Assembly: GCF_018446385.1 (NCBI RefSeq)
Contig: NC_055989.1
Span: 135,125,004-135,189,003, forward strand
Direction: 5' to 3'
Length of the DNA: 64,000 bases
DNA from: Zingiber officinale
Taxonomy: Eukaryota; Streptophyta; Magnoliopsida; Zingiberales; Zingiberaceae
Translations under genes and position numbers: made by a program
Shown: positions 1-64,000 of the stretch, in pieces
Layout of the letters: every line of letters starts with the position of its first letter
Position numbering within the stretch: the first letter of the stretch is position 1
Notes under the pieces: model-generated
What the model saw: only the letters and a program-made list of their open reading frames with translations
Told to the model about the DNA's origin: nothing
Database searches by the model: none

Positions 1-561
1 AGGCTGATCGAGGCCCTGGGTGATCCGGTGCTGCGAGTGCACTCCGCTAGAATTCTTCGCAATTTGTGCGTGTACGCCGGCGAAGACCACTTCCCCCACC
101 TGAAAGGAGTTACCGCCGGTGCCGGCATGGTTCTGGCTGCTATTATGACAGCGGAGGCGAAGCTGCTCGAGGTTTCTCTAGGTCTTGCCACGCAGATATT
201 CAAATTCATGAATGCTGAAGAATTCACGCATCAGCTCCACAAGTCGATCATCAGGGAGGAGGATTTGGCGGAGAGGCTGGTGAATACTTTGCACAGGTAC
301 GATTACCCAAGCACGAAAGTGCCCAGAATAAGGAGATTCGCAGTAGAAGTGAGCACTTGGATGATGCGGCGGGGAGCAAAACACATTAAAATTTTCCGCG
401 ATCTGGGGATGGAAAAGGAGCTGCGAAGTGTGTTAGAAACCACGTCGGAGCTGGAATGCTTCAATGTCTTCTCCGGCAGCGTGGGAATCGGCAGGCACAG
501 TACGGCGCTTGGCTCTGTCGTGGACGCTGCATTGGAGTTGATGGGCTCCAGCTTGCAGTGA
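1..561 (+). CDS. ARM-repeat superfamily protein, C-terminal part
   Basis: The reading frame is open from base 1 and stops at TGA 559-561, so this is the last ~186 residues of a gene whose 5' part lies outside the window. The protein begins RLIEALGDP, continues with HSARILRNLC, KVPRIRRFAVEV and LGMEKELRSVLE, and ends ECFNVFSGSVGIGRHST then ALELMGSSLQ. From memory this C-terminal signature fits an uncharacterised plant family annotated as ARM repeat superfamily proteins; the helical leucine-rich texture agrees. No intron is visible in the piece. An internal ATG at 28 is in frame but is not the true start. An AATAAA-like signal lies about 60 bases after the stop. The molecular function is not known to me. 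Confidence 0.8.
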   Translation, partial: RLIEALGDPVLRVHSARILRNLCVYAGEDHFPHLKGVTAGAGMVLAAIMTAEAKLLEVSLGLATQIFKFMNAEEFTHQLHKSIIREEDLAERLVNTLHRYDYPSTKVPRIRRFAVEVSTWMMRRGAKHIKIFRDLGMEKELRSVLETTSELECFNVFSGSVGIGRHSTALGSVVDAALELMGSSLQ

Positions 562-2459
562 TTTAAATTTATTCTTTGGAGGAGGGGGGGATATTTATTC
601 TTTGATATATAAAAATTGAGATAAATAAACTTGTAAATGTCTACACGGTGACGAATGAATTTGTGAACATCTGCAATATAATTATTGTGAGCGTGTATAT
701 TATTTTAAAATTAAATTTCTGATTTATTTTCTTGAATTGCTACAAAATTATTATCTCATACAGCGGTTAAGAGTCTCTAATGATTATTCAGAGTTCTATT
801 CGACACACTCGAGAAACTAATTTGGCAGATAAAAAAAATGTATGAAAAACGGAGAAGGGAACTCGATGCGTTTCAAACTGTTTGTCGTCGTCGTGGTGGT
901 GGTGCAAGATGCCGAAGGATGTTTGAGAAGTCCGCCTGGCGAGATCGTTGCATACCTTTTAGACGGCAAGTACTTCAAGCCATTAGACATCTCTGAATGA
1001 GATTGACAATTGAGACCACAAAGTGAGCTTTTATGGCGTTGATATAGAACGATCGAGCTGGACGAAGTTTGATGTGTACGTGTATTGCGACAAGTACTGC
1101 TGCTGAATTTATTTGGGTAAATTATCCTAAAATTTTTATATGCAAATTCAATTTTTGTGTCAGAAAAATTTATTTTCACTTACTTTCTGTATATAAATTT
1201 TCATTTCTTTAGCTCTCTAATATAGGCTGATCTATTTAATTGCTAATATATTTTCTATTTTAAATTTAATCAAATTTTATGATTAATTGCCGACCGTCTC
1301 TCGGACGGATGTAAAAGAGAATTATTATCGAATCAAAATTGTATTAAGACAAATTAATTATTAAATTAGATCTTTTTCTTTATTAATCTGTCAATTGGGC
1401 ACCCTAATATCTTTATAAACTGTATACCTACAAATTATTAATTAAAAATTTTATTTCAGTACATGTTAACTTAACATGATATGAGAACCATTATTTTCTT
1501 CCACTCCTTTTCTGTTTTTTTTCCCCGACCGCAGTCCTCTCCCTCAGGCACAACGATAGACTTTTTTTTTCCTTTGCAACTCGCTTCTTTCCTCAACTTA
1601 TTCACTATTGCTGTTGAGATTTCTGGTATAATCGCGCCGCCGTCAAGACCATTTGCGACGTCGATCCTCGAATAAGCTCCTTCCGCTGCTACTTGTGGTC
1701 TCCTGAAGGAACGCCATCCGACTTTTGTGGCGTCGTTCGCATTTGCTTGAGAGCCACATGCTGCCATAGGCAAACTTGCTGTCGAGATCCTCTCAAGGCA
1801 AGCATCTGATCATGCTGGCGCGCTCTCTCCGCCACTAGTTGTCTCTATTTTTGCTTCCTCGGCTGTCTTACTCCTCGTCGGATCTCTCCGCGGTTGATGA
1901 ATCTGAACCTTGGTTCTCATTCTGCTCCCCTCTGAACTTTTTCTCAATTTTAATTTTTCTTCCCCATTTCTCGTGCCAATCTTTTCTTTTATTTCTCCTC
2001 TGTCGCATCGGCAAGACACCTTATTGCAATAGACCTCTCTATTTCAAAAGGAAAAAAAACCTTTTTTTTTCATTCTTTTTTCTCTTTTCCAGCAAGCAAA
2101 CCAAATGCCATTGTTTATTCTTTTTGCTTTTATCTTTGAAGGTTCGCAATCTAAAATCAATTTATTCTATCATCGACTAGATTCATCCCTTTTCAATCTC
2201 ACTTCAAAATCATCCCATTCTAACGCTAACAATGCTCCTTCCCTTTGTTCATTTTTTTATTCTATTTACAATGTCAGATAATCAACGACATTATGGCAAT
2301 GGCAAAATTTAAAGTAATGTCAAATCTATCATATCATTTGGTCATATTGGTAATTAATATTAAGATTTGATTAATCATATATTTAGAGAAAATATAAAAT
2401 TTATCTCACATATTGATATTCAATGTTTTAGTTGATTTAACTCAAATTTTATTAGTGAT
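562..2459. other. 3' UTR then unassigned intergenic DNA
   Basis: The first ~100 bases are the probable 3' UTR of the ARM gene. The rest is mostly AT-rich. A C/T-rich stretch at about 1480-2160 yields overlapping reading frames on both strands (about 100-113 codons), but they have low-complexity Phe/Ser/Leu or Lys/Arg composition and resemble no family. I see no convincing gene here. Confidence 0.6.
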
Positions 2460-2618
2460 TCTGTAACTTTAAGACAATCAACTGTTTCACAAGTTTATTC
2501 TAAAGTCCCCTCATCTGTGTCTACTTATGATAAACCTCTACAATTTTTAATTACTAAATGATATATTAACATTGGAGCAATTAATCATGTTACATCATAT
2601 TATAATATTTGATGGTAA
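2460..2618 (+). pseudogene. Degenerate copia protease remnant (tentative)
   Basis: In one plus-strand frame the text after a stop reads YINIGAINHVTSYYNI. This resembles the copia protease motif (Asp-Ser-Gly-Ala-Thr-Asn-His followed by a Thr-Ser and aromatic residues), with the catalytic Asp-Ser replaced by Asn-Ile. The preceding Ser/Thr-rich residues fit the region before a copia protease. No flanking integrase or LTR is visible, so this is at best a short relic and could be chance similarity. Confidence 0.3.
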
Positions 2619-2629
2619 CCGGATTGATC

Positions 2630-3470
2630 TCGAGGGGTGTCGAAGGCCAGCAGGGTAATATTCTTAATAAGATCGGCAGAACAATGATTTCCTTAAAGCC
2701 AGCAGGACAATGTTCTTAATAAGGCTAGCAGGATAATATGCTTATTAAGGCTGGTAGGGAAATGATCTCCCGGCAGAACAATGATTTCCTTAAAGCCAGC
2801 AGGACAATGTTCTTAATAAGGCTAGCAGGATAATATGCTTATTAAGGCTGGTAGGGAAATGATCTCCTTAAAGGTAGCAAGGCAATGTTCTTATTAGTGT
2901 CAACAGAGCAATATTCTTAATAAGGTCGGTAAGGCAATGATCTCCTTAAAGCTGATAGAGCAATGCTCTTATTAAGGTCAACAGGACAATATACTTAGTA
3001 AGGTCAGCAGGACAATGTTCTTAATTAAAGTCAGCAACAAGGCAATCTTCTTAAAGCCATTAGGGTAATGTTCTTAATAAGGTCGATAGAGCAATGATCT
3101 CCTTAAAGTCAGTAGGACAATATTCTTAATAAGACTAGTAGGGTAATATTCTTAAGAAAAATGATATGCACAAAGAAAAAAACTCAATGAAAACCTCAAT
3201 GATAGACACATAAAGTGATGGGGCCCACAAAAAGTGAAATGGTGGGCCATGACTTTATGTGTCTATCCTTGAGGTTTTTATTGAGTTTTTTTCCTTGTGC
3301 ATATCATTGCTCTATTCTTAATAAGGTCGGCAGGGCAATGGTCTTCTTAAAGCCAGTAGGACAATGTTCTTAATAAGGTTAGCATGGGAATATGCTTATT
3401 AAGGCCGACGAGACAATATGTGTAATAAAGTCAACTAGACAATATGATTAAGTATGCAGACTGTCAATAA
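2630..3470. repeat. Degenerate minisatellite (AGCAGGACAATGTTCTTAAT-type)
   Basis: A tandem array of ~30-40-base units on the theme (gc/gt)AG-CAGGACAATG-TTCTTAATAAGG, alternating with AATGATCTCCTTAAAG. One higher-order unit of 97 bp is repeated almost exactly (from 2674 and again from 2771), which indicates a recent local duplication. The array is split by a foldback element at 3159-3308. No coding frame runs through it. Confidence 0.85.
3159..3308. mobile_element. Foldback MITE inside the minisatellite
   Basis: About 150 bp with long terminal inverted repeats. The left end starts AATGATATGCAC and runs through an ACTCAAT and CCTCAA block to GACACATAAAGT. The right end contains the reverse complement (ACTTTATGTGTC to GTGCATATCATT), with a few mismatches over ~55 bases per arm. 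The centre contains GGGGCCCAC and GTGGGCC. No clear target duplication could be fixed, because the flanks are themselves repeats. Confidence 0.75.
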
Positions 3471-3538
3471 ACACTTGATTATCCACACATGATAAATGAG
3501 GAAAAGTAACAGAGACAGCTCCCTTGAAGGCCTTCCCT

Positions 3539-3551
3539 CACTACAAGAAAA
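3539..3551. repeat. CACTA terminal repeat
   Basis: CACTACAAGAAAA matches the plant En/Spm consensus terminus. The three bases before it (CCT, 3536-3538) would be one copy of the 3-bp target duplication; the partner copy cannot be checked because the other end is absent. Confidence 0.9.
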
Positions 3552-3554
3552 TAG

Positions 3555-4045
3555 ATATTTTGCGACGATATTTATCGTCGCTAAAACAATTTTTTCATCG
3601 TTAAAAAATATTTGAGACGATAATATTTCGTCGCTAAAATCGTCGTAATAAGCTTGTCGTAAACTTATATTAACAACGAAATTAATTATTTCGTCTCTAA
3701 TATTTTAGCGACGTTGCATTATTCGTCGCTAAATAAAATTACTTCGCCGTAAAATATTTAACGACGATTTAAATAGTATCGTTGCTATAATTTAAGTTAA
3801 CGACGAGTTTCTTAATTTCGTCGCTAACATATTACTTGCTTTGCTACGAATTAGTCGATTTATTACGTTTCTAATAAATCGAAGTTCGCCGCAACAGGTG
3901 TGATGGAGTTATTTGCAGACAGGTTAGCGACGAAGTATGCCAAAATCGTCGCTAACCATTAATGGTTAGCAACAATTTTTACAACTTTCGTCGCTAATAT
4001 TAATGGTTAGCGACGGAATTAAACAAATTTCGTCGCTAACCACTA
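3555..4045. repeat. CACTA subterminal repeats (TCGTCGCTAA / TTAGCGACGA)
   Basis: More than fifteen direct and inverted copies of a ~10-mer based on TTAGCGACGA and its complement occur just inside the terminus, for example around 3568, 3630, 3730, 3810, 3930-3960 and 4000-4040. In En/Spm elements such arrays bind the tnpA-type accessory protein. Their density suggests this end could still be recognised. Confidence 0.85.
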
Positions 4046-4278
4046 GTTTTTTTTTTTTTAAAATTCTTATATTTTCTGTTTACAAGTTTATAAACATACA
4101 AACCATCACAACTATAACAACAAATTCACAAATACTTTAACAATTAACTTATACTTCAACACAAATATAACTGCAACATTCACAAACCAAGTTCAAAACA
4201 TATTCACAACCAACAATTCAACCAAGTTGACAACCAAAAATCCAAACTAGTTCAAAACAAGTCCAGAACGTCATGTTT

Positions 4279-7200
4279 CTATCCAAAAGTCCACAACATC
4301 AAAGCCAAAGATATAGGAGGAGGTGGAGCTGAAGATGAATCATGAATAAGAGAATCTAATGCTCCAGGTGTCAATCGGTTAAGTATTTGTTCAAACAAAT
4401 CTTGTCTTGATTTAATTGATGCTAACTCATCTTGGGTGTTTGCTAGTTGAATTTTGGTGTTCGCTAACTCATCTTGGGTCGATTGAAGTCTTTCACGCAA
4501 TACAGTATTAGTTGATCTGGATGAGGATGTGACATCTGAAGAAGTGGACCTAACTGGCTTCGGCCCACTTCCAAGTCCTCTGATGTATCCAGACCGAGTA
4601 CCGAGGACCTAATAGAAAATTTTGAAGATAATAAAACATATGATATGATATGATGATAATAAAACATATGATATGATATGATATACTAAAAAATAAGCGG
4701 GAGCAAAAGTGAATTTAAATGAGACATGAGAACCAGTTGAAGCTCGAGGCAAAGCTTCAGGATTTGTAGGTAATCTGCATTGATAAACATGAATCAAATT
4801 TAACATTGTTCATTATTTCTAATTTCTGTTTTGTAACTTAGCTTTGTTAGATCAAAATAAAGGAACTACAAATTGTCACTGGTGGTAAAAGTTTTATCTT
4901 GAGTTCTCAACAGGTAGAATGAAATGGAGGCACCGAAACTAAGGAGGAAATAATTGCTAGGATACAACAAAGGGAACGAGCTGCAGTTAAGCGCGAACGA
5001 GCTGCAGTTAAGCGCGAACGAGCAATGGCTTATGCATTCTCCCATCAGGTCTGCTGTTGAACAACTTGCTAAGGTGTGATGAAAACTTATCATTAATTTG
5101 ACCGCTTGGAATTGTCTTCCACCTGATGCAGTGGAGGGCAAGCTCAGGGATCAACCAAGGGCCATTTGTGTATGAGCTAGCAAAAGGTAACTGGGATGGA
5201 GTTGGGTGGACAAGTGGATTGCAGCACAGGCATGGGAGACAAGGCCTTCTGCTCAGTCTCAAGTTAAGCCGGCCTTGAAAGCCAACAAGAACGCCAACCC
5301 CTCAACCCAGACAACACCCACTTTATCAAAGCTTGCAAGCACCGATGCAAAGGTTTCAATCAAGAAACCTCCTAAGCAACCGGATGAAGATACTACTCTG
5401 AAGATCATAAATACTTCCTAACTATTTTACTTCCAGTATTTTCCTCTAGCAAAGATATACTACATATCTGTCACTTCAAACGATTAATATCCTAAAAGCA
5501 TAACAATCTATGTTTTAAGTTTTACAGGCCACAGAAAAATCGAGAGATTGTAATGTACACCAACGGAGTTAGTTGGAGAATTCTCAAGTAAAACAAGAAC
5601 AGTAAATGCTTGAAAAAAAGAGTAAAAACTGATGCTGATTAAAGAAAGAGATCTATCGTGCAACATGAAGCTACCACAATACCACATTTGCTCGTAGCTG
5701 AGCATTACTAATCTAAAAACAATCAATATAAGAAAAGCATGAATTCAAAAGAGCTTCAAAAGCTTTCCTGCAAGTCAAAGTGACTTGAGTGAATAAACTG
5801 AGGCTAATCACTATTTTATATGAAATACTTTAAATAGAGCACTACCATCAGTGGGAGCTTAAAAGAAGGGGGTGGGTTTGTTACAAGTATGTTTTGCAAG
5901 AAGTATTGAAAGAAGATGGGCAACATTTCATATAAAAATATCAAGACAACATTGTTAGGACCAAAAGTAGCTAGAGGGGGGGGGGGGGGGGGGGAATAGC
6001 TCGTCGCGTTCGCTCGGTGCGCTTCGTTGCTTGGCGTTGCTTGTTTCTTCAAGAATGCGCAGCGGAAAATACAGAAACAAACACAAAACGCTAACACTAG
6101 GATTTTACTTGGTATCCACCTCACAAGAGGTGACTAATCCAAGGATCCACACCAACGCACACACCCTCCACTATGAATAACACTCCTTTATGGTAACTAC
6201 CAAAGGCGGAGAAGCCCTACAACACTCTCAATACAAGAAGAAGAAAGGAAGATACAAGTTAAGCAAAAGCTTACAAGATGTGCAGTAAAAACCCTAACCC
6301 TAACTTCTTCCTCTTGCAATAGATCCGCCTCTTGACTTGGAAAGCCTCCAAGAACCTTCAAGAACTGGCGATCACGTGCTTGTAGAGAGCTGTGGAGAAG
6401 CTGGTGAGGAGCTGGAATGAATCGGTAAAAGGATGCCGCAGCCATCGCACGCCTGCAGCTTAAATCGACGCCAACGGTCGGAACCCGATCGATTCAAAAG
6501 TTCTGAATCGATCGGGGAGGCTTTGGATCGATCCACGGATCGATCCAGAGCGCCTCTGTGCTCTGGAAACGCGCCTGGATCGATCCACGGATCGATCCAG
6601 CGCTTATCGCGCGAAGCAGCATCGTCCCGATCGATCGGCTGATCGATCAGGACCTCTGGATCGATCCACGGATCGATCCAGAAGCTTTCTGTTCGCTGGG
6701 AAGAATCTGGATCGATCCACTGATCGATCCACAGCCTGGATCGATCCACGGATCGATCCAGAACTTGGTTTTTGCCCAAAACCAAGTCCCAATCCTCCCT
6801 AACCAACATCCGGTCAACCTTGACCTGTTGGTACATCATGCCTCGCATCTGGTCACTCCCTTGACCTGCTAGGACTCCCCACCAAGTGTCCGGTCAATCC
6901 CTTTGACCCACTTGGACTTTTACTCGTCGTGCAAGTATCCGGTCACTCCATTGACCTACTTGGACTTCCACCAGATGTCTGGTCAACCTTGACCCATCTG
7001 GACTTCCTTCCTTGCCAAGTATCCAGTCAATCCTTTGACCTACTTGGACTTCCCAACACCAGATGTCCGATCATCCTTGATCCATCTGGATTTCCTTCCT
7101 TGCCTGGCTTCACTCACCAGGACGTTCACCTAGCTTCACTCACTAGGGTTTTCCATCTGCCTAGCTTCACTCACTAGGACTTTCACCTGGCTTCACTCAC

Positions 7201-10200
7201 CAGGACTTTCACCTAGCTTCACTCACTAGGATTTCCTTCTGCCTAGCTTCACTCACTAGGACTTTCACCTGGCTTCACTCACCAGGACTTTCACCTAGCT
7301 TCACTCACTAGGATTTCCTTCTGCCTAGCTTCACTCACTAGGACTTCCTTCTGCCTAGCTTCACTCACTAGGACTTTCACCTGGCTTCACTCACCAGGAT
7401 TTCCACCTAGCTTCACTCACTAGGACTTCCTAGTCAAGTATCCGGTCAACCTTGACCTACTTGACTCTTCTTCGATCAATATCTTATTGTCAAACATCTA
7501 AACCCAAACCAAGACTCAGCTTGGTTAACCAGGTCAACCTTGACCTGAGGGATTTTGCACCAACAATCTCCCCCTTTTTGATGTTTGACAATACCACAAT
7601 AACACTTACAATCCCACATGTAAGTTAGGCTAATCCTATAGCCTTCTTCTTCATGCCACTAGGTAATGAACACATAAGTTACGCTTTTCATTCTCCCCCT
7701 AAGAGGGCAAACTCCCTCTAGGTAATGAAAACCTAACTTACTTCCTTTCATTCTCCCCCTATTGGCACACATCAACCCCCTACTCCAATTTTGGGCACAC
7801 TTCAACAACTTCATCTGTTGAAGACTCTCCCCCTGAAGAGTTGCTCATCGTGATCACAACTTCACTCATTGTGATCAACACAATAATGAAGGTCCCATAC
7901 CCTTCATTTATCCTTAACTTCTCCCTCAATGTAGACAAATACCCAACCTTGAGCATTTTCTAACCACTTGAGTTCCCCCTTGAGTTCCCACTTGAAATAA
8001 TGAGGATATCCACTCCCCATTTCAAGTTCAACTGCTCATCCATGAGCATTCTCTTAACAGAAGGTTAACCACCTTCCAAGGTTTATGAAAAATAATTTTC
8101 ATGTCTTTAAAGAGTCCCTCCCCCTAAAGACATGGTGGTAACTTCTGTCATTGCACCAACAATGACTTGGAATCCCTAAACCTTTAGGAAACCCAGATTT
8201 AGAAGTTTTGAGGTTCAAATGTTCAAAATTTGAAACAAACCTCAACCTAAACTTCAACTTAGCCTTCCTTAACCAATCCATCCTTGTTTTCACATGAAAA
8301 CACCCTCCTTATGTATACAAATGTATATTTAGGGGTTTGGAAAGGTTACATTGACTAAAATAGGTTCAAAGTGCTGAAATCAGGCTTTCCCAGCCAAAAT
8401 CAGCAACTTGGATCGATTGGAGTTGGGTTCCAATCGATTGAACCTTGCTGAATCGATCCACTGATCGATTCAAACTACCCTGGATCGATCGACTGATCGA
8501 TCCAGCGAGCTACTGCTCGCGAGAACTGCCTTCTGAATCGATCCATGGATCGATTCAGGCACTCCAATCGATCCATGGATCGATCGGAGCTCTGATAGTT
8601 GCTGAAATTCCATTTCAGTCAACTTCAGAAACCCCTAGAAAATTCTACAAAAATCCAAAAATTATGAAATTTCGTGTAGACATTAGTTAGGGCATATACT
8701 ATCAAGGAAAAATAGTTTTCTATGAAAATACATCATATTTTCAAAGATTGACACAAACTTGAAAACTTCCAGAAACTTTAGTGTTTTCTTCAAGTTTGTG
8801 TCTAACTATTCAATGGTGATTACTATCAAAAGATAGCCTTCACCAAGGTTTTTCCAAAATCATTTTGAAAACATTTTCAAAACCAATATCCCACCATATT
8901 CCTTGGGCTTAATGCACATGACTTGTACATTAGCTTTCCCAATGATGGGAAAACATATAACTATGTGTTTTGATGAACCTAAAACTCAAAAGAATGCACT
9001 AAATCAACATCTTGAGTTTTGTTCATCATCCTAACATCTCACTTGTATCTAATGTGCACTAAAACACATACAAGTCATCTTATAGGTCTTGTGAGATGTA
9101 GATTTTGGTTTTGCCCTAATCTAGGGATCATGCATATCTATCTAGGCATTTTAGATATATATTAGACATCCACCAAGGATGTCACTTGTTAATAAGTGTT
9201 GTTAAATGCCATTTGTTCTTAATTACAAGGAATTAAACTTAATGCATGATAATGTTATGGCATACATCAAAATAAAATAACTTTCAAAAGAAAGATATCC
9301 TATAGCTACATGATGTATGAATGTCATGACATGGTATTTTTGTCTTTTTCATAATAAGTCATGAATGCAAAAATAGACATGATGTCATGGCATATGATGG
9401 GCAAACAATCATGGCAAGATTTAGCATAAATAAAATATACCTAGATTAACTATCTAAGTATCCTTAAACCATTAGCTAAACTTACAACTTAAACCTAGAT
9501 TGCCCTAAAGTGCTTCAAGAAAATGCCAAAACCTAAATTGGCATTTCTAATTCCCTTGATTAATTTATGCCAATTGAAATTAAGCATATTCCTCAATTGT
9601 TGGCATATTTCATTTTTCCACAAGAGTAGCACTTTAAAGTTAAGGCCCGGATTGCCTTAAATTTCCTAAGAACATACCAAAATCCCAACTTGGTAGCTCT
9701 TATGAATTTCCCAATATGTGCCTTTTAAGATTAAAATCAAATTTTCACCACTAGGCACATTTTACTCTTTCAAGGAGTAAATAATAGTTCCATTTCATTT
9801 TCAAAGGTTAACAAAAACCTTGAAAATGCTCCTTGAGTGTCAATTTCCTCAAAGTTGGGTTAACTACCCTTCTAATTGGAGTTGACACTCTCTAACCCAT
9901 TTATGGGGTAGAGAAGATGCTCCTAGGAACCCAAACCCTATTGGTGCTCCTTGCATGCTCTAGGTACTCACTAGGGATAACTTCCCTAGATACCTTCCTA
10001 GTGACCTTGTTGGGCTTCTTAGAAGCCTTGGTCACATTTTCTAGGTCAACCCTAGGGATAGCCTCCCTTGTGACCTTGTTAGTGACTTTCTTAGACTTCT
10101 TAGAAGTCTTAGTCACTTTGGTTGCAAAAATACTCTTAGGGATGACTTCCCTAGTATTCTTGACTTGACCACCAAACCTAGGGTTTGTTCCATAACTATA

Positions 10201-13200
10201 TGGAACCCTATGATAACTAGGCACATCCTTCTTAGCCTTTGGTTTGTATCCCAAACCTCTATGGCTATTTGATGGCTTTGACTTTCCTAGCCCTAGGTTT
10301 TGCTCATTTTGCCCTTTTAGGATATTTTCCATCCTTTTTAGGGTCTTTTCCATTTTATCAAGTCTTGATCTCAAGACTTGATTTTCTATCATTAAATCCT
10401 TAGAATTTGGTTTTTCATTAAGTCCATGAGCATTTTGGTTTCTAGGCTTGTATCTAAAATCCTTAGAGTTATTGCCTAGACTTTTACCTACATTCCTAAC
10501 CCTAGGAGTGATAGTCTTAGCATGTAGGGCCACATGCTTTTCCTTAAAGCCCTCATGCTTTCTATTCTTATGGTAAATTGCATTAAAATGATAAAAGTTA
10601 GACCTATCATGCTTTTTACCATAATGTAAAGGAGTAGGCTCAATAAATGTTACCTTCTTCTTTACCTTGGAGGCTCCCCCTTGACTAGTGCCTCCTTGAG
10701 CCTTGACCCTCTTCTTCCCCTTGGGGCATTGACTCCGGTAATGCCCCTTTTGATTGCAAGAGAAGCATATAATATGCTCCTTGCTCTTCTTTGTGTTGGG
10801 GATGGTCTCCTTGGGCTTCACCTTGCCCTTTTTTGCCACTTGGCCCTTCTTCTTGGCTAATTTAGGGCACTTGCTCTTGTAGTGCCCATGTTCCCTACAC
10901 TCAAAACATATTATATGATTTTTATTATTAATTGAAATATTTATACCTTTGCTTGTAGGGGTGGCACTTGTTTTGGATGTAGAAGCTTCTCCATTTGATT
11001 TTTCTTGACTTGTGGAGGTAGAAGCTTCTTCCTCCTCTTCTTCGGAGGTTGAGCATCTCTCAACCTCGGAGTCCTCCTCTTGGTCTTGCTCCAAAGAGTC
11101 ACCCTCTTTAGATACTTCTTGATTCGGTACAGTGGAGGGGATCTCTTCATGAAGCTTGGCCAATTTGCTCCATAAATCCTTTGCATCTTCAAATTCTCCA
11201 ATTTTGCAAAGGATGGTGCTTGGCAATAGATTGACCAAAAGCTTGGTCACTTTGTTATTGGCCTCGCACCTTTGGACTAGCTCCGGGCTCCATTTGCTTT
11301 TCTTTAGAACTTTGCCCTTGGAATTTGTTGGAGCTTCGAAGCCTTCCGTAAGAGCAAACCATTGCTCTATCTCCATCATAAGAAAGTTTTCGATTCTTGA
11401 TTTCCAAGAATCGAAGCTCGTGGAGGTGTATGGTGGAGCCACCCTTGTGTCAAATCCAAGTCCATCTTGGAATTGCATCTTGAAGTTGAGCTTGATAAAG
11501 TCTTGAACTTGAAGAATTTGCTCCAACTTCTTCACCCTCTAGCTTTTCTTGATATGCTTGACCCTTCCGGCGATGATTCCGGTGAAGAGCAACCTTGCTC
11601 TGATACCACTTGTTAGGACCAAAAGTAGCTAGAGGGGGGGGTGAATAGCTCGTCGCGTTCGCTCGGTGCGCTTCGTTGCTTGGCGTTGCTTGGCGTTGCT
11701 TGTTTCTTCAAGAATGCGCAGCGGAAAATACAGAAACAAACACAAAACGCTAACACTAGGATTTTACTTGATATCCACCTCACAAGAGGTGACTAATCCA
11801 AGGATCCACACCAACGCACACACCCTCCACTATGAATAACACTCCTTTATGGTAACTACCAAAGGCGGAGAAGCCCTACAACACTCTCAATACAAGAAGA
11901 AGAAAGGAAGATACAAGTTAAGCAAAAGCTTACAAGATGTGCAGTAAAAACCCTAACCCTAACTTCTTCCTCTTGCAATAGATCCGCCTCTTGACTTGGA
12001 AAGCCTCCAAGAACCTTCAAGAACTGGCGATCACGTGCTTGTAGAGAGCTGTGGAGAAGCTGGTGAGGAGCTGGAATGAATCGGTAAAGGGATGCCGCAG
12101 CCATCGCACGCCTGCAGCTTAAATCGACGCCAACGGTCGGAACCCGATCGATTCAAAAGTTCTGAATCGATCGGGGAGGCTTTGGATCGATCCACGGATC
12201 GATCCAGAGCGCCTCTGTGCTCTGGAAACGCGCCTGGATCGATCCACGGATCGATCCAGCGCTTATCGCGCGAAGCAGCATCGTCCCGATCGATCGGCTG
12301 ATCGATCAGGACCTCTGGATCGATCCACGGATCGATCCAGAAGCTTTCTGTTCGCTGGGAAGAATCTGGATCGATCCACTGATCGATCCACATCCTGGAT
12401 CGATCCACGGATCGATCCAGCACTTGATTTTTGCCCAAAACCAAGTCCCAATCCTCCCTAACCAACATCCGGTCAACCTTGACCTGTTGGTACATCATGC
12501 CTCGCATCTGGTCACTCCCTTGACCTGCTAGGACTCCCCACCAAGTGTCCGGTCAATCCCTTTGACCCACTTGGACTTTTACTCGTCGTGCCAAGTATCC
12601 GGTCACTCCATTGACCTACTTGGACTTCCACCAGATGTCTGGTCAACCTTGACCCATCTGGACTTCCTTCCTTGCCAAGTATCCAGTCAATCCTTTGACC
12701 TACTTGGACTTCCCAACACCAGATGTCCGATCATCCTTGATCCATCTGGATTTCCTTCCTTGCCTGGCTTCACTCACCAGGACTTTCACCTAGCTTCACT
12801 CACTAGGGTTTTCCATCTGCCTAGCTTCACTCACTAGGACTTTCACCTGGCTTCACTCACCAGGACTTTCACCTAGCTTCACTCACTAGGATTTCCTTCT
12901 GCCTAGCTTCACTCACTAGGACTTTCACCTGGCTTCACTCACCAGGACTTTCACCTAGCTTCACTCACTAGGATTTCCTTCTGCCTAGCTTCACTCACTA
13001 GGACTTCCTTCTGCCTAGCTTCACTCACTAGGACTTTCACCTGGCTTCACTCACCAGGATTTCCACCTAGCTTCACTCACTAGGACTTCCTAGTCAAGTA
13101 TCCGGTCAACCTTGACCTACTTGACTCTTCTTCGATCAATATCTTATTGTCAAACATCTAAACCCAAACCAAGACTCAGCTTGGTTAACCAGGTCAACCT

Positions 13201-14505
13201 TGACCTGAGGGATTTTGCACCAACAAACATGTCATATATATTTTGAAAAAATGAAAATTGTATCGACGGTTATTAAATAATATTCTCACGGACCTGATCA
13301 CAAACTGTATCTACAATTTGGACTACATCGATGACATCTTCAGGATTTTGCGATAGAATACACTCATCACGTAGTCTCACCATATCATCCTAGAAAAAAC
13401 AAACATGTTAAAAAAATTGTAAAAAATAATTATGCCAAGTTAAGAACAAATTCACTAAATAAGGTCATAACATACATATGCAGTTTTTGCCGTGTCCTCA
13501 ATCCACCATTTCTTCGAGCTATAATGAGTTTCATTAAAGACAGTAATCCGATCTTTTCTTTGTGACTGATCGGTCTAAAAAAAAATAATGTGTTAATATT
13601 TTAATCAACAAACAATATAAGATAACTATAAAATTAACACTTACACCGTCATAACTATACTGGATGAATGATTTAGAACCTCCACGATGGTTATATGGGA
13701 GTTTTCCTTGATTTTCGACATTTATTGCAGATCGTTTCTACAATACAAAATTTTGTATAAACAAAACAATAGTGATGGAACAAATAATTAAAATTTTATA
13801 TTAAATAAGACATTTGTTATAAAATGAGTTACCTGAAATGCTTCAGATTCAAACAGAGCACATATGTAGTCCCAATCATCTTGAGTCTCACAGAACTCAA
13901 GAGGAATATGTTGTCGACGCTCAGCGGGAGGAAGGTGCGATAGCTTCTTATAATGGTTATGCATTTTAGATCTATTGTCTCTATATCGTGCACTCATCAA
14001 TCGGTCGGTCTCCTTCATGACCGACGATGAGCCCTCCTGAAAACTTATATCAAAAGCAGCTTGAAAAAAGGTTAGTAATAAAGGAGTCGTTATAAATATG
14101 TTGAATTACTTATACTTACTGATATTCGATCGTATATCATCCTTTTATTCTCAGCGGGGATGTGTTTCCAACTCTTAGCTTGTAATGGTGCAAACTTCTT
14201 TACCGAGAGGCCTAACTCGGTCATAAATGAAGCTGCATTAGGGCCAATGAGATGCCCATCGCTCTGACGGAAAGTAACGGGCAATCTACCCCGAGCACTG
14301 ATCTGGCGTCGCAGCCGATCAGAATGTGTGCCACGTGTCTCCCTACGTAGCGGTCGGCCTGTAAATGCAATAGTGTTAACAATCAACAGATGAAATATCT
14401 AAATAAAATTTTTCTAAATTAAATACAAAACAACTAACCACTGGAAGAACTATTATCTATAGGTGTCTCCAAAACTGGTAAATGTTCAATCCTCTTAGGC
14501 GGCAT
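4279..14505 (-). CDS. CACTA accessory protein, Transposase_24 (Ptta/En/Spm) type
   Basis: Seven exons with GT-AG junctions join in frame: 14439-14505, 14120-14358, 13833-14036, 13645-13737, 13476-13574, 13294-13389 and 4279-4608. They give 375 residues starting MPPKRIEHLPVLETP and ending LALMLWTFG. Recognisable family blocks are the GRPLRRETRG start of the domain, SWKHIPAENKRMIYDRIS, SARYRDNRSKMHNHYKKL, DDWDYICALFESEAFQ, VFNETHYSSKKWWIEDTAK and a C-terminal coiled coil (RERLQSTQDELANTKIQLAN). In En/Spm this class of protein binds subterminal repeats and assists excision. The last intron (4609-13293) contains an antisense IQD-gene fragment and a complete LTR retrotransposon, yet I see no stop or frameshift in the exons. 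Whether this ~8.7-kb intron is spliced is unknown. Confidence 0.75.
4930..5421 (+). pseudogene. Captured IQD (IQ67-domain) gene fragment
   Basis: The frame from about 4938 reads KEEIIARIQQRERAAVKRER then AMAYAFSHQ, the segment after the IQ67 domain in plant IQD calmodulin-binding proteins. Near 5190 the bases encode N-W-G-W-S-W-V-D-K-W-I-A-A if one base is skipped at the GGGATGG, and continue AQAWETRPSAQ. This matches the IQD block around W-(G/S)-W-x-W-L-(E/D)-R-W. A Lys/Pro-rich tail runs to the stop at 5419-5421. The sequence between the two blocks is not coding in any one frame, and a 21-bp tandem duplication (4977-5018) repeats ERAAVKR. It is antisense within an intron of the CACTA accessory gene, so it looks like a host fragment carried by the transposon rather than a working gene. 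Confidence 0.7.
5422..5952. other. CACTA intron between IQD fragment and LTR element
   Basis: AT-rich sequence with no recognisable coding. It may include captured 3' sequence of the IQD gene. It ends at the AACAT target duplication (5948-5952) of the LTR retrotransposon. Confidence 0.5.
6480..6762. repeat. Paired GGATCGATCC palindromes in the LTR
   Basis: At least four copies of a dyad form a 12-bp arm CTGGATCGATCC, a 2-base spacer AC and the complementary arm; each half is itself palindromic. Variants with CGATCGATCG and TGATCGATCA also pair. The reading frames this creates (Trp-Ile-Asp-Pro or Asp-Arg-Ser repeats) are a by-product. The same array is at about 12138-12424 in the other LTR. 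Confidence 0.9.
7095..7436. repeat. Hairpin minisatellite with covarying arms
   Basis: About thirteen ~26-base units alternate between CCTAG-cttcactca-CTAGG and CCTGG-cttcactca-CCAGG. The loop is constant, and the left arm changes together with the right arm so that the 5-bp stem is always complementary. The counterpart array is at about 12766-13090 in the other LTR. Confidence 0.9.
7566..7579 (-). promoter_or_regulatory. Polypurine tract
   Basis: Minus-strand AAAAAGGGGGAGAT lies directly before the 3' LTR start TGTTGG. This is the usual copia-type plus-strand priming site. Confidence 0.9.
7580..9900. other. Non-coding internal region of the LTR element
   Basis: This lies downstream of gag on the minus strand, where pol would be in an autonomous element. 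I see no protease, integrase or reverse-transcriptase motif. Several CTCCCCCT purine-tract-like blocks lie at 7690-7830. A further cluster of AATCGATT and GGATCGATC dyads sits at about 8408-8594. The remainder is AT-rich without open frames of note. Confidence 0.7.
8408..8594. repeat. Internal cluster of ATCGAT dyads
   Basis: GGATCGATTGG, CCAATCGATTG, GAATCGATCCA paired with TGATCGATTC, GGATCGATCGA with TGATCGATCC, and GAATCGATCCA-TGG-ATCGATTC occur in a row. The dyad arms vary but stay complementary, as in the LTR, so this structure is not limited to the LTRs. Confidence 0.8.
9901..11535 (-). CDS. Gag-like protein with two CCHC zinc knuckles
   Basis: 544 residues starting MKKLEQILQVQDFIKL. 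The N-terminal region has the copia Gag layout (FDSWKSRIENFL near 41-52, KDLWSKLAKLHEE near 119-131). An acidic Ser/Glu linker (145-180) follows. Two zinc knuckles fit CX2CX4HX4C: CFECREHGHYKSKC at 210-223 and CFSCNQKGHYRSQC at 257-270. A probable short coiled coil is near 385-415 and the C-terminal half is very basic. The stop comes right after NRVWVPRSIFSTP, where related polyproteins lead towards protease, so pol is absent. The start lies ~60 bases inside the PBS. The frame is intact, so the protein may still be made and package its own RNA. Confidence 0.88.
   Translation of the reverse strand: MKKLEQILQVQDFIKLNFKMQFQDGLGFDTRVAPPYTSTSFDSWKSRIENFLMMEIEQWFALTEGFEAPTNSKGKVLKKSKWSPELVQRCEANNKVTKLLVNLLPSTILCKIGEFEDAKDLWSKLAKLHEEIPSTVPNQEVSKEGDSLEQDQEEDSEVERCSTSEEEEEEASTSTSQEKSNGEASTSKTSATPTSKGINISINNKNHIICFECREHGHYKSKCPKLAKKKGQVAKKGKVKPKETIPNTKKSKEHIICFSCNQKGHYRSQCPKGKKRVKAQGGTSQGGASKVKKKVTFIEPTPLHYGKKHDRSNFYHFNAIYHKNRKHEGFKEKHVALHAKTITPRVRNVGKSLGNNSKDFRYKPRNQNAHGLNEKPNSKDLMIENQVLRSRLDKMEKTLKRMENILKGQNEQNLGLGKSKPSNSHRGLGYKPKAKKDVPSYHRVPYSYGTNPRFGGQVKNTREVIPKSIFATKVTKTSKKSKKVTNKVTREAIPRVDLENVTKASKKPNKVTRKVSREVIPSEYLEHARSTNRVWVPRSIFSTP
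11597..11608 (-). promoter_or_regulatory. Primer-binding site (initiator Met-tRNA)
   Basis: Minus-strand TGGTATCAGAGC, two bases inside the 5' LTR boundary, is the standard 12-base complement to the 3' end of plant initiator methionine tRNA used by copia elements. Confidence 0.93.
11611..13225 (-). repeat. 5' LTR (1615 bp)
   Basis: Near-identical to the 3' LTR. Differences include a shorter G run, one extra 10-bp GGCGTTGCTT unit near 11680-11700, and about six scattered substitutions. It carries the same three dyad zones at about 12138-12424, 12465-12750 and 12766-13090. Any promoter would drive minus-strand transcription from here, but no TATA box stands out. Confidence 0.95.
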
Positions 14506-14617
14506 GGCTGTCACATATTCATCATATATAGATCAACAAATATGCATCAACATATATAGATATCTACAAGTAATGAATTAAAAATAAAGGAAAACATATT
14601 TACCATGTTCATAAAAA

Positions 14618-16625
14618 TTATTCACCACTATCATCTGAAAGAGATAATTGATCATCTATGTCACTATCAATTTCAGTATCTTCATCCTCATCGTTAAGAA
14701 AACTTTGAGCATCCCTAGCTAGCTCCACTTGTGCATTTGGCATATTTATATGTTGATGCTCAACATCTAATCTACAAAGTTGGGATATCTCTAATTCTTC
14801 ACCAACTACTAAAGTTGCTTCATTAGAAGAATTATCTTGGTTAGTCTCAATATTGAAATTATTTCCGGATTTAATTTCTTCTGATACTTCATCAACTTCA
14901 GTTACTTCATATATTTCTCGGTGTTGATCTTTTGCACTACCTTCCAATGACCTCCACGCTTTATATCATTTAAATAATAAACTTGGTTTGCTTGGTTGGC
15001 CAAAATGAATGGGTCATCAACGTACCATGTTTTAGAAGTGTCAATAGATAACAGACCAAACTCTTCAACTATTGATTTTTGTTTCGGATTATATTGGAAC
15101 CATTCACACCAAAATAATTGTACTTTATATCTGAAAGAGTAAAATAGCTGAACAACATCCTTCAACACTCTAAAAAAATCTAAATTGTCACCATCATCGG
15201 ATGATGCTACGCTAACCCCGCTATTCTGAGTAGTTCTGCGAGCATCACGAGATCTTGTATGGTATCGAATACCATTTACAATACAGGCATCATACAGTTG
15301 AACTTCAACATCAGGTCTCATTGCTAAATAATATAACTCGTTTGTGATTTCTGAATTTGTTAAATTCTTTAATTTTATCATTCTATCCCTAAACCGTTGT
15401 GGAAAATCTCGCTCATGGTATTGGAGAAGTTGATTTGAATGAACTTTATATGACAGAAGTTGTAGATGTTCACTGTAGAAACAAATAATTATTTTACAAT
15501 TGTATAATGAAATATAAACAATAAAATTACATAATGTAAACACTTACTTCCTATATTGGTTAACTTCCTTACAATTGTTGAGAATATACCAATGTGCTTT
15601 CTTATACAAAGTCAAAGGCAATTTCAGATTATGTGGATTGCCAAATACTCTTGTTTGTTGTGAGAAAACACTTAAGTTGCATGTTACTGGTCGAACATCT
15701 TGGTTTCGTTCCGGCCTACTAAATCTTGTCTCAATTTGACTCATATATAAGGAACTGAAAGTCAATGCCTCATTTACAATATACCCTTCTGCAATAGATC
15801 CTTCAGGCATTGCTTTATTACGAACATACCTTTTTAGTCTGCCCAAATATCGTTCAAAAGGATACATCCATCGTGAAGAAACAGGTCCAGCTAACATAGC
15901 TTCACGAGGTAAATGAACTGCCAAATGAACCATAATGTCAAAAAATGCTGGAGGAAATATTTGTTCCATCTTACATAATATGAAGATTATTTCCTCCTCC
16001 ATTTTACATAAGTCCGCTAAGTGTAAAGTTCTTGCAGTTAGCTTTTTGAAAAAATCACATAACTCAATTAGTGTGCGGCATATGTCTTTTGGAAAGAATT
16101 TTCGTACGACCACTGGAAGTATTCTTTGCAACAAAACATGGTAATCATGTGATTTTAGTCCATGTAACTTTCCATCATTTGCATTCACGTTTCTAGATAT
16201 ATTAGCAGCATATCCATCAGGAAACTTCACGGATTTTAAAAATTGACAAAATTCATGTCTTTCTTCTAATGTCAATGTGTAACTTGCATATGGTTTACTA
16301 AATTTGTCTCCAACTTTCTTTAAATGCAATTCACTTCTAATTCCCATATCCTGCAAATCTAACCTTGCTTTAAATGTATCCTTTGATTTTCCATCTATAT
16401 TAAATAATGTGCCAACCAAAGTATCGCAGATGTTTTTTTCTATGTGCATCACATCTAAATTGTGTCTTAACTTTAAATCTGGCCAATACTTTAACTCAAA
16501 AAATATAGACTTTTTTTACCCAATTGGTTTCATCCAAAGATCGCTGTCGCTTTTTACTTAATGTAGGATCTGTCACTTGGAGATCAGCACTACATTTGTG
16601 AGCCAGCTCAGAAACTGCACTTTCT
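14618..16625 (-). pseudogene. CACTA catalytic transposase (Transposase_21/DUF4218/DUF4216), truncated and frameshifted
   Basis: Minus-strand coding blocks include DPTLSKKRQRSLDETNW, then after a one-base shift near 16515 FELKYWPDLKLRHNLDVMHI and EKNICDTLVGTLFNIDGKSK. These are the end of the Transposase_21 domain. DUF4218 follows (FPPAFFDIMVHLAVHLPREA, SRWMYPFERYLGRLKRYVRN, GSIAEGYIVNEALTF). An intron (15473-15547) leads to DUF4216 (YNPKQKSIVEEFGLLSIDTS, DDPFILANQANQVYYLND, HWKVVQK). A second shift near 14935 separates this from the acidic C-terminal tail ending at 14618. The N-terminal transposase-associated region is missing beyond 16625. Two frameshifts plus truncation make it non-functional. 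Confidence 0.9.
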
Positions 16626-17058
16626 ATATGTGGTCGGCCTCCAGCAGCTTCTCTATTTCTGCCTGGATGATCATATTCTATTCGGCACTAAAGTCTCTTT
16701 TCCTTTGTTTTACCGACCGAGCGTCCAATTGGACATGAAGTTCGTGTTGCGCGATGCTCGGGGAGATCCCGGGGAGTTCGTGCGTCGACCACGCAAACAC
16801 GTCGTGGTTTTGCTGAAGACAGGCGATCAGCTCCGCCTTTTGTTCAACCTCCAGATCGGATGCCATGAAAGTTGTTGCTTTCGCTCGGCGAGAATGGATT
16901 TCGATTTCCTCCTTTTCCTCATAGACTAAGGTAGGAGGCTTTTTCGTAATAGTACTAACCTCTAGCCGCAGGGTCTTCCGAGTGGACCTGGCCTCAGTCT
17001 TGACCATCTCGACATAGCATTTCCGAACGGCCAGTTGGTCGCCCCTGACTTCTCCAAC

Positions 17059-17523
17059 TCAGTCATCCATCGGGAACTTAATATTTTGCCAGTAGGTTGA
17101 AACTACTGCTCGGAACTCATTTAGGGTCGGTCGACCCAGGATGACGTTGTAGGCCGAAGGGGCGTCTACCACAATGAAGGTTGTGGCTCTGGTCCTCCTG
17201 AGCGGCTCTTCTCCCAACGATATTGCCAATTTAGTTTGGTCGATCGGCTGTACTTCGTTGCCCATAAACCCATATAATGGGGTCGTCATCGGCAGTAGCT
17301 CGCCTCGGTCAATCTGGAGCTGACCGAAAACCTTCTTGAAGATTATATTCACCGAGCTCCCTGTGTTAATAAAAACTCGATGGATAGTATAGTTAGCGAT
17401 TACCGCTCGGATGATGAGGGCGCTATCGTGAGGGACTTCCACGCCCTCAAGGTCCCGGGGCTCGAAACTGATTTCGGGCTCGTTTGCCTTCTCTCTGCTA
17501 CAGCCTACGACATGAATTACCAA
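17059..17523 (-). pseudogene. gypsy aspartic protease remnant with D-to-N at the active site
   Basis: The frame covers a retropepsin-like domain: IRAVIANYTIHRVFINTGSS, then VNIIFKKVFGQL, and later AYNVILGRPTLNEFRAVVST (the flap and substrate-binding end). The catalytic triplet should read Asp-Thr-Gly but is Asn-Thr-Gly, a single-base change that would abolish catalysis. The frame lacks the zinc-knuckle region upstream and ends before RT. Confidence 0.82.
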
Positions 17524-17883
17524 CTGCCGAGCGTATGACTTTCGGGCTCGATTAGAGTCACCGCTGGTCGGTCCACCGGCGATGATGTTTATTTCTCCCC
17601 GAGCGACATTACTTCTGTTTCCCTCCTCCCGAGCGGATGGCCTATTTCACTCGTGCGTGGCTCGGGGAGGATCAATGCTTCCCCTTCACTGATGATGTTG
17701 TTGTCGCTCGGGTGATCTTCTGGCATCTTCCCGCCGCCCCGTGGATTGATGCTCGTGTCGCCGAACGGGAGAAGGAGATCATTGACAGTAGTCCCTTGGG
17801 GCCGGTCTGGCGATTGGTGTTAGACCACGGTAATCACGTGTGTTGTGTGACGTCGTCTGGTGGAAGGAGCAGAACATAGGAGT

Positions 17884-18990
17884 TCATACCTTGCCCTTTG
17901 GTGCCTTCGACCATTCGGAAGCCACATGTTGCACGGCATGCATCCTTGCTTCCTGGTGCGGTCGGCCTTCAGCTCTAGGCCCCCTTGGCGGTTGGTGGTT
18001 GTTTGGCATTCGCCGTTCGGTCGACACCACGGGTTCGGCTAGCGCCTCCTTCTTTCTTGCGGCCTGGGCCTCCTCCACATTTATGTACTCATTAGCTTTC
18101 TTGAGCATGTGGTCGTAGTCGTAGGGCGCCTTCCTGATGAGCAACCGGAAGAAGTCTCCTTCGACGAGCCCCTGTGTAAAGGCGTTCATCATGGTCTCGG
18201 ATGAGACCGAGAGGATTTACATCGCTACTTGGTTGAAGTGTTGGATGTATGCTCGGAGGGTCTCTCTCGGCCCTTGCTTCAAGGAAAATAAGCTGACTCT
18301 CGTTTTTAGTAGCGTCTACTGCTCGCGAAGTGGTGTAGGAAAGTCGTTCGAAAATCCTTGAAGCTTTGTATTGATCCGTCCGACAGCCTTCTGAACCAAC
18401 GCTGTGTCGAGCCGGAAAGTGTGGTGAGGAAGACCTGACACTTTCACCCCATCCGCGTATTGGTGAAGTGTAGCTGCATTGTCAAACTTGCCTAAATGAT
18501 CTTCTGGATTGGTCGATCCGTTGTACTCTCCGATCGTCAACGGAGCATAGTGCCTCGACAATGAGTCTTGTAATATCGCTTCGGAGAACTGATGATTGAT
18601 CTGCTCGGGGGATGCATCACTTTGCGGCGCTTTGCCTTTCCGAGTATCCCGAACGAGTGCCTCGTCCGAAGAAGACCCGTGCTCTTGATTTGCCTGTATG
18701 ATTTCTGAGGGCATCTAGAACAGAGCCCAATGAAATGATATAGGGGCGGGCAGCGCCTCCCCCTGGGTACCGATCGGCCCTTTATTTTGCCCCCAGATGG
18801 AGAGCTGCTCCGGTCGGTCCTCCTGTGCCCCTCGACCTCCCGAAGCCGATGTTGCTTGCTGCGCCAGATGATCGGCTAGCGCCTTTTGCTGCTGCTGTTG
18901 CTCGACTATCTTTTGTGCTCGAGCCTGTATGAGCATGTCAAGTTCCTCTGGAGTGAGCGTCACTATGTGAAGTTGTCCAACTTCCTCCAT
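17884..18990 (-). pseudogene. gypsy gag remnant
   Basis: Reading frames at 18715-18990, 18316-18714 and 17884-18192 are consecutive pieces of one Gag protein in shifted frames. The N-terminus has a Gln run (EQQQQQKAL), the middle piece has the capsid NPEDHLGKF block, and the last piece has GLVEGDFFRLL and KKANEYINVEEAQAARKK. A stop (18715-18717) and frame shifts between the pieces make it non-functional. Confidence 0.85.
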
Positions 18991-18999
18991 CTTCTAAAC

Positions 19000-20298
19000 T
19001 CAGATGTAGATACGTTCCCACATACAACGTCAAATTTGATATATACCCAAATTTAAATGAAAATATTTAACTTATACTAATAAGCAAAGTAACACATGAT
19101 GGAGCTGTATTTTTTTAATTAACATCAAATATTTAATTATATATATATATATGAAAATATTTAACTTATACAAAGTAACACATGATGGAGCCATATTTTT
19201 TTAATTAACATAACTTACTTTGATTTCATAAAAATTATTTTAATCAACTATCTCTAAAGAAGTTGCTGCTATGGTAAATAATAATAACAGGGACAGGAGC
19301 TTTGTGGGTAGAACTTAAGGTAAAAATAAATTGCACCAAAAGTAAATTAAATTGAATATAAGATGTGTATATAATTATTAGACGTTCAGGCACCGACCCA
19401 GGAATAATGAAATATTTAACAACATGGAAAAAAAGATTTAAATAAATAGGCAAATGGTGGTTGACTTCTCCTAAGCACATATGAATTGTTTTTTTTAAGA
19501 ATTAGTGAAATATTTAAATGCATCCAAAACAAATAAAGTTATTTCATCTCATATCACATAAATTTATTAGCTAATTAGTTTTTACTTATTTGAATAATTT
19601 AAAAGAACCAGATAGTCAATAAGCACTATAAAAAAGTTCCTCCAAGTCTTTCCCAAATGCTTCGTCTTGGATGAGTTCGGCTTAGTTTGCGGAAGAATCT
19701 GACCTTTGTCGGTGAGTTGCTTTCTCCGATTATGCCCCTTTTTTGAGTCAATTGGAAAAAATCGAACTTGATTGTAGTTGTCTACGTTTGGTGTGAAACA
19801 ATGCAGAAATAGGGAGCAAAATTGTTTTTTTTTCTTGTTTGCTACAAAATTCCGAGCTTTTGTTGGAGATATCTTACTCATCCGCTTGTGCTCGTCTGCA
19901 GGGGAACTGCCGGCGAGTTTCACCACTTGTTCATCTTTTCTGTGGTACAGATTCAGATCTGGTGTTTTGGAAAAGCTTCGGTATCTAGGGGTTTCTACGT
20001 GTGGCGTGAAGATTAATTCTCGAACTGGATGATTAGTGTATTTGGAGCAACTGGAGTAAGCCCCAGACCTCAGCGCTTTCTCCGGGTCGATTTCACGCTG
20101 AATTCCTTATCTACTGCTAAAAGGAGTAATTTTGCTTTCGCTGCCGCACTTCTTCTTTGCTCATTAGTTTCTTCTCGTATTCCGAATCTTTCTTAATGTT
20201 GCGGTAGGACTTTTGCTGGATGAAGTCAAAGGCTGCTTAGTATCTTGGATTGATAACGGTATATCTGGTCTATTGACTATTAGTTGGTCAGTAGAAGT
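19000..20298. other. Upstream region and 5' UTR of the GT14 gene
   Basis: At 19058-19240 an AT-rich ~100-base unit containing AAGTAACACATGATGGAGC is tandemly repeated twice. From about 19630 the base composition is more balanced and could include transcribed 5' UTR, possibly with an intron. No coding frame is supported. An in-frame TAG at 20281-20283 lies 15 bases before the chosen ATG. Confidence 0.5.
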
Positions 20299-23200
20299 AT
20301 GAGGAAGAATGGTGGGTCTCATTATGCAAAACCATTCAGTGATAGAAGATGGCTTCTTCCATTCTTTGCAAGCTTGCTCGTCTCATTAACTCTTTTCATG
20401 GCAACGGTTCTTGGGTTGTTTTCCTCTCAGAATTCTTGGGAGTCATTGTCTTTGGACGTGATCACTTTTACTAGTCATGATGATTCAGAGGGATACTCTA
20501 TAGGACTAGATAGAAATCAGCCAGTAACTCTAGAAGAACAAGAAGCTCCACGGCTGGCTTATTTAATAACTGGAACAAAAGGTGACAGTCAAAGAATGAG
20601 GAGAACTTTGCAGGCAATATACCATCCGCGAAATCAGTATATTCTGCACTTGGACCTCGAGGCACCTCCACGGGAGAGGATAGATTTGACTACGTATGTC
20701 AAGGGTGATCCCTTGTTCAGTGAAGTTGAGAATGTGCGTGTGATTGCAAAAGCTAACTTGGTGACATACAAGGGCCCAACCATGATTGCTTGCACCCTGC
20801 ATGCAATTTCCATTCTGTTGAAGGAGAAACTAACATGGGACTGGTTTATAAACCTGAGTGCCTCAGATTATCCTCTTATGCCACAAGATGGTCAGTGCTT
20901 TTTTGAATTTGCTATTTTATGTTCCATTTCTTATGTTTACATCACTTGGATATATATGTCCAATTAAACTATTGGTGAACATTGTTCATGATCATATTTG
21001 AAAATTGATTAGGTTACGCCTATAAAAAAAGAATAAAGTGATATAATATATCTCACTGCAACAACAACCAGCTGTAGTTTCAACTATTTTGGACTTCATC
21101 TTGCCATTGTACTTTAGGGAGGGTCATACTGTCAGTAGTAGCTTTGAATCAACGATCATAAAACTTTTGGTGCTGCCTGTGCTAACATATTTTAGTAGCC
21201 AAGCAAGTCCAAAATGTACCAAGCTAATCCTTCTTTTCCTTAATTGTTGTTTCTGGTGTAATTGAAAGGGCTTGGAAGGACTGTTTAGCAAAGATAGATC
21301 TCACTCCTATCCCTAACAGTTAATGGCACTTCTATTTTCTCTGTATGGGTTAGGCTGATGTACCCTTTCAGAGGCCCACTAGACCACATTTGTATGGCAT
21401 CTATGTGGAGCATGGACCTGCAGTAAATAAGCCTCAAGATAGCACACCACATCATGGATATCGAGCAAGCCCCCTTTTAGGTTGTTATGAGCAGAGTACA
21501 AATCACTATTGGCAAAGTGCTGCTCCTCGGCTTCCCAAGAGTTTTGTTGACATTTATTTGTTTAGGGTTCCAAACAAGTGAAAATTGATCATTATCCCTA
21601 AGTAAGGCTTGTATGAAAATTAGTTTTGTAAAAGAGCTTCACAAAAGGAATATAATTGGATGAACTTGTCACTTGAATAACAAACTAGCGTCTATTAGAA
21701 GGCACTCTAACTAGTTGGATTTCATCCTTCTAAACAATAGGAGTTGGAAATCTTCAGCCATTTTTTTATCCTAGATGAGGACTAGAATTAAGATTTTAAT
21801 TTAGTAATTCTTACATGATCTTCTTTTGCATGATATAATTGAGAACTTATTTTGGTTAAAGCTAGCAGCTAAATTCAATGCCCAATAATTTAGTAACTTC
21901 ATAAATAATCATAAATTTTGAACCCATTTGAAAGGCTATAAGGGGTAGGCAGAGACCAACTATGGAGTTCCTAACGACTAACTTACGCTAAATGGTATTG
22001 GTTCTAAACGTTAAGGTGACTAATTGACGCTAGCTTTGCTTGCCACATGTGAACTGCAATAATGTCAAAGCAAAATATATAAAAGCTAACTAAATTATCT
22101 AAATGCATACCTTTAAATAAACTCCACTAGTATTATGCATAAAACCCCACCAATGACCTGGAGGTTAAAAACTTCAGCGGTGAGTGTAACAATGCAAAGT
22201 GGGTACAAGAAAGAAGTACATGATATAAAATATCTCATGAAATAATCCTATGAATAATAAATAATCAAGGTTATTATGTTCCACCTAGAAATGCATCATA
22301 ATTATATATGGAATATATAGGATGAATGACCTGCAAAAGACTCAGTAAGGATGCATTGTATATAATAATAAATGAACGCTCATCCACTTGTAATAAAATG
22401 CATCATGTGTATGCACATATACATACATAAAAGGTGAACGACTCACAATTCACCCAATATACACCTCATCTAAAAATAGAATGAGCGACATACAATCCAC
22501 CTAATAAGAAAATCCTCTCATATAAAATGACTGAAACTTACCCATGCACAAAAAGACTCAAGAGTCCTTTATGTCTATAATATAAATAAATAATTTGTTT
22601 TGTTAATTTAATACAAGCAGTTACCCAACTCCTGTAGAATGCAGAGCTAAAGCTCTACACTACATATAGTCACGCAGCTCTTTCGGAAAATGGATCCAAA
22701 GCTTTATACTACAAGTAATCACACAGTTCTTTTAGAGGATAGAGTCGAAGCTCTAAATTATAAGTAGTCACGCAGCTCTTTTAGAGGGTGAAGCCGAAGA
22801 TCTAAACTATAAATAGTCACGCAACTCTTTTAGAGAGCAGAGTTGAAACTCTATATTATAAGTAGTCACGCAATTCTTTAGAGGGTGGTGCCAAAGCTCT
22901 ATATTACAAGTAGTTTATTCAATATTATACTAATTCAATTAAAATTTATCTATATCTCAAATTTACAGTGTTATAAAGTGATTCCTGTTCTTTTAAAACA
23001 CTTTCCTAAGATTTCCATTTATTATTATTATTTTAGTAACAATGGTACATAAGTGCAAAGAAGCAAGAATATCATAAAAGGACATGATAGGTATCCAAGG
23101 CAAGAGTGTAGAATGATTTTTAAAATAAAACAAATCAGTAGTCCAACAAATTTATCTTTAACCTCAGTTTTATTATGCATTAGCTTCTGTTGAAATTTTT

Positions 23201-26200
23201 TTCCCTTAAAACAACATATTTGGTTAGTCTTGAAATTATAATTTGTAAATTTAAATCATGCGCAAGGAAAATGTCAAATAGAATCAAGTTGGAAAAATCC
23301 ACCTCAATTGAAGAAATCCATATCCTCATCAAGCACCCACAAAGATCCTTCATGCTCTCTTAACAAATAGATCCACAAGTTATAAAACAATATAAGCATA
23401 GATTCAACTTTACAATGTCAAAAACAAGAACCATGATAAAGGGCTTACTTTGTAACTGCACTTCTAGAAGAGGTAAATTAAACCATTTCCCCAATTCTTG
23501 AAAGTCATAGTATATTATCCCCTAGAAGTGAAATGAATCAAGTTAGGATAGATGGAAATCACAAATGCTTCTTCAACCAGGAGCTTCCAATAAGGGCAGC
23601 AATTGCTTCTACCAAAAAGAGAGGAGCGGTCCTTAAATATATAAACCCCTTGAAAATCCCAAACCATGTGAACCAAGAATATAATTGAACCAAACCCAAA
23701 GCATTTAATTTAACCTTTGAAATCCTAAACCATTTGAACCAAAAATACAATTGAACCAAACTCAAATCTTCTAATTTGGTCTTGGAAACTCTTATCCATG
23801 TGAACCAAAAATATAACTGAACAAATCCCAAATTATCTAATTCAGTTCAGCCCTAACTTATGCAAATCAACCCAAATCAATTAATTTTGTTCAACTCCAA
23901 CTTATCCAATTTAATTTGAATTCTCAATCTATCCTTTTAGATTATAGGATTTTTATGGCTTTAGACTAGTGGCCCCCAAGTGATCTAGGATGAAATATCC
24001 CTCGTATAAACAAAAACTATCTTATAAAGATGAATTCAATGGGGTGTATCATCCATCATTGCTTAAAAGCATGGTTTCATACCCCCAGGACGTAGCGCAA
24101 ATGGTGGACGCATGGCATCTCTGGCGTAATGACCAGGGGTCGATTCTCAGGAACTAACGACTTGGGGTTTACCCCACCATGTGCTTATGGCCTGTGTACC
24201 TGCATGTACCTCCCTCCATATTCGGAGGGCCGACACTAGGGGGCCGCTAAGGTAGCGGATCTACCTTTTTTTTAAAAGCATGGTTTCATGTGTCGGTTGG
24301 TGTCGGTCACTACTGCTAAAAAATATTGTTCTGGTTCTCAACCAATACTGTGTTACACAATTTCAACTGTACCAACCAAGACAAGGTATGTCTTGGCTGA
24401 TATCATCGCTGGAATAGGTGTTGGATCTGGTGGTGCAATCTGAGCATGAGCAAAATGACAGTATAACACTGCTTTAGCGAAGTCAAGGCTAGAGTTGGAC
24501 TCTATTTCTTTAAGACGAATTTGCCCCGCACATGGTGCTCACGGAACATGGCAATCATCTCCCAAGATACAACTTTATCTTGCAATAACAGCACTGCAAA
24601 TCGTAAGACCTCCGAACTGAAAAAGCTTCTTGAACTCCCCAAATGCAAGTATGGAATGCAATGCTTGCTTTGCTTTTAAATGGAATGAATGAAATGAGAA
24701 ATGAGAGATTTTATTTATACCAAATGAAGGGATAGAAAAACCTCTTGGTTCAATTAGATCTCATCCATCCAACTTGAATTGGATAATTTAGATCGCATCA
24801 TTTCCCAAGGAACACAATGCTTCTTCATTTGGAGGCCTTCCATTTGAAATCAATGGTTGAGATTGAGCCATTGGCACTTATGCCTTCTCATTTGGATGAA
24901 TATGATTTGTCCATCTTAATCTGACGATCCAAATTAAGCCATGTCACCAATCCATGTGATTTCTCATTCACACACTATTTGGTTCAAACTGGAAACAACC
25001 TCTTGCAAAAAGCAGGATAAGGCTGCGTACAATGGATCCTTCCCCGGGACTCCGCATGGCGGGAGCTTCGTGCACTGGGCTGCCCTTTGCACAATTTGGT
25101 TCAAAATCAATTTTCCAACAATAGGAAGATGTCTTTTCTTGACTCATTCTTAATCCATCTTTTGAGTACTTCGAGGAGATGAAGGCCTAGAAGAGCAAGG
25201 GGAGGAAAGGAGGAGAAACATCAGGAAATAGTACTAATTGGACAACTCACACTAAGGGTTATTCCCCCCACATAGCCTCACAAGATGGACTAGGATAAAC
25301 AAGGCAGACTTGGCCATAATAAATAGTTAACAAACTCCGTCCAAGTAACAACAATACTGCCACAGTTCACTGCTACAACTTGTAAGTGGTCTGCGCTGGA
25401 ATCCTTACATTGCAGTGGAAGATCCATCAGATTCATTAATCTACCAGATTCACCTTTTCAGACCAACTATTCTACTTATGAGCTACAAAATAATTTATGA
25501 CTTCTTTGTTGAAAGGCACAGATAGGTATTATTAATTTTGCCATTTCACATGTACAGAAAATATGTTTTCCATTGTTCATCATGGTCCCGTTCTCCAGAA
25601 AAAGAACTGGAGATGAAAATCAAACCGTTTCATGACCTGGTGCTCTCCAGCAAATACTGCCACTAAAGGTTTCAATTGTATTCCAGCTCAAGTCTGCCCA
25701 ACTTGAAGGCCTTTTCGCTGAACTTGGTCAGTTTTGATCAACCATGGTAGGGATTATACATAGGAACTTGTATTCCTATAAACACTCCAAATGACAGGGA
25801 ATGCAAATGTTAGGCTATAGAGACATCAAACAAAAGCATCATTACCACTTTTTGGGTATGTTGAAAACGATCAAATTTTGTTCCTCTACACTCTAAATGG
25901 CAATGCAAATGTTAGGCTATAGAGAAAGCTTGCAGAGCAAGGTGGCCGCTTCTTGGGTCTGTTGAAAACTACGGCTTAGTTCCTTGTGTTGTTTCTGTTT
26001 TGGGGCTTGCCTGGAAAAGGAACTCTCTTTCCTATGGACAAGGAACTATTTTTCACTTCAGTTCTTTTGAAGAAGAAATTAGATTTAGCCTTGCATCATT
26101 AAAATACCGAACATATAAGCTTCAAGTTATTTCCTTTTAGAAATAGAGAATAAATATTTCTAGATTACCATTTATTTGCATAGCAAGATATGTTTGAACA

Positions 26201-28887
26201 TGCTCATTGCTAGTTTTTTTTTATCCTTTGTGCTTACCTTTCTATGGTATCCATGCAGATATACTTAATGTTTTATCTTCGCTGCCTAGAAATCTCAATT
26301 TTATTGAGCACTCACCCATTGCTGGTTGGAAACTGTGAGTCAAGATGATTTCTTTTTGGAATTTAATCTATTACTCAATTCACAATATTAACATGAAATT
26401 AATCACCAGGACACAGAGGGCAAGACCAATAATTGTTGATCCAGGCCTTTATTTGTCCAAAAAATTTGACGTTTTCACTACCACTGAACATCGGGAATTG
26501 CCTACTACTTTAAAATTGTACACTGGTAAGCTATTTTACATCTATTATTCCTTCAGCTATTATCTGTATCTTCATTGTACTAAAGCTGATGTCTCTATGA
26601 AATTGAACATGTATAAGGAGACAATTGGTGATCTTTTCTGTTTTTTGGTCAATAACCAAAATTTACTTTTGAGGCACGTTCAAAGGACCTTTCAATGATA
26701 TCTAAGAGCAGAATCTTAGCTAATACTCTTGTAATTTGAGCAGGCTCCAGCTAGTATACATAATGTAATTTGATAATAGATTTTAGCAATGCTCTTTCAG
26801 ATCACCATCTAATTACTACCCATCTAGTGTTTATTTAGTAAGAAAGCATCTCTGTCATGAGAAATCTCCTGAGTGGCGAGATGATTGGCTACACTTTACT
26901 TTTAGGAACTTTGCTGCTCTGTACTAGATAAGTTTTGTTTTTTCCTCCTTTTGTTCAAGCAAGAAGTCTCACACAATAATGAGGCCCTATATACTGTTGG
27001 TGTAGCGGAGGCCGGCAAGAGAAGGGGGGGGGGAATCGTCTGCACAAATTAAAACTACCCTCCTCGGATTTTCCAACTCGAAAGTGCAATAGCAATAATA
27101 AAAGTAACTTAAAACAATAAAGCTAAACAGAGGGACAGAGAAGACCGGGAGTTAGCCTGGTTGCAACCAAGAAGGTTGTTAATCCAGGGCGATGAAAAGC
27201 GCTGAAGGCGGAGAAGCCTTTTACACTCTTACAGCTCAGAACTATTGCTAGGAATTGATTACAGAGTCGATGGAACAGTTGATATCTAATTCCTAGTTCC
27301 AGAGGCCTTTATATAGCCGCTGGAAATCCTATCTCGGATGTCCGAGGCGCCTCCAATAGGGGTCTAAGGCGCCTCCATCGAGAAAGTGGATAAAACTTTA
27401 TTCAAAAGCCCAACGTTCACTTCTGCCAGGTCCGAGGCGCCTCCAACAGGCATTGAAGGCGCCTCCAAGATGGCTGGCAGCTTTTTCCAGCTTGCTTGCT
27501 TCTTTGCTTCGTCTTTCGAAGTCCCGTTCTTTTGGATAATTCCGGTCAACCGAAATAGGGCTCACCGGAACTCAATTTTCGGCCTTCTCCTCGAGCAGTC
27601 TTCCTCCCGGCTTAACGTCCCTCGAACGCCGCGCACGTTCTTCTCGCCCACCGGTGTATTCTTCCGCAGCTCTCTCGTCCTTCAGACGCACCGAGTCTGT
27701 CGGCTCCCTTCCCGTGTCGTCCTTCTCGCTAGCTGCGTCTTCCGTTCGACTTCCTGCGCTCCTAAGCTCCTGCACACTCAGACACAGGGGTCAAACACAA
27801 AGCAGAACCTAACTAGCTTGGTTGATCACATCAAAATAACCACGGGGTTTAACATATACTACAGCGAAATCCAGCTGTAACCTACATATTTTGATCACTT
27901 ACTAATATGGCAGTGGCATTGAATGCAAATCAGACTAATGGTGTTGTATAATATTCTTTGACAAGTACTAAAAACAGCATACTGATCTAGACGTGTAACA
28001 ACTGATCTGTCTTGCATTTGGAAAACCTGTCATCTTCCGTTTTGAAGTGGTATGTCTTCTGAGATTGATAGTAGTTTTTCCTCGATAGCAACAATGTGGA
28101 CTTCGAACCCAGTGGAGCCCCATCATGCTGAACCTGCAATAGAATCAGTTATGTAGACTGAGCAACACCCTTTTTTCTTTACTATTCATTCTCCCAGAAA
28201 ACCCTGCTTATCTTCTACTAGCTGCTGTTTTTATTCAATTGACTACTACATTATACATTAACTAATTTTTAGTGAGCCAAGACTTGGTTTGTCTTTTTAT
28301 TGTACTAATTCATGTTATTCATAGGTTCGGCATGGGTGATGCTGACTCGAAGCTTCCTTGAGTACTGTATATGGGGGTGGGAAAACCTTCCTCGAACTGT
28401 TCTGATGTACTACGTAAATTTCATCTCCTCGCCTGAAGGCTACTTCCACACAGTCATCTGCAATTCTGATGAGTTCAAAAACACCTCCATAAGCCATGAC
28501 CTACACTTTATTAATTGGGACAACCCTCCGAAGCAACACCCACTACTCCTTGCATCCAAAGACTTCGACAGAATGGTAAAAAGCGGTATGCCCTTCGCTA
28601 GGAAATTTGCAAAAGGGGACCCAGTTTTGGATAAAATTGACCGGGAACTATTGGGGCGATCCAACGGACAAGTCACGCCTGGTGGATGGTGCAATCAGAG
28701 ATCAGATGGAGCAGAACAATGCTCCTCAAGGTCTGATGATTCTAAATTTCAGCCAGGACCAGGTGCCGAAAGGCTACAACAACTGATGAAGAAGCTCATG
28801 TCCGAAGCATTCCGCAACGGAAGCTGCTCCTCCTTGCAGTATGATCAGACTAAGAGAGATTGGATCACATCTAGAAGAACAAATTGA
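20299..28887 (+). CDS. Beta-glucuronosyltransferase, GT14 family (GlcAT14-like)
   Basis: Four exons join in frame: 20299-20890, 26259-26334, 26410-26525 and 28325-28887, all with GT-AG introns, giving 448 residues. A type II signal anchor (LLPFFASLLVSLTLFMATVL, ~residues 19-38) indicates a Golgi enzyme. GT14 core-2/I-branching blocks follow: PRLAYLITGTKGDSQRMRRT, YILHLDLEAPPRERIDL, WDWFINLSASDYPLMPQDD, LPRNLNFIEHSPIAGWK, RPIIVDPGLY, GSAWVMLTRSFLEYCIWGWE, NLPRTVLMYYVNFISSPEGY and FHTVICNSDEF. Plant family members add glucuronic acid to galactan side chains of arabinogalactan proteins. The chosen start follows an in-frame stop; a TTG further upstream is not needed. Intron 1 is 5.4 kb and repeat-laden. 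The exons show no damage. Confidence 0.93.
22637..22915. repeat. Five-copy ~57-bp minisatellite
   Basis: Units share AAGCTCTA-(c/a)TAcAAGTAGTCACGCAGCTCTTTTAGAGG with about 10-20 percent divergence. Each unit contains GAGCTC-like and AGAGCTT dyads. It lies in intron 1 of the GT14 gene. Confidence 0.8.
23640..23850. repeat. Three-copy ~65-bp minisatellite
   Basis: Units share AACCATGTGAACCAA-AATATAATTGAACCAAACCCAAA followed by a TAATTTAACCTT-like stretch. The repeat creates a minus-strand frame with VQLYFWFTW-like repeats, which is not a gene. Confidence 0.75.
24081..24273 (+). mobile_element. Full-length tRNA-derived SINE with 16-bp TSD
   Basis: The 193-bp insert is bounded by perfect direct repeats AAAAGCATGGTTTCAT (24065-24080 and 24274-24289). 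It begins ACCCCCAGGACGTAGCGCAAATGG, where TAGCGCAAATGG fits a pol III A box, followed by GGGGTCGATTCTC as B box. It ends in CTACC plus a T run, as in plant SINEs with T-rich tails. Confidence 0.9.
24989..25093 (+). mobile_element. 5'-truncated Au-type SINE
   Basis: The body AACAACCTCTTGCAAAAAGC, then GGCTGCGTACAATGGATCC, CCCCGGGACTCCGCATGGCG and TTCGTGCACTGGGCTGCCCT is the 3' half of the Au SINE family; the promoter half is absent. The flanks are direct repeats ATTTGGTTCAAA (24977-24988, 25094-25105), showing that the insertion itself was truncated. Confidence 0.87.
26526..28324 (+). other. Intron 3 of the GT14 gene
   Basis: A 1.8-kb intron from GTAAGC to CATAG. Nearly half of it is the solo LTR at 26995-27854; the rest has no recognised content. 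Confidence 0.8.
26995..27854 (-). mobile_element. Solo LTR with TATAC target duplication
   Basis: 860 bp beginning TGTTGGTGTAGC and ending GGGGTTTAACA (TG...CA), flanked by TATAC at 26990-26994 and 27855-27859. No internal region, PBS or PPT is present, so it is a solo LTR. Like the LTRs at 5953 and 11611 it has a G-run followed by GAATCGTCT/GAATAGCTC soon after the plus-strand start, which suggests a related family in the same orientation. It carries paired GAGGCGCCTC dyads at about 27340-27470. Confidence 0.85.
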
Positions 28888-30435
28888 CTATGAGTGAGAC
28901 CAGGAGTGTTGATTCTTTGCTCTATATGCCATAGCACATACAATACCCTTGAGAAGCAAATGCCATGTATGATGGTTGATATTTTTTGGCCCAACGACAG
29001 GAAGACATTATCTATAGAAGTCAAAAGGGAGCTTTTATCGAACCATTTGGATCGACATACTTTGCCTATCTAATAATAATGGCTTCAAAGGACTGTTGAG
29101 TATGCCACTCAGTGTCTGAAGGCTACTACTGGAGTCACCAAACTATAGCAAAAGAAAAAAAAAAATATGATAGCACTCCCGTGGCGCATCCTCAACATAT
29201 TTGAGCGTTTGGGAATTGGTCTTGATTTGCTAATTCATAAGAGAGCTTATATCACAGTTGCTCACGTGTTGGATTAACTTGCCCAAACCAGAGATTTTTT
29301 TTTTCGAGTATGTTGTATATTATTGTTGCCGTAGGCTTAATTGCTGGATTAACTTTGCCAAAACAAGTAAACATTTTCTTCTATCGTCGTCCGTGAGACT
29401 ATATTGTCACCGGGACAATGGTTCGGTTAATTAAATATTTAAATGTCGAATCTCAGTTGTGACATACCTCCAGTGGGATGAGAACTTTAAAAATATTGAT
29501 CGTTCTGTCAATATTTTCTAATTTATATTAGTAGATAGTGGAAAATTTTTATGAAGTTGAACGGGCCATCTCGAGAATTAGTCAATTCGAAAAAAATTAT
29601 ATATCTAAATTATAAAAAAAAACATGAGACTATCTTAGTTTATTCCTCAGTGATTTTACAGTAAATTAGATAAAATCACAAAGACATGAGCATTTACTAG
29701 TGTAAATTGGGGCATGTTTTCAATACGGAAAACAAAATCACGAAGAAAAATAAAATGATAATAAAAAAACTCTGTATGTTTTCTCTATTTTTGTTGGCAG
29801 AAAAATTTTTAGGGTTTAGAATATTTATGTTCTTTTAAAAAATCTTCTCTTCATTATTTTTATTTGTTTATACGGAATATTAATTTCCATATGCAATAGA
29901 ATTTAAATCCATACCTACAATTTTTTTAGTTTTAAATTTTTAATAAATAAAATTTTGAAAATTTATTTTTTAAGAGAAATAATCAGATTAAAAACATTTT
30001 ATACATCTTTCTACAAATATATTTTCAAAAATAAATTTTTTAAATTTAAATGTCTATTTTTTTCCAATAATCAAATGAAAGATATTTTATATTTTTTTCT
30101 ATAAAAATATTTCATGATCGTTTCTTCTTTTCCTTCAATTTTAGGAAAGGAGACTTGAGAGTAAAAACGAACATTTCAATGGGCATTCACATAATTCCAC
30201 AAATCAAAATTATTATGTAAATTCCCTAAAGCTAACCTGACCAGAATTGAAATATAATTTGCAGAGCAATTTAAAGTGAAGAACCCAATTTATACATGAC
30301 TTCAGCATTCGGTACCATTATCCAGTTCATTTGACTTGGACATACAATACAACACTTTATTTGAGACGAATCCTTCACAATGTCAATACAGCAGATGCAG
30401 TATTGGCATAAGTTTACTAATCTTCTCAATCTCGT
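28888..30435. other. Convergent intergenic region
   Basis: The 3' flanks of the plus-strand GT14 gene and minus-strand TFIIIA gene meet here. It is AT-rich with no open frame of interest and no obvious mobile element. Confidence 0.6.
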
Positions 30436-33400
30436 TCACTGTTCACCAGAAAGAAGCCATCTCAAGTACTCAACTCCATTATCAAGTATTGATACTTGCT
30501 CAGGTGAAACAATCCTCTTCCTGTAGAAAGATCCGATAGAAGGACACTTTCTTTTCCGTCCACCTCGTGGCCGTGACTGCCACTGCTCGTCGATTTCTAG
30601 GAAGTCACCCTGCAACAAGAAGCTCAAAGCAACTCAGAATTCATGCAAACCTAGATTAAATATTTGTTCAGATTCAAACAAAATTCAAAATTGAATTTGC
30701 TAACATTTCAGATCACCATGTCAAGTCTAGTAGATAAATCTTAAGACTAAACACTTACTTGGATATAACTGTGCACACCAGATTTTTCATGGTTATCCCT
30801 GACATGCTTGTAGGGAAATTTCTTCCCACATTCAGAAAATCTGCATGCAAATGGACGAAGATTTTGATGGACTGCTTTTATGTGCTGTCTGAGATTTGAT
30901 ACCTGCAAGGCGCAAAAACTATGCTTTATAATTACTAAATAGAAGATTGATTGCTTATCCAGAAATAAATTAAGTGATGCATATGAGAAGAAAAAAAGGG
31001 TGATCTTCCAATAAATTGTCCTTATCAACAAGTGTGCATTTATGCAATTAATAATGAATGTAGTAAAAGGCCATTTGCACATCTATTTTAACTGCCTAGA
31101 CGCTTCAAGCCTCTGTTAAAAAAACTCAAATTACCTTTGATCCATTCATATCTGATAATTGTCTTTGCCTAGATGTTTTAAGCTTCTGTTAAAAAGGCTC
31201 AAATTAGACATCTCCATGATCTTTACCTTTGATCCATTCATATTCAGTAATTGTCTCCTAGTTCAAGAACTGCTTCTAATACAGGAAAATCAACCTCAAT
31301 AACAGTTTCAGCATGTCTTAGTCTCTTGCAAAGAGGTTAAGCTTCGAACAATGTCCTAACCAAATTCCTGATGGCACACACAATTGGGATGCAAACATAT
31401 TATGGTTTTATTTGGTCATGATTTGAACCTCATCCTATTAACTGAAAAAGTGCTACTAGATTGCTTCCGAATAGCAATTAAGCTTTGACGGCCTGAGAGA
31501 CAGAAAATCGATAACTACACAAAATTCATGTCTTACATTTGAAAAGGTGCGTTCACAACCTTCCAAGTTACATTTTGTCCTCTCAGTCACCTCACTTGCT
31601 TCATGCATGTGCTCATGTCGTTTAATATTCTTCTTCAGATGTTTTGTTCCACAAATCACACAATCAACATAAAGGTGAGAAGTTTTGATATGTGCTTTAA
31701 GGCATTCTGCATTTGTGAATGTCTTCATACATCCAGGTTCATTGCAAACGACTTCCACATATTCCAATTTAACTGTAACAAAAACTTGGTTTAGCTCGCA
31801 ATGATTAAATTAGAATATAAAGAATTATAAGAATCACAAAAAGCAATACTGAAGTAGAAAAATTGGTAAATATGAACTATTAAAAAAAATAATGCAGCAT
31901 AATAAATAATAAGAATGCACATCAAGTGCAAAGAAATCTTTAGGATAAACCAAAAAGTAACCAGAACATGATCGATAAGATGCCCAAAGTGAGAAAAATG
32001 TTTGCACTCAAAACAAAATATGACAGGATAGAAACAAACAACAATAATGCTCTCTTTCCTTCAGAAATATTCTTTTTTGGGGGAAGGAGGAACTCAAGTA
32101 AACGGGCAAGATCCCCAAAATGTCCCAAAAGCATGCAGTGCCCTTATAGCGATCTTAGAAAATATGCCAACCCACTAAAGAACTAGATAAAGCCTTGAAG
32201 TGGCAAGATAAGAGAGTCAACAGGAAAGTCTGCGTAGGGTAAAGCAAAAATAACAATATTTGTACTAAGAATGCACTGTGATGTATAATATGAATAAAAT
32301 ACTACATTGCATGAAAATGAATATGAATAAATGTCATTCTGTATGAATGTCATCCACATACTATTTGCTAAAGTACAGCAATCAATTGACCATAGTTTGG
32401 AACTACTCATGGGTGGTATCCCTGTACTCCCCTAAAATGCAATAGAGTGGTACCATGTACCACATGAATACCAAAGAAAGATTGAGTTCATCTTCACCAT
32501 TGCAGTCAATAAATAGTTGAGGAGAGAAATCAAGTGTGAGTGTGTGTGTAGCTGGTAAAGGTCCGGCAAGGATCTTATATGTTATATGAGTCACCAACAA
32601 CCAAATAATATTTGTAAATAACATATCCACAACAAATGACTCAACATTCAATATAGTTCGCCTAGTGTTACCTTGTCTTATGCCCGCCAGATCCTAACCA
32701 GAGGTAAAGGATCCTCTAATGTGTAGTTTTTAATGTGTACCAAAACTAGTGCAATATAACACAACAATATGACATACAACAAAATAATCAAGCTGTCAGA
32801 TGTAACTATGAGACATGATATGAATTCAACAAATAAACAAGTCAAATTAACTCGGATACATATCTGCATAAATATCTATTTGCATGGCAGTTAATATGAT
32901 GTATGAATAAAGAATCTACTAGAAGCCAATAGGATAATAGAAGCAAAACAAGCAGAGTTAATAAGATAATGTTGAAATTCCATGGCAAGAATTAGTACAC
33001 CAAATCCACCCTAACCTCACTTAAATTATAACCAATCCAACCCAACCTCATGGCTTAACATCCAAGATACAACCATCACACTAGAAAAATCTCATAGCCT
33101 CATACAACACCAACATCTGCTGGAAGGGAATAAGAGGAAACAGGCACCGCGACGTCATGCATATCCGGCGGTGACATAGGGTGAAGGAAGGGTGCCAAGT
33201 GGCAGAGCTTGCTGGCGGCAAGCTGTGTCAATGGTGTAATTGGTGACAGTACCAGGCTACACACAGACAAGCAGTGATGTCGGGGTGAGCTGTGGCAACA
33301 TCAAGCACCCTTTTCACAAAGATTAAGGGGACAAAAGAGATATGGACCAAGGGAAATGGAAGAGGATTGCAATCACGTATGGAAAAGAAAAAGAAATGGA

Positions 33401-36400
33401 TTTTAGTTGTCCACTTAACCCAAGCAACTGAAGTGAACCAAATTTGTTCAATTGTGGTTTAACCAGAATTTAACCAAATCGAATATGGTCTGAGCTTAAA
33501 ACTCACCCAAAGCAGATCCACCTAATAGAACCCTCAAATGGACAATCTAATACCTATTTTGAACCCAAATTAGTTCCAAATCCCTCAAAATCAACATTAG
33601 CACTAACTGGTTACGCCTTAATTACATCTAATTAACCCTAGCTAACCTCTAATCTCCTATTAGGCTTAATAAAACTTCCATACATAAGAGAAAATAAACA
33701 TAAGAGAAATTTAAAACAAATTTACATACTACCTTTTATGTTGACGAAAGGACAATACTTATCTATGTTTCATAATACATCATTTCCATACTAGGAAAAA
33801 CATGAAATTGATTTCTTTACAGCTTTCGCTCACCTAAACAAGGCATGAATAATAAATCTCCTGCTCCACAGGATATTCCAAGGGATATGTGAAATTTCAC
33901 AGACTACCATGTGCCAAGGGAAATGGGAAATTATAACCATCTTGTTTCAATTGTTGAGAACCCCGCAATCAACGTCATCTCATTTTCTATATACAGATTC
34001 TACACAAGATTTCTCATTCTTTTGAAACCAATTTTCTGCTTTGGTCAGGTTTTCCAAATTTGGCAGCATTTATTATTTCTTTTTTTTAGAACATGGTCAG
34101 TTTTTTTTTTGTTCCAAAATTTGAAACTCGGAAAATGAAAACAAACCATTGAGGAAACCAAAATTTGAGAAAATCTAAGATCTGCTTGAGTTGGTTAGGT
34201 GTTTTTGACATCCTTGAGAACACTTTATATGATTATTTTAGAAAACAGCCTACAGAACTATGCCAACAGTTATAATGATTTAAAGGAGAGCATTTTACCA
34301 TGTGAATCTTCATGCTTCTTCAATTTCGAGGGATACTTGAATATCTTCCCACATCCAGGTTCACCACAAACATACTGTTGTTGACCTTCACAAGGAGACT
34401 CATCTTCATGAATTTCTCTCACATGCCTCTTTATGTTGGCCTTGAATCCAAACTTGCAGTTACAATTACTAACAGGGCAAGCAAAGAGTTTTCCTTGGTG
34501 AGTCAATGAATGGCGAGTTAAATGGTCCTTCCTTTTAAAGCTGGCATGACAGTCATCCACTGAACAGGTAAAAGGCCTCTGCATCGAAATCAAAGATATA
34601 TGAGACACAAGAATCAGTCGGTGATAAAACAACCAGCACCAAGATCATGCATTGGAAAGGACAATGAGAACAACTTTATGAATTAAAGTTAATGTTAACT
34701 GTGATAAGAACCTGGAAATAAACTCCCTATTTCTTATCTATGACTCATAAAACAGGAAACCTTTACCATTCTCACTTTTAGATAGGAACTCTCATAGTAA
34801 CATCATTTAACTTTAAAAGTGATCCAAAACGATAAAAAACCACAGATAAAGAAACTAAATCAAAACAAACTTGAAAGACAACTACGGAAGTATATCAAAC
34901 AAGTAAATACAAAACTACCTTTTACAAATAGATGTGTGAAAGCTGAAGCAAAATAGATAAAGACAGACCTCAAAGAAAGTGCGTGATTGAGGCTTTCTTG
35001 TGGAGCTTCACAGGAGGTGTACCCATCCTGATACTAGTCCGCTCAAGATAAACATTGTAGCCCCTTTGCATTTTGGAGTTCGTCACATGGGATCCAATGC
35101 TTCACGCATCATATCATTATCCAAGATGGAATTTTTTTCAAAATGCTTTATGCCTGCAAATGTCCCTCATAAAAATGTGTAAATGGTTTATCATTTACCA
35201 AATAATATGACATTGTATTTAAATGCCCAAAAGTAGCATATTCAACCTCAATCTACAAGAAATTTCATTGGTTAACATATAACTCTAATCAGTTTTTTAA
35301 TTATACAGAGATAATTATAATCAACAATCAAGATAATGACTACTTTAAAGTACTAAGCTGAACCAGCAATTAACAATATCTTGTCATCAAAATTGTATTG
35401 CAAGTGACCAAATGAAAATCTATTGTTTTCTAACCTCAAGGAAAATGCGTGATCGAGGCTTTCTTGTGGAGCTTCACAGGAGGTTTTCCCATCCTGATAC
35501 TAGTCCACTCAAGAAAAAACATTGTAGCCCCTTTGCATTTTGGAGTTCAACACATGGGATCCAATGCTTCACGCATCACATCATTATCCCACAAGGAAAT
35601 TTGTTTCACAATGCTTTATGCCTGCAAATAGCCTTCATAAAATTGGCAGATGTACAATCATTTACCAAATAATATGACATTCTGTTTAAATGTCCGAATG
35701 TAGCAATGCTCAATGTCAATCTAAGAATTCCCAACTAAAGATTAATATATAATCAGTTTTTTTATTAACACTTAAACAGGTAAATAGTCATAATCAATAG
35801 TCAAGAAATAAGTATATTGAAGAAATACTTAGCTGAGGCGGCAGTTAACAATATGTTGTCATCAAAATAATATCAGAAGTAACCAAATGAAAATCCATTG
35901 TTTCCTTAACATATAGAATTTGTGATTTATGTTTGATTCATATTGTATGTGTTAGTCAAATAATTTCAAGAAATAGGCTGAAAAAAAAGGGAAATAAATA
36001 ACTATTCCAATCATAGATATTTGACACAGTTGAACGAACAAGATGTATGATACCCGATATAACCAATTATCTATTGAAAACAGCGAAGGACTAAACAATC
36101 AAATGCCTTAAGAAAAAGTCTGACATATAAGATATCAAATAATTGATGTCATAGATAATCAATGAAAAGATGAAGAAAACCAGTGAAACTACAAAGGATA
36201 TTTAAATAAAACATATAGTGGATATTGCAGTAACCTCAATAGAGTGACTTTGAATATGCTGCTTCAGATGAGATGGTTTGAGGAAGCTTGCACCACACTC
36301 TTTGCAAGTATGTTGCACCCTGCCATCCAGCATATTTGCATGATCGACTTCATCTAACTGTGCATTGTCGAACTCATCCTAGATGAGTTTCAAGAGATAA

Positions 36401-37164
36401 GGAGGAAATTTTAATACTTATTTAAGATATAAAATGACTCGATTGGATTAATTTGGACAATTCAACATCTAAAAAATAATATAGTGCCCTAACAGTACGT
36501 CCACTCAATAAATTTAAGAATAGACTTATGAGTAGAATATTATAACAACAAATAACAAGTTGTATAACTATATGAGCTCGGTTATATGGATATTATCCAT
36601 CATTGCTCTCCATGTAGTGAATCCTCTAAGTACTAAATAATTTAAAGACTAGTTGGCACAGCTCTCCTGATTTAGGCTAGTTGCATTGATTTCTTTGAGG
36701 TCCTAGAAATGAACTTGTGTTTTTTCATACGATTTATTTATTTTTAAATTGCATCGAAGCAGCCAGTGCATTAAATGAAGATCTTATTAACATTATGTAA
36801 ACCTAAGGCAATGACAAGATATCCTTTTTCCTCAAAGTTCCAACTCTTATCCAACTAGCTTTATAATTATTCCCTTTTAGCAAGAACCTCTTTTTTTTCA
36901 GCTTTACTGGAGGATGCCAACTGAAGTAAGCAACAAAAAGCAAAAGCCTCTTGTCATAGGTAATTGAGAAGGTAAAATTGGTTTTACCTTATGGTTGGTT
37001 AGAATGTGTGAGCGCAAAAGCTTTTTCTTGGACCTGCAAATTCCACAAAACTGACAATAGTAGCGCCTGATGTCCCTGGAACGTGGTTTCTGGTTCATGT
37101 CTACCCCCTCATTGACATCAGCTGCAGTCCCTTCAACCGAGGCATGTGATTTAGCGGCCATCAT
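30436..37164 (-). CDS. TFIIIA: Transcription factor IIIA, nine C2H2 zinc fingers
   Basis: Six productive coding exons join in frame: 36988-37164, 36235-36378, 34299-34578, 31537-31772, 30759-30902 and 30436-30609, giving 384 residues. Nine fingers are visible in order, beginning [160 protein letters not shown] and [21 protein letters not shown] basic tail ([10 protein letters not shown]) follows. TFIIIA binds the 5S rRNA gene and 5S rRNA. Between exons 2 and 3 lie two tandem 5S-rRNA-mimic exons whose inclusion would stop translation, the known plant autoregulatory device. The start could be either of two adjacent ATGs. Confidence 0.95.
31773..34298 (-). other. Large intron of TFIIIA
   Basis: A 2.5-kb GT-AG intron between the exon encoding fingers 3-5 and the exon encoding fingers 6-8. 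It is AT-rich apart from a GC-richer patch near 33140-33300. No gene or clear mobile element was recognised. Confidence 0.75.
34969..35153 (-). promoter_or_regulatory. P5SM (5S rRNA mimic) alternative exon, copy nearest exon 3
   Basis: 185-nt exon with acceptor TTTGCAG and donor GAG|GTCTGT on the minus strand. It contains 5S-rRNA-like blocks in order: GCATTGGATCCCATG, GAACTCC, GGACTAGTATCAGGATGGG and CCTCCTGTGAAG. A closing helix pairs TGCGTGA with TCACGCA. It opens GCA TAA in the frame of exon 2, so inclusion gives an immediate stop. In plants, ribosomal protein L5 binding to this mimic is reported to favour skipping and hence productive TFIIIA mRNA. Confidence 0.88.
35435..35621 (-). promoter_or_regulatory. 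P5SM (5S rRNA mimic) alternative exon, copy nearest exon 2
   Basis: 187-nt exon with acceptor TTTGCAG and donor GAG|GTTAGA. It has the same 5S-like blocks as the other copy (TTGGATCCCATG, GAACTCC, ATCAGGATGGG, CCTCCTGTGAAG). The closing helix is slightly longer (ATGCGTGA with TCACGCAT). It also starts GCA TAA. Both copies keep splice sites and mimic pairing, so both may be functional. Confidence 0.88.
35911..36234 (-). other. TFIIIA intron upstream of the P5SM pair
   Basis: AT-rich intron sequence following coding exon 2 on the minus strand; nothing else recognised. Confidence 0.7.
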
Positions 37165-37643
37165 CTATAATATTGCCAACATCTTAGCCATTAGGAACTT
37201 TCAAACCGATAAAGCAACAGCAATGATTTTTTTTTCATGTTCGCAACAGATTCAGTGAGATCACGACAGAAACAGGTAAATACAAAAAACAAACCGTAAC
37301 TATATCAATCAAAGTTTATACCTTCCTATCCGAAAGAATGGAGTTATTTAAATTAAGCAACATGCCAGCACCCAAAAAAAAAAACATGCAAGTGTCTCGC
37401 CTGCTCACCTTCCTAGAAATAGTTTAGTAAATTTTCAGCAAGGGATCGGTGCCGTAGGCTGGCGTTGGTGAGGGAAGAACGGAAGAGGACGCGAGGCGAA
37501 TCAGAGCGACCAAAGAGTTTATTACTAGGGTTTTTTGGGCTGCCAAGTGTTAAATGTAGTGAATTCAAGGAGATCCAGATCCAATATTTTCGGATCAGGA
37601 AGTATCGGTATCGGATCCAAACTATTGGAACTTTGCGAAGGTT
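37165..37643 (-). other. 5' UTR/promoter region of TFIIIA
   Basis: A possible 5' UTR with an intron lies upstream of the start codons. A GC-richer segment near 37440-37540 may hold the transcription start. It ends at the hAT element target duplication (37644-37651). Confidence 0.45.
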
Positions 37644-37651
37644 GTAAAGAT

Positions 37652-37862
37652 CAGGGCCGAACTTAAGGCATGTCACCGGGGACGATGGTCAAGGGCCCTC
37701 GAATTTTAGGAGTCCTCAAATTTGACATGCATATATATAATATATATTATATATATTTATATTGTTTTCACAAAAACTTAAAAAATATATTTGATTGGAT
37801 TATTTTAATAAAAGTCTAAATATATATATATATATATATTGTTGAATTATTTTAATAAAGTC

Positions 37863-37905
<43 letters not shown>

Positions 37906-39135
37906 CTATTAAAATTTAAGAAAAAAATCTAAAAAAGAAATTAAATAAACGATCATTTTTTCTCTTTCTAAGATTTTATTTCATTAATTTGTTTATAGAA
38001 GGCATAAGACTCTAAAGAGTAAAGTATGAATCTTGAATGTTAATTTCCTCTTTTCTTCTCCTTTGAATCTCTTCTAATTAAATTAGAAATGTTTATTAAT
38101 TTTAGTTTCATCAAAATCATTATTCATCAATATCTAAACTTACAACTTAAGCTACCTGCTTATCTATATTTTTTTCTTATTGTAAATATTCAATATTGAT
38201 TTTTAATATTGTATTGGAGTCAATATTTTATGAATTTTCTTACAGATTTGAAAGAGTTTCAATAAATCATCCCAATTTTAATCATCATAGAATAAGTTAT
38301 ATCGATTGCTTCAAGCATAAACCAGACTTTATTGTTCTTTGACTATTATTTTCACTGTTTGTGTTTGTTTCATTGTTAACTTTGTTGCTAGTTTTCTGTG
38401 TTTTATTTTTACACTTGAAATTTGTAATACAAACATGTTTCTAAAAAAATATCAATCTTGGAGTTAGAAAAGAAACAAAAGAAAAAGAGTGGAATATATT
38501 ATTAAAACTCACAAAGGTGTTCTTCATAAAATTTTTTAAAACTAGCTCTTCAATTGAAAATTCAGTTGATGAATTGCAAGAAGAAAGTCAAGAAAAACTA
38601 GATGATCATGTAACAAATGAGCAACAATCGAGTAATAAAGAAGAATTAAATAATTATGCAATCAACAAGCGGGAAGAATTGAGAGAGAATGATGATCATA
38701 ATCATGCAACGAATGAGTAGGAAGAATTGAGAGAAAATAATGATAATGATTTGAATGTAAATGACTTGACAATTTTATGTATCGAAAATGAGGTGTTAGA
38801 AAATTTTGATTTTGAAGACCTTATTGATGATTTTGCTTCTCAAAATAGTGGAAGATATAGATTTTTTCAATGATTATTTCATACTTATTTTTTTTATTTG
38901 TAGGTATTACAATTTTTGGAGAAACTTAGGAAACATAGTTTGTATGGTGTTGTATTTTTTTAATAATCTTGAGAAATAAATTTTGTATGGAGTTTATCAT
39001 ATTTTAAATGAAATATATTGATTTTTAAAATTTTCTATTAAACTATATTCAAATTTACGTTAGTAAATTTTTTTTCCTATAGAAGTCAGTTTTCTCTTTT
39101 CGTCCAAGGGCCCCCAAAAGTTAGGGCCGGCCCGG
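37652..39135 (+). mobile_element. Non-autonomous hAT element with 8-bp TSD
   Basis: 1484 bp flanked by GTAAAGAT at 37644-37651 and 39136-39143, a perfect 8-bp target duplication as expected for hAT. Ends are imperfect inverted repeats (CAGGGCCGAACTTA on the left; CCGGGCCGGCCCTAACTT read from the right), plus a shared subterminal AAGGGCCC block. The interior, around 38434-38875, holds a decayed frame: MFLKKYQSWS, a stop, then a Lys-rich stretch and IIKTHKGVLHKIF. This recalls the N-terminus of TTF-type zinc-finger hAT transposases. The catalytic and dimerisation domains are missing. It lies ~490 bp upstream of the TFIIIA start codon. Confidence 0.85.
37867..37903. repeat. (AT)n microsatellite
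   Basis: About 18 uninterrupted AT dinucleotides inside the hAT element, with shorter AT runs at 37736-37760 and 37817-37839. Confidence 0.95.
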
Positions 39136-39177
39136 GTAAAGATACGCAGGAATCAATATACCAATCCATATTCTAAC

Positions 39178-39387
39178 ACTGAGGTTTAGTATGCATGATA
39201 GGATAGGATTGGATTGATTAGGATAGGATTAAAAGTAGGATAAATAATCTCTCTTGAGATTAAGGTATTAGGAATTCTATCCATAATCATTCACAATCCT
39301 ACCTCTAATCAAGTTCTACCAAACGATTTTGATTAATTTTTTTTTGAAAATATAATCATATCCTATCATGCAGATTAAACGGAGCCT
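39178..39387. mobile_element. MITE with GGATAGGATT-rich inverted ends
   Basis: The left end (GGTTTAGTATGCATGATAGGA) and the reverse complement of the right end (CCGTTTAATCTGCATGATAGGA) align with few mismatches over ~25 bases. The interior is rich in TAGGATAGGATT and its complement. The outer end resembles the GGCTCCGTTT terminus common among plant MITEs. The target duplication was not resolved. Confidence 0.75.
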
Positions 39388-39470
39388 TAGAAAAAATCAG
39401 AGTGACTCCATGAGCCCAGAAAATATTTTTAATATACTTTTGTCCTTATTCAATATTTGTTAGATAGCAT

Positions 39471-39802
39471 GGGCATTTTTAATAGTTAGAACTCTAAATA
39501 AGATTTTCTTTATTATTTTAATATATCACATCAATAATATAAAAATTTATTCAAATATCTCCAATAGAATATCTCCAATAGTTAAATCTCTAAAATAAGT
39601 TTTTTTATGATCCTATTCATGAGTATAAATTGCATGACTTCATGCATATTGTATTAAATTCAAGACAAAAAATAGATTTACGTTTTCACTATTACTCTTC
39701 ACTATAAACTTCAAACCTTACCTCTATAATAATTTAAGACTTTTTATTTAATTTTTAAAATTTTATAAACCTCTCCTACGTTGCATTGCATTAAAGATGC
39801 CC
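39471..39802. mobile_element. MITE with GGGCATCTTTAAT ends
   Basis: It starts GGGCATTTTTAATAG and ends, in reverse complement, GGGCATCTTTAATGC; 332 bp, AT-rich and non-coding. Termini of this type are widespread in plant MITEs. No clear target duplication was seen. Confidence 0.7.
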
Positions 39803-40987
39803 TGAAAAATGTCACTCGACAAGCATTTGGACCTTTGGAAAAGAGAGCTAGCTATTCAGGCGATTTGTAGGGCACTACTCTTGTCAGACTCATGTGTGCA
39901 CTGTACTGTTGTGTTTCTGTGTTGCATAATTTTTTTGATGGGAATTGATCCAGATGAGGAGCTAATAGATAGATGAATTAAACTGTGATCATTACACTAA
40001 CAACGATAATCATGTTAGCTACCATGGCAATCAAGAGACTTTTTCTCAAGTTGCGATAGGTCTCATGCGTTTGTTTTTTTTTTTTTTGGGTGATAGTGTA
40101 GGTGTCTAAGCTTGGTCTAATTAATTCTAAAGATAGATAATCTTCTCTATTAGTTTATCTATCGAATAAATAATTTATGCACGATGAGAAATTAACCTTT
40201 AGAATATTCATCTTATTTGAAATTTAAATCCTGATTCTTTTATTATTTCTTTAAAAAAATTTACTATTGCACCACACTTGTAAGAGCAGATCTCATGTTT
40301 TACTACTAGCTAAGGTGATGCAAGTCCATTTTTTTTATTATTGTTTTTTTATGTTTCATGTGTTTTTTATAAGAATGCCTTTTAACTTAAAAATGGGGAG
40401 GTCAATTGCAAAGAAAGAGATGAAGCAATACACTTAGACGAGGATGTTGCAAATCATTTTGCCCCCATAGTTGATGTCTTTTTAAAATGTCCTTTGAAAT
40501 TTCAAAATCATCATCTTACCTTCCTATAATTATTGAACTATTATTAATATATCTCAATTCATTAATCTCTATTATTTCCAAGGTAAATTCATAAAATCAA
40601 GATTTCTAATATTTTTAGAGACAAAAACCTAATAGGATCCCAATAGATTGTCGACGACTAGAGGGGATAAATAGTCTCACTTGCAAATATAATTTTTTTA
40701 TTTCTCTTACACATGTAATAGTGTTATATTAGTTCTAACCAAAATAATAATAAACAAAAAATGATAACACTCTATTTTTACTTTGTTCAAATTACAAATC
40801 CTACTTTATGACCTATCTATCTATCTATTGTAAGTGAATTACTCTCAAAATTCACTATAAAACCCCCCTCTAATAGGTGAAAAAAAACTCAGAAAAGATA
40901 TACTTTTCTGACATAATATAATAATAAGAATAAAGAGAAGGGTTACTAAAAGCATTAACCTTCCTTGAGCTCTTAATGTATTTTTAG

Positions 40988-41171
40988 TCTTATTCTTTCA
41001 AAATAGTCTAGTGGTTAGCGTATAAGATATTATCAATTTAAGATATGGGGTTTGAATTTTGACATAATTGAGATAAATATCTCCCTCATACGTCAATCAC
41101 TATTTTAAGGGTTAGTAGTTATCCATGATTTATCTCCTCCATGTTGATCCCGTCACCTTTTACCAATTTGG
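40988..41171 (+). mobile_element. tRNA-derived SINE with 12-bp TSD
   Basis: Flanked by perfect ATGTATTTTTAG repeats (40976-40987, 41172-41183). It contains TAGTCTAGTGGTTAGCG (A box) and GGGGTTTGAATTTT (B box). The 3' domain contains ATCCATGATTTATCTCCTCC and CCCGTCACCTTTTACCAATT. Confidence 0.88.
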
Positions 41172-41269
41172 ATGTATTTTTAGCCATTTAATTGTTAAAT
41201 TTTCAATACTCAATTGTACACACTTAAAGAAGCACACCCAACACTTACATAGTGTGACCTCCCATGGCT

Positions 41270-41910
41270 AATTTTTAACAACGCCAATCGATTGAAATTC
41301 AGTTCACTACTCGATTAAAATCCTCAAGTTAGTCATTGCAAGCCAACAATCAAATGTTTAGTTGAATGGACCAATCCTTTAATCGACTTGAGTCCATTCG
41401 ATTGACTCAAGTCCAAATTCAATCAATTTAAACCTAGGAAAGAGCATTTTGTTTCTAGACAAAGAATTGTTATTCGACTCGACACTCTAGTCAATTGGAC
41501 TTGGCCCTTGTAAACCTAGAAGTGTAAGCCCTATATTGTACATGTAATCTCTTACAAATATCTTATAGGCCTTCAACCTCTACATCTCTAGCTTTGTCTT
41601 CACTTGCTCAAAGCCTCTATGATCTAGGTCTTCACTTGTTGAAAAACGTCATCTCTAGATCCTCATCAATTGCCTAGAGGTCTCACCTCTAAGTCTTCAC
41701 TTGCTCAAAGACTCCAAAGTCTTCATTAGTTCCATGCTACTTGCCCTAAAACCCACCTTACTAAAAAAAAAAAATTCAGTTCCTCTAGTATCTCATACCA
41801 TCCTTCGCAATTCACCTCTGAGTTCACCCCATGTAGGACCTCTCAGCCATCAAGGCAAACAAATAGGACTTACTTCCTCGAGTCACTCCATGTGTAAGTT
41901 GCAAAGTGCC
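41270..41910. repeat. Possible decayed LTR with ATCGATT dyads
   Basis: CCAATCGATTGA, ACTCGATTAAA, TAATCGACTTGAGTC with ATTCGATTGACTCAAGTC, and later repeated TCTTCACTTGCTCAAAG(A/C)CTC units resemble the style of the LTR at 5953-7565. Ends and target duplications were not found. The 70-codon frame within it is not a credible gene. Confidence 0.35.
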
Positions 41911-42638
41911 TGAAAACTTGATGCATGCATATTAATAACACAGGAAACTAAACTTAAATCCTTTATTAAATACATCCAAACATACTCAAGGTAACATAAT
42001 CAAACTCAGTTACTTATACGCATTGTTACACTAATAATCTTTCCAAACCAGTTAGAAGTATCGTTGCACTAACAATTATAACTTATGTTAAAGTCAAAAA
42101 CTAAAAAAACTAATGATTTCTCAAAATTTGACTGCAAACTAATTCAGAAGTCACTGTGCAACCATTTTACAGTGTGAATGTAATTTTGATAACCTACTCT
42201 GACCAATCTTGCAAACACGTAGTGATATTTTTGGCATAAATATCCAAGTGAAAGACTATAACTAAGCGTCAAACACAAATGGAAAAGGGTAATGATCTTT
42301 TATCCTTCTAATAATTCTTCTCTATCACTTGCTTTCATCAAGACAAATAAACCATGTTGGTTAAATCTGTGTAAAATGCTTCCTCCAAAGTATTGTAACA
42401 GTGACTTTTACAATTGCTTCTGGGCTTTTTTGTCATATGCGATCGGAAATTTTGTTGATTGTATGCTCGAGAATTAAGATCAAAATAAGGATACAACTAG
42501 TCAAAATTTTGCATAGTATTTTGATGGAGAGTGGAGACACATAAATCAGTAATGTCACCCATCAATATTACTGCCTTGCAATATTCTTCTCTACTTCCAT
42601 CAAATAAAATTCAAGAAGACTAAAGAAAGCTTATTGCA

Positions 42639-42956
42639 TTGCTATATTATCACCTTTGTAAAACAGAAGACACAAAAGATGGCTGTGGCCACGAGCATGC
42701 TAATGGTGGAGGCAGGCAAGGAAGAACTAAGCAGATTTTGGCATTGGAACTATGTGCTGAGGTTGATTCATGGCAGGCAAAGAACAATGGAAACAGTCTT
42801 GAATCATTTGCTTGCATCAAACTGATGCTTTCTTCAGCCGAGAAGTGGAAGAAGGGAGGCATTGGTTACATTAAGCAAGCCAAGCAAATTGAAGAGTCCT
42901 TGAGCAAAGTCATGTTCTGGATTTATGTAGTCCCAAGTAAAGCTTATACCCAATGA
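42639..42956 (+). other. Unidentified ~105-codon open stretch
   Basis: A frame with fairly protein-like composition (GRTKQILALELCAEVDSWQA; LSSAEKWKKGGIGYIKQAKQ), lacking a convincing start and not assignable to any family I know. A nearby fragment at about 43010-43120 (FSYVRNLTGVWFSLCKHERG) could be a second piece of the same relic. This may be a gene fragment or chance. Confidence 0.2.
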
Positions 42957-43604
42957 CAAGGCTTCCTTTGCCAATTCTGTTTTGTTTGCAGCAGGATTCA
43001 GTTATGTCAGAAATCTTACAGGTGTCTGGTTTTCTCTGTGTAAACACGAGAGAGGATGATACTGGGATCCTGTTCACCCGTGGATTGCTGCTACTCCATT
43101 AACAAAAGTAAGTGGTAACGACAGCATCATATATTGTATTCTCTGAACACATTCTATTAGAGAAGATTTTTAGACTGCAATCAAGAGTTCTTCACAAACC
43201 TGTACCATTTCTTATACACAAATCAAATCAGTCATTACAAAGGTGGGTAATCTGACATGACTGGAACGACAGCATCTAGGACTGTCGAGTTTCCCCTGCC
43301 TTTTTTTCCCCTTTTGTAGTTAAATCTTTCCCTCCATGCAAAGAGTGTCCCTTCCTACATCTTTTTGTATCTTTCTCTCATCCTTTTTTACATTTTTCCT
43401 CAAGAAAACTCTTTTTTTTTTCTATCGACTTTCCTAAGAAGGAAATTATGATAAAGCATACCAAAGGGACTCAGGTAGTATATATACTTCCAAGCATCTA
43501 CAAAACTAGCTTATTATAACATGTCAATAATAATGAATACAAGTTCGAACAACTACAAATTGCAAATTTAAACCAGTAGTTACAGAAGCAGGTAGAGATA
43601 GAAC

Positions 43605-46600
43605 TTAGCTCAGATGAGCGATGTCAATCTCCTCAGAAATCTTGAACGTTGCTGCTGCACCAAACTTGCTCCTCCCTCCTTCCCATTCATCCTCGGAATC
43701 CTCACTATCCTCGTCCCCGTTGTGGCTCCATTTTGATGGCGTTGAGGGGTCACTGATACTCCTTGAAATGCAGTTTTTGGTAGTAAGCATATCAACCTGA
43801 CCTAAATGAGATATCTCAACCACAACTGCATCATCATCCACAGGCAAAGGCTGCTTCCATGGTTCTCCATCAATTCGCATAAATGTATGATCTGTTGCAC
43901 CCTTGTGGAATTCGAAACGAATTCTACGTGCCTGAATGAGAAAGTGTAAATAGCAATGTTCCATAAATATGATTTATGTATAAATTTGGCCAAGTTAATC
44001 TAGAAGATAGAGGTTTAGCAATGGTAATATGAACACACGATGATGCAGTAAGATGCTAGCAAAGAAATGTAAATAGCAACTTGTAAACATGGTCAAGCAT
44101 GCATCCTGAAATAAGGAGCTGTTCAAATAAATCTCGAGTTGAAAGAAGCACTATTGGGTGGGAAAAGGGATACTCTTTTGGTGTCATTTACCTGTGCAAG
44201 ACGAGTCCCATGCCCCTTGGGAGCAAGCAAAACAAGCCCATGCCATGCATCTCGGAAACCCACAACCTCAAGCAAGCCATCATCAACAAATGGCCGAGTA
44301 AGATCCCTCTGAGAACATCATAACTGAAATTTAAGTGTTGCAATGATAGAACAATCATTAATAGTGGGGAAATAGATACTCAATGATCATCTTACATATC
44401 GTGCTTTCTTCTGATTAGGAGTCCCCCATGGATTAAGTCCTCCAGAAAAACTGGGTAAGTTGAGACAAACAATGGATCTAATGCTGAAAGTAAAAGAACA
44501 ATTTAGTACATGGACATAAGACATTGATATCACTAACATGGAGTCTAATCAAAAAGGCCAAAAAGACAAAAATAGAAGTTGCAGGTACATAAGTGCACTT
44601 CAGACATCTATTAAATTGTGATTTATAATCTACCTGTGAAAAACCAGCAGAAATCCCTTCAGGAAAAAGCTCAGGAAAAATGACATAATAAATAGCTCTT
44701 TTAAACCAAAGATTTTTTTTTACTCTTTTCAAATCCCATAGAGAAAAAAAAAACATAATTTTGATAAGCTCCATCATTTAAAAAAAAAACAGAATAAATT
44801 ACCACTAAAATGTATAAAATACAGATTTGATTAAGCAAAAATTCATTCATAGCACATTCTCTAGGCAATAAACCAGAGACAATAGTAGTAAAGCATAGGA
44901 AAAAAAACACCTTACAGTCAGGAAAATACAGCTTCAAAGAGGATGAAATCAATCAGCAATCCAAAATTAATTTGCAGATAAAACCATTTCTATACCTGCT
45001 AGGAATATGAAGATCTACCCACTGGCCTGGTGTTTTCATGATCTTGACGTTTGCAAGCTGTGCTATATTCCTGCATTTCAAGTATTATGGAAATATAAAA
45101 AGGATCAACTTTAAGAATCATTATCTGTCCAATATTATGATGGTTGTTTTGTAAGTTTTATAGTCTACCAACAAAAAGATGCTTTTTTATAATAACCTTG
45201 GCAATCTGAACACTCCAAATATCTCTGATTGCAGTTCCATGTTATGGCTATGATCAAATGAATTTCTAATCCGAAGAATGAAAAATAAGCTGCACTTTTG
45301 ATATGGTTACATAGATTATACGGTATGATAAAGTTTCTAGGTCTCCCTCTACAATTGCCTATGGTTCTCCATTTTCACTCATTTAGTGTTTAATTGAAGC
45401 TTGAAGGGGAGCCTTGGGGCAACGGTAAAATTACTACTGTGTAACTTGGAGGTCATGAGTTCGAGTCTCAGAAACAACCTCTTGCAAAGTAGAGTGAGGT
45501 TGCATACAATAGACTCTTTCCCGGGACCCACATTGGCGGGAGCTTCATGCACCGGGCTTCCTTTTTTTAGTGTCTAATTGAACCTACACCTATTGGTTAA
45601 CGACTATATATCTCTGTTACCTACTTTTTTTTGTTTGTAACTGCACACTATACTTTCATAGAGCTTGTTGGATTACTACATATCTGACTTGGTGTTGATT
45701 GATTCAATATTTAGAAAGGTATGTTTCAGTTCAAGATTTTTGTGCCCTAACACATCATTCAATCTATATCAAAATGCAGTGACATCTTTCTGGCATGGTT
45801 GTTGGTACACTGGTCTCATCTTGAAATGTAGTTTTTTGAAGTTATATGACTGCAGCACCGAAAAGCTAGTGACTATAAAAGACCTTACCTTGTATTGTGC
45901 CCTCTTGGGGCTTTCCTATTGTCAGCCGATAAACCTGAGGATCTCTTGAAGATATATGTTGTAGCCTCACAAATGACAAAGCTGCCTTCTCAGCCTTATC
46001 ATTATGGAGATGAAAGAGCAGTTGGCACTTCACTGTTGGTTCACAAAATTCTATGCTTATTACCCACTGATTTGAACTTCCTTTGCTCCCAACAAGCTTA
46101 GGAAAACATTCTCCATCATAAGCTTAACACAAAAAGCCATGAAGTCAGGAAGGAATTGCAAATTTGAATCCTTGCTATCTCCTTGGTTTTTTATTCCCTT
46201 GTCTGAAGGAAAAAATTCTCACCTGTTTCATTATGGTTTAGCTCAGATAGGGTGGAACCTTCTCTCCCACTATGGTTTGTCTTGGAATCTTAACTTCTCA
46301 AGATCGAAAGCCTGCCAAAATTTAACTCACGAACTTTTAATACATGTGTACAGGCATGGCTCAATACCTTATGAATGACCAAAACAGAGGTGTTTAGTTT
46401 TTGTTACTTAGCGGATGATAATCCGAGTAACAGATGTTCTCCATCAATGGCTTTCCTTTTGTTACTTTTTTGGACTTGTAGGGTCAAACACAGGCTAGTG
46501 GATTTTCATGATAAGTTCATCAAACTGCATGAGCTATTATCTCATTGTTAATCCAAGTTGTCTCATGGGTTAAGTGTCTTATCTTGTCTTTGATTTTCCA

Positions 46601-49600
46601 GGTTTATTTTGATGATGTATGCCTTTGGACTTTGGTGACTTAGCTTTTAATAAATTGGGTGAACCTTGTTGATCCTTACTTTATGAAAAAAATGACATAA
46701 CTAGATACTTATACTTCAAGGAAGAGTTTCTTGTTTATAAAATTTAAAATATACTAAATTTTTCTGGCAGTAATGTCAGAACCATTTTTTCAAGGAAGTA
46801 ACCTATTTAATCCTAGTTCTACTTTATTTAACATTCTGTTTCTAGTTTACTCTCAAATATAAACTGAAATTATTCTTAACTGGACTCTCATAGAGTTCAT
46901 AAAAAAAACACAATAGAAGTGATTGTAAGACATGCCTCCATCCATTATTAATATCATCGTCAACCTGTATTAGTCCCTATTATTTGAATTCTAACTACAA
47001 GAATTTTATTACTCCATAGAGGTCTCTAACGACATCTAATAGCAGTAATGATCCCATTCCCAATTGCTTGGAATCAATCAAAATCATTATTGCTATTACT
47101 TTCTTTATAAAAAGACTGCATCCCCAGTAATATGTAAATTTCTTATATTATTTTTTTATTTACAAGAATTCTCTTGGATATCACTCTACTTCTCACAGTT
47201 TCAACTGTCACTCTACTTCTTACAGTTTCAGTTTCACAGTTGAAATGGTAAGAAGTAGAGTGAGATCCTAGTCAATCCCTATATGGATTAGCCGAGTAGG
47301 ACCGGATTGGCAGTAGCCAATCCAATCTTTGCCAATTTCTAGGATACATGTACTAGGGTTGGCTACAATGCAACAACTAATAAATGAAATCTTTGCGTCT
47401 CATCAAAAATTAATGTATTTGTACAAATTTTAGAAGGAATCAGCTGATTTCTACCAAAATTGACCCATTTTTAGCTTATTGTTCCTAGTGATTCCAATAC
47501 AGGAATCTTTCTGGATAAAGAGATCATGGTTTAAAGTGTCATGTCGAGACGGTCGAAACGAGCGAAACATCTCATTCCGCTCGGTGACCGGCACCGGCAC
47601 AACCCGGCACCATACCCATGACAGCTGCGACATGTTGCACGACCCTGTGGCCATAGCGGAGGGGTCGCTCGACCCCACAATAGCAGCGGAGGGGTCGCAT
47701 AACCCTTCTGCTGTCGCAGCGGAAACGTCGCGCAGCCCTGCAGCCGTTGCAGAGGGGTCGCACGATCACTGTAGTTGTGCCGAAGGAGTCACAAGAACCC
47801 CGCGGCCATGACTAAGGGGTTGTGCAATCCCACCGCAACGCCGAAGTCACGCGAGCTTGTGAGTGGTGTCGGATTTCAGATTTTTTTTTTTTAATTAAAC
47901 TTAGGTTAATTATTTTAATCAACTCCTAACTATGATGGAGATAATCTAAAAAGCTTTATTAAATCCTAATAAAATTATCTAATTAATTTTATATTTTATT
48001 TATTTTAATTTAAAAATTATAATAAAATTTTTATTTATTTATTTATCAATTTTCATATATTTTTTTAAATTATTTTTTATATTGTTTATTTTTTAAATAT
48101 TTATGTTAAATGTTTTATTTTTTAATTAATATATTTTATATTTAAAAAATACCGAAACTATATCGGCACGGTAGGATACGGTACCAAAACTGTATCATTC
48201 CGATCTAACACCAAAATCTCGAACCTTGGAGAGATACAATCACAAGGAGTAGATGACAGGAAATGGAAAGAGAATAACAATAACAACAACAACCAAATCT
48301 TATCCCATTAAGTGAGGTAGGCTATATAGGTCTTCCTTTATCATTGAGTTATATCCCCTACTATATCATCATCTATTTTTAATACATTTTATCTTATTGT
48401 ATCGTTGCTATATTATCATTTTTTTGACCTTTTATTCTCTTTCCGTTTGTCACTGCGTTGTAAATCCTACAATACCATCATTTATATTTAAATAAATTTT
48501 ATCCTATTTTATCATTGCTATATTATCATTTTTTTTACCTTTTATTCTCTTTCAGTTTGACTACAGCCAAAGCGTTGATAGCCAAACAAAAAGAGAATAA
48601 AAGGTCAAAAAATGTTAGAAGGGAGAGAAGAAAGATAACTTGTTGGTGAAAAAGGCACTAATTTAGTGATGGGCTTACGTAAATCACATAAACTTCTTTG
48701 GTAGTAGTGAATCATGGTCATGTCCCTTCTCCACCAACATACACTTAACTACTTGATTGATTTGTAAAGTTCCACCAAAGTGGAATACAAGGATTCAAAT
48801 TAGACTATTGGCATATAACAAGAGTACTTGTAAAATTGCAAAAAAAAACCTCTACTTGTAATATACTTCCTCATTTCATCAACGTAATTATTAGTTAATA
48901 GGTTTTCATAACCTCCACTTTTGGTTTTAAAATGTCTTAGTAACCTCCATAACTAATAGCGATACGGAAACTAAAAACCATGACTTCAACTATAATTAAT
49001 TCACTTTGTCTAAGACTCTAACTATAGAATCTGACTAGTAACTTTCAACCTAATAAACTCATTTTTTTTGTCTATCTTCCATAAATCTGTTTTAGCATTC
49101 TATTTTTCCTATATTAACTTTTTAAACATACTGTTTCCTAATTGCTCAACACTTATTTACTTGAAACTTTTGGTTTCAAAAATTTCTCCAAAGTGGAAAT
49201 ATATGGAATCAAATTTAACTACTGGGTTGTGAAATTGCCCAAAAATAAACTGTACTTGTACTCCCTTATTTCATCAACATAATTATTAGTTAACAGATTT
49301 TTATAACCTCCACATTTTATTTTATTAGCTTAATTCTTCTACAATAGATTTTCTCCCAAGATAAGATTTATATTCCATGTCTTAGAAAACCTTAAATATT
49401 TCTCTCAAGATAAGATTTTTATTCCATGTTTTATTAGCTTAATTCTTCTACATTAGAGGCAGAACGAACCTTAGAGATACTTCACCTCTTATTGTCAAGC
49501 ATAAGGAGCTTCTACAGAATCACTCTGGTGCAACGATCACTGTTCAAAGACAGTCACCCATGATTTACCTCTCTAAAAATGACCATAGGACCCGTCATGT

Positions 49601-52600
49601 GGGGGCGTCCGGGGTCAGCGTATGACCTTTTGCCACCAATAGAATCACTCTGGTGCATTATCAGCTAGTTCTTTTCCTTGCATTTATGAATTAAACAAAT
49701 CATAGACCAGAGTTCACGCTAGGTACTTGGGGTTTCAAGTATTAACACTCAATTGATGGTTAACCACAACATTCAATTTTGGAACCAAAAAGTGCTGCTA
49801 ATTTAAAATTTACCCGTTAATTGTTGGATGGATTTTTAAATGAGGTACTTCAGAAATTGGAATTTGCATTCCCAAGTGTCAACTACTTGTAGTTGTTTTA
49901 ATTGCAAATTTACACTCCCAAGTGTCAACTACTTGTATTTGTTTTAATTGCAAATAAATTCATCCAAATGACCAAATGTGAATTCCAATTCAAAACCTTT
50001 TTTTGTTCCAAACAAAGATCTAAGATTATTTTGTGAAAGCCTGTTTATAGTGGTCAGTCACAAAGCAAGCTTCATGAAACTAAACAAAAAAAAGGAAAAT
50101 CCAGAGCACGAAACTCCCATCCGTACGGGTCCCGAGGAAGAGTCAACCACATTGGGTCTCTATTGTACACAATCTTATCTTACATTTTGCAAGAGGCTAT
50201 TTCTACGACTCGAACGCGTGACCTCAGGTCACATGGCAGCAACTTTACCGTTGTGCCAAGACTCTCCTTCATTCATAAAACTAAATGATTTTTTTTTTCA
50301 AAACTAAGTAACCAATTGAACCAGGCATTACCTTGATGAAGGATGACAAAGAGAAGCAAGAAACCATCCTTGTTTAAGCCCAATTTTTGCGTACGCACTC
50401 TGTCAAAAAAAAATTCACTCATGTAGTAGCCAATAAATAAAAGACCTTAGTCAATATTACAACTAATAAATAATATTAAAGTCAAAGAAATCATTGATTT
50501 TGTACTGATTAATAATTTCCAAAAATTTGGTTAGTTATGTTTTTATTTATATAATCATCATGCTCTTAATCAATATTATGTTTGTCTATTTGTGAGAATT
50601 TAATTAGTTTAAGTAATAAGATGTTCATGCTCCAGCTTGAAGGAATGCCAAGAGGTATTAAAGTTACAAGATTATTATGTAGAGAGTTTAGCCCTAGATT
50701 ACGTGTTAGATTTAAGATTTTGTCATGACTCTTATAGAGCCATGTAATGTGTCTGATGAAGCAATATGATATTTCATTTCCCTAAAATTTATTGTACTAT
50801 TAGAGCTTAAATTCAAGAATCTAAATAATATGTATAAATTCATCATAACATGAATATTAAAAATTTTAATATAATAATTAATAAAAAATTAAATAAAATG
50901 TAGGTAATAAATTAATTCTGTTTATATGTTTACATGATTAGATAAAGATTTACTAAATAATGAAATACCAGTGATAGAATTATGATGTACACTAGAGTTA
51001 TTATATAAATATTATTTTCTAATAGGAAAGTGTTAATAATTTTTTTTTAAAAGAAAAGATATTTATAATAAAATAATTATATTTGTACTAAAACAAGAAA
51101 TTATTATCAAGATGTTTTATATAGTATATTGAATGCCACTTTTTATAGTATGGTAATTTATTTAGAGTAAATAATAAAAAATAGCATTCTACTTAAGAAA
51201 ATGTTTAATAAAGACTATCATCATTATAAAAATATTGACTATCACTTTTGATTTGTAAGCACATCATTTGGTTTATACTGATTGTACAGAAATTAATAAA
51301 TTTTTATAATGAAATTGTAGTACACCTAGTACTAAATAATATTTTGTAGACAAAGCACATCAAGTTATGTCTAAGAAGATAAGTATAAAACATTAAAGGA
51401 AAAAAATGGGAAAAAACACTGTCCTTTAGGCTGCACAGCTGAAAGTGATCAACTACTGGTGTGTCAATAGAAATTGGTGTGTGTGCGCGCGCGTGCGCGT
51501 GTGTGTAACAACAACAACCAAGCCTTATCCCACTAGGGGTGTGTGTGTGTGTCTATATATATATACTCACAGTAAGATCAATGTAATATATCCATTATCT
51601 AGATATTATGCCAGAACTACAAACACAGAAGTTAATTTGCAATTCTTGCCAAGCAGTCTTAATTGGTGAAGTTTGTGGATGGGCCTGGATAAAAATCTAT
51701 GTTTACCTTTCGAAACATTGATGCTACTGCTAATGAAAATAAAAGTTCACTTGATATCTGAACTTCTACAAAATAGCATGAAGGTTGAGAGAGAAGACAG
51801 ATTGTTACTGTAACATAGTCAAAACCTGATTAGTTAATTGGTTCTTGAATCTTTCTGGATGCTTCTTCCTCTCAGAATGAAATGCATATGACACATGGGC
51901 ATCCATTCCTATAAAAAAAACTATGTCATGTTGTGTCTCATACAATATGTTTTCAAAAATGAAACAATACACCCTTTACTAGAAAAAAAAAGAAATATAA
52001 GATAGCGCAAGGAAAAAAAAACTATACTGCTCTCTGTTTCCTTCAGGAGATTAAATTCAGTTGTAGGCATGGATTCAAGTTTCAGTATCTGTGGTAACAG
52101 GTGATGTGTATCATGAGCTCGATATTTGTCAACACAGGAGAAAATTACTTGCTTTGCCCATGATGCAAAAATTTACGAATCTAGTTTCTTAGTCTCTTAA
52201 TCATAACTAATTATCTCTAAATCTCTCTTAGCAATAAGATATTAGGTAATAGGGAGGCTCTAGTAGCAAGGTATTTTATAAATAAAATTTTGATAATTTT
52301 CAACTTATTTCAATGAAATTTTATTTTAATTGACATGAAACTATTATATTTCTTGTTCGAAGGCAGGGTCAGAGGAATGGATCTGGTCTAAAACAAGAAG
52401 GGTGTAACTTGTGGCAACCTGTATCACATGTCAATAAGGGTGGCACTGGTGGTATCATTATGGTTGATATTGCAACAGAAACTAGGAAGACGTTAAGGAA
52501 AAAAAAACATAATGGTTATAATATGATCAGTTAATTGGTTTATTTTTTTGTCTGGATGCTGCTTCCTCTCAGAATAAATTATATATGAAACTTGGCATGC

Positions 52601-54462
52601 ATCTTAAAAAATGATCTCACGTATGTCCTGTATAATCATTTTGTTTAAAAAAGTAAAACAGCAGACACTTTAGTAGAAGAAAACCACAGAGATGTAAGTT
52701 GCAAAAACAAAGAAAAAAATACTTTGTGACTTGAGATATTATTTAACTTGTGATCACAGTTTCCATTATTTTTGTTTGTGACCAAAGAACAATATGTTTA
52801 GATGGACATTGAAGGGAAAAAGCAGACCATCAGAATTATAGTGATAAAATTGCAGAAATCTCTTCCACAACATAAGCTGAGAACACAAAAGTATAGCAGC
52901 ATTTGAAAAAAAGAAAGTTCTTACCCATGCTAAAGTAGTTCCAAAAGCCACCACGAAAAGTGTGATAACCTTCCTGAGAACAAATACATAGCAAAGTTAA
53001 ACTATCCAAACCTATATTAATGAGAATTTATCTATAAATATGAAAATGAAAAATCAGAAAAATGTATAATATACTAGTATAAATATACAAGATTTCAAAT
53101 TTCAGTCATATTAGCCATTGTCTCCTTATTGATACAAACATATTCACCTTGCAAGTTGCACTATTCATTGGTGTAACAAGGTTGCTGCTTAGTATACCTA
53201 ACCAAGCCAAAAGGCCACATTATCTTGCTCAAACTCAGCCTCACATACTAAGCAACTGTGAAGTTCTTATAAATACTTGGGGTTCATGCTCTCCATCATA
53301 AAAATTATGTCCTAATTAGATGCCTAATGGTAGAATAAGAATTATATGGTGTAGAGCCTCAATCTTAGTTAGATATAGGTTGAGTTAGAGGCAAATCAAG
53401 TTAAACCAAGTTATATATTATAGGTATACTTGTATACCTATTAAATAATACTTGTTTAATTAGGGATTAATGAATTTCTCATGCCTGCTCAATCCTTCAC
53501 TGATCTCCACATAGATATTTCTCATTCCATATTGACTAACATTAAAATGAGATTTGATACCATGCAATATTCACCTTCTCATCCACCAAGGAAATCATGG
53601 ATATCCTTCATTTCCGGTGAACCAGCTTATGGACCATCAATTCTCATGACTACACAAAGGGAACTCCACTCCCACTAAGGTAAAATGGCTCCCTTCCTAC
53701 TTGACAGGTGCATTGCAACCAGATGTCACTAGAGGGATCTAGCAGGCTAGAAATGGTATGACAGGAATAATAACATTTTCAAAAATACAATAAAGAGAAG
53801 ATAAGAAGCTTTCATTGACTAATCTATAATCTATTACTGCTGGAACAAGGGGTGAATATCACTCTTGTAAAACTATGCAAATTGTAACAAGGCAAAGTTA
53901 CAAGTTAGTTCATAGATACAGAGGAATCATAGGTGCAAAAGTAATGGAATATCAAAAAGAGAGATGAAGCAATCAAAGGAGATAAAAAGGAAACGTGAAG
54001 AGGTAAAAATTTTATATGGAATCATTTTTGCTGCCTTAATAATCCTTGCATCATCATTTCCTTTTTTTAACCATAATAACTGCAGAATCACTAGCAAATA
54101 TTTACCTCCTCACCTCCACTTAGTGCCAATTTACATCAAATAACACACAACAGATTAGTCGACGTCACAAGGGTCAATATGGCTGACAGACTGGTGAAAC
54201 CTTATCTATATCTCATGCCACATGCAGACATTAGGAAGTACTACTAAATTTAGAAAGCCATCTGATCAGAGTAAAACTGCAAGGTGTATTTTATGCTTAA
54301 TTGAATATGCATAAATCTGGCATTTAAAATCACCTTACCACATTAAGTGTGTCTGAACTTGATACCCGTTGGAATGCATGTAGAGAGTGTGGCAACTCCA
54401 ATGGAGGAATTGGATCGAAGGAACCTTCCTTTGGAACTTTCATTCGCATGACAATATGCCAA
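43605..54462 (-). CDS. Diacylglycerol kinase, C-terminal eight exons
   Basis: Exons 54339-54462, 52925-52973, 51826-51908, 50332-50399, 44996-45070, 44396-44483, 44192-44308 and 43605-43931 join in frame over GT-AG introns, giving 309 residues to the stop. Blocks typical of plant DGKs are [129 protein letters not shown] and [20 protein letters not shown]. The C-terminus ends [13 protein letters not shown]. This is the accessory domain; the catalytic GGDGT-containing exons should lie further upstream on the minus strand but were not found up to 64000. DGK phosphorylates diacylglycerol to phosphatidic acid in lipid signalling. The visible exons are undamaged. Confidence 0.9.
45399..45565 (+). 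mobile_element. Au-type SINE, nearly full length
   Basis: It starts GGGGAGCCTTGGGGCAACGG (A box), has GGTCATGAGTTCGAGTCTC (B box), AACAACCTCTTGCAAAGTAG, CCCGGGACCCACATTGGCGG and GCACCGGGCTTCC, then a T run. The flanks TTTAGTGTTTAATTGAA and TTTAGTGTCTAATTGAA (45382-45398, 45566-45582) differ by one base. Confidence 0.9.
47176..47268. repeat. Foldback repeat
   Basis: The left arm GGATATCACTCTACTTCTCA and following bases pair with the right arm AAGAAGTAGAGTGAGATCC over ~33 bases with a few mismatches. A third partial copy of the arm, CACTCTACTTCTTACAG, lies between them. Confidence 0.8.
47528..48235. mobile_element. TIR-type repeat with GC-rich core, copy 1
   Basis: The left end is GGTTTAAAGTGTCATGTCGA; the right end, in reverse complement, is AAGGTTCGAGATTTTGGTG followed by GATCGGAATGATACAG. 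The interior has a GC-rich array of GCGGAGGGGTCGC units (47640-47810), then a long AT-rich stretch, then ACCGAAACTATATCGGCACG. It is related to 55532-56606. The frame through the core is a by-product of the repeat. Confidence 0.65.
48285..48345. repeat. Dispersed AACAACAACAACCAA-type repeat
   Basis: AACAACAACAACCAAATCTT then ATCCCATTAAGTGAGGTAGG and CTATATAGG is a motif seen in many plant genomes. A short related piece (AACAACAACAACCAAGCCTT, ATCCCACTAGG) is inside the microsatellite at 51507-51540. Its parent element is not clear to me. Confidence 0.55.
48775..49330. repeat. Diverged ~410-bp tandem duplication
   Basis: The blocks CAAAGTGGAA, TTTCATCAACGTAATTATTA and AACCTCCACTTTT around 48775-48925 recur at about 49188-49315 with modest divergence. 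It is non-coding DGK intron sequence. Confidence 0.6.
49533..49640 (+). mobile_element. 5'-truncated SINE with 17-bp TSD
   Basis: A 108-bp insert between perfect AGAATCACTCTGGTGCA repeats (49516-49532, 49641-49657). Its CACCCATGATTTACCTCTC and GCGTATGACCTTTTGCCACC resemble the 3' domain of the SINE at 40988-41171. The tRNA-like head is absent. Confidence 0.8.
50085..50273 (-). mobile_element. Au-type SINE, reverse orientation
   Basis: On the minus strand it has GAGAGTCTTGGCACAACGG (A box), GGTCACGCGTTCGAGTCG (B box), AATAGCCTCTTGCAAAATG and CTCGGGACCCGTACGGATGG. The flanks CATGAAACTAAA and CATAAAACTAAA (50073-50084, 50274-50285) match except for one base. It lies only ~60 bp from the 50332 DGK exon boundary. 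Confidence 0.88.
50400..51825 (-). other. DGK intron
   Basis: AT-rich intron between the NQLTNQ and SAYAKIG exons, containing the TG/GC microsatellite at 51478-51570. No other recognised content. Confidence 0.7.
51478..51570. repeat. Compound TG/CG/TA microsatellite
   Basis: TGTGTGTGCGCGCGCGTGCG leads to a GT run, then the AACAACAACAACCAAGCC repeat piece, then a second GT run and TATATATATA. Confidence 0.9.
51909..54338 (-). other. Two DGK introns (51909-52924, 52974-54338)
   Basis: AT-rich introns flanking the short exon 52925-52973. I recognise no mobile element or further exon in them. Confidence 0.6.
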
Positions 54463-55523
54463 CTGAAGCAGATAAAGAAGCAATAATAATTTTATCATCA
54501 AAAAGCATTAAAGGTTAAGCCTCCAGTTTCTACAAAAGACCCATGCTACATTATAGCTACGTATTTGTGAATGAATGAAGGAGATGCGAGTGAAACCACA
54601 AGTTGAAATGAATGTCTACCATAGTCAATATGGCCTTGGATTATACATTGGTGTTGTGTATTAAAATGTCATAGAAAATATGCAAGAGAACATGGGAATT
54701 TCACTGCATCCCAGTCATCATTTGCTAACCACGTGAAAGATATCTAATAGATATCATGAAATGCTGAAAGAACAAGATAGAGAGTGCCTATCAGCATGAA
54801 AGTCAATTTTCTCTTACAAAGGAAAGAAACAACTAAAGAAAGTAAATACAAAGATATTATTATATATATAATAATTATATAAATTAATTATTTAATCATT
54901 TAATTAAATATTAATTTAAATAAGATATATTTAAAATAGTAAAAAAATATCAAAATATCAATTAAACATTAAAACAGTAAAAAATAAATAAATAAAATAA
55001 AATATAAATTTGATTTATTAGAATTTTTTTAAAAAAATAAAATTTTTAAATAAAATTTAAAACAATAAAAAAATCAGATTAATAATTAATAAAATTTATT
55101 AATTTTTAAAAAAATTTAAATATATTTTTATATATTTTAAGATAATTTAATTAGGGTTTATGAAAATCTCTTTTAAGTATCACACTTAAGTTGGGGATTA
55201 TTTTAATTAATTAAATCTAATTTTAATTTTCTTCGGCGAACAGAAGCCCTCCGGTGGCATCGTGCCTCTGGGGATGCTGTAGGCAGTGCCTGAGGCATCC
55301 CATGACACCTCTGGCGGCATCAAAGGAGTCCTACGACGCCTCCGACCTACCTTTTGGCGTGCAACATGCGCGCATGACGCACGCAAATTATCTTGTCTAT
55401 GGCTCCGGTTTCACTCTGTTGTCAAAACAGTAAAAATCGTCCGTGCCGCCAAGCACAGGATGGTATTTCAATCACTGGATATAATACTACAAGATGGATT
55501 AACTAAATGAGAAAAAATGTTCA
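54463..55523. other. DGK upstream intron or flank
   Basis: A further upstream exon is required by the 2-nt codon phase at 54462, but none with DGK catalytic motifs is seen. The segment at 54840-55160 is extremely AT-rich. A GC-rich patch at 55230-55360 has repeated GCCTCTGG(C/G)GGCATC and GACGCCTCCGAC units. Confidence 0.5.
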
Positions 55524-55554
55524 ATTGGTAGCAGTGTTCGAAATCTCGTTTCGT

Positions 55555-55759
55555 GCCGCCCGGCACGGACGGTTTTTACCGTTCCGCCGGGCGGCTGAAA
55601 CCCGCACGGGAGGCGTCCCCGTCCCGGCTGCGCCGGAGGAGACGGGGGACGCCTTCGGCACCGAAGGCTTCGTGCGCGACGCCTTCAGCGCTGAAGGCGT
55701 CGTGCGCGATGGATTCTGCGGCGCCGGAAGCGTCCGGCAGGGTCGCCGGACGCTTCCGG
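55555..55759. repeat. Cluster of perfect GC-rich hairpins
   Basis: Three perfect structures follow one another: arms GCCGCCCGGC/GCCGGGCGGC (55555-55564 with 55586-55595), a 20-bp palindrome CGCCTTCAGCGCTGAAGGCG (55680-55699), and a 15-bp stem (55724-55738 with 55745-55759) closed by a 6-base loop. The coding frames across this region are not credible genes. Confidence 0.9.
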
Positions 55760-56292
55760 TGCCGCCGGACGCCCCTCGGGGGATCGGTCGCGATCTCGCA
55801 GCGGGATCTCGCAGCGGCAGAACGTGATTTTTTTGTTTCTGTTTTAATAATTTTTTATTTTATTTAATTAATTTAAAGAATTCCCAAGGATGCGTGTGTG
55901 ATAGTTCGAAGAGGCTTTTATAAACCCTAATTAAATTATCCTAATAAAATATATAAAAAATATATTTAAATTAAAATAAATTAAATAAATTTTATTAATT
56001 AATATTCTGAAAAAAATAATATTTTCAATTTCATTTAAAAATTTTAAAAAATATATAATAATTCTTATTTATATTCTAATATATTTTTTATTATTTTAAA
56101 TTTCATTTAAATATTTAAAAAAAATTTAAAAAATTCTAATAAATTATATTTATATTCTGATTTTTTTTATTTTTTTAAAATTTTTTACTTGATATTTTTT
56201 ACTATTTAAAATATATATTATTTAATTAATAATTAATTAAATTAATAAATAGTTAATTTATATAATTATTATTAATATAAAGTAATATCTTG

Positions 56293-56319
56293 TATTATTA
56301 TTATTATTATTATTATTAT
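56293..56319. repeat. (ATT)n microsatellite
   Basis: About nine ATT/TTA units in a row inside the AT-rich part of copy 2. Confidence 0.9.
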
Positions 56320-56771
56320 AATAGATACTTCAATTTTAATTTGAATTATTAATATATCAATTCTATTTAAATAAAATTATTTTTAATTATTTTTTCTAAC
56401 AATATTAAATTATTCAATAATTGAGAACTTATAATAAATCAATATACAACTTAGTTTTATATACATAATAAACATATTTATCTTATAATTACTATAGATA
56501 AATAAAAAATACCGAAACTATATCGGCACGGCACGATACGATACCGAAACCGTATCGTTCCGGTCTGAGACCGAAACCTCGGCACGGGTCAAAATTTTAA
56601 ACCTTGATTGGTAGATATGTTATGTTTTAATAATAAGAAAATTTTGATACTGAATATTGATGATTATATATGTTTAATTATTTTAAGATATTATCTCAAA
56701 TTGACATATTAATACCTACATAGTCTAGTAAAAATTATCTTTTAATAATTTTCAGAAGTGTAATATTAAGA

Positions 56772-57550
56772 CCCAGATTTAAAATCACGACCCGTGTCGA
56801 TATTTCGATTCTAGACTAGAACGATACAGTTTCGATATCGTATCATATCGATACAGTTTCAATATATATATATATATATATATAAGTTGTATATTAATTT
56901 AGTGTAACTTGACCGTATAAAACTTCTAATAAAAATATGTATTTTATATGCTTTGGAAGTAAGAATCTAAAAGTAGAGAGCTAAGTATGTTAATATTAAT
57001 GGTTCCAAATCTCAAATCAAATTAATTCTTAGAAAAAAAAATTAACTAATAATTATATAAATTAATCCTAATTTATGCATAACAATTATATAAATTATTT
57101 ATTTATTAATTTAATTATTAATTTATATAATATATATTTATATAATTATAGTTTATAAATATTTTAAATAATATATATTAAATATTATATTGCATTCTAA
57201 AATCAAATTTATTTGAAATAATTATATGTTTTTTAATTTATAACAATTAAATTTTTAAAAATTATTTATAAAATTTTACAATTATTTATAAATTTTTAAA
57301 ATTATTTTAAATATTTTTATATAATTTTAATTTATAAAAATAATTTTAAATTTGATTTTAAAATTATTTAAAATTATATAATTATATATATTTGTTACTT
57401 TATTTTTTATATTTTAAATAAAAATAATCAAATTATATATTATAATTATATTAATTAATAGCTTATTTAATTATTTTTAATTTATATAATATATAATTAT
57501 AATTTATATAATAATTAATTAGAAACTATATATATAATTTAACGATTTAA
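56772..57550. mobile_element. TIR-type repeat, copy 3 (reverse orientation, one end seen)
   Basis: ATTTAAAATCACGACCCGTG then CGATATTTCGATTCTAG and AACGATACAGTTTCGATATC matches the right end of copy 2 read in reverse. An AT-rich interior follows. The other end could not be fixed. Confidence 0.55.
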
Positions 57551-57559
57551 TAAAATCTA

Positions 57560-57893
57560 ACTTTTTCTCTCATCGTGATTCCGTGTCTTCCCCGCCACTC
57601 TCGATTATGCTTCTCCCCCGCCACTTCTCCCCCTCACCTGTCACCATCACCATCGCTGCCACCACCGCCTCGCTACTGCCTTGCCTTCGTCGTTGCCTCG
57701 CCCTAAACCCTAAGCTTTCGTTGCTTCCTTCTGGGTAAGTCTTCACCTGATTCCTTCTTCCTTCTGTTGCGCAACGTGACACATGCAATGACTGCCGATC
57801 CGATGTCGAAACGATAAAAACCATCTGTTTCAGGCAGCATGGCTCAAGATTTCATTCCCTGGTTCGAAATTGAATTCCACTCCATCAGAAAGT
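57560..57893 (+). other. Candidate 5' exons of an unidentified plus-strand gene
   Basis: A C-rich, 5'-UTR-like stretch containing CCCTAAACCCTAAG ends at TTCTGG|GTAAGT. A second segment after CTGTTTCAG begins GCAGC then ATG and encodes MAQDFIPWFEIEFHSIRK up to a possible donor AA|GTAAGT (about 57835-57892). The splice signals are good but there is no downstream continuation before the copia element at 58.5 kb. It could be a captured or truncated gene start. Confidence 0.25.
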
Positions 57894-58541
57894 AAGTTTA
57901 CTCAAAATAGAGACAATAAGTTTACTCAATTCCAATTAGGTTAACCTTTGGCTATGACAAATCACTAAAATATCCTTGCAAACTAACACATTCTACGAAA
58001 TGGCCTCTAACCTAGTCGGGACCAACATCACTAGTTTTCAAACTTAACACACTCAAAACACAAATCAAACCTATTTAAATATGAATTCATCAAGTTTGCA
58101 CATGGTAAAATGATCAAAATACCCAACGAATTAGAATACCCTTGAAACTAGACCAAATGACCCTCATTCTAGTCAAAATAAGTTTCTTTGCTCTCCTTGT
58201 CACATTCCCTAAGAGCCAAGGTAAAAAATTTTAAAGATTGACCAAGATGCTCAAACAAGATTAAAACTACCAAAGCGAGTCTACATAGGGTACCTTTTTG
58301 GATCAACTCTTAACTGAATTTATATAACTTGTCGAACAGCTATGAATAGCTTGTACAGAAATAAACAATTAATTAATGGAATAAACAACTATGAGCATAG
58401 AGTAGGCAATCCCTAAAATTTTTTGCAAAGATATCTTTAGGAATAATTAGTTTCATATTCTCTCTTCTATTGTAATTTTGTATATAATACTAGGTATTCT
58501 TATTCTATATGAAAAGAATTTTTCCACATCAATTCTTTCCA
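57894..58541. other. Unassigned, probably including a copia LTR
   Basis: AT-rich. The last part before TAATATCACAGCTTTAG (a degenerate Met-tRNA primer site at about 58543) should be the 5' LTR of the copia element, ending TTTCCACA. I could not place the LTR start. Confidence 0.4.
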
Positions 58542-61500
58542 CATAATATCACAGCTTTAGCCTTGATTGCTAATTCTCTCTTTTTTCTTTCTGCTTCTGC
58601 ATTTTTTCATCATGGCCAATTCTCAAACAATCATTTCCAACAATACTAGCTAATCTATTGTGTCTGATGACTATAGTTCCATCCAAAAAAATTGATGATT
58701 TGCAGAATATTCGGACTTCCAATAGACTCAACGGGAAGAACTACTTGAAATGGCCTCAGGTTGTTCATACGTACCTTAAAGGCAAAGGAAAACTTAGTCA
58801 TATCCTTGGGACATGGACTACCATTATTGATCCAGTTTTTGAGACATGAGATGAAGAAAACTCTATGATTATGTCTTGGCTATGGGATTCTATGGAACCA
58901 TCCATTAGTGATACATGTATGTTTCTCTCTACTGCTAATTAAATTTAGGACTGCATTACCCGCATTTATTCAAAAGCCCGTAATGTTGTCCAAGTTTATG
59001 AACTCAAAGTCAAAGCGGGTGTTACTAAGCAGCGAGATAAATTAGTCACCGAATATGCCACGATTTTACAAAATGTGGCACGAACTGGATTACTACCAAG
59101 TAATTGAGATGCAATGTGCTACAGATGTTGTTGTTTTGAAGAATTTTATTGAAAATGAGCGTGTATATGATTTTTTGGCCAGCTTAAATCCTAAATTTGA
59201 TCATGTCGGGATCCAAACCATTGGCAAAGGCTGCATACCGTCCATAGCAAAGGTGATCTCTCTACTCCAAGCTGAGGAAAGTCAATGAAGTGTGATGTTT
59301 GAGCCCCAACCCATGGCAAGATCAGCTCTTCCTGCCAAAAATGATTTGCAGGAAAAAGATAAGTGTGGTGTGACTCCGATTAAAGACAATATTTGGTGCA
59401 ATTATGGTGAGAAATCGCGCGACACTAAAGAGACATGTTGGAAACTACTTAGTACACTACCAAGTCGAGAATGGGGAAGTTGTGGGGGCCAACATAAACC
59501 TCAGGCACACCTAATCGAGCAATCCCATATTAAAGACAACTCAATCCTAGGCATATTCAACCATGTAGAAATTGTTGGGTTCTCTTGATAAACTGGCACA
59601 TGCTCTTTGACTCTCTTAGGTATCCCCTCACTCCCTTTTTGTATGAATACCTCAAACAGGTTTTTTGATAACTCATGGATAATAGACTTCGATGCCACAA
59701 ACCATGATTCCCAATTCTCAAATTTTCCACACTTATAACCCTCGGCCCAGGTTAACATTAAAATTATAGTAACCAATTGATCTTTAGCTACTATTGCTGG
59801 TTTTGGAAATGTTCACCTTACCCCTACCCTTATCCTTAAAAATGTCCTTCGTGTACCAACATTGTCTGCCAACCTTGTTTTCGTTCAAAAATTAACTACT
59901 GAACTTCACTATCAAGTGTGGTGTGACTCCGATTAAAGACAATATTTGGCGCAATTACGGTGAGAAACCGCGCCACACTAAAGAGACATGTTGGAAACTA
60001 CTTAGTACACCACCAAGTCGAGAATGGGGAAGTTGTGGGGGCCAACATAAACCTCAGGCACACCTAATCGAGCAATCCCATATTAAAGACAACTCAATCC
60101 TAGGCATATTCAACCATGTAGAAATTGTTGGGTTCTCTTGATAAACTGGCACGTGCTCTTTGACTCTCTTAGGTATCCCCTCACTCCCTTTTTGTATGAA
60201 TACCTCAAACAGTTTTTTTGATAACTCATGGATAATAGACTTCGATGCCACAAACCATGATTCCCAATTCTCAAATTTTCCACACTTATAACCCCCGGCC
60301 CAGGTTAACATTAAAATTATAGTAACCAATTAATCTTTAGCTACTATTGCTGGTTTTGGAAATGTTCACCTTACCCCTACCCTTATCCTTAAAAATGTCC
60401 TTCGTGTACCAACATTGTCTGCCAACCTTGTTTTCGTTCAAAAATTAACTATTGAACTTCACTATCAAGCTATTTTTTCCCCTTCTTATTGTGTTTTCAA
60501 GGATCAGGACTCGGGGAGAAGCATTGGACTTGCTAAGGAACATAGTGGTCTTTACTACCTTGAATTCACTAAGAAGAATAATGTCTTTGTCCTTTCACAG
60601 TTCTTCCAATAAAGACAACATTTGGTTGTATCATAAACGTCTTGGTTATCCCTCTTTTAGAATTTTAAAGGTCATGTTTTCTTATCTTTTTCAAGGATTA
60701 GATGTTTCTAAATTTCAGTATGATGTTTGCGAATTGGCAAAACATTCTCATGCACCCTTTCCTATTAGCAATAAAAGAAGTTCTACTTCTTTTAATTTAA
60801 TTCATAATGAAAATGGGGGTCCCTCTAATATTCCCAACATTTCTGGGGTTCGATGGTTTGTTTCCTTAATTGATGATTACACTCGGATTACATGGGTGTT
60901 TCTCCTCAAACAAAAAATTATTGTCAGCATTATTATTCTGAATTTCTACTCAATGATTTTAAATCAATTTAGAGTGAAAATCAAAAGCTTTAGTTATCAT
61001 AACACTAGACATTACTTCAACCAAACCTTGTCCTCTTATTTCCAATCCCAAGGGATTATTCATGATTCATCTTGTGAATAGCAGAGAGGAAAAAACGAAG
61101 ATTTACTCAACACTACTCATGTCATTCTTTTCCACAATAATGTCCCTAAATCCTATTGGGGAGAGGCTATCCTTAATGCCACATACATGATAAACAGACT
61201 TCCCTTGTCTTAGACAACAAGAATCCTATGCAACTCCTCAAGGTTTTTTATCCTCATTTCCGAACCACAAATGGACTTACTCCAACGATTTTTGGGTGCA
61301 CTACTTTTGTCCATATCCACGGTCCACTTCAAGGTAAACTAGACCCTCATGTCATCAAATGTGTCTTCCTTGGATATTCATCCACTCAAAAGGGGCACAA
61401 ATGTTACCACCCTTCATCTCAAAAGTTTTACATATGTTACCTTCTTTGAACATACTCCGTTCTTTTCCAAGTCCTATTCTAGGGGAGAGATTTCAATGAT

Positions 61501-62057
61501 AAAAGATAGCACTTGTGAGACATTTGAACCCATTAAGGCTCTTGATCTTCCTCTTACTCAAGTTCGTACCAAATCACCTTCTATTCCTATTCCATCTAGT
61601 GAGTCTCCTCCAAGCGTTTCTTGTGATACTCAAAGTATCCCTCAAGTGTATTTAAGGAGAAAGGCTGCTCCAAAAGCGAAGCAAGTCCAAGTAACCTCCG
61701 ACCCTGATGCTGGGATCATGGTAAGATCTGACTCACCATTACAACTTACTGAATCATCCATTGACCTAACAAAAGTTTTGACCTTCCCATTACGGTTAGG
61801 AAAGGTACTAGAGAATGTATTAAACACCGTCTCTACCCTCCATCCCACTATGTTTCTCTTAAATATCTGTTACTAGCCCACAAAAGATTCATTGTAAATC
61901 TAAATACCATGACTATTTCCAATATTTTTTAGGCATTGTCAAAAAGTGAATGGAGGGATGTCATAAGGGAGGAAATGGATGCATTAGAAAAGAATAAGAC
62001 ATGGGAGGTTGTTGAGAAGCCAAAAGGGAAGAACATTATTGATTGTAAGTGGATTTT
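58542..62057 (+). mobile_element. Decayed Ty1/copia retrotransposon, truncated in RT
   Basis: In order on the plus strand: Gag (NRLNGKNYLKWPQVVHTYLK near 58730, then frameshifted pieces to 59290), a protease remnant (SWIIDFDATNHDSQF near 59665; canonical copia has Asp-Ser-Gly-Ala-Thr), GAG-pre-integrase (YHKRLGYPSFRILKV near 60650), integrase core (FVSLIDDYTRITWVFLLKQK near 60880), and the integrase C-terminal part (KCVFLGYSSTQKGHKCYHPS near 61385). The start of reverse transcriptase (WRDVIREEMDALEKNKTWEV at about 61960) then breaks off at CKWIF. Many stops and shifts are present. It carries an internal 553-bp tandem duplication. Confidence 0.9.
59361..60466. repeat. 553-bp tandem duplication within the copia element
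   Basis: The segment 59361-59913 is repeated at 59914-60466 with only a few percent difference. It duplicates the zinc-knuckle-to-protease region. It explains the two almost identical sets of reading frames there. Confidence 0.92.
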
Positions 62058-64000
62058 CGTAACGCCCCAAAATTTAAAAGTCCCCATAAACCACATGCAT
62101 AAAAATATTAAATATGCTAAATTGATTTAATTAAATGATTTTAATAAATGATGATATTTGAAAATGACTATATAATTAATTGTGTAACTCTGCATGATTT
62201 TAAAGTTGAGGATTTTCAAGTGAATATTCGATGCTTGGCCAAGGAAAGAAGATCAGGGACGATTGAGATAAAAATATTTATTTTTTTAGGCTCGAAAATA
62301 TGTTTAATTAAGGTTGAAACTTTCTAAAATTTATAGATTTTATATATATTTGCAAACAAAGAGTTTTTGAGTTCGAGAAGCCGAATTTTGATAAAATAGA
62401 GAACTTTAACTTTTTAGTTACCCATAATTTCGAAATTTATATATATTAAACATAATATCAGATTAAAAATGGGCCTAATTAACTTAAGTTTACATGGGTT
62501 AGTGGGCCTAGACTTGCATTAAACATAAAAGACTTAAACTCTAGCCTAGATGACGATATTTTTGGAAAAAATAGAAAAGAGAATCTAGGGCTTGGAGGGA
62601 GGCAGCAGCCGTGAACCTTGTTGCATATTTCAGAGGGAAAAATCATGTGTTTTCAGAGGAGAAAGCAAAGTCAAGTCAATCCTCGTTCGTCCTCTTCATC
62701 TCATCGTGCCGGTATTCGAATTTCAAGCGTTTTAAACATAAAGGCACATTCTAAACCCTTCTTTTTGCACCATTCAATCATAGTATGTGTGTTTATTGTG
62801 TTTATGCATGAAAATATGTGGAATCACATTTTTGATAAATAAAAATTATGTTTCTTGAAGTTCTTGAGTTTTCTTGAAAGATTCTTGAGTTTTCTTGATT
62901 GTTTGATGAAGTTTATGATTGCATGGGACGTTGCTGCCATTAGAGGGGTTAAGGACTGAGAGGAGCCATGGACACTAGGGCTCGGCCAAGGGATGTTTCG
63001 ATCCAAGTGGGTTGAAGCAGCTTGGGGCTAGATTCCTAGGGTCTGAAACATGTCTTAGGATGCAAGTAAAGGTCAAGTTGTGTCTCGGTTTGAGTCGGGG
63101 AAAAAGTTATTAAAGTTTAAGTCAGTAAGAGTCTAAAACGGGCAAGTTTAGATGTGACTAAGTAAAGTTATGTCTCGAGGAAAGGTTAGAAGTCATGGCA
63201 AAGTCCCGAGTAACCATAATAAGTGCTTGAAAGGTTATATGAAAAGTTTTAGAAGTTTCAGAGCTATGTGTTAATGGTATGAAATGTACGGATGCATGCT
63301 TATTTTATGAAAATGATGAAAAAGGTAATTTCTTTTTAGAAAGGAAAGGAAAGGAAAAATGTTTTTGAGGAAGGTGACTGACTATGACAAAGAGGATGTG
63401 TGAGGAATTCGTCAAAAACGCGGGTGGTGAACTTACAAAAAAAAAAAGAATTAATACTGCGAGGGAAAAGGCCCCAGAGCCCGGTTACGGGAAAAGACCC
63501 AGAGGAAGCCCAGTATCTGATTCTCATATATAGCCCAAAGAGATTCGAAGAAGAAGTGATCGCTGAACTCCGGTGAACTTACAAAATAATTAATGGTAAT
63601 ACCGTGAAGGAAAAGCCCCAGAGGGAGCCCGGTTACTAGAAAAGGCCCCAAAGGGAGCCCAGTATTGGATTCTCATATATAGTCTAAAAGGATGCAACGA
63701 AGAAGTGGTCGCTGAACTCTGGTGAACTTACAAAATGATTAATGGGAATACCGCGAGGGAAAAAGGCCCAAAGGGAGCCTGGTTATGGGAAATGGCCCCA
63801 AAGGGAGCCCAATATCAGATTCTCATATATAGGCCAAAGGGATGCGATGAAGAAGGGGTCGTTGAACTCCACCACTTGGTACAATGGTTTATATATCGAT
63901 CAATGAGTATAGAGGAGTCACTTTCAATGATCAAACCTCACCTAAAATATCTAGGATTAATGATAAGGAAAAAGTATATGATGCTTAAAGTATTTTAAAT
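62058..64000 (+). mobile_element. Probable gypsy LTR, running off the window end
   Basis: Copia coding sequence stops at GGATTTT and is followed by CGTAACGCCCCAAAATTT, close to the TGTAAC(A/G)CCCC start of many plant gypsy (Del/Tekay-like) LTRs. The ~1.9 kb that follows has no retroelement coding. It includes the tandem GGCCCCAAAGGGAGCC repeats often seen in such LTRs. Family and right boundary cannot be confirmed here. Confidence 0.5.
63427..63870. repeat. Three ~148-bp tandem repeats
   Basis: Units start GTGAACTTACAAAAT at 63427, 63573 and 63722. Each carries GGCCCCAAAGGGAGCCC, GATTCTCATATATAG and AAGAAG-GG-TCGCTGAACTC. Period is about 146-149 bp. Short frames through them are by-products. 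Confidence 0.9.

Follow-up and report, generated by a model that had tools for sequence, protein, structure and literature searches.

Why would a plant TFIIIA gene carry its 5S rRNA mimic (P5SM) exon twice, and are both copies genuine, preserved and able to act together? This question is raised by a gene in a 64,000-nt stretch of the ginger (Zingiber officinale) genome, hereafter the window, for which the original prediction had proposed two such exons in tandem. The P5SM exon of plant TFIIIA was reportedly described by Fu et al. and by Hammond et al. in 2009, and among structured plant exons that respond to a protein it is a leading example.

In the suicide exon model, as set out in the available text of PMC4538838, an endogenous splice factor keeps the P5SM exon included by default, and L5 displaces this factor, which leads to skipping. 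A PTC, NMD and control by L5 are stated in the available part of PMC5568362. The ginger exons share with the family described there their site after the first two zinc-finger exons and the premature stop (PMC5568362, PMC6164485, both in the parts available), together with 5S-like blocks, a conserved core and TFIIIA as the host gene. They differ in number, given that one copy is described for the family whereas the ginger gene has two in tandem; the window gene thereby departs from the single-copy state, which is usual for a P5SM and not strictly defining. The claim that the exon is otherwise single-copy agrees with the available portions of PMC6164485, PMC12857756, PMC4374538, PMC5423905, PMC5568362, PMC5972288, PMC10952736 and PMC4538838. 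No description of a tandem P5SM was found in the literature searched, which comprised titles and the starts of abstracts together with portions of the papers just named, with the founding 2009 papers outside its scope.

Gene structure and copy number

A complete TFIIIA reading frame was found on the minus strand of the window, where six coding exons encode an intact 384-aa C2H2 zinc-finger protein (Table 1). The protein has Pfam zf-C2H2 matches and is 100% identical to the public entry 'transcription factor IIIA-like [Zingiber officinale]', and its PDB matches include the TFIIIA structures 8ffz, 1tf6 and 1tf3, with other zinc-finger chains ranking first. As had been predicted, two exons of 187 nt (A) and 185 nt (B) lie between coding exons 2 and 3, following the exons that encode zinc fingers 1 and 2, and the coordinates agree. 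The claim that both keep an acceptor and a donor was borne out by the sequence, from which we read an AG acceptor and a GT donor on each: TTTGCAG/GCATAA and TTGAG/GTTAGA for A, and TTGAG/GTCTGT with the same acceptor for B (slashes mark exon boundaries). Predicted pairing of the two donors with U1, using what we take to be the U1 sequence, is alike, at -5.7 kcal/mol for A and -5.5 kcal/mol for B. Both strands of the predicted closing helix (P1) are present in each exon, and the four 5S-like blocks, left unnamed in the original prediction, could be identified in both as GGATCCCAT, GAACTCC, AGGATGGG and ACCTCCTG.

Table 1. Coding exons, mimic exons, closing-helix strands and introns of the TFIIIA gene, in window positions
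Feature	Position	Strand	Length (nt)	Sequence detail
TFIIIA coding exon 1	36988..37164	-	177	
TFIIIA coding exon 2	36235..36378	-	144	end ATT GAG/GTTACT
Intron before exon A	35622..36234	-	613	last ~285 nt are part of the duplicated unit
P5SM exon A	35435..35621	-	187	start GCA TAA (in-frame stop); donor GAG/GTTAGA at duplication junction
P1 helix of exon A, 5' strand	35569..35575	-		TGCGTGA
P1 helix of exon A, 3' strand	35446..35452	-		TCACGCA
Intron separating A and B	35154..35434	-	281	diverged second copy of the upstream-intron end
P5SM exon B	34969..35153	-	185	start GCA TAA (in-frame stop); donor GAG/GTCTGT
P1 helix of exon B, 5' strand	35102..35108	-		TGCGTGA
P1 helix of exon B, 3' strand	34980..34986	-		TCACGCA
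Intron after exon B	34579..34968	-	390	
TFIIIA coding exon 3	34299..34578	-	280	
TFIIIA coding exon 4	31537..31772	-	236	
TFIIIA coding exon 5	30759..30902	-	144	
TFIIIA coding exon 6, including stop	30436..30609	-	174	

The ginger genome (3.09 Gb, 211 contigs) was searched at the DNA level with window positions 34962-35147, which represent most of exon B. The query matched at least six places: two on the window contig (C4), two on C3, one on C12 and one on C11. TFIIIA genes were found by means of this mimic-exon query, and any that lack such an exon would escape it. C3 is the counterpart of C4, with 97.6% identity over 5 kb, and the 938-bp tandem region is identical at 930/938 positions (99.1%, 8 mismatches, 0 gaps). 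A second TFIIIA gene, on C12 and C11 (L008 and L009), has the same gene structure and the same mimic core as the window gene, but carries one P5SM exon, of 180 nt, giving copy numbers of two per gene on C4 and C3 and one per gene on C12 and C11. Between the C12 and window proteins, identity is 72% and dS is 0.84. Reading frames are intact in 4/4 of these genes (C4, C3, C12 and C11), with the C3 frame pieced from two overlapping loci. Judging from sequence identity and from an assembly that we take to be haplotype-resolved, C3/C4 and C11/C12 would be haplotype pairs.

An assembly artefact was considered as the source of the pair and judged unlikely. The tandem is present on C3 too, and the intron part shared by A and B differs by 22.8%, so the pair is not one copy assembled twice. 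Each exon shows a difference between the two contigs: in exon A, a C to A change on C3 (L007 2953-3139) falls in the conserved block GGGGCTACAATG, while in exon B a T to C change on C4 at column 115, absent from C3, breaks a helix pair.

Several further features of these loci were observed. An intronic motif, ATTATTTGKTAARTGAT, lies ~35-55 nt 5' of the mimic acceptor (window 35622-35741 and 35154-35273, minus strand) and is common to A, B and both paralog contigs (L008, L009) despite the diverged intron around it; it is possibly a branch site or another splicing element. Coding exon 3 of the paralog (L008 3482-3815) is 54 nt longer than that at window 34299-34578 (334 vs 280 nt), and the extra 18 aa, which lie between fingers, resemble a partial repeat of the neighbouring linker. 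The public model ZIOFF_012151 (P0007, C3 contig) skips coding exon 2 and reads intron as coding, and ZIOFF_044392 (P0032, C11 contig) begins within the intron that follows the mimic exon. Both are unlike the intact frames found here, so the annotation of the two loci needs care.

Resemblance of the exons to 5S rRNA

When aligned locally to the 5S rRNA of ginger itself (from L015), A scored 46.5, B 55.0 and the C12 exon 56.0. With 1000 dinucleotide shuffles of each, mean scores were 19.0-19.9 and maxima were 34 (A), 36 (B) and 39.5 (C12), corresponding to z of 8.2, 10.2 and 9.6, and 0/1000 shuffles reached the observed score in each case. By this measure, A and B both have the sequence similarity to 5S rRNA that characterises a P5SM. 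A covariance model built solely from the two single-copy paralog exons (C12 and C11) also matched both window exons, at 158.4 bits for A and 158.8 bits for B, as well as their C3 counterparts, at 156.7 and 163.9 bits. Against ginger 5S loci, the same model gave seven weak matches (10.8-16.6 bits, E 0.04-0.84), 6/7 of which fall at model positions 45/46-164/165, the structured core. Taken together, sequence, position, stop codon and model score suggest that membership of A and B in the P5SM family is well supported.

The description of the exons as 5S-like stood in part, holding for the sequence blocks and a proposed three-way junction but failing for the whole 5S model. An Rfam scan of the whole window returned 0 matches, so that RF00001 (5S) lies below its gathering threshold, and a scan of 34500-36300 at E<=10 gave no RF00001 and five chance-level matches to unrelated families. 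We therefore limit the term 5S-like to the blocks and the proposed junction. The RF00001 gathering score expected of a 5S rRNA gene or pseudogene is not reached by the mimic exons.

The RNAalifold consensus is a three-way junction, in which the closing helix of TGCGTGA with TCACGCA is joined by two arms, one running from GGATCCCAT to GAACTCC and the other from AGGATGGG to ACCTCCT. Its 38 pairs are formed in 97.8% of 228 cells (six rows), a level attained by 2/500 shuffles, and 33-46% of pairs are formed when the structure is slid, a control that flatters the structure because the junction was derived from the same six rows. Covariation is thin, since A, B and the paralog provide just three lineages: one pair is changed on both sides, and as many were seen in 279/500 shuffles. 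Minimum-free-energy folding was unremarkable (z of -1.87 for A, -0.02 for B and -1.13 for the paralog), and the predicted energies do not support exon B. In the predicted ensemble of the A-B pre-mRNA, the closing helix reaches a probability of up to 0.366 in A and at most 0.022 in B. A swapped closing helix, pairing the 5' strand of A with the 3' strand of B, was rejected at a probability of at most 0.025, about that of B's local helix and far under A's.

According to the available part of a review (PMC6164485), the regions of 5S that L5 binds are helix II and loop C. In the arm from GGATCCCAT to GAACTCC, the six exons vary only at columns 69, 72 and 73, which are already non-identical to 5S.

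Splicing outcomes and a proposed serial switch

Conceptual splicing with A, B or A+B included yields a protein of 108 aa, while skipping of both yields 384 aa. The same in-frame stop stands at the start of A and B, so any inclusion truncates the protein, with a premature stop in each of the three forms. Mutually exclusive coding exons were excluded as an explanation, given that every inclusion form ends at the same codon. Restoration of the frame by A+B (187+185 = 372, divisible by 3) was likewise excluded, as the stop at the exon's second codon comes before it could take effect. Tandemly duplicated cassette exons or mutually exclusive exons form a general class of head-to-tail exon duplication inside an intron. 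The ginger exons differ from this class in the in-frame stop at the start of each, so the duplicates give no alternative protein sequence.

In the inclusion form, the longest downstream ATG frame of the tandem gene is 169 aa, and the single-exon C12 gene has a downstream frame of 247 aa with the start MSRHV. With frames of these two lengths, the paralogs may differ in a product like TFIIIA-7ZF, a downstream protein reported to be made from the inclusion form in other plants (PMC6164485, available part).

We propose that the pair forms a serial poison-exon switch, made of two L5-responsive exons that would both have to be skipped for productive mRNA, and this is the reading towards which we lean. 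The ~470-nt unit would have been duplicated head to tail in one of the two ginger TFIIIA genes found, after the gene pair split. Both copies would be recognised as exons, and by default A, B or both would be included, giving an unproductive mRNA for the 108-aa truncation that would presumably enter NMD. Free ribosomal protein L5 binding a mimic would cause skipping of that mimic exon, and full-length TFIIIA mRNA would arise solely when A and B are both skipped. Serial exons would in this way multiply their skipping probabilities, with less leak at low L5 and a modestly steeper, right-shifted response.

The expected size of these effects was calculated for two independent serial exons, with the productive fraction taken as the product of the two skipping fractions. 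The effective Hill coefficient was 1.19 vs 1.0 for a single exon, and half-response came at 2.41-fold higher L5. For independent exons, a 10% leak of a single exon becomes 1% with two. Since the calculated steepening is only modest, the larger expected effect is a lower leak, and not graded or sharply cooperative sensing. On this model, we favour a tighter, higher-threshold gate over a graded or strongly cooperative sensor. An AND-type response would need no true cooperativity, as two independent serial exons would suffice.

A comparable arrangement has been engineered. Skipping of a single suicide exon is leaky, and layered elements cut the leak, as stated in the available text of PMC4538838. 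The HyP5SM cassette described there resembles the proposed switch in having a poison exon that is retained by default and skipped on L5, and in layering controls against leak, although the ginger side of this likeness is presumed. It differs in being engineered, with a single exon and an inducible promoter, whereas ginger would layer two exons naturally. The copy number of a riboregulatory exon matters for 5S rRNA/L5 feedback and also for plant synthetic biology, in which leak from suicide exons is a recognised limitation (PMC4538838, available text).

More tentatively, and with some doubt on our part, ginger may have evolved and long kept a natural AND gate, with the one-exon and two-exon paralogs responding to L5 at low and high thresholds. 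The gate would then have persisted over a substantial fraction of the TFIIIA gene pair's age, and the paralogs would form low-threshold and high-threshold arms of the feedback loop from L5 to 5S rRNA. The duplication and a single-copy paralog in one nucleus offer a ready-made experiment on how copy number affects threshold, leak and steepness.

Origin of the duplication and signs of constraint on each copy

The repeat unit of ~470 nt consists of the last ~285 nt of the intron and the mimic exon, duplicated head to tail. TRF reported it as a repeat at 34975-35913 with a period of 467, 2.0 copies and 80% matches. The junction of the duplication coincides with the exon A donor: GTTAAGGAAAC, which lies mid-intron at the start of the unit, is joined in its second copy to the exon end, where its GT is the donor (GAG/GTTAGAAAAC). 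Meanwhile, the donor GAG/GTCTGT is common to exon B and the single-copy paralog. The GT shared at the join is seen in the sequence, and it may have guided the duplication event. A junction placed on the donor GT offers a one-step route to a second exon with both splice signals.

The duplicated intron part differs between A and B at 62/272 positions, with 22 gap columns (K2P 0.275), or about one-third of the gene-pair dS. This level of divergence suggests that the exon duplication probably postdates the split of the TFIIIA gene pair, yet is old. At what we take to be usual plant rates, its age would be some tens of millions of years. An old duplication predicts the tandem pair in other gingers; a search of viral contigs with two P5SM patterns, made for relatives outside ginger, gave 0 matches for each.

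The original prediction held that the mimic exons look better conserved than the intron between them, which would suggest selection on both. Compared with this intron part, the whole exon differs between A and B at 16/185 positions with 2 gap columns (Fisher P = 7e-5), and the core, from P1 to P1', at 7/129 with 1 gap column (Fisher P = 7e-6), so that exon divergence is below that of the intron; the exon edges differ at 7/45 (5') and 2/11 (3') positions. Substitutions were polarised with the single-copy paralog as outgroup, which placed 7 of the 16 exon substitutions on A and 7 on B, with 2 assignable to neither. Core substitutions numbered 3 for A and 4 for B, and one of those in B (column 115) is confined to C4. 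The neutral expectation at the intron rate is 17.7 core substitutions per copy (Poisson P 2e-5 for A and 1e-4 for B), and even with raw intron divergence set to its lower 95% limit the expectation is 11.6 (P 0.003 and 0.01). After the exon duplication the core rate is 0.205 of the intron rate, and against the paralog it is 0.17-0.18 of dS; these values are similar and thus give no sign of relaxed constraint, although with intron and dS as two different neutral yardsticks the comparison is a consistency argument and not a test. A shift of substitutions toward unpaired sites was not significant (2/7 paired, P = 0.10). Read from sequence divergence, these results are signs of purifying selection on each copy, in line with what had been predicted.

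The same results bear on the alternative that one copy alone is the working switch, the other being a passenger that is constitutively included or skipped. Either copy could be suspected: exon A has a donor made by the junction (GTTAGA, as against the older GTCTGT in B and the paralog) and a lower 5S alignment score than B or the paralog exon, while the predicted folding of exon B does not surpass that of shuffles, and on one contig this exon carries a change that breaks a helix. We nevertheless consider this unlikely, given that each core has 3 or 4 substitutions where 17.7 are expected, that the polarised exon substitutions are equal in number, and that the covariance model scores and predicted U1 pairing of the two donors are close.

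It appears improbable that the duplication is a matter of dosage, mainly lowering the ceiling of TFIIIA from this gene while leaving the L5 response unchanged. Ginger has at least two TFIIIA genes, one of which may be tuned down, and adding a poison exon reduces output at every L5 level in the product model, but the reading frames of both TFIIIA genes are intact on each of their contigs. Gene conversion between close tandem repeats is common, and similarity within the repeat is highest in the exon core, but conversion confined to the core, in place of selection on both copies, seems very doubtful, because A-B conversion cannot yield a core that evolves at much the same slow rate when compared with the single-copy paralog, the exon edges beside it are not homogenised, and 17/18 of the A/B differing columns are the same on both contigs (C4 and C3), which gives no sign of recent conversion.

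Elsewhere in the window, two frames on the plus strand at 20284-28887 correspond to the two ends of a Core-2/I-branching enzyme (PF02485), its start and its finish, and may belong to a single neighbouring gene with introns. Frames for a zinc knuckle, DUF4216, DUF4218 and a GAG-pre-integrase were observed at 9901-16452 and 60452-61081, which we take to be likely transposon remnants. Finally, two largely matching 82/112-bp tandem repeat arrays lie 5.66 kb apart, at 7088-7431 and 12748-13091, and are perhaps the paired ends of one inserted element.
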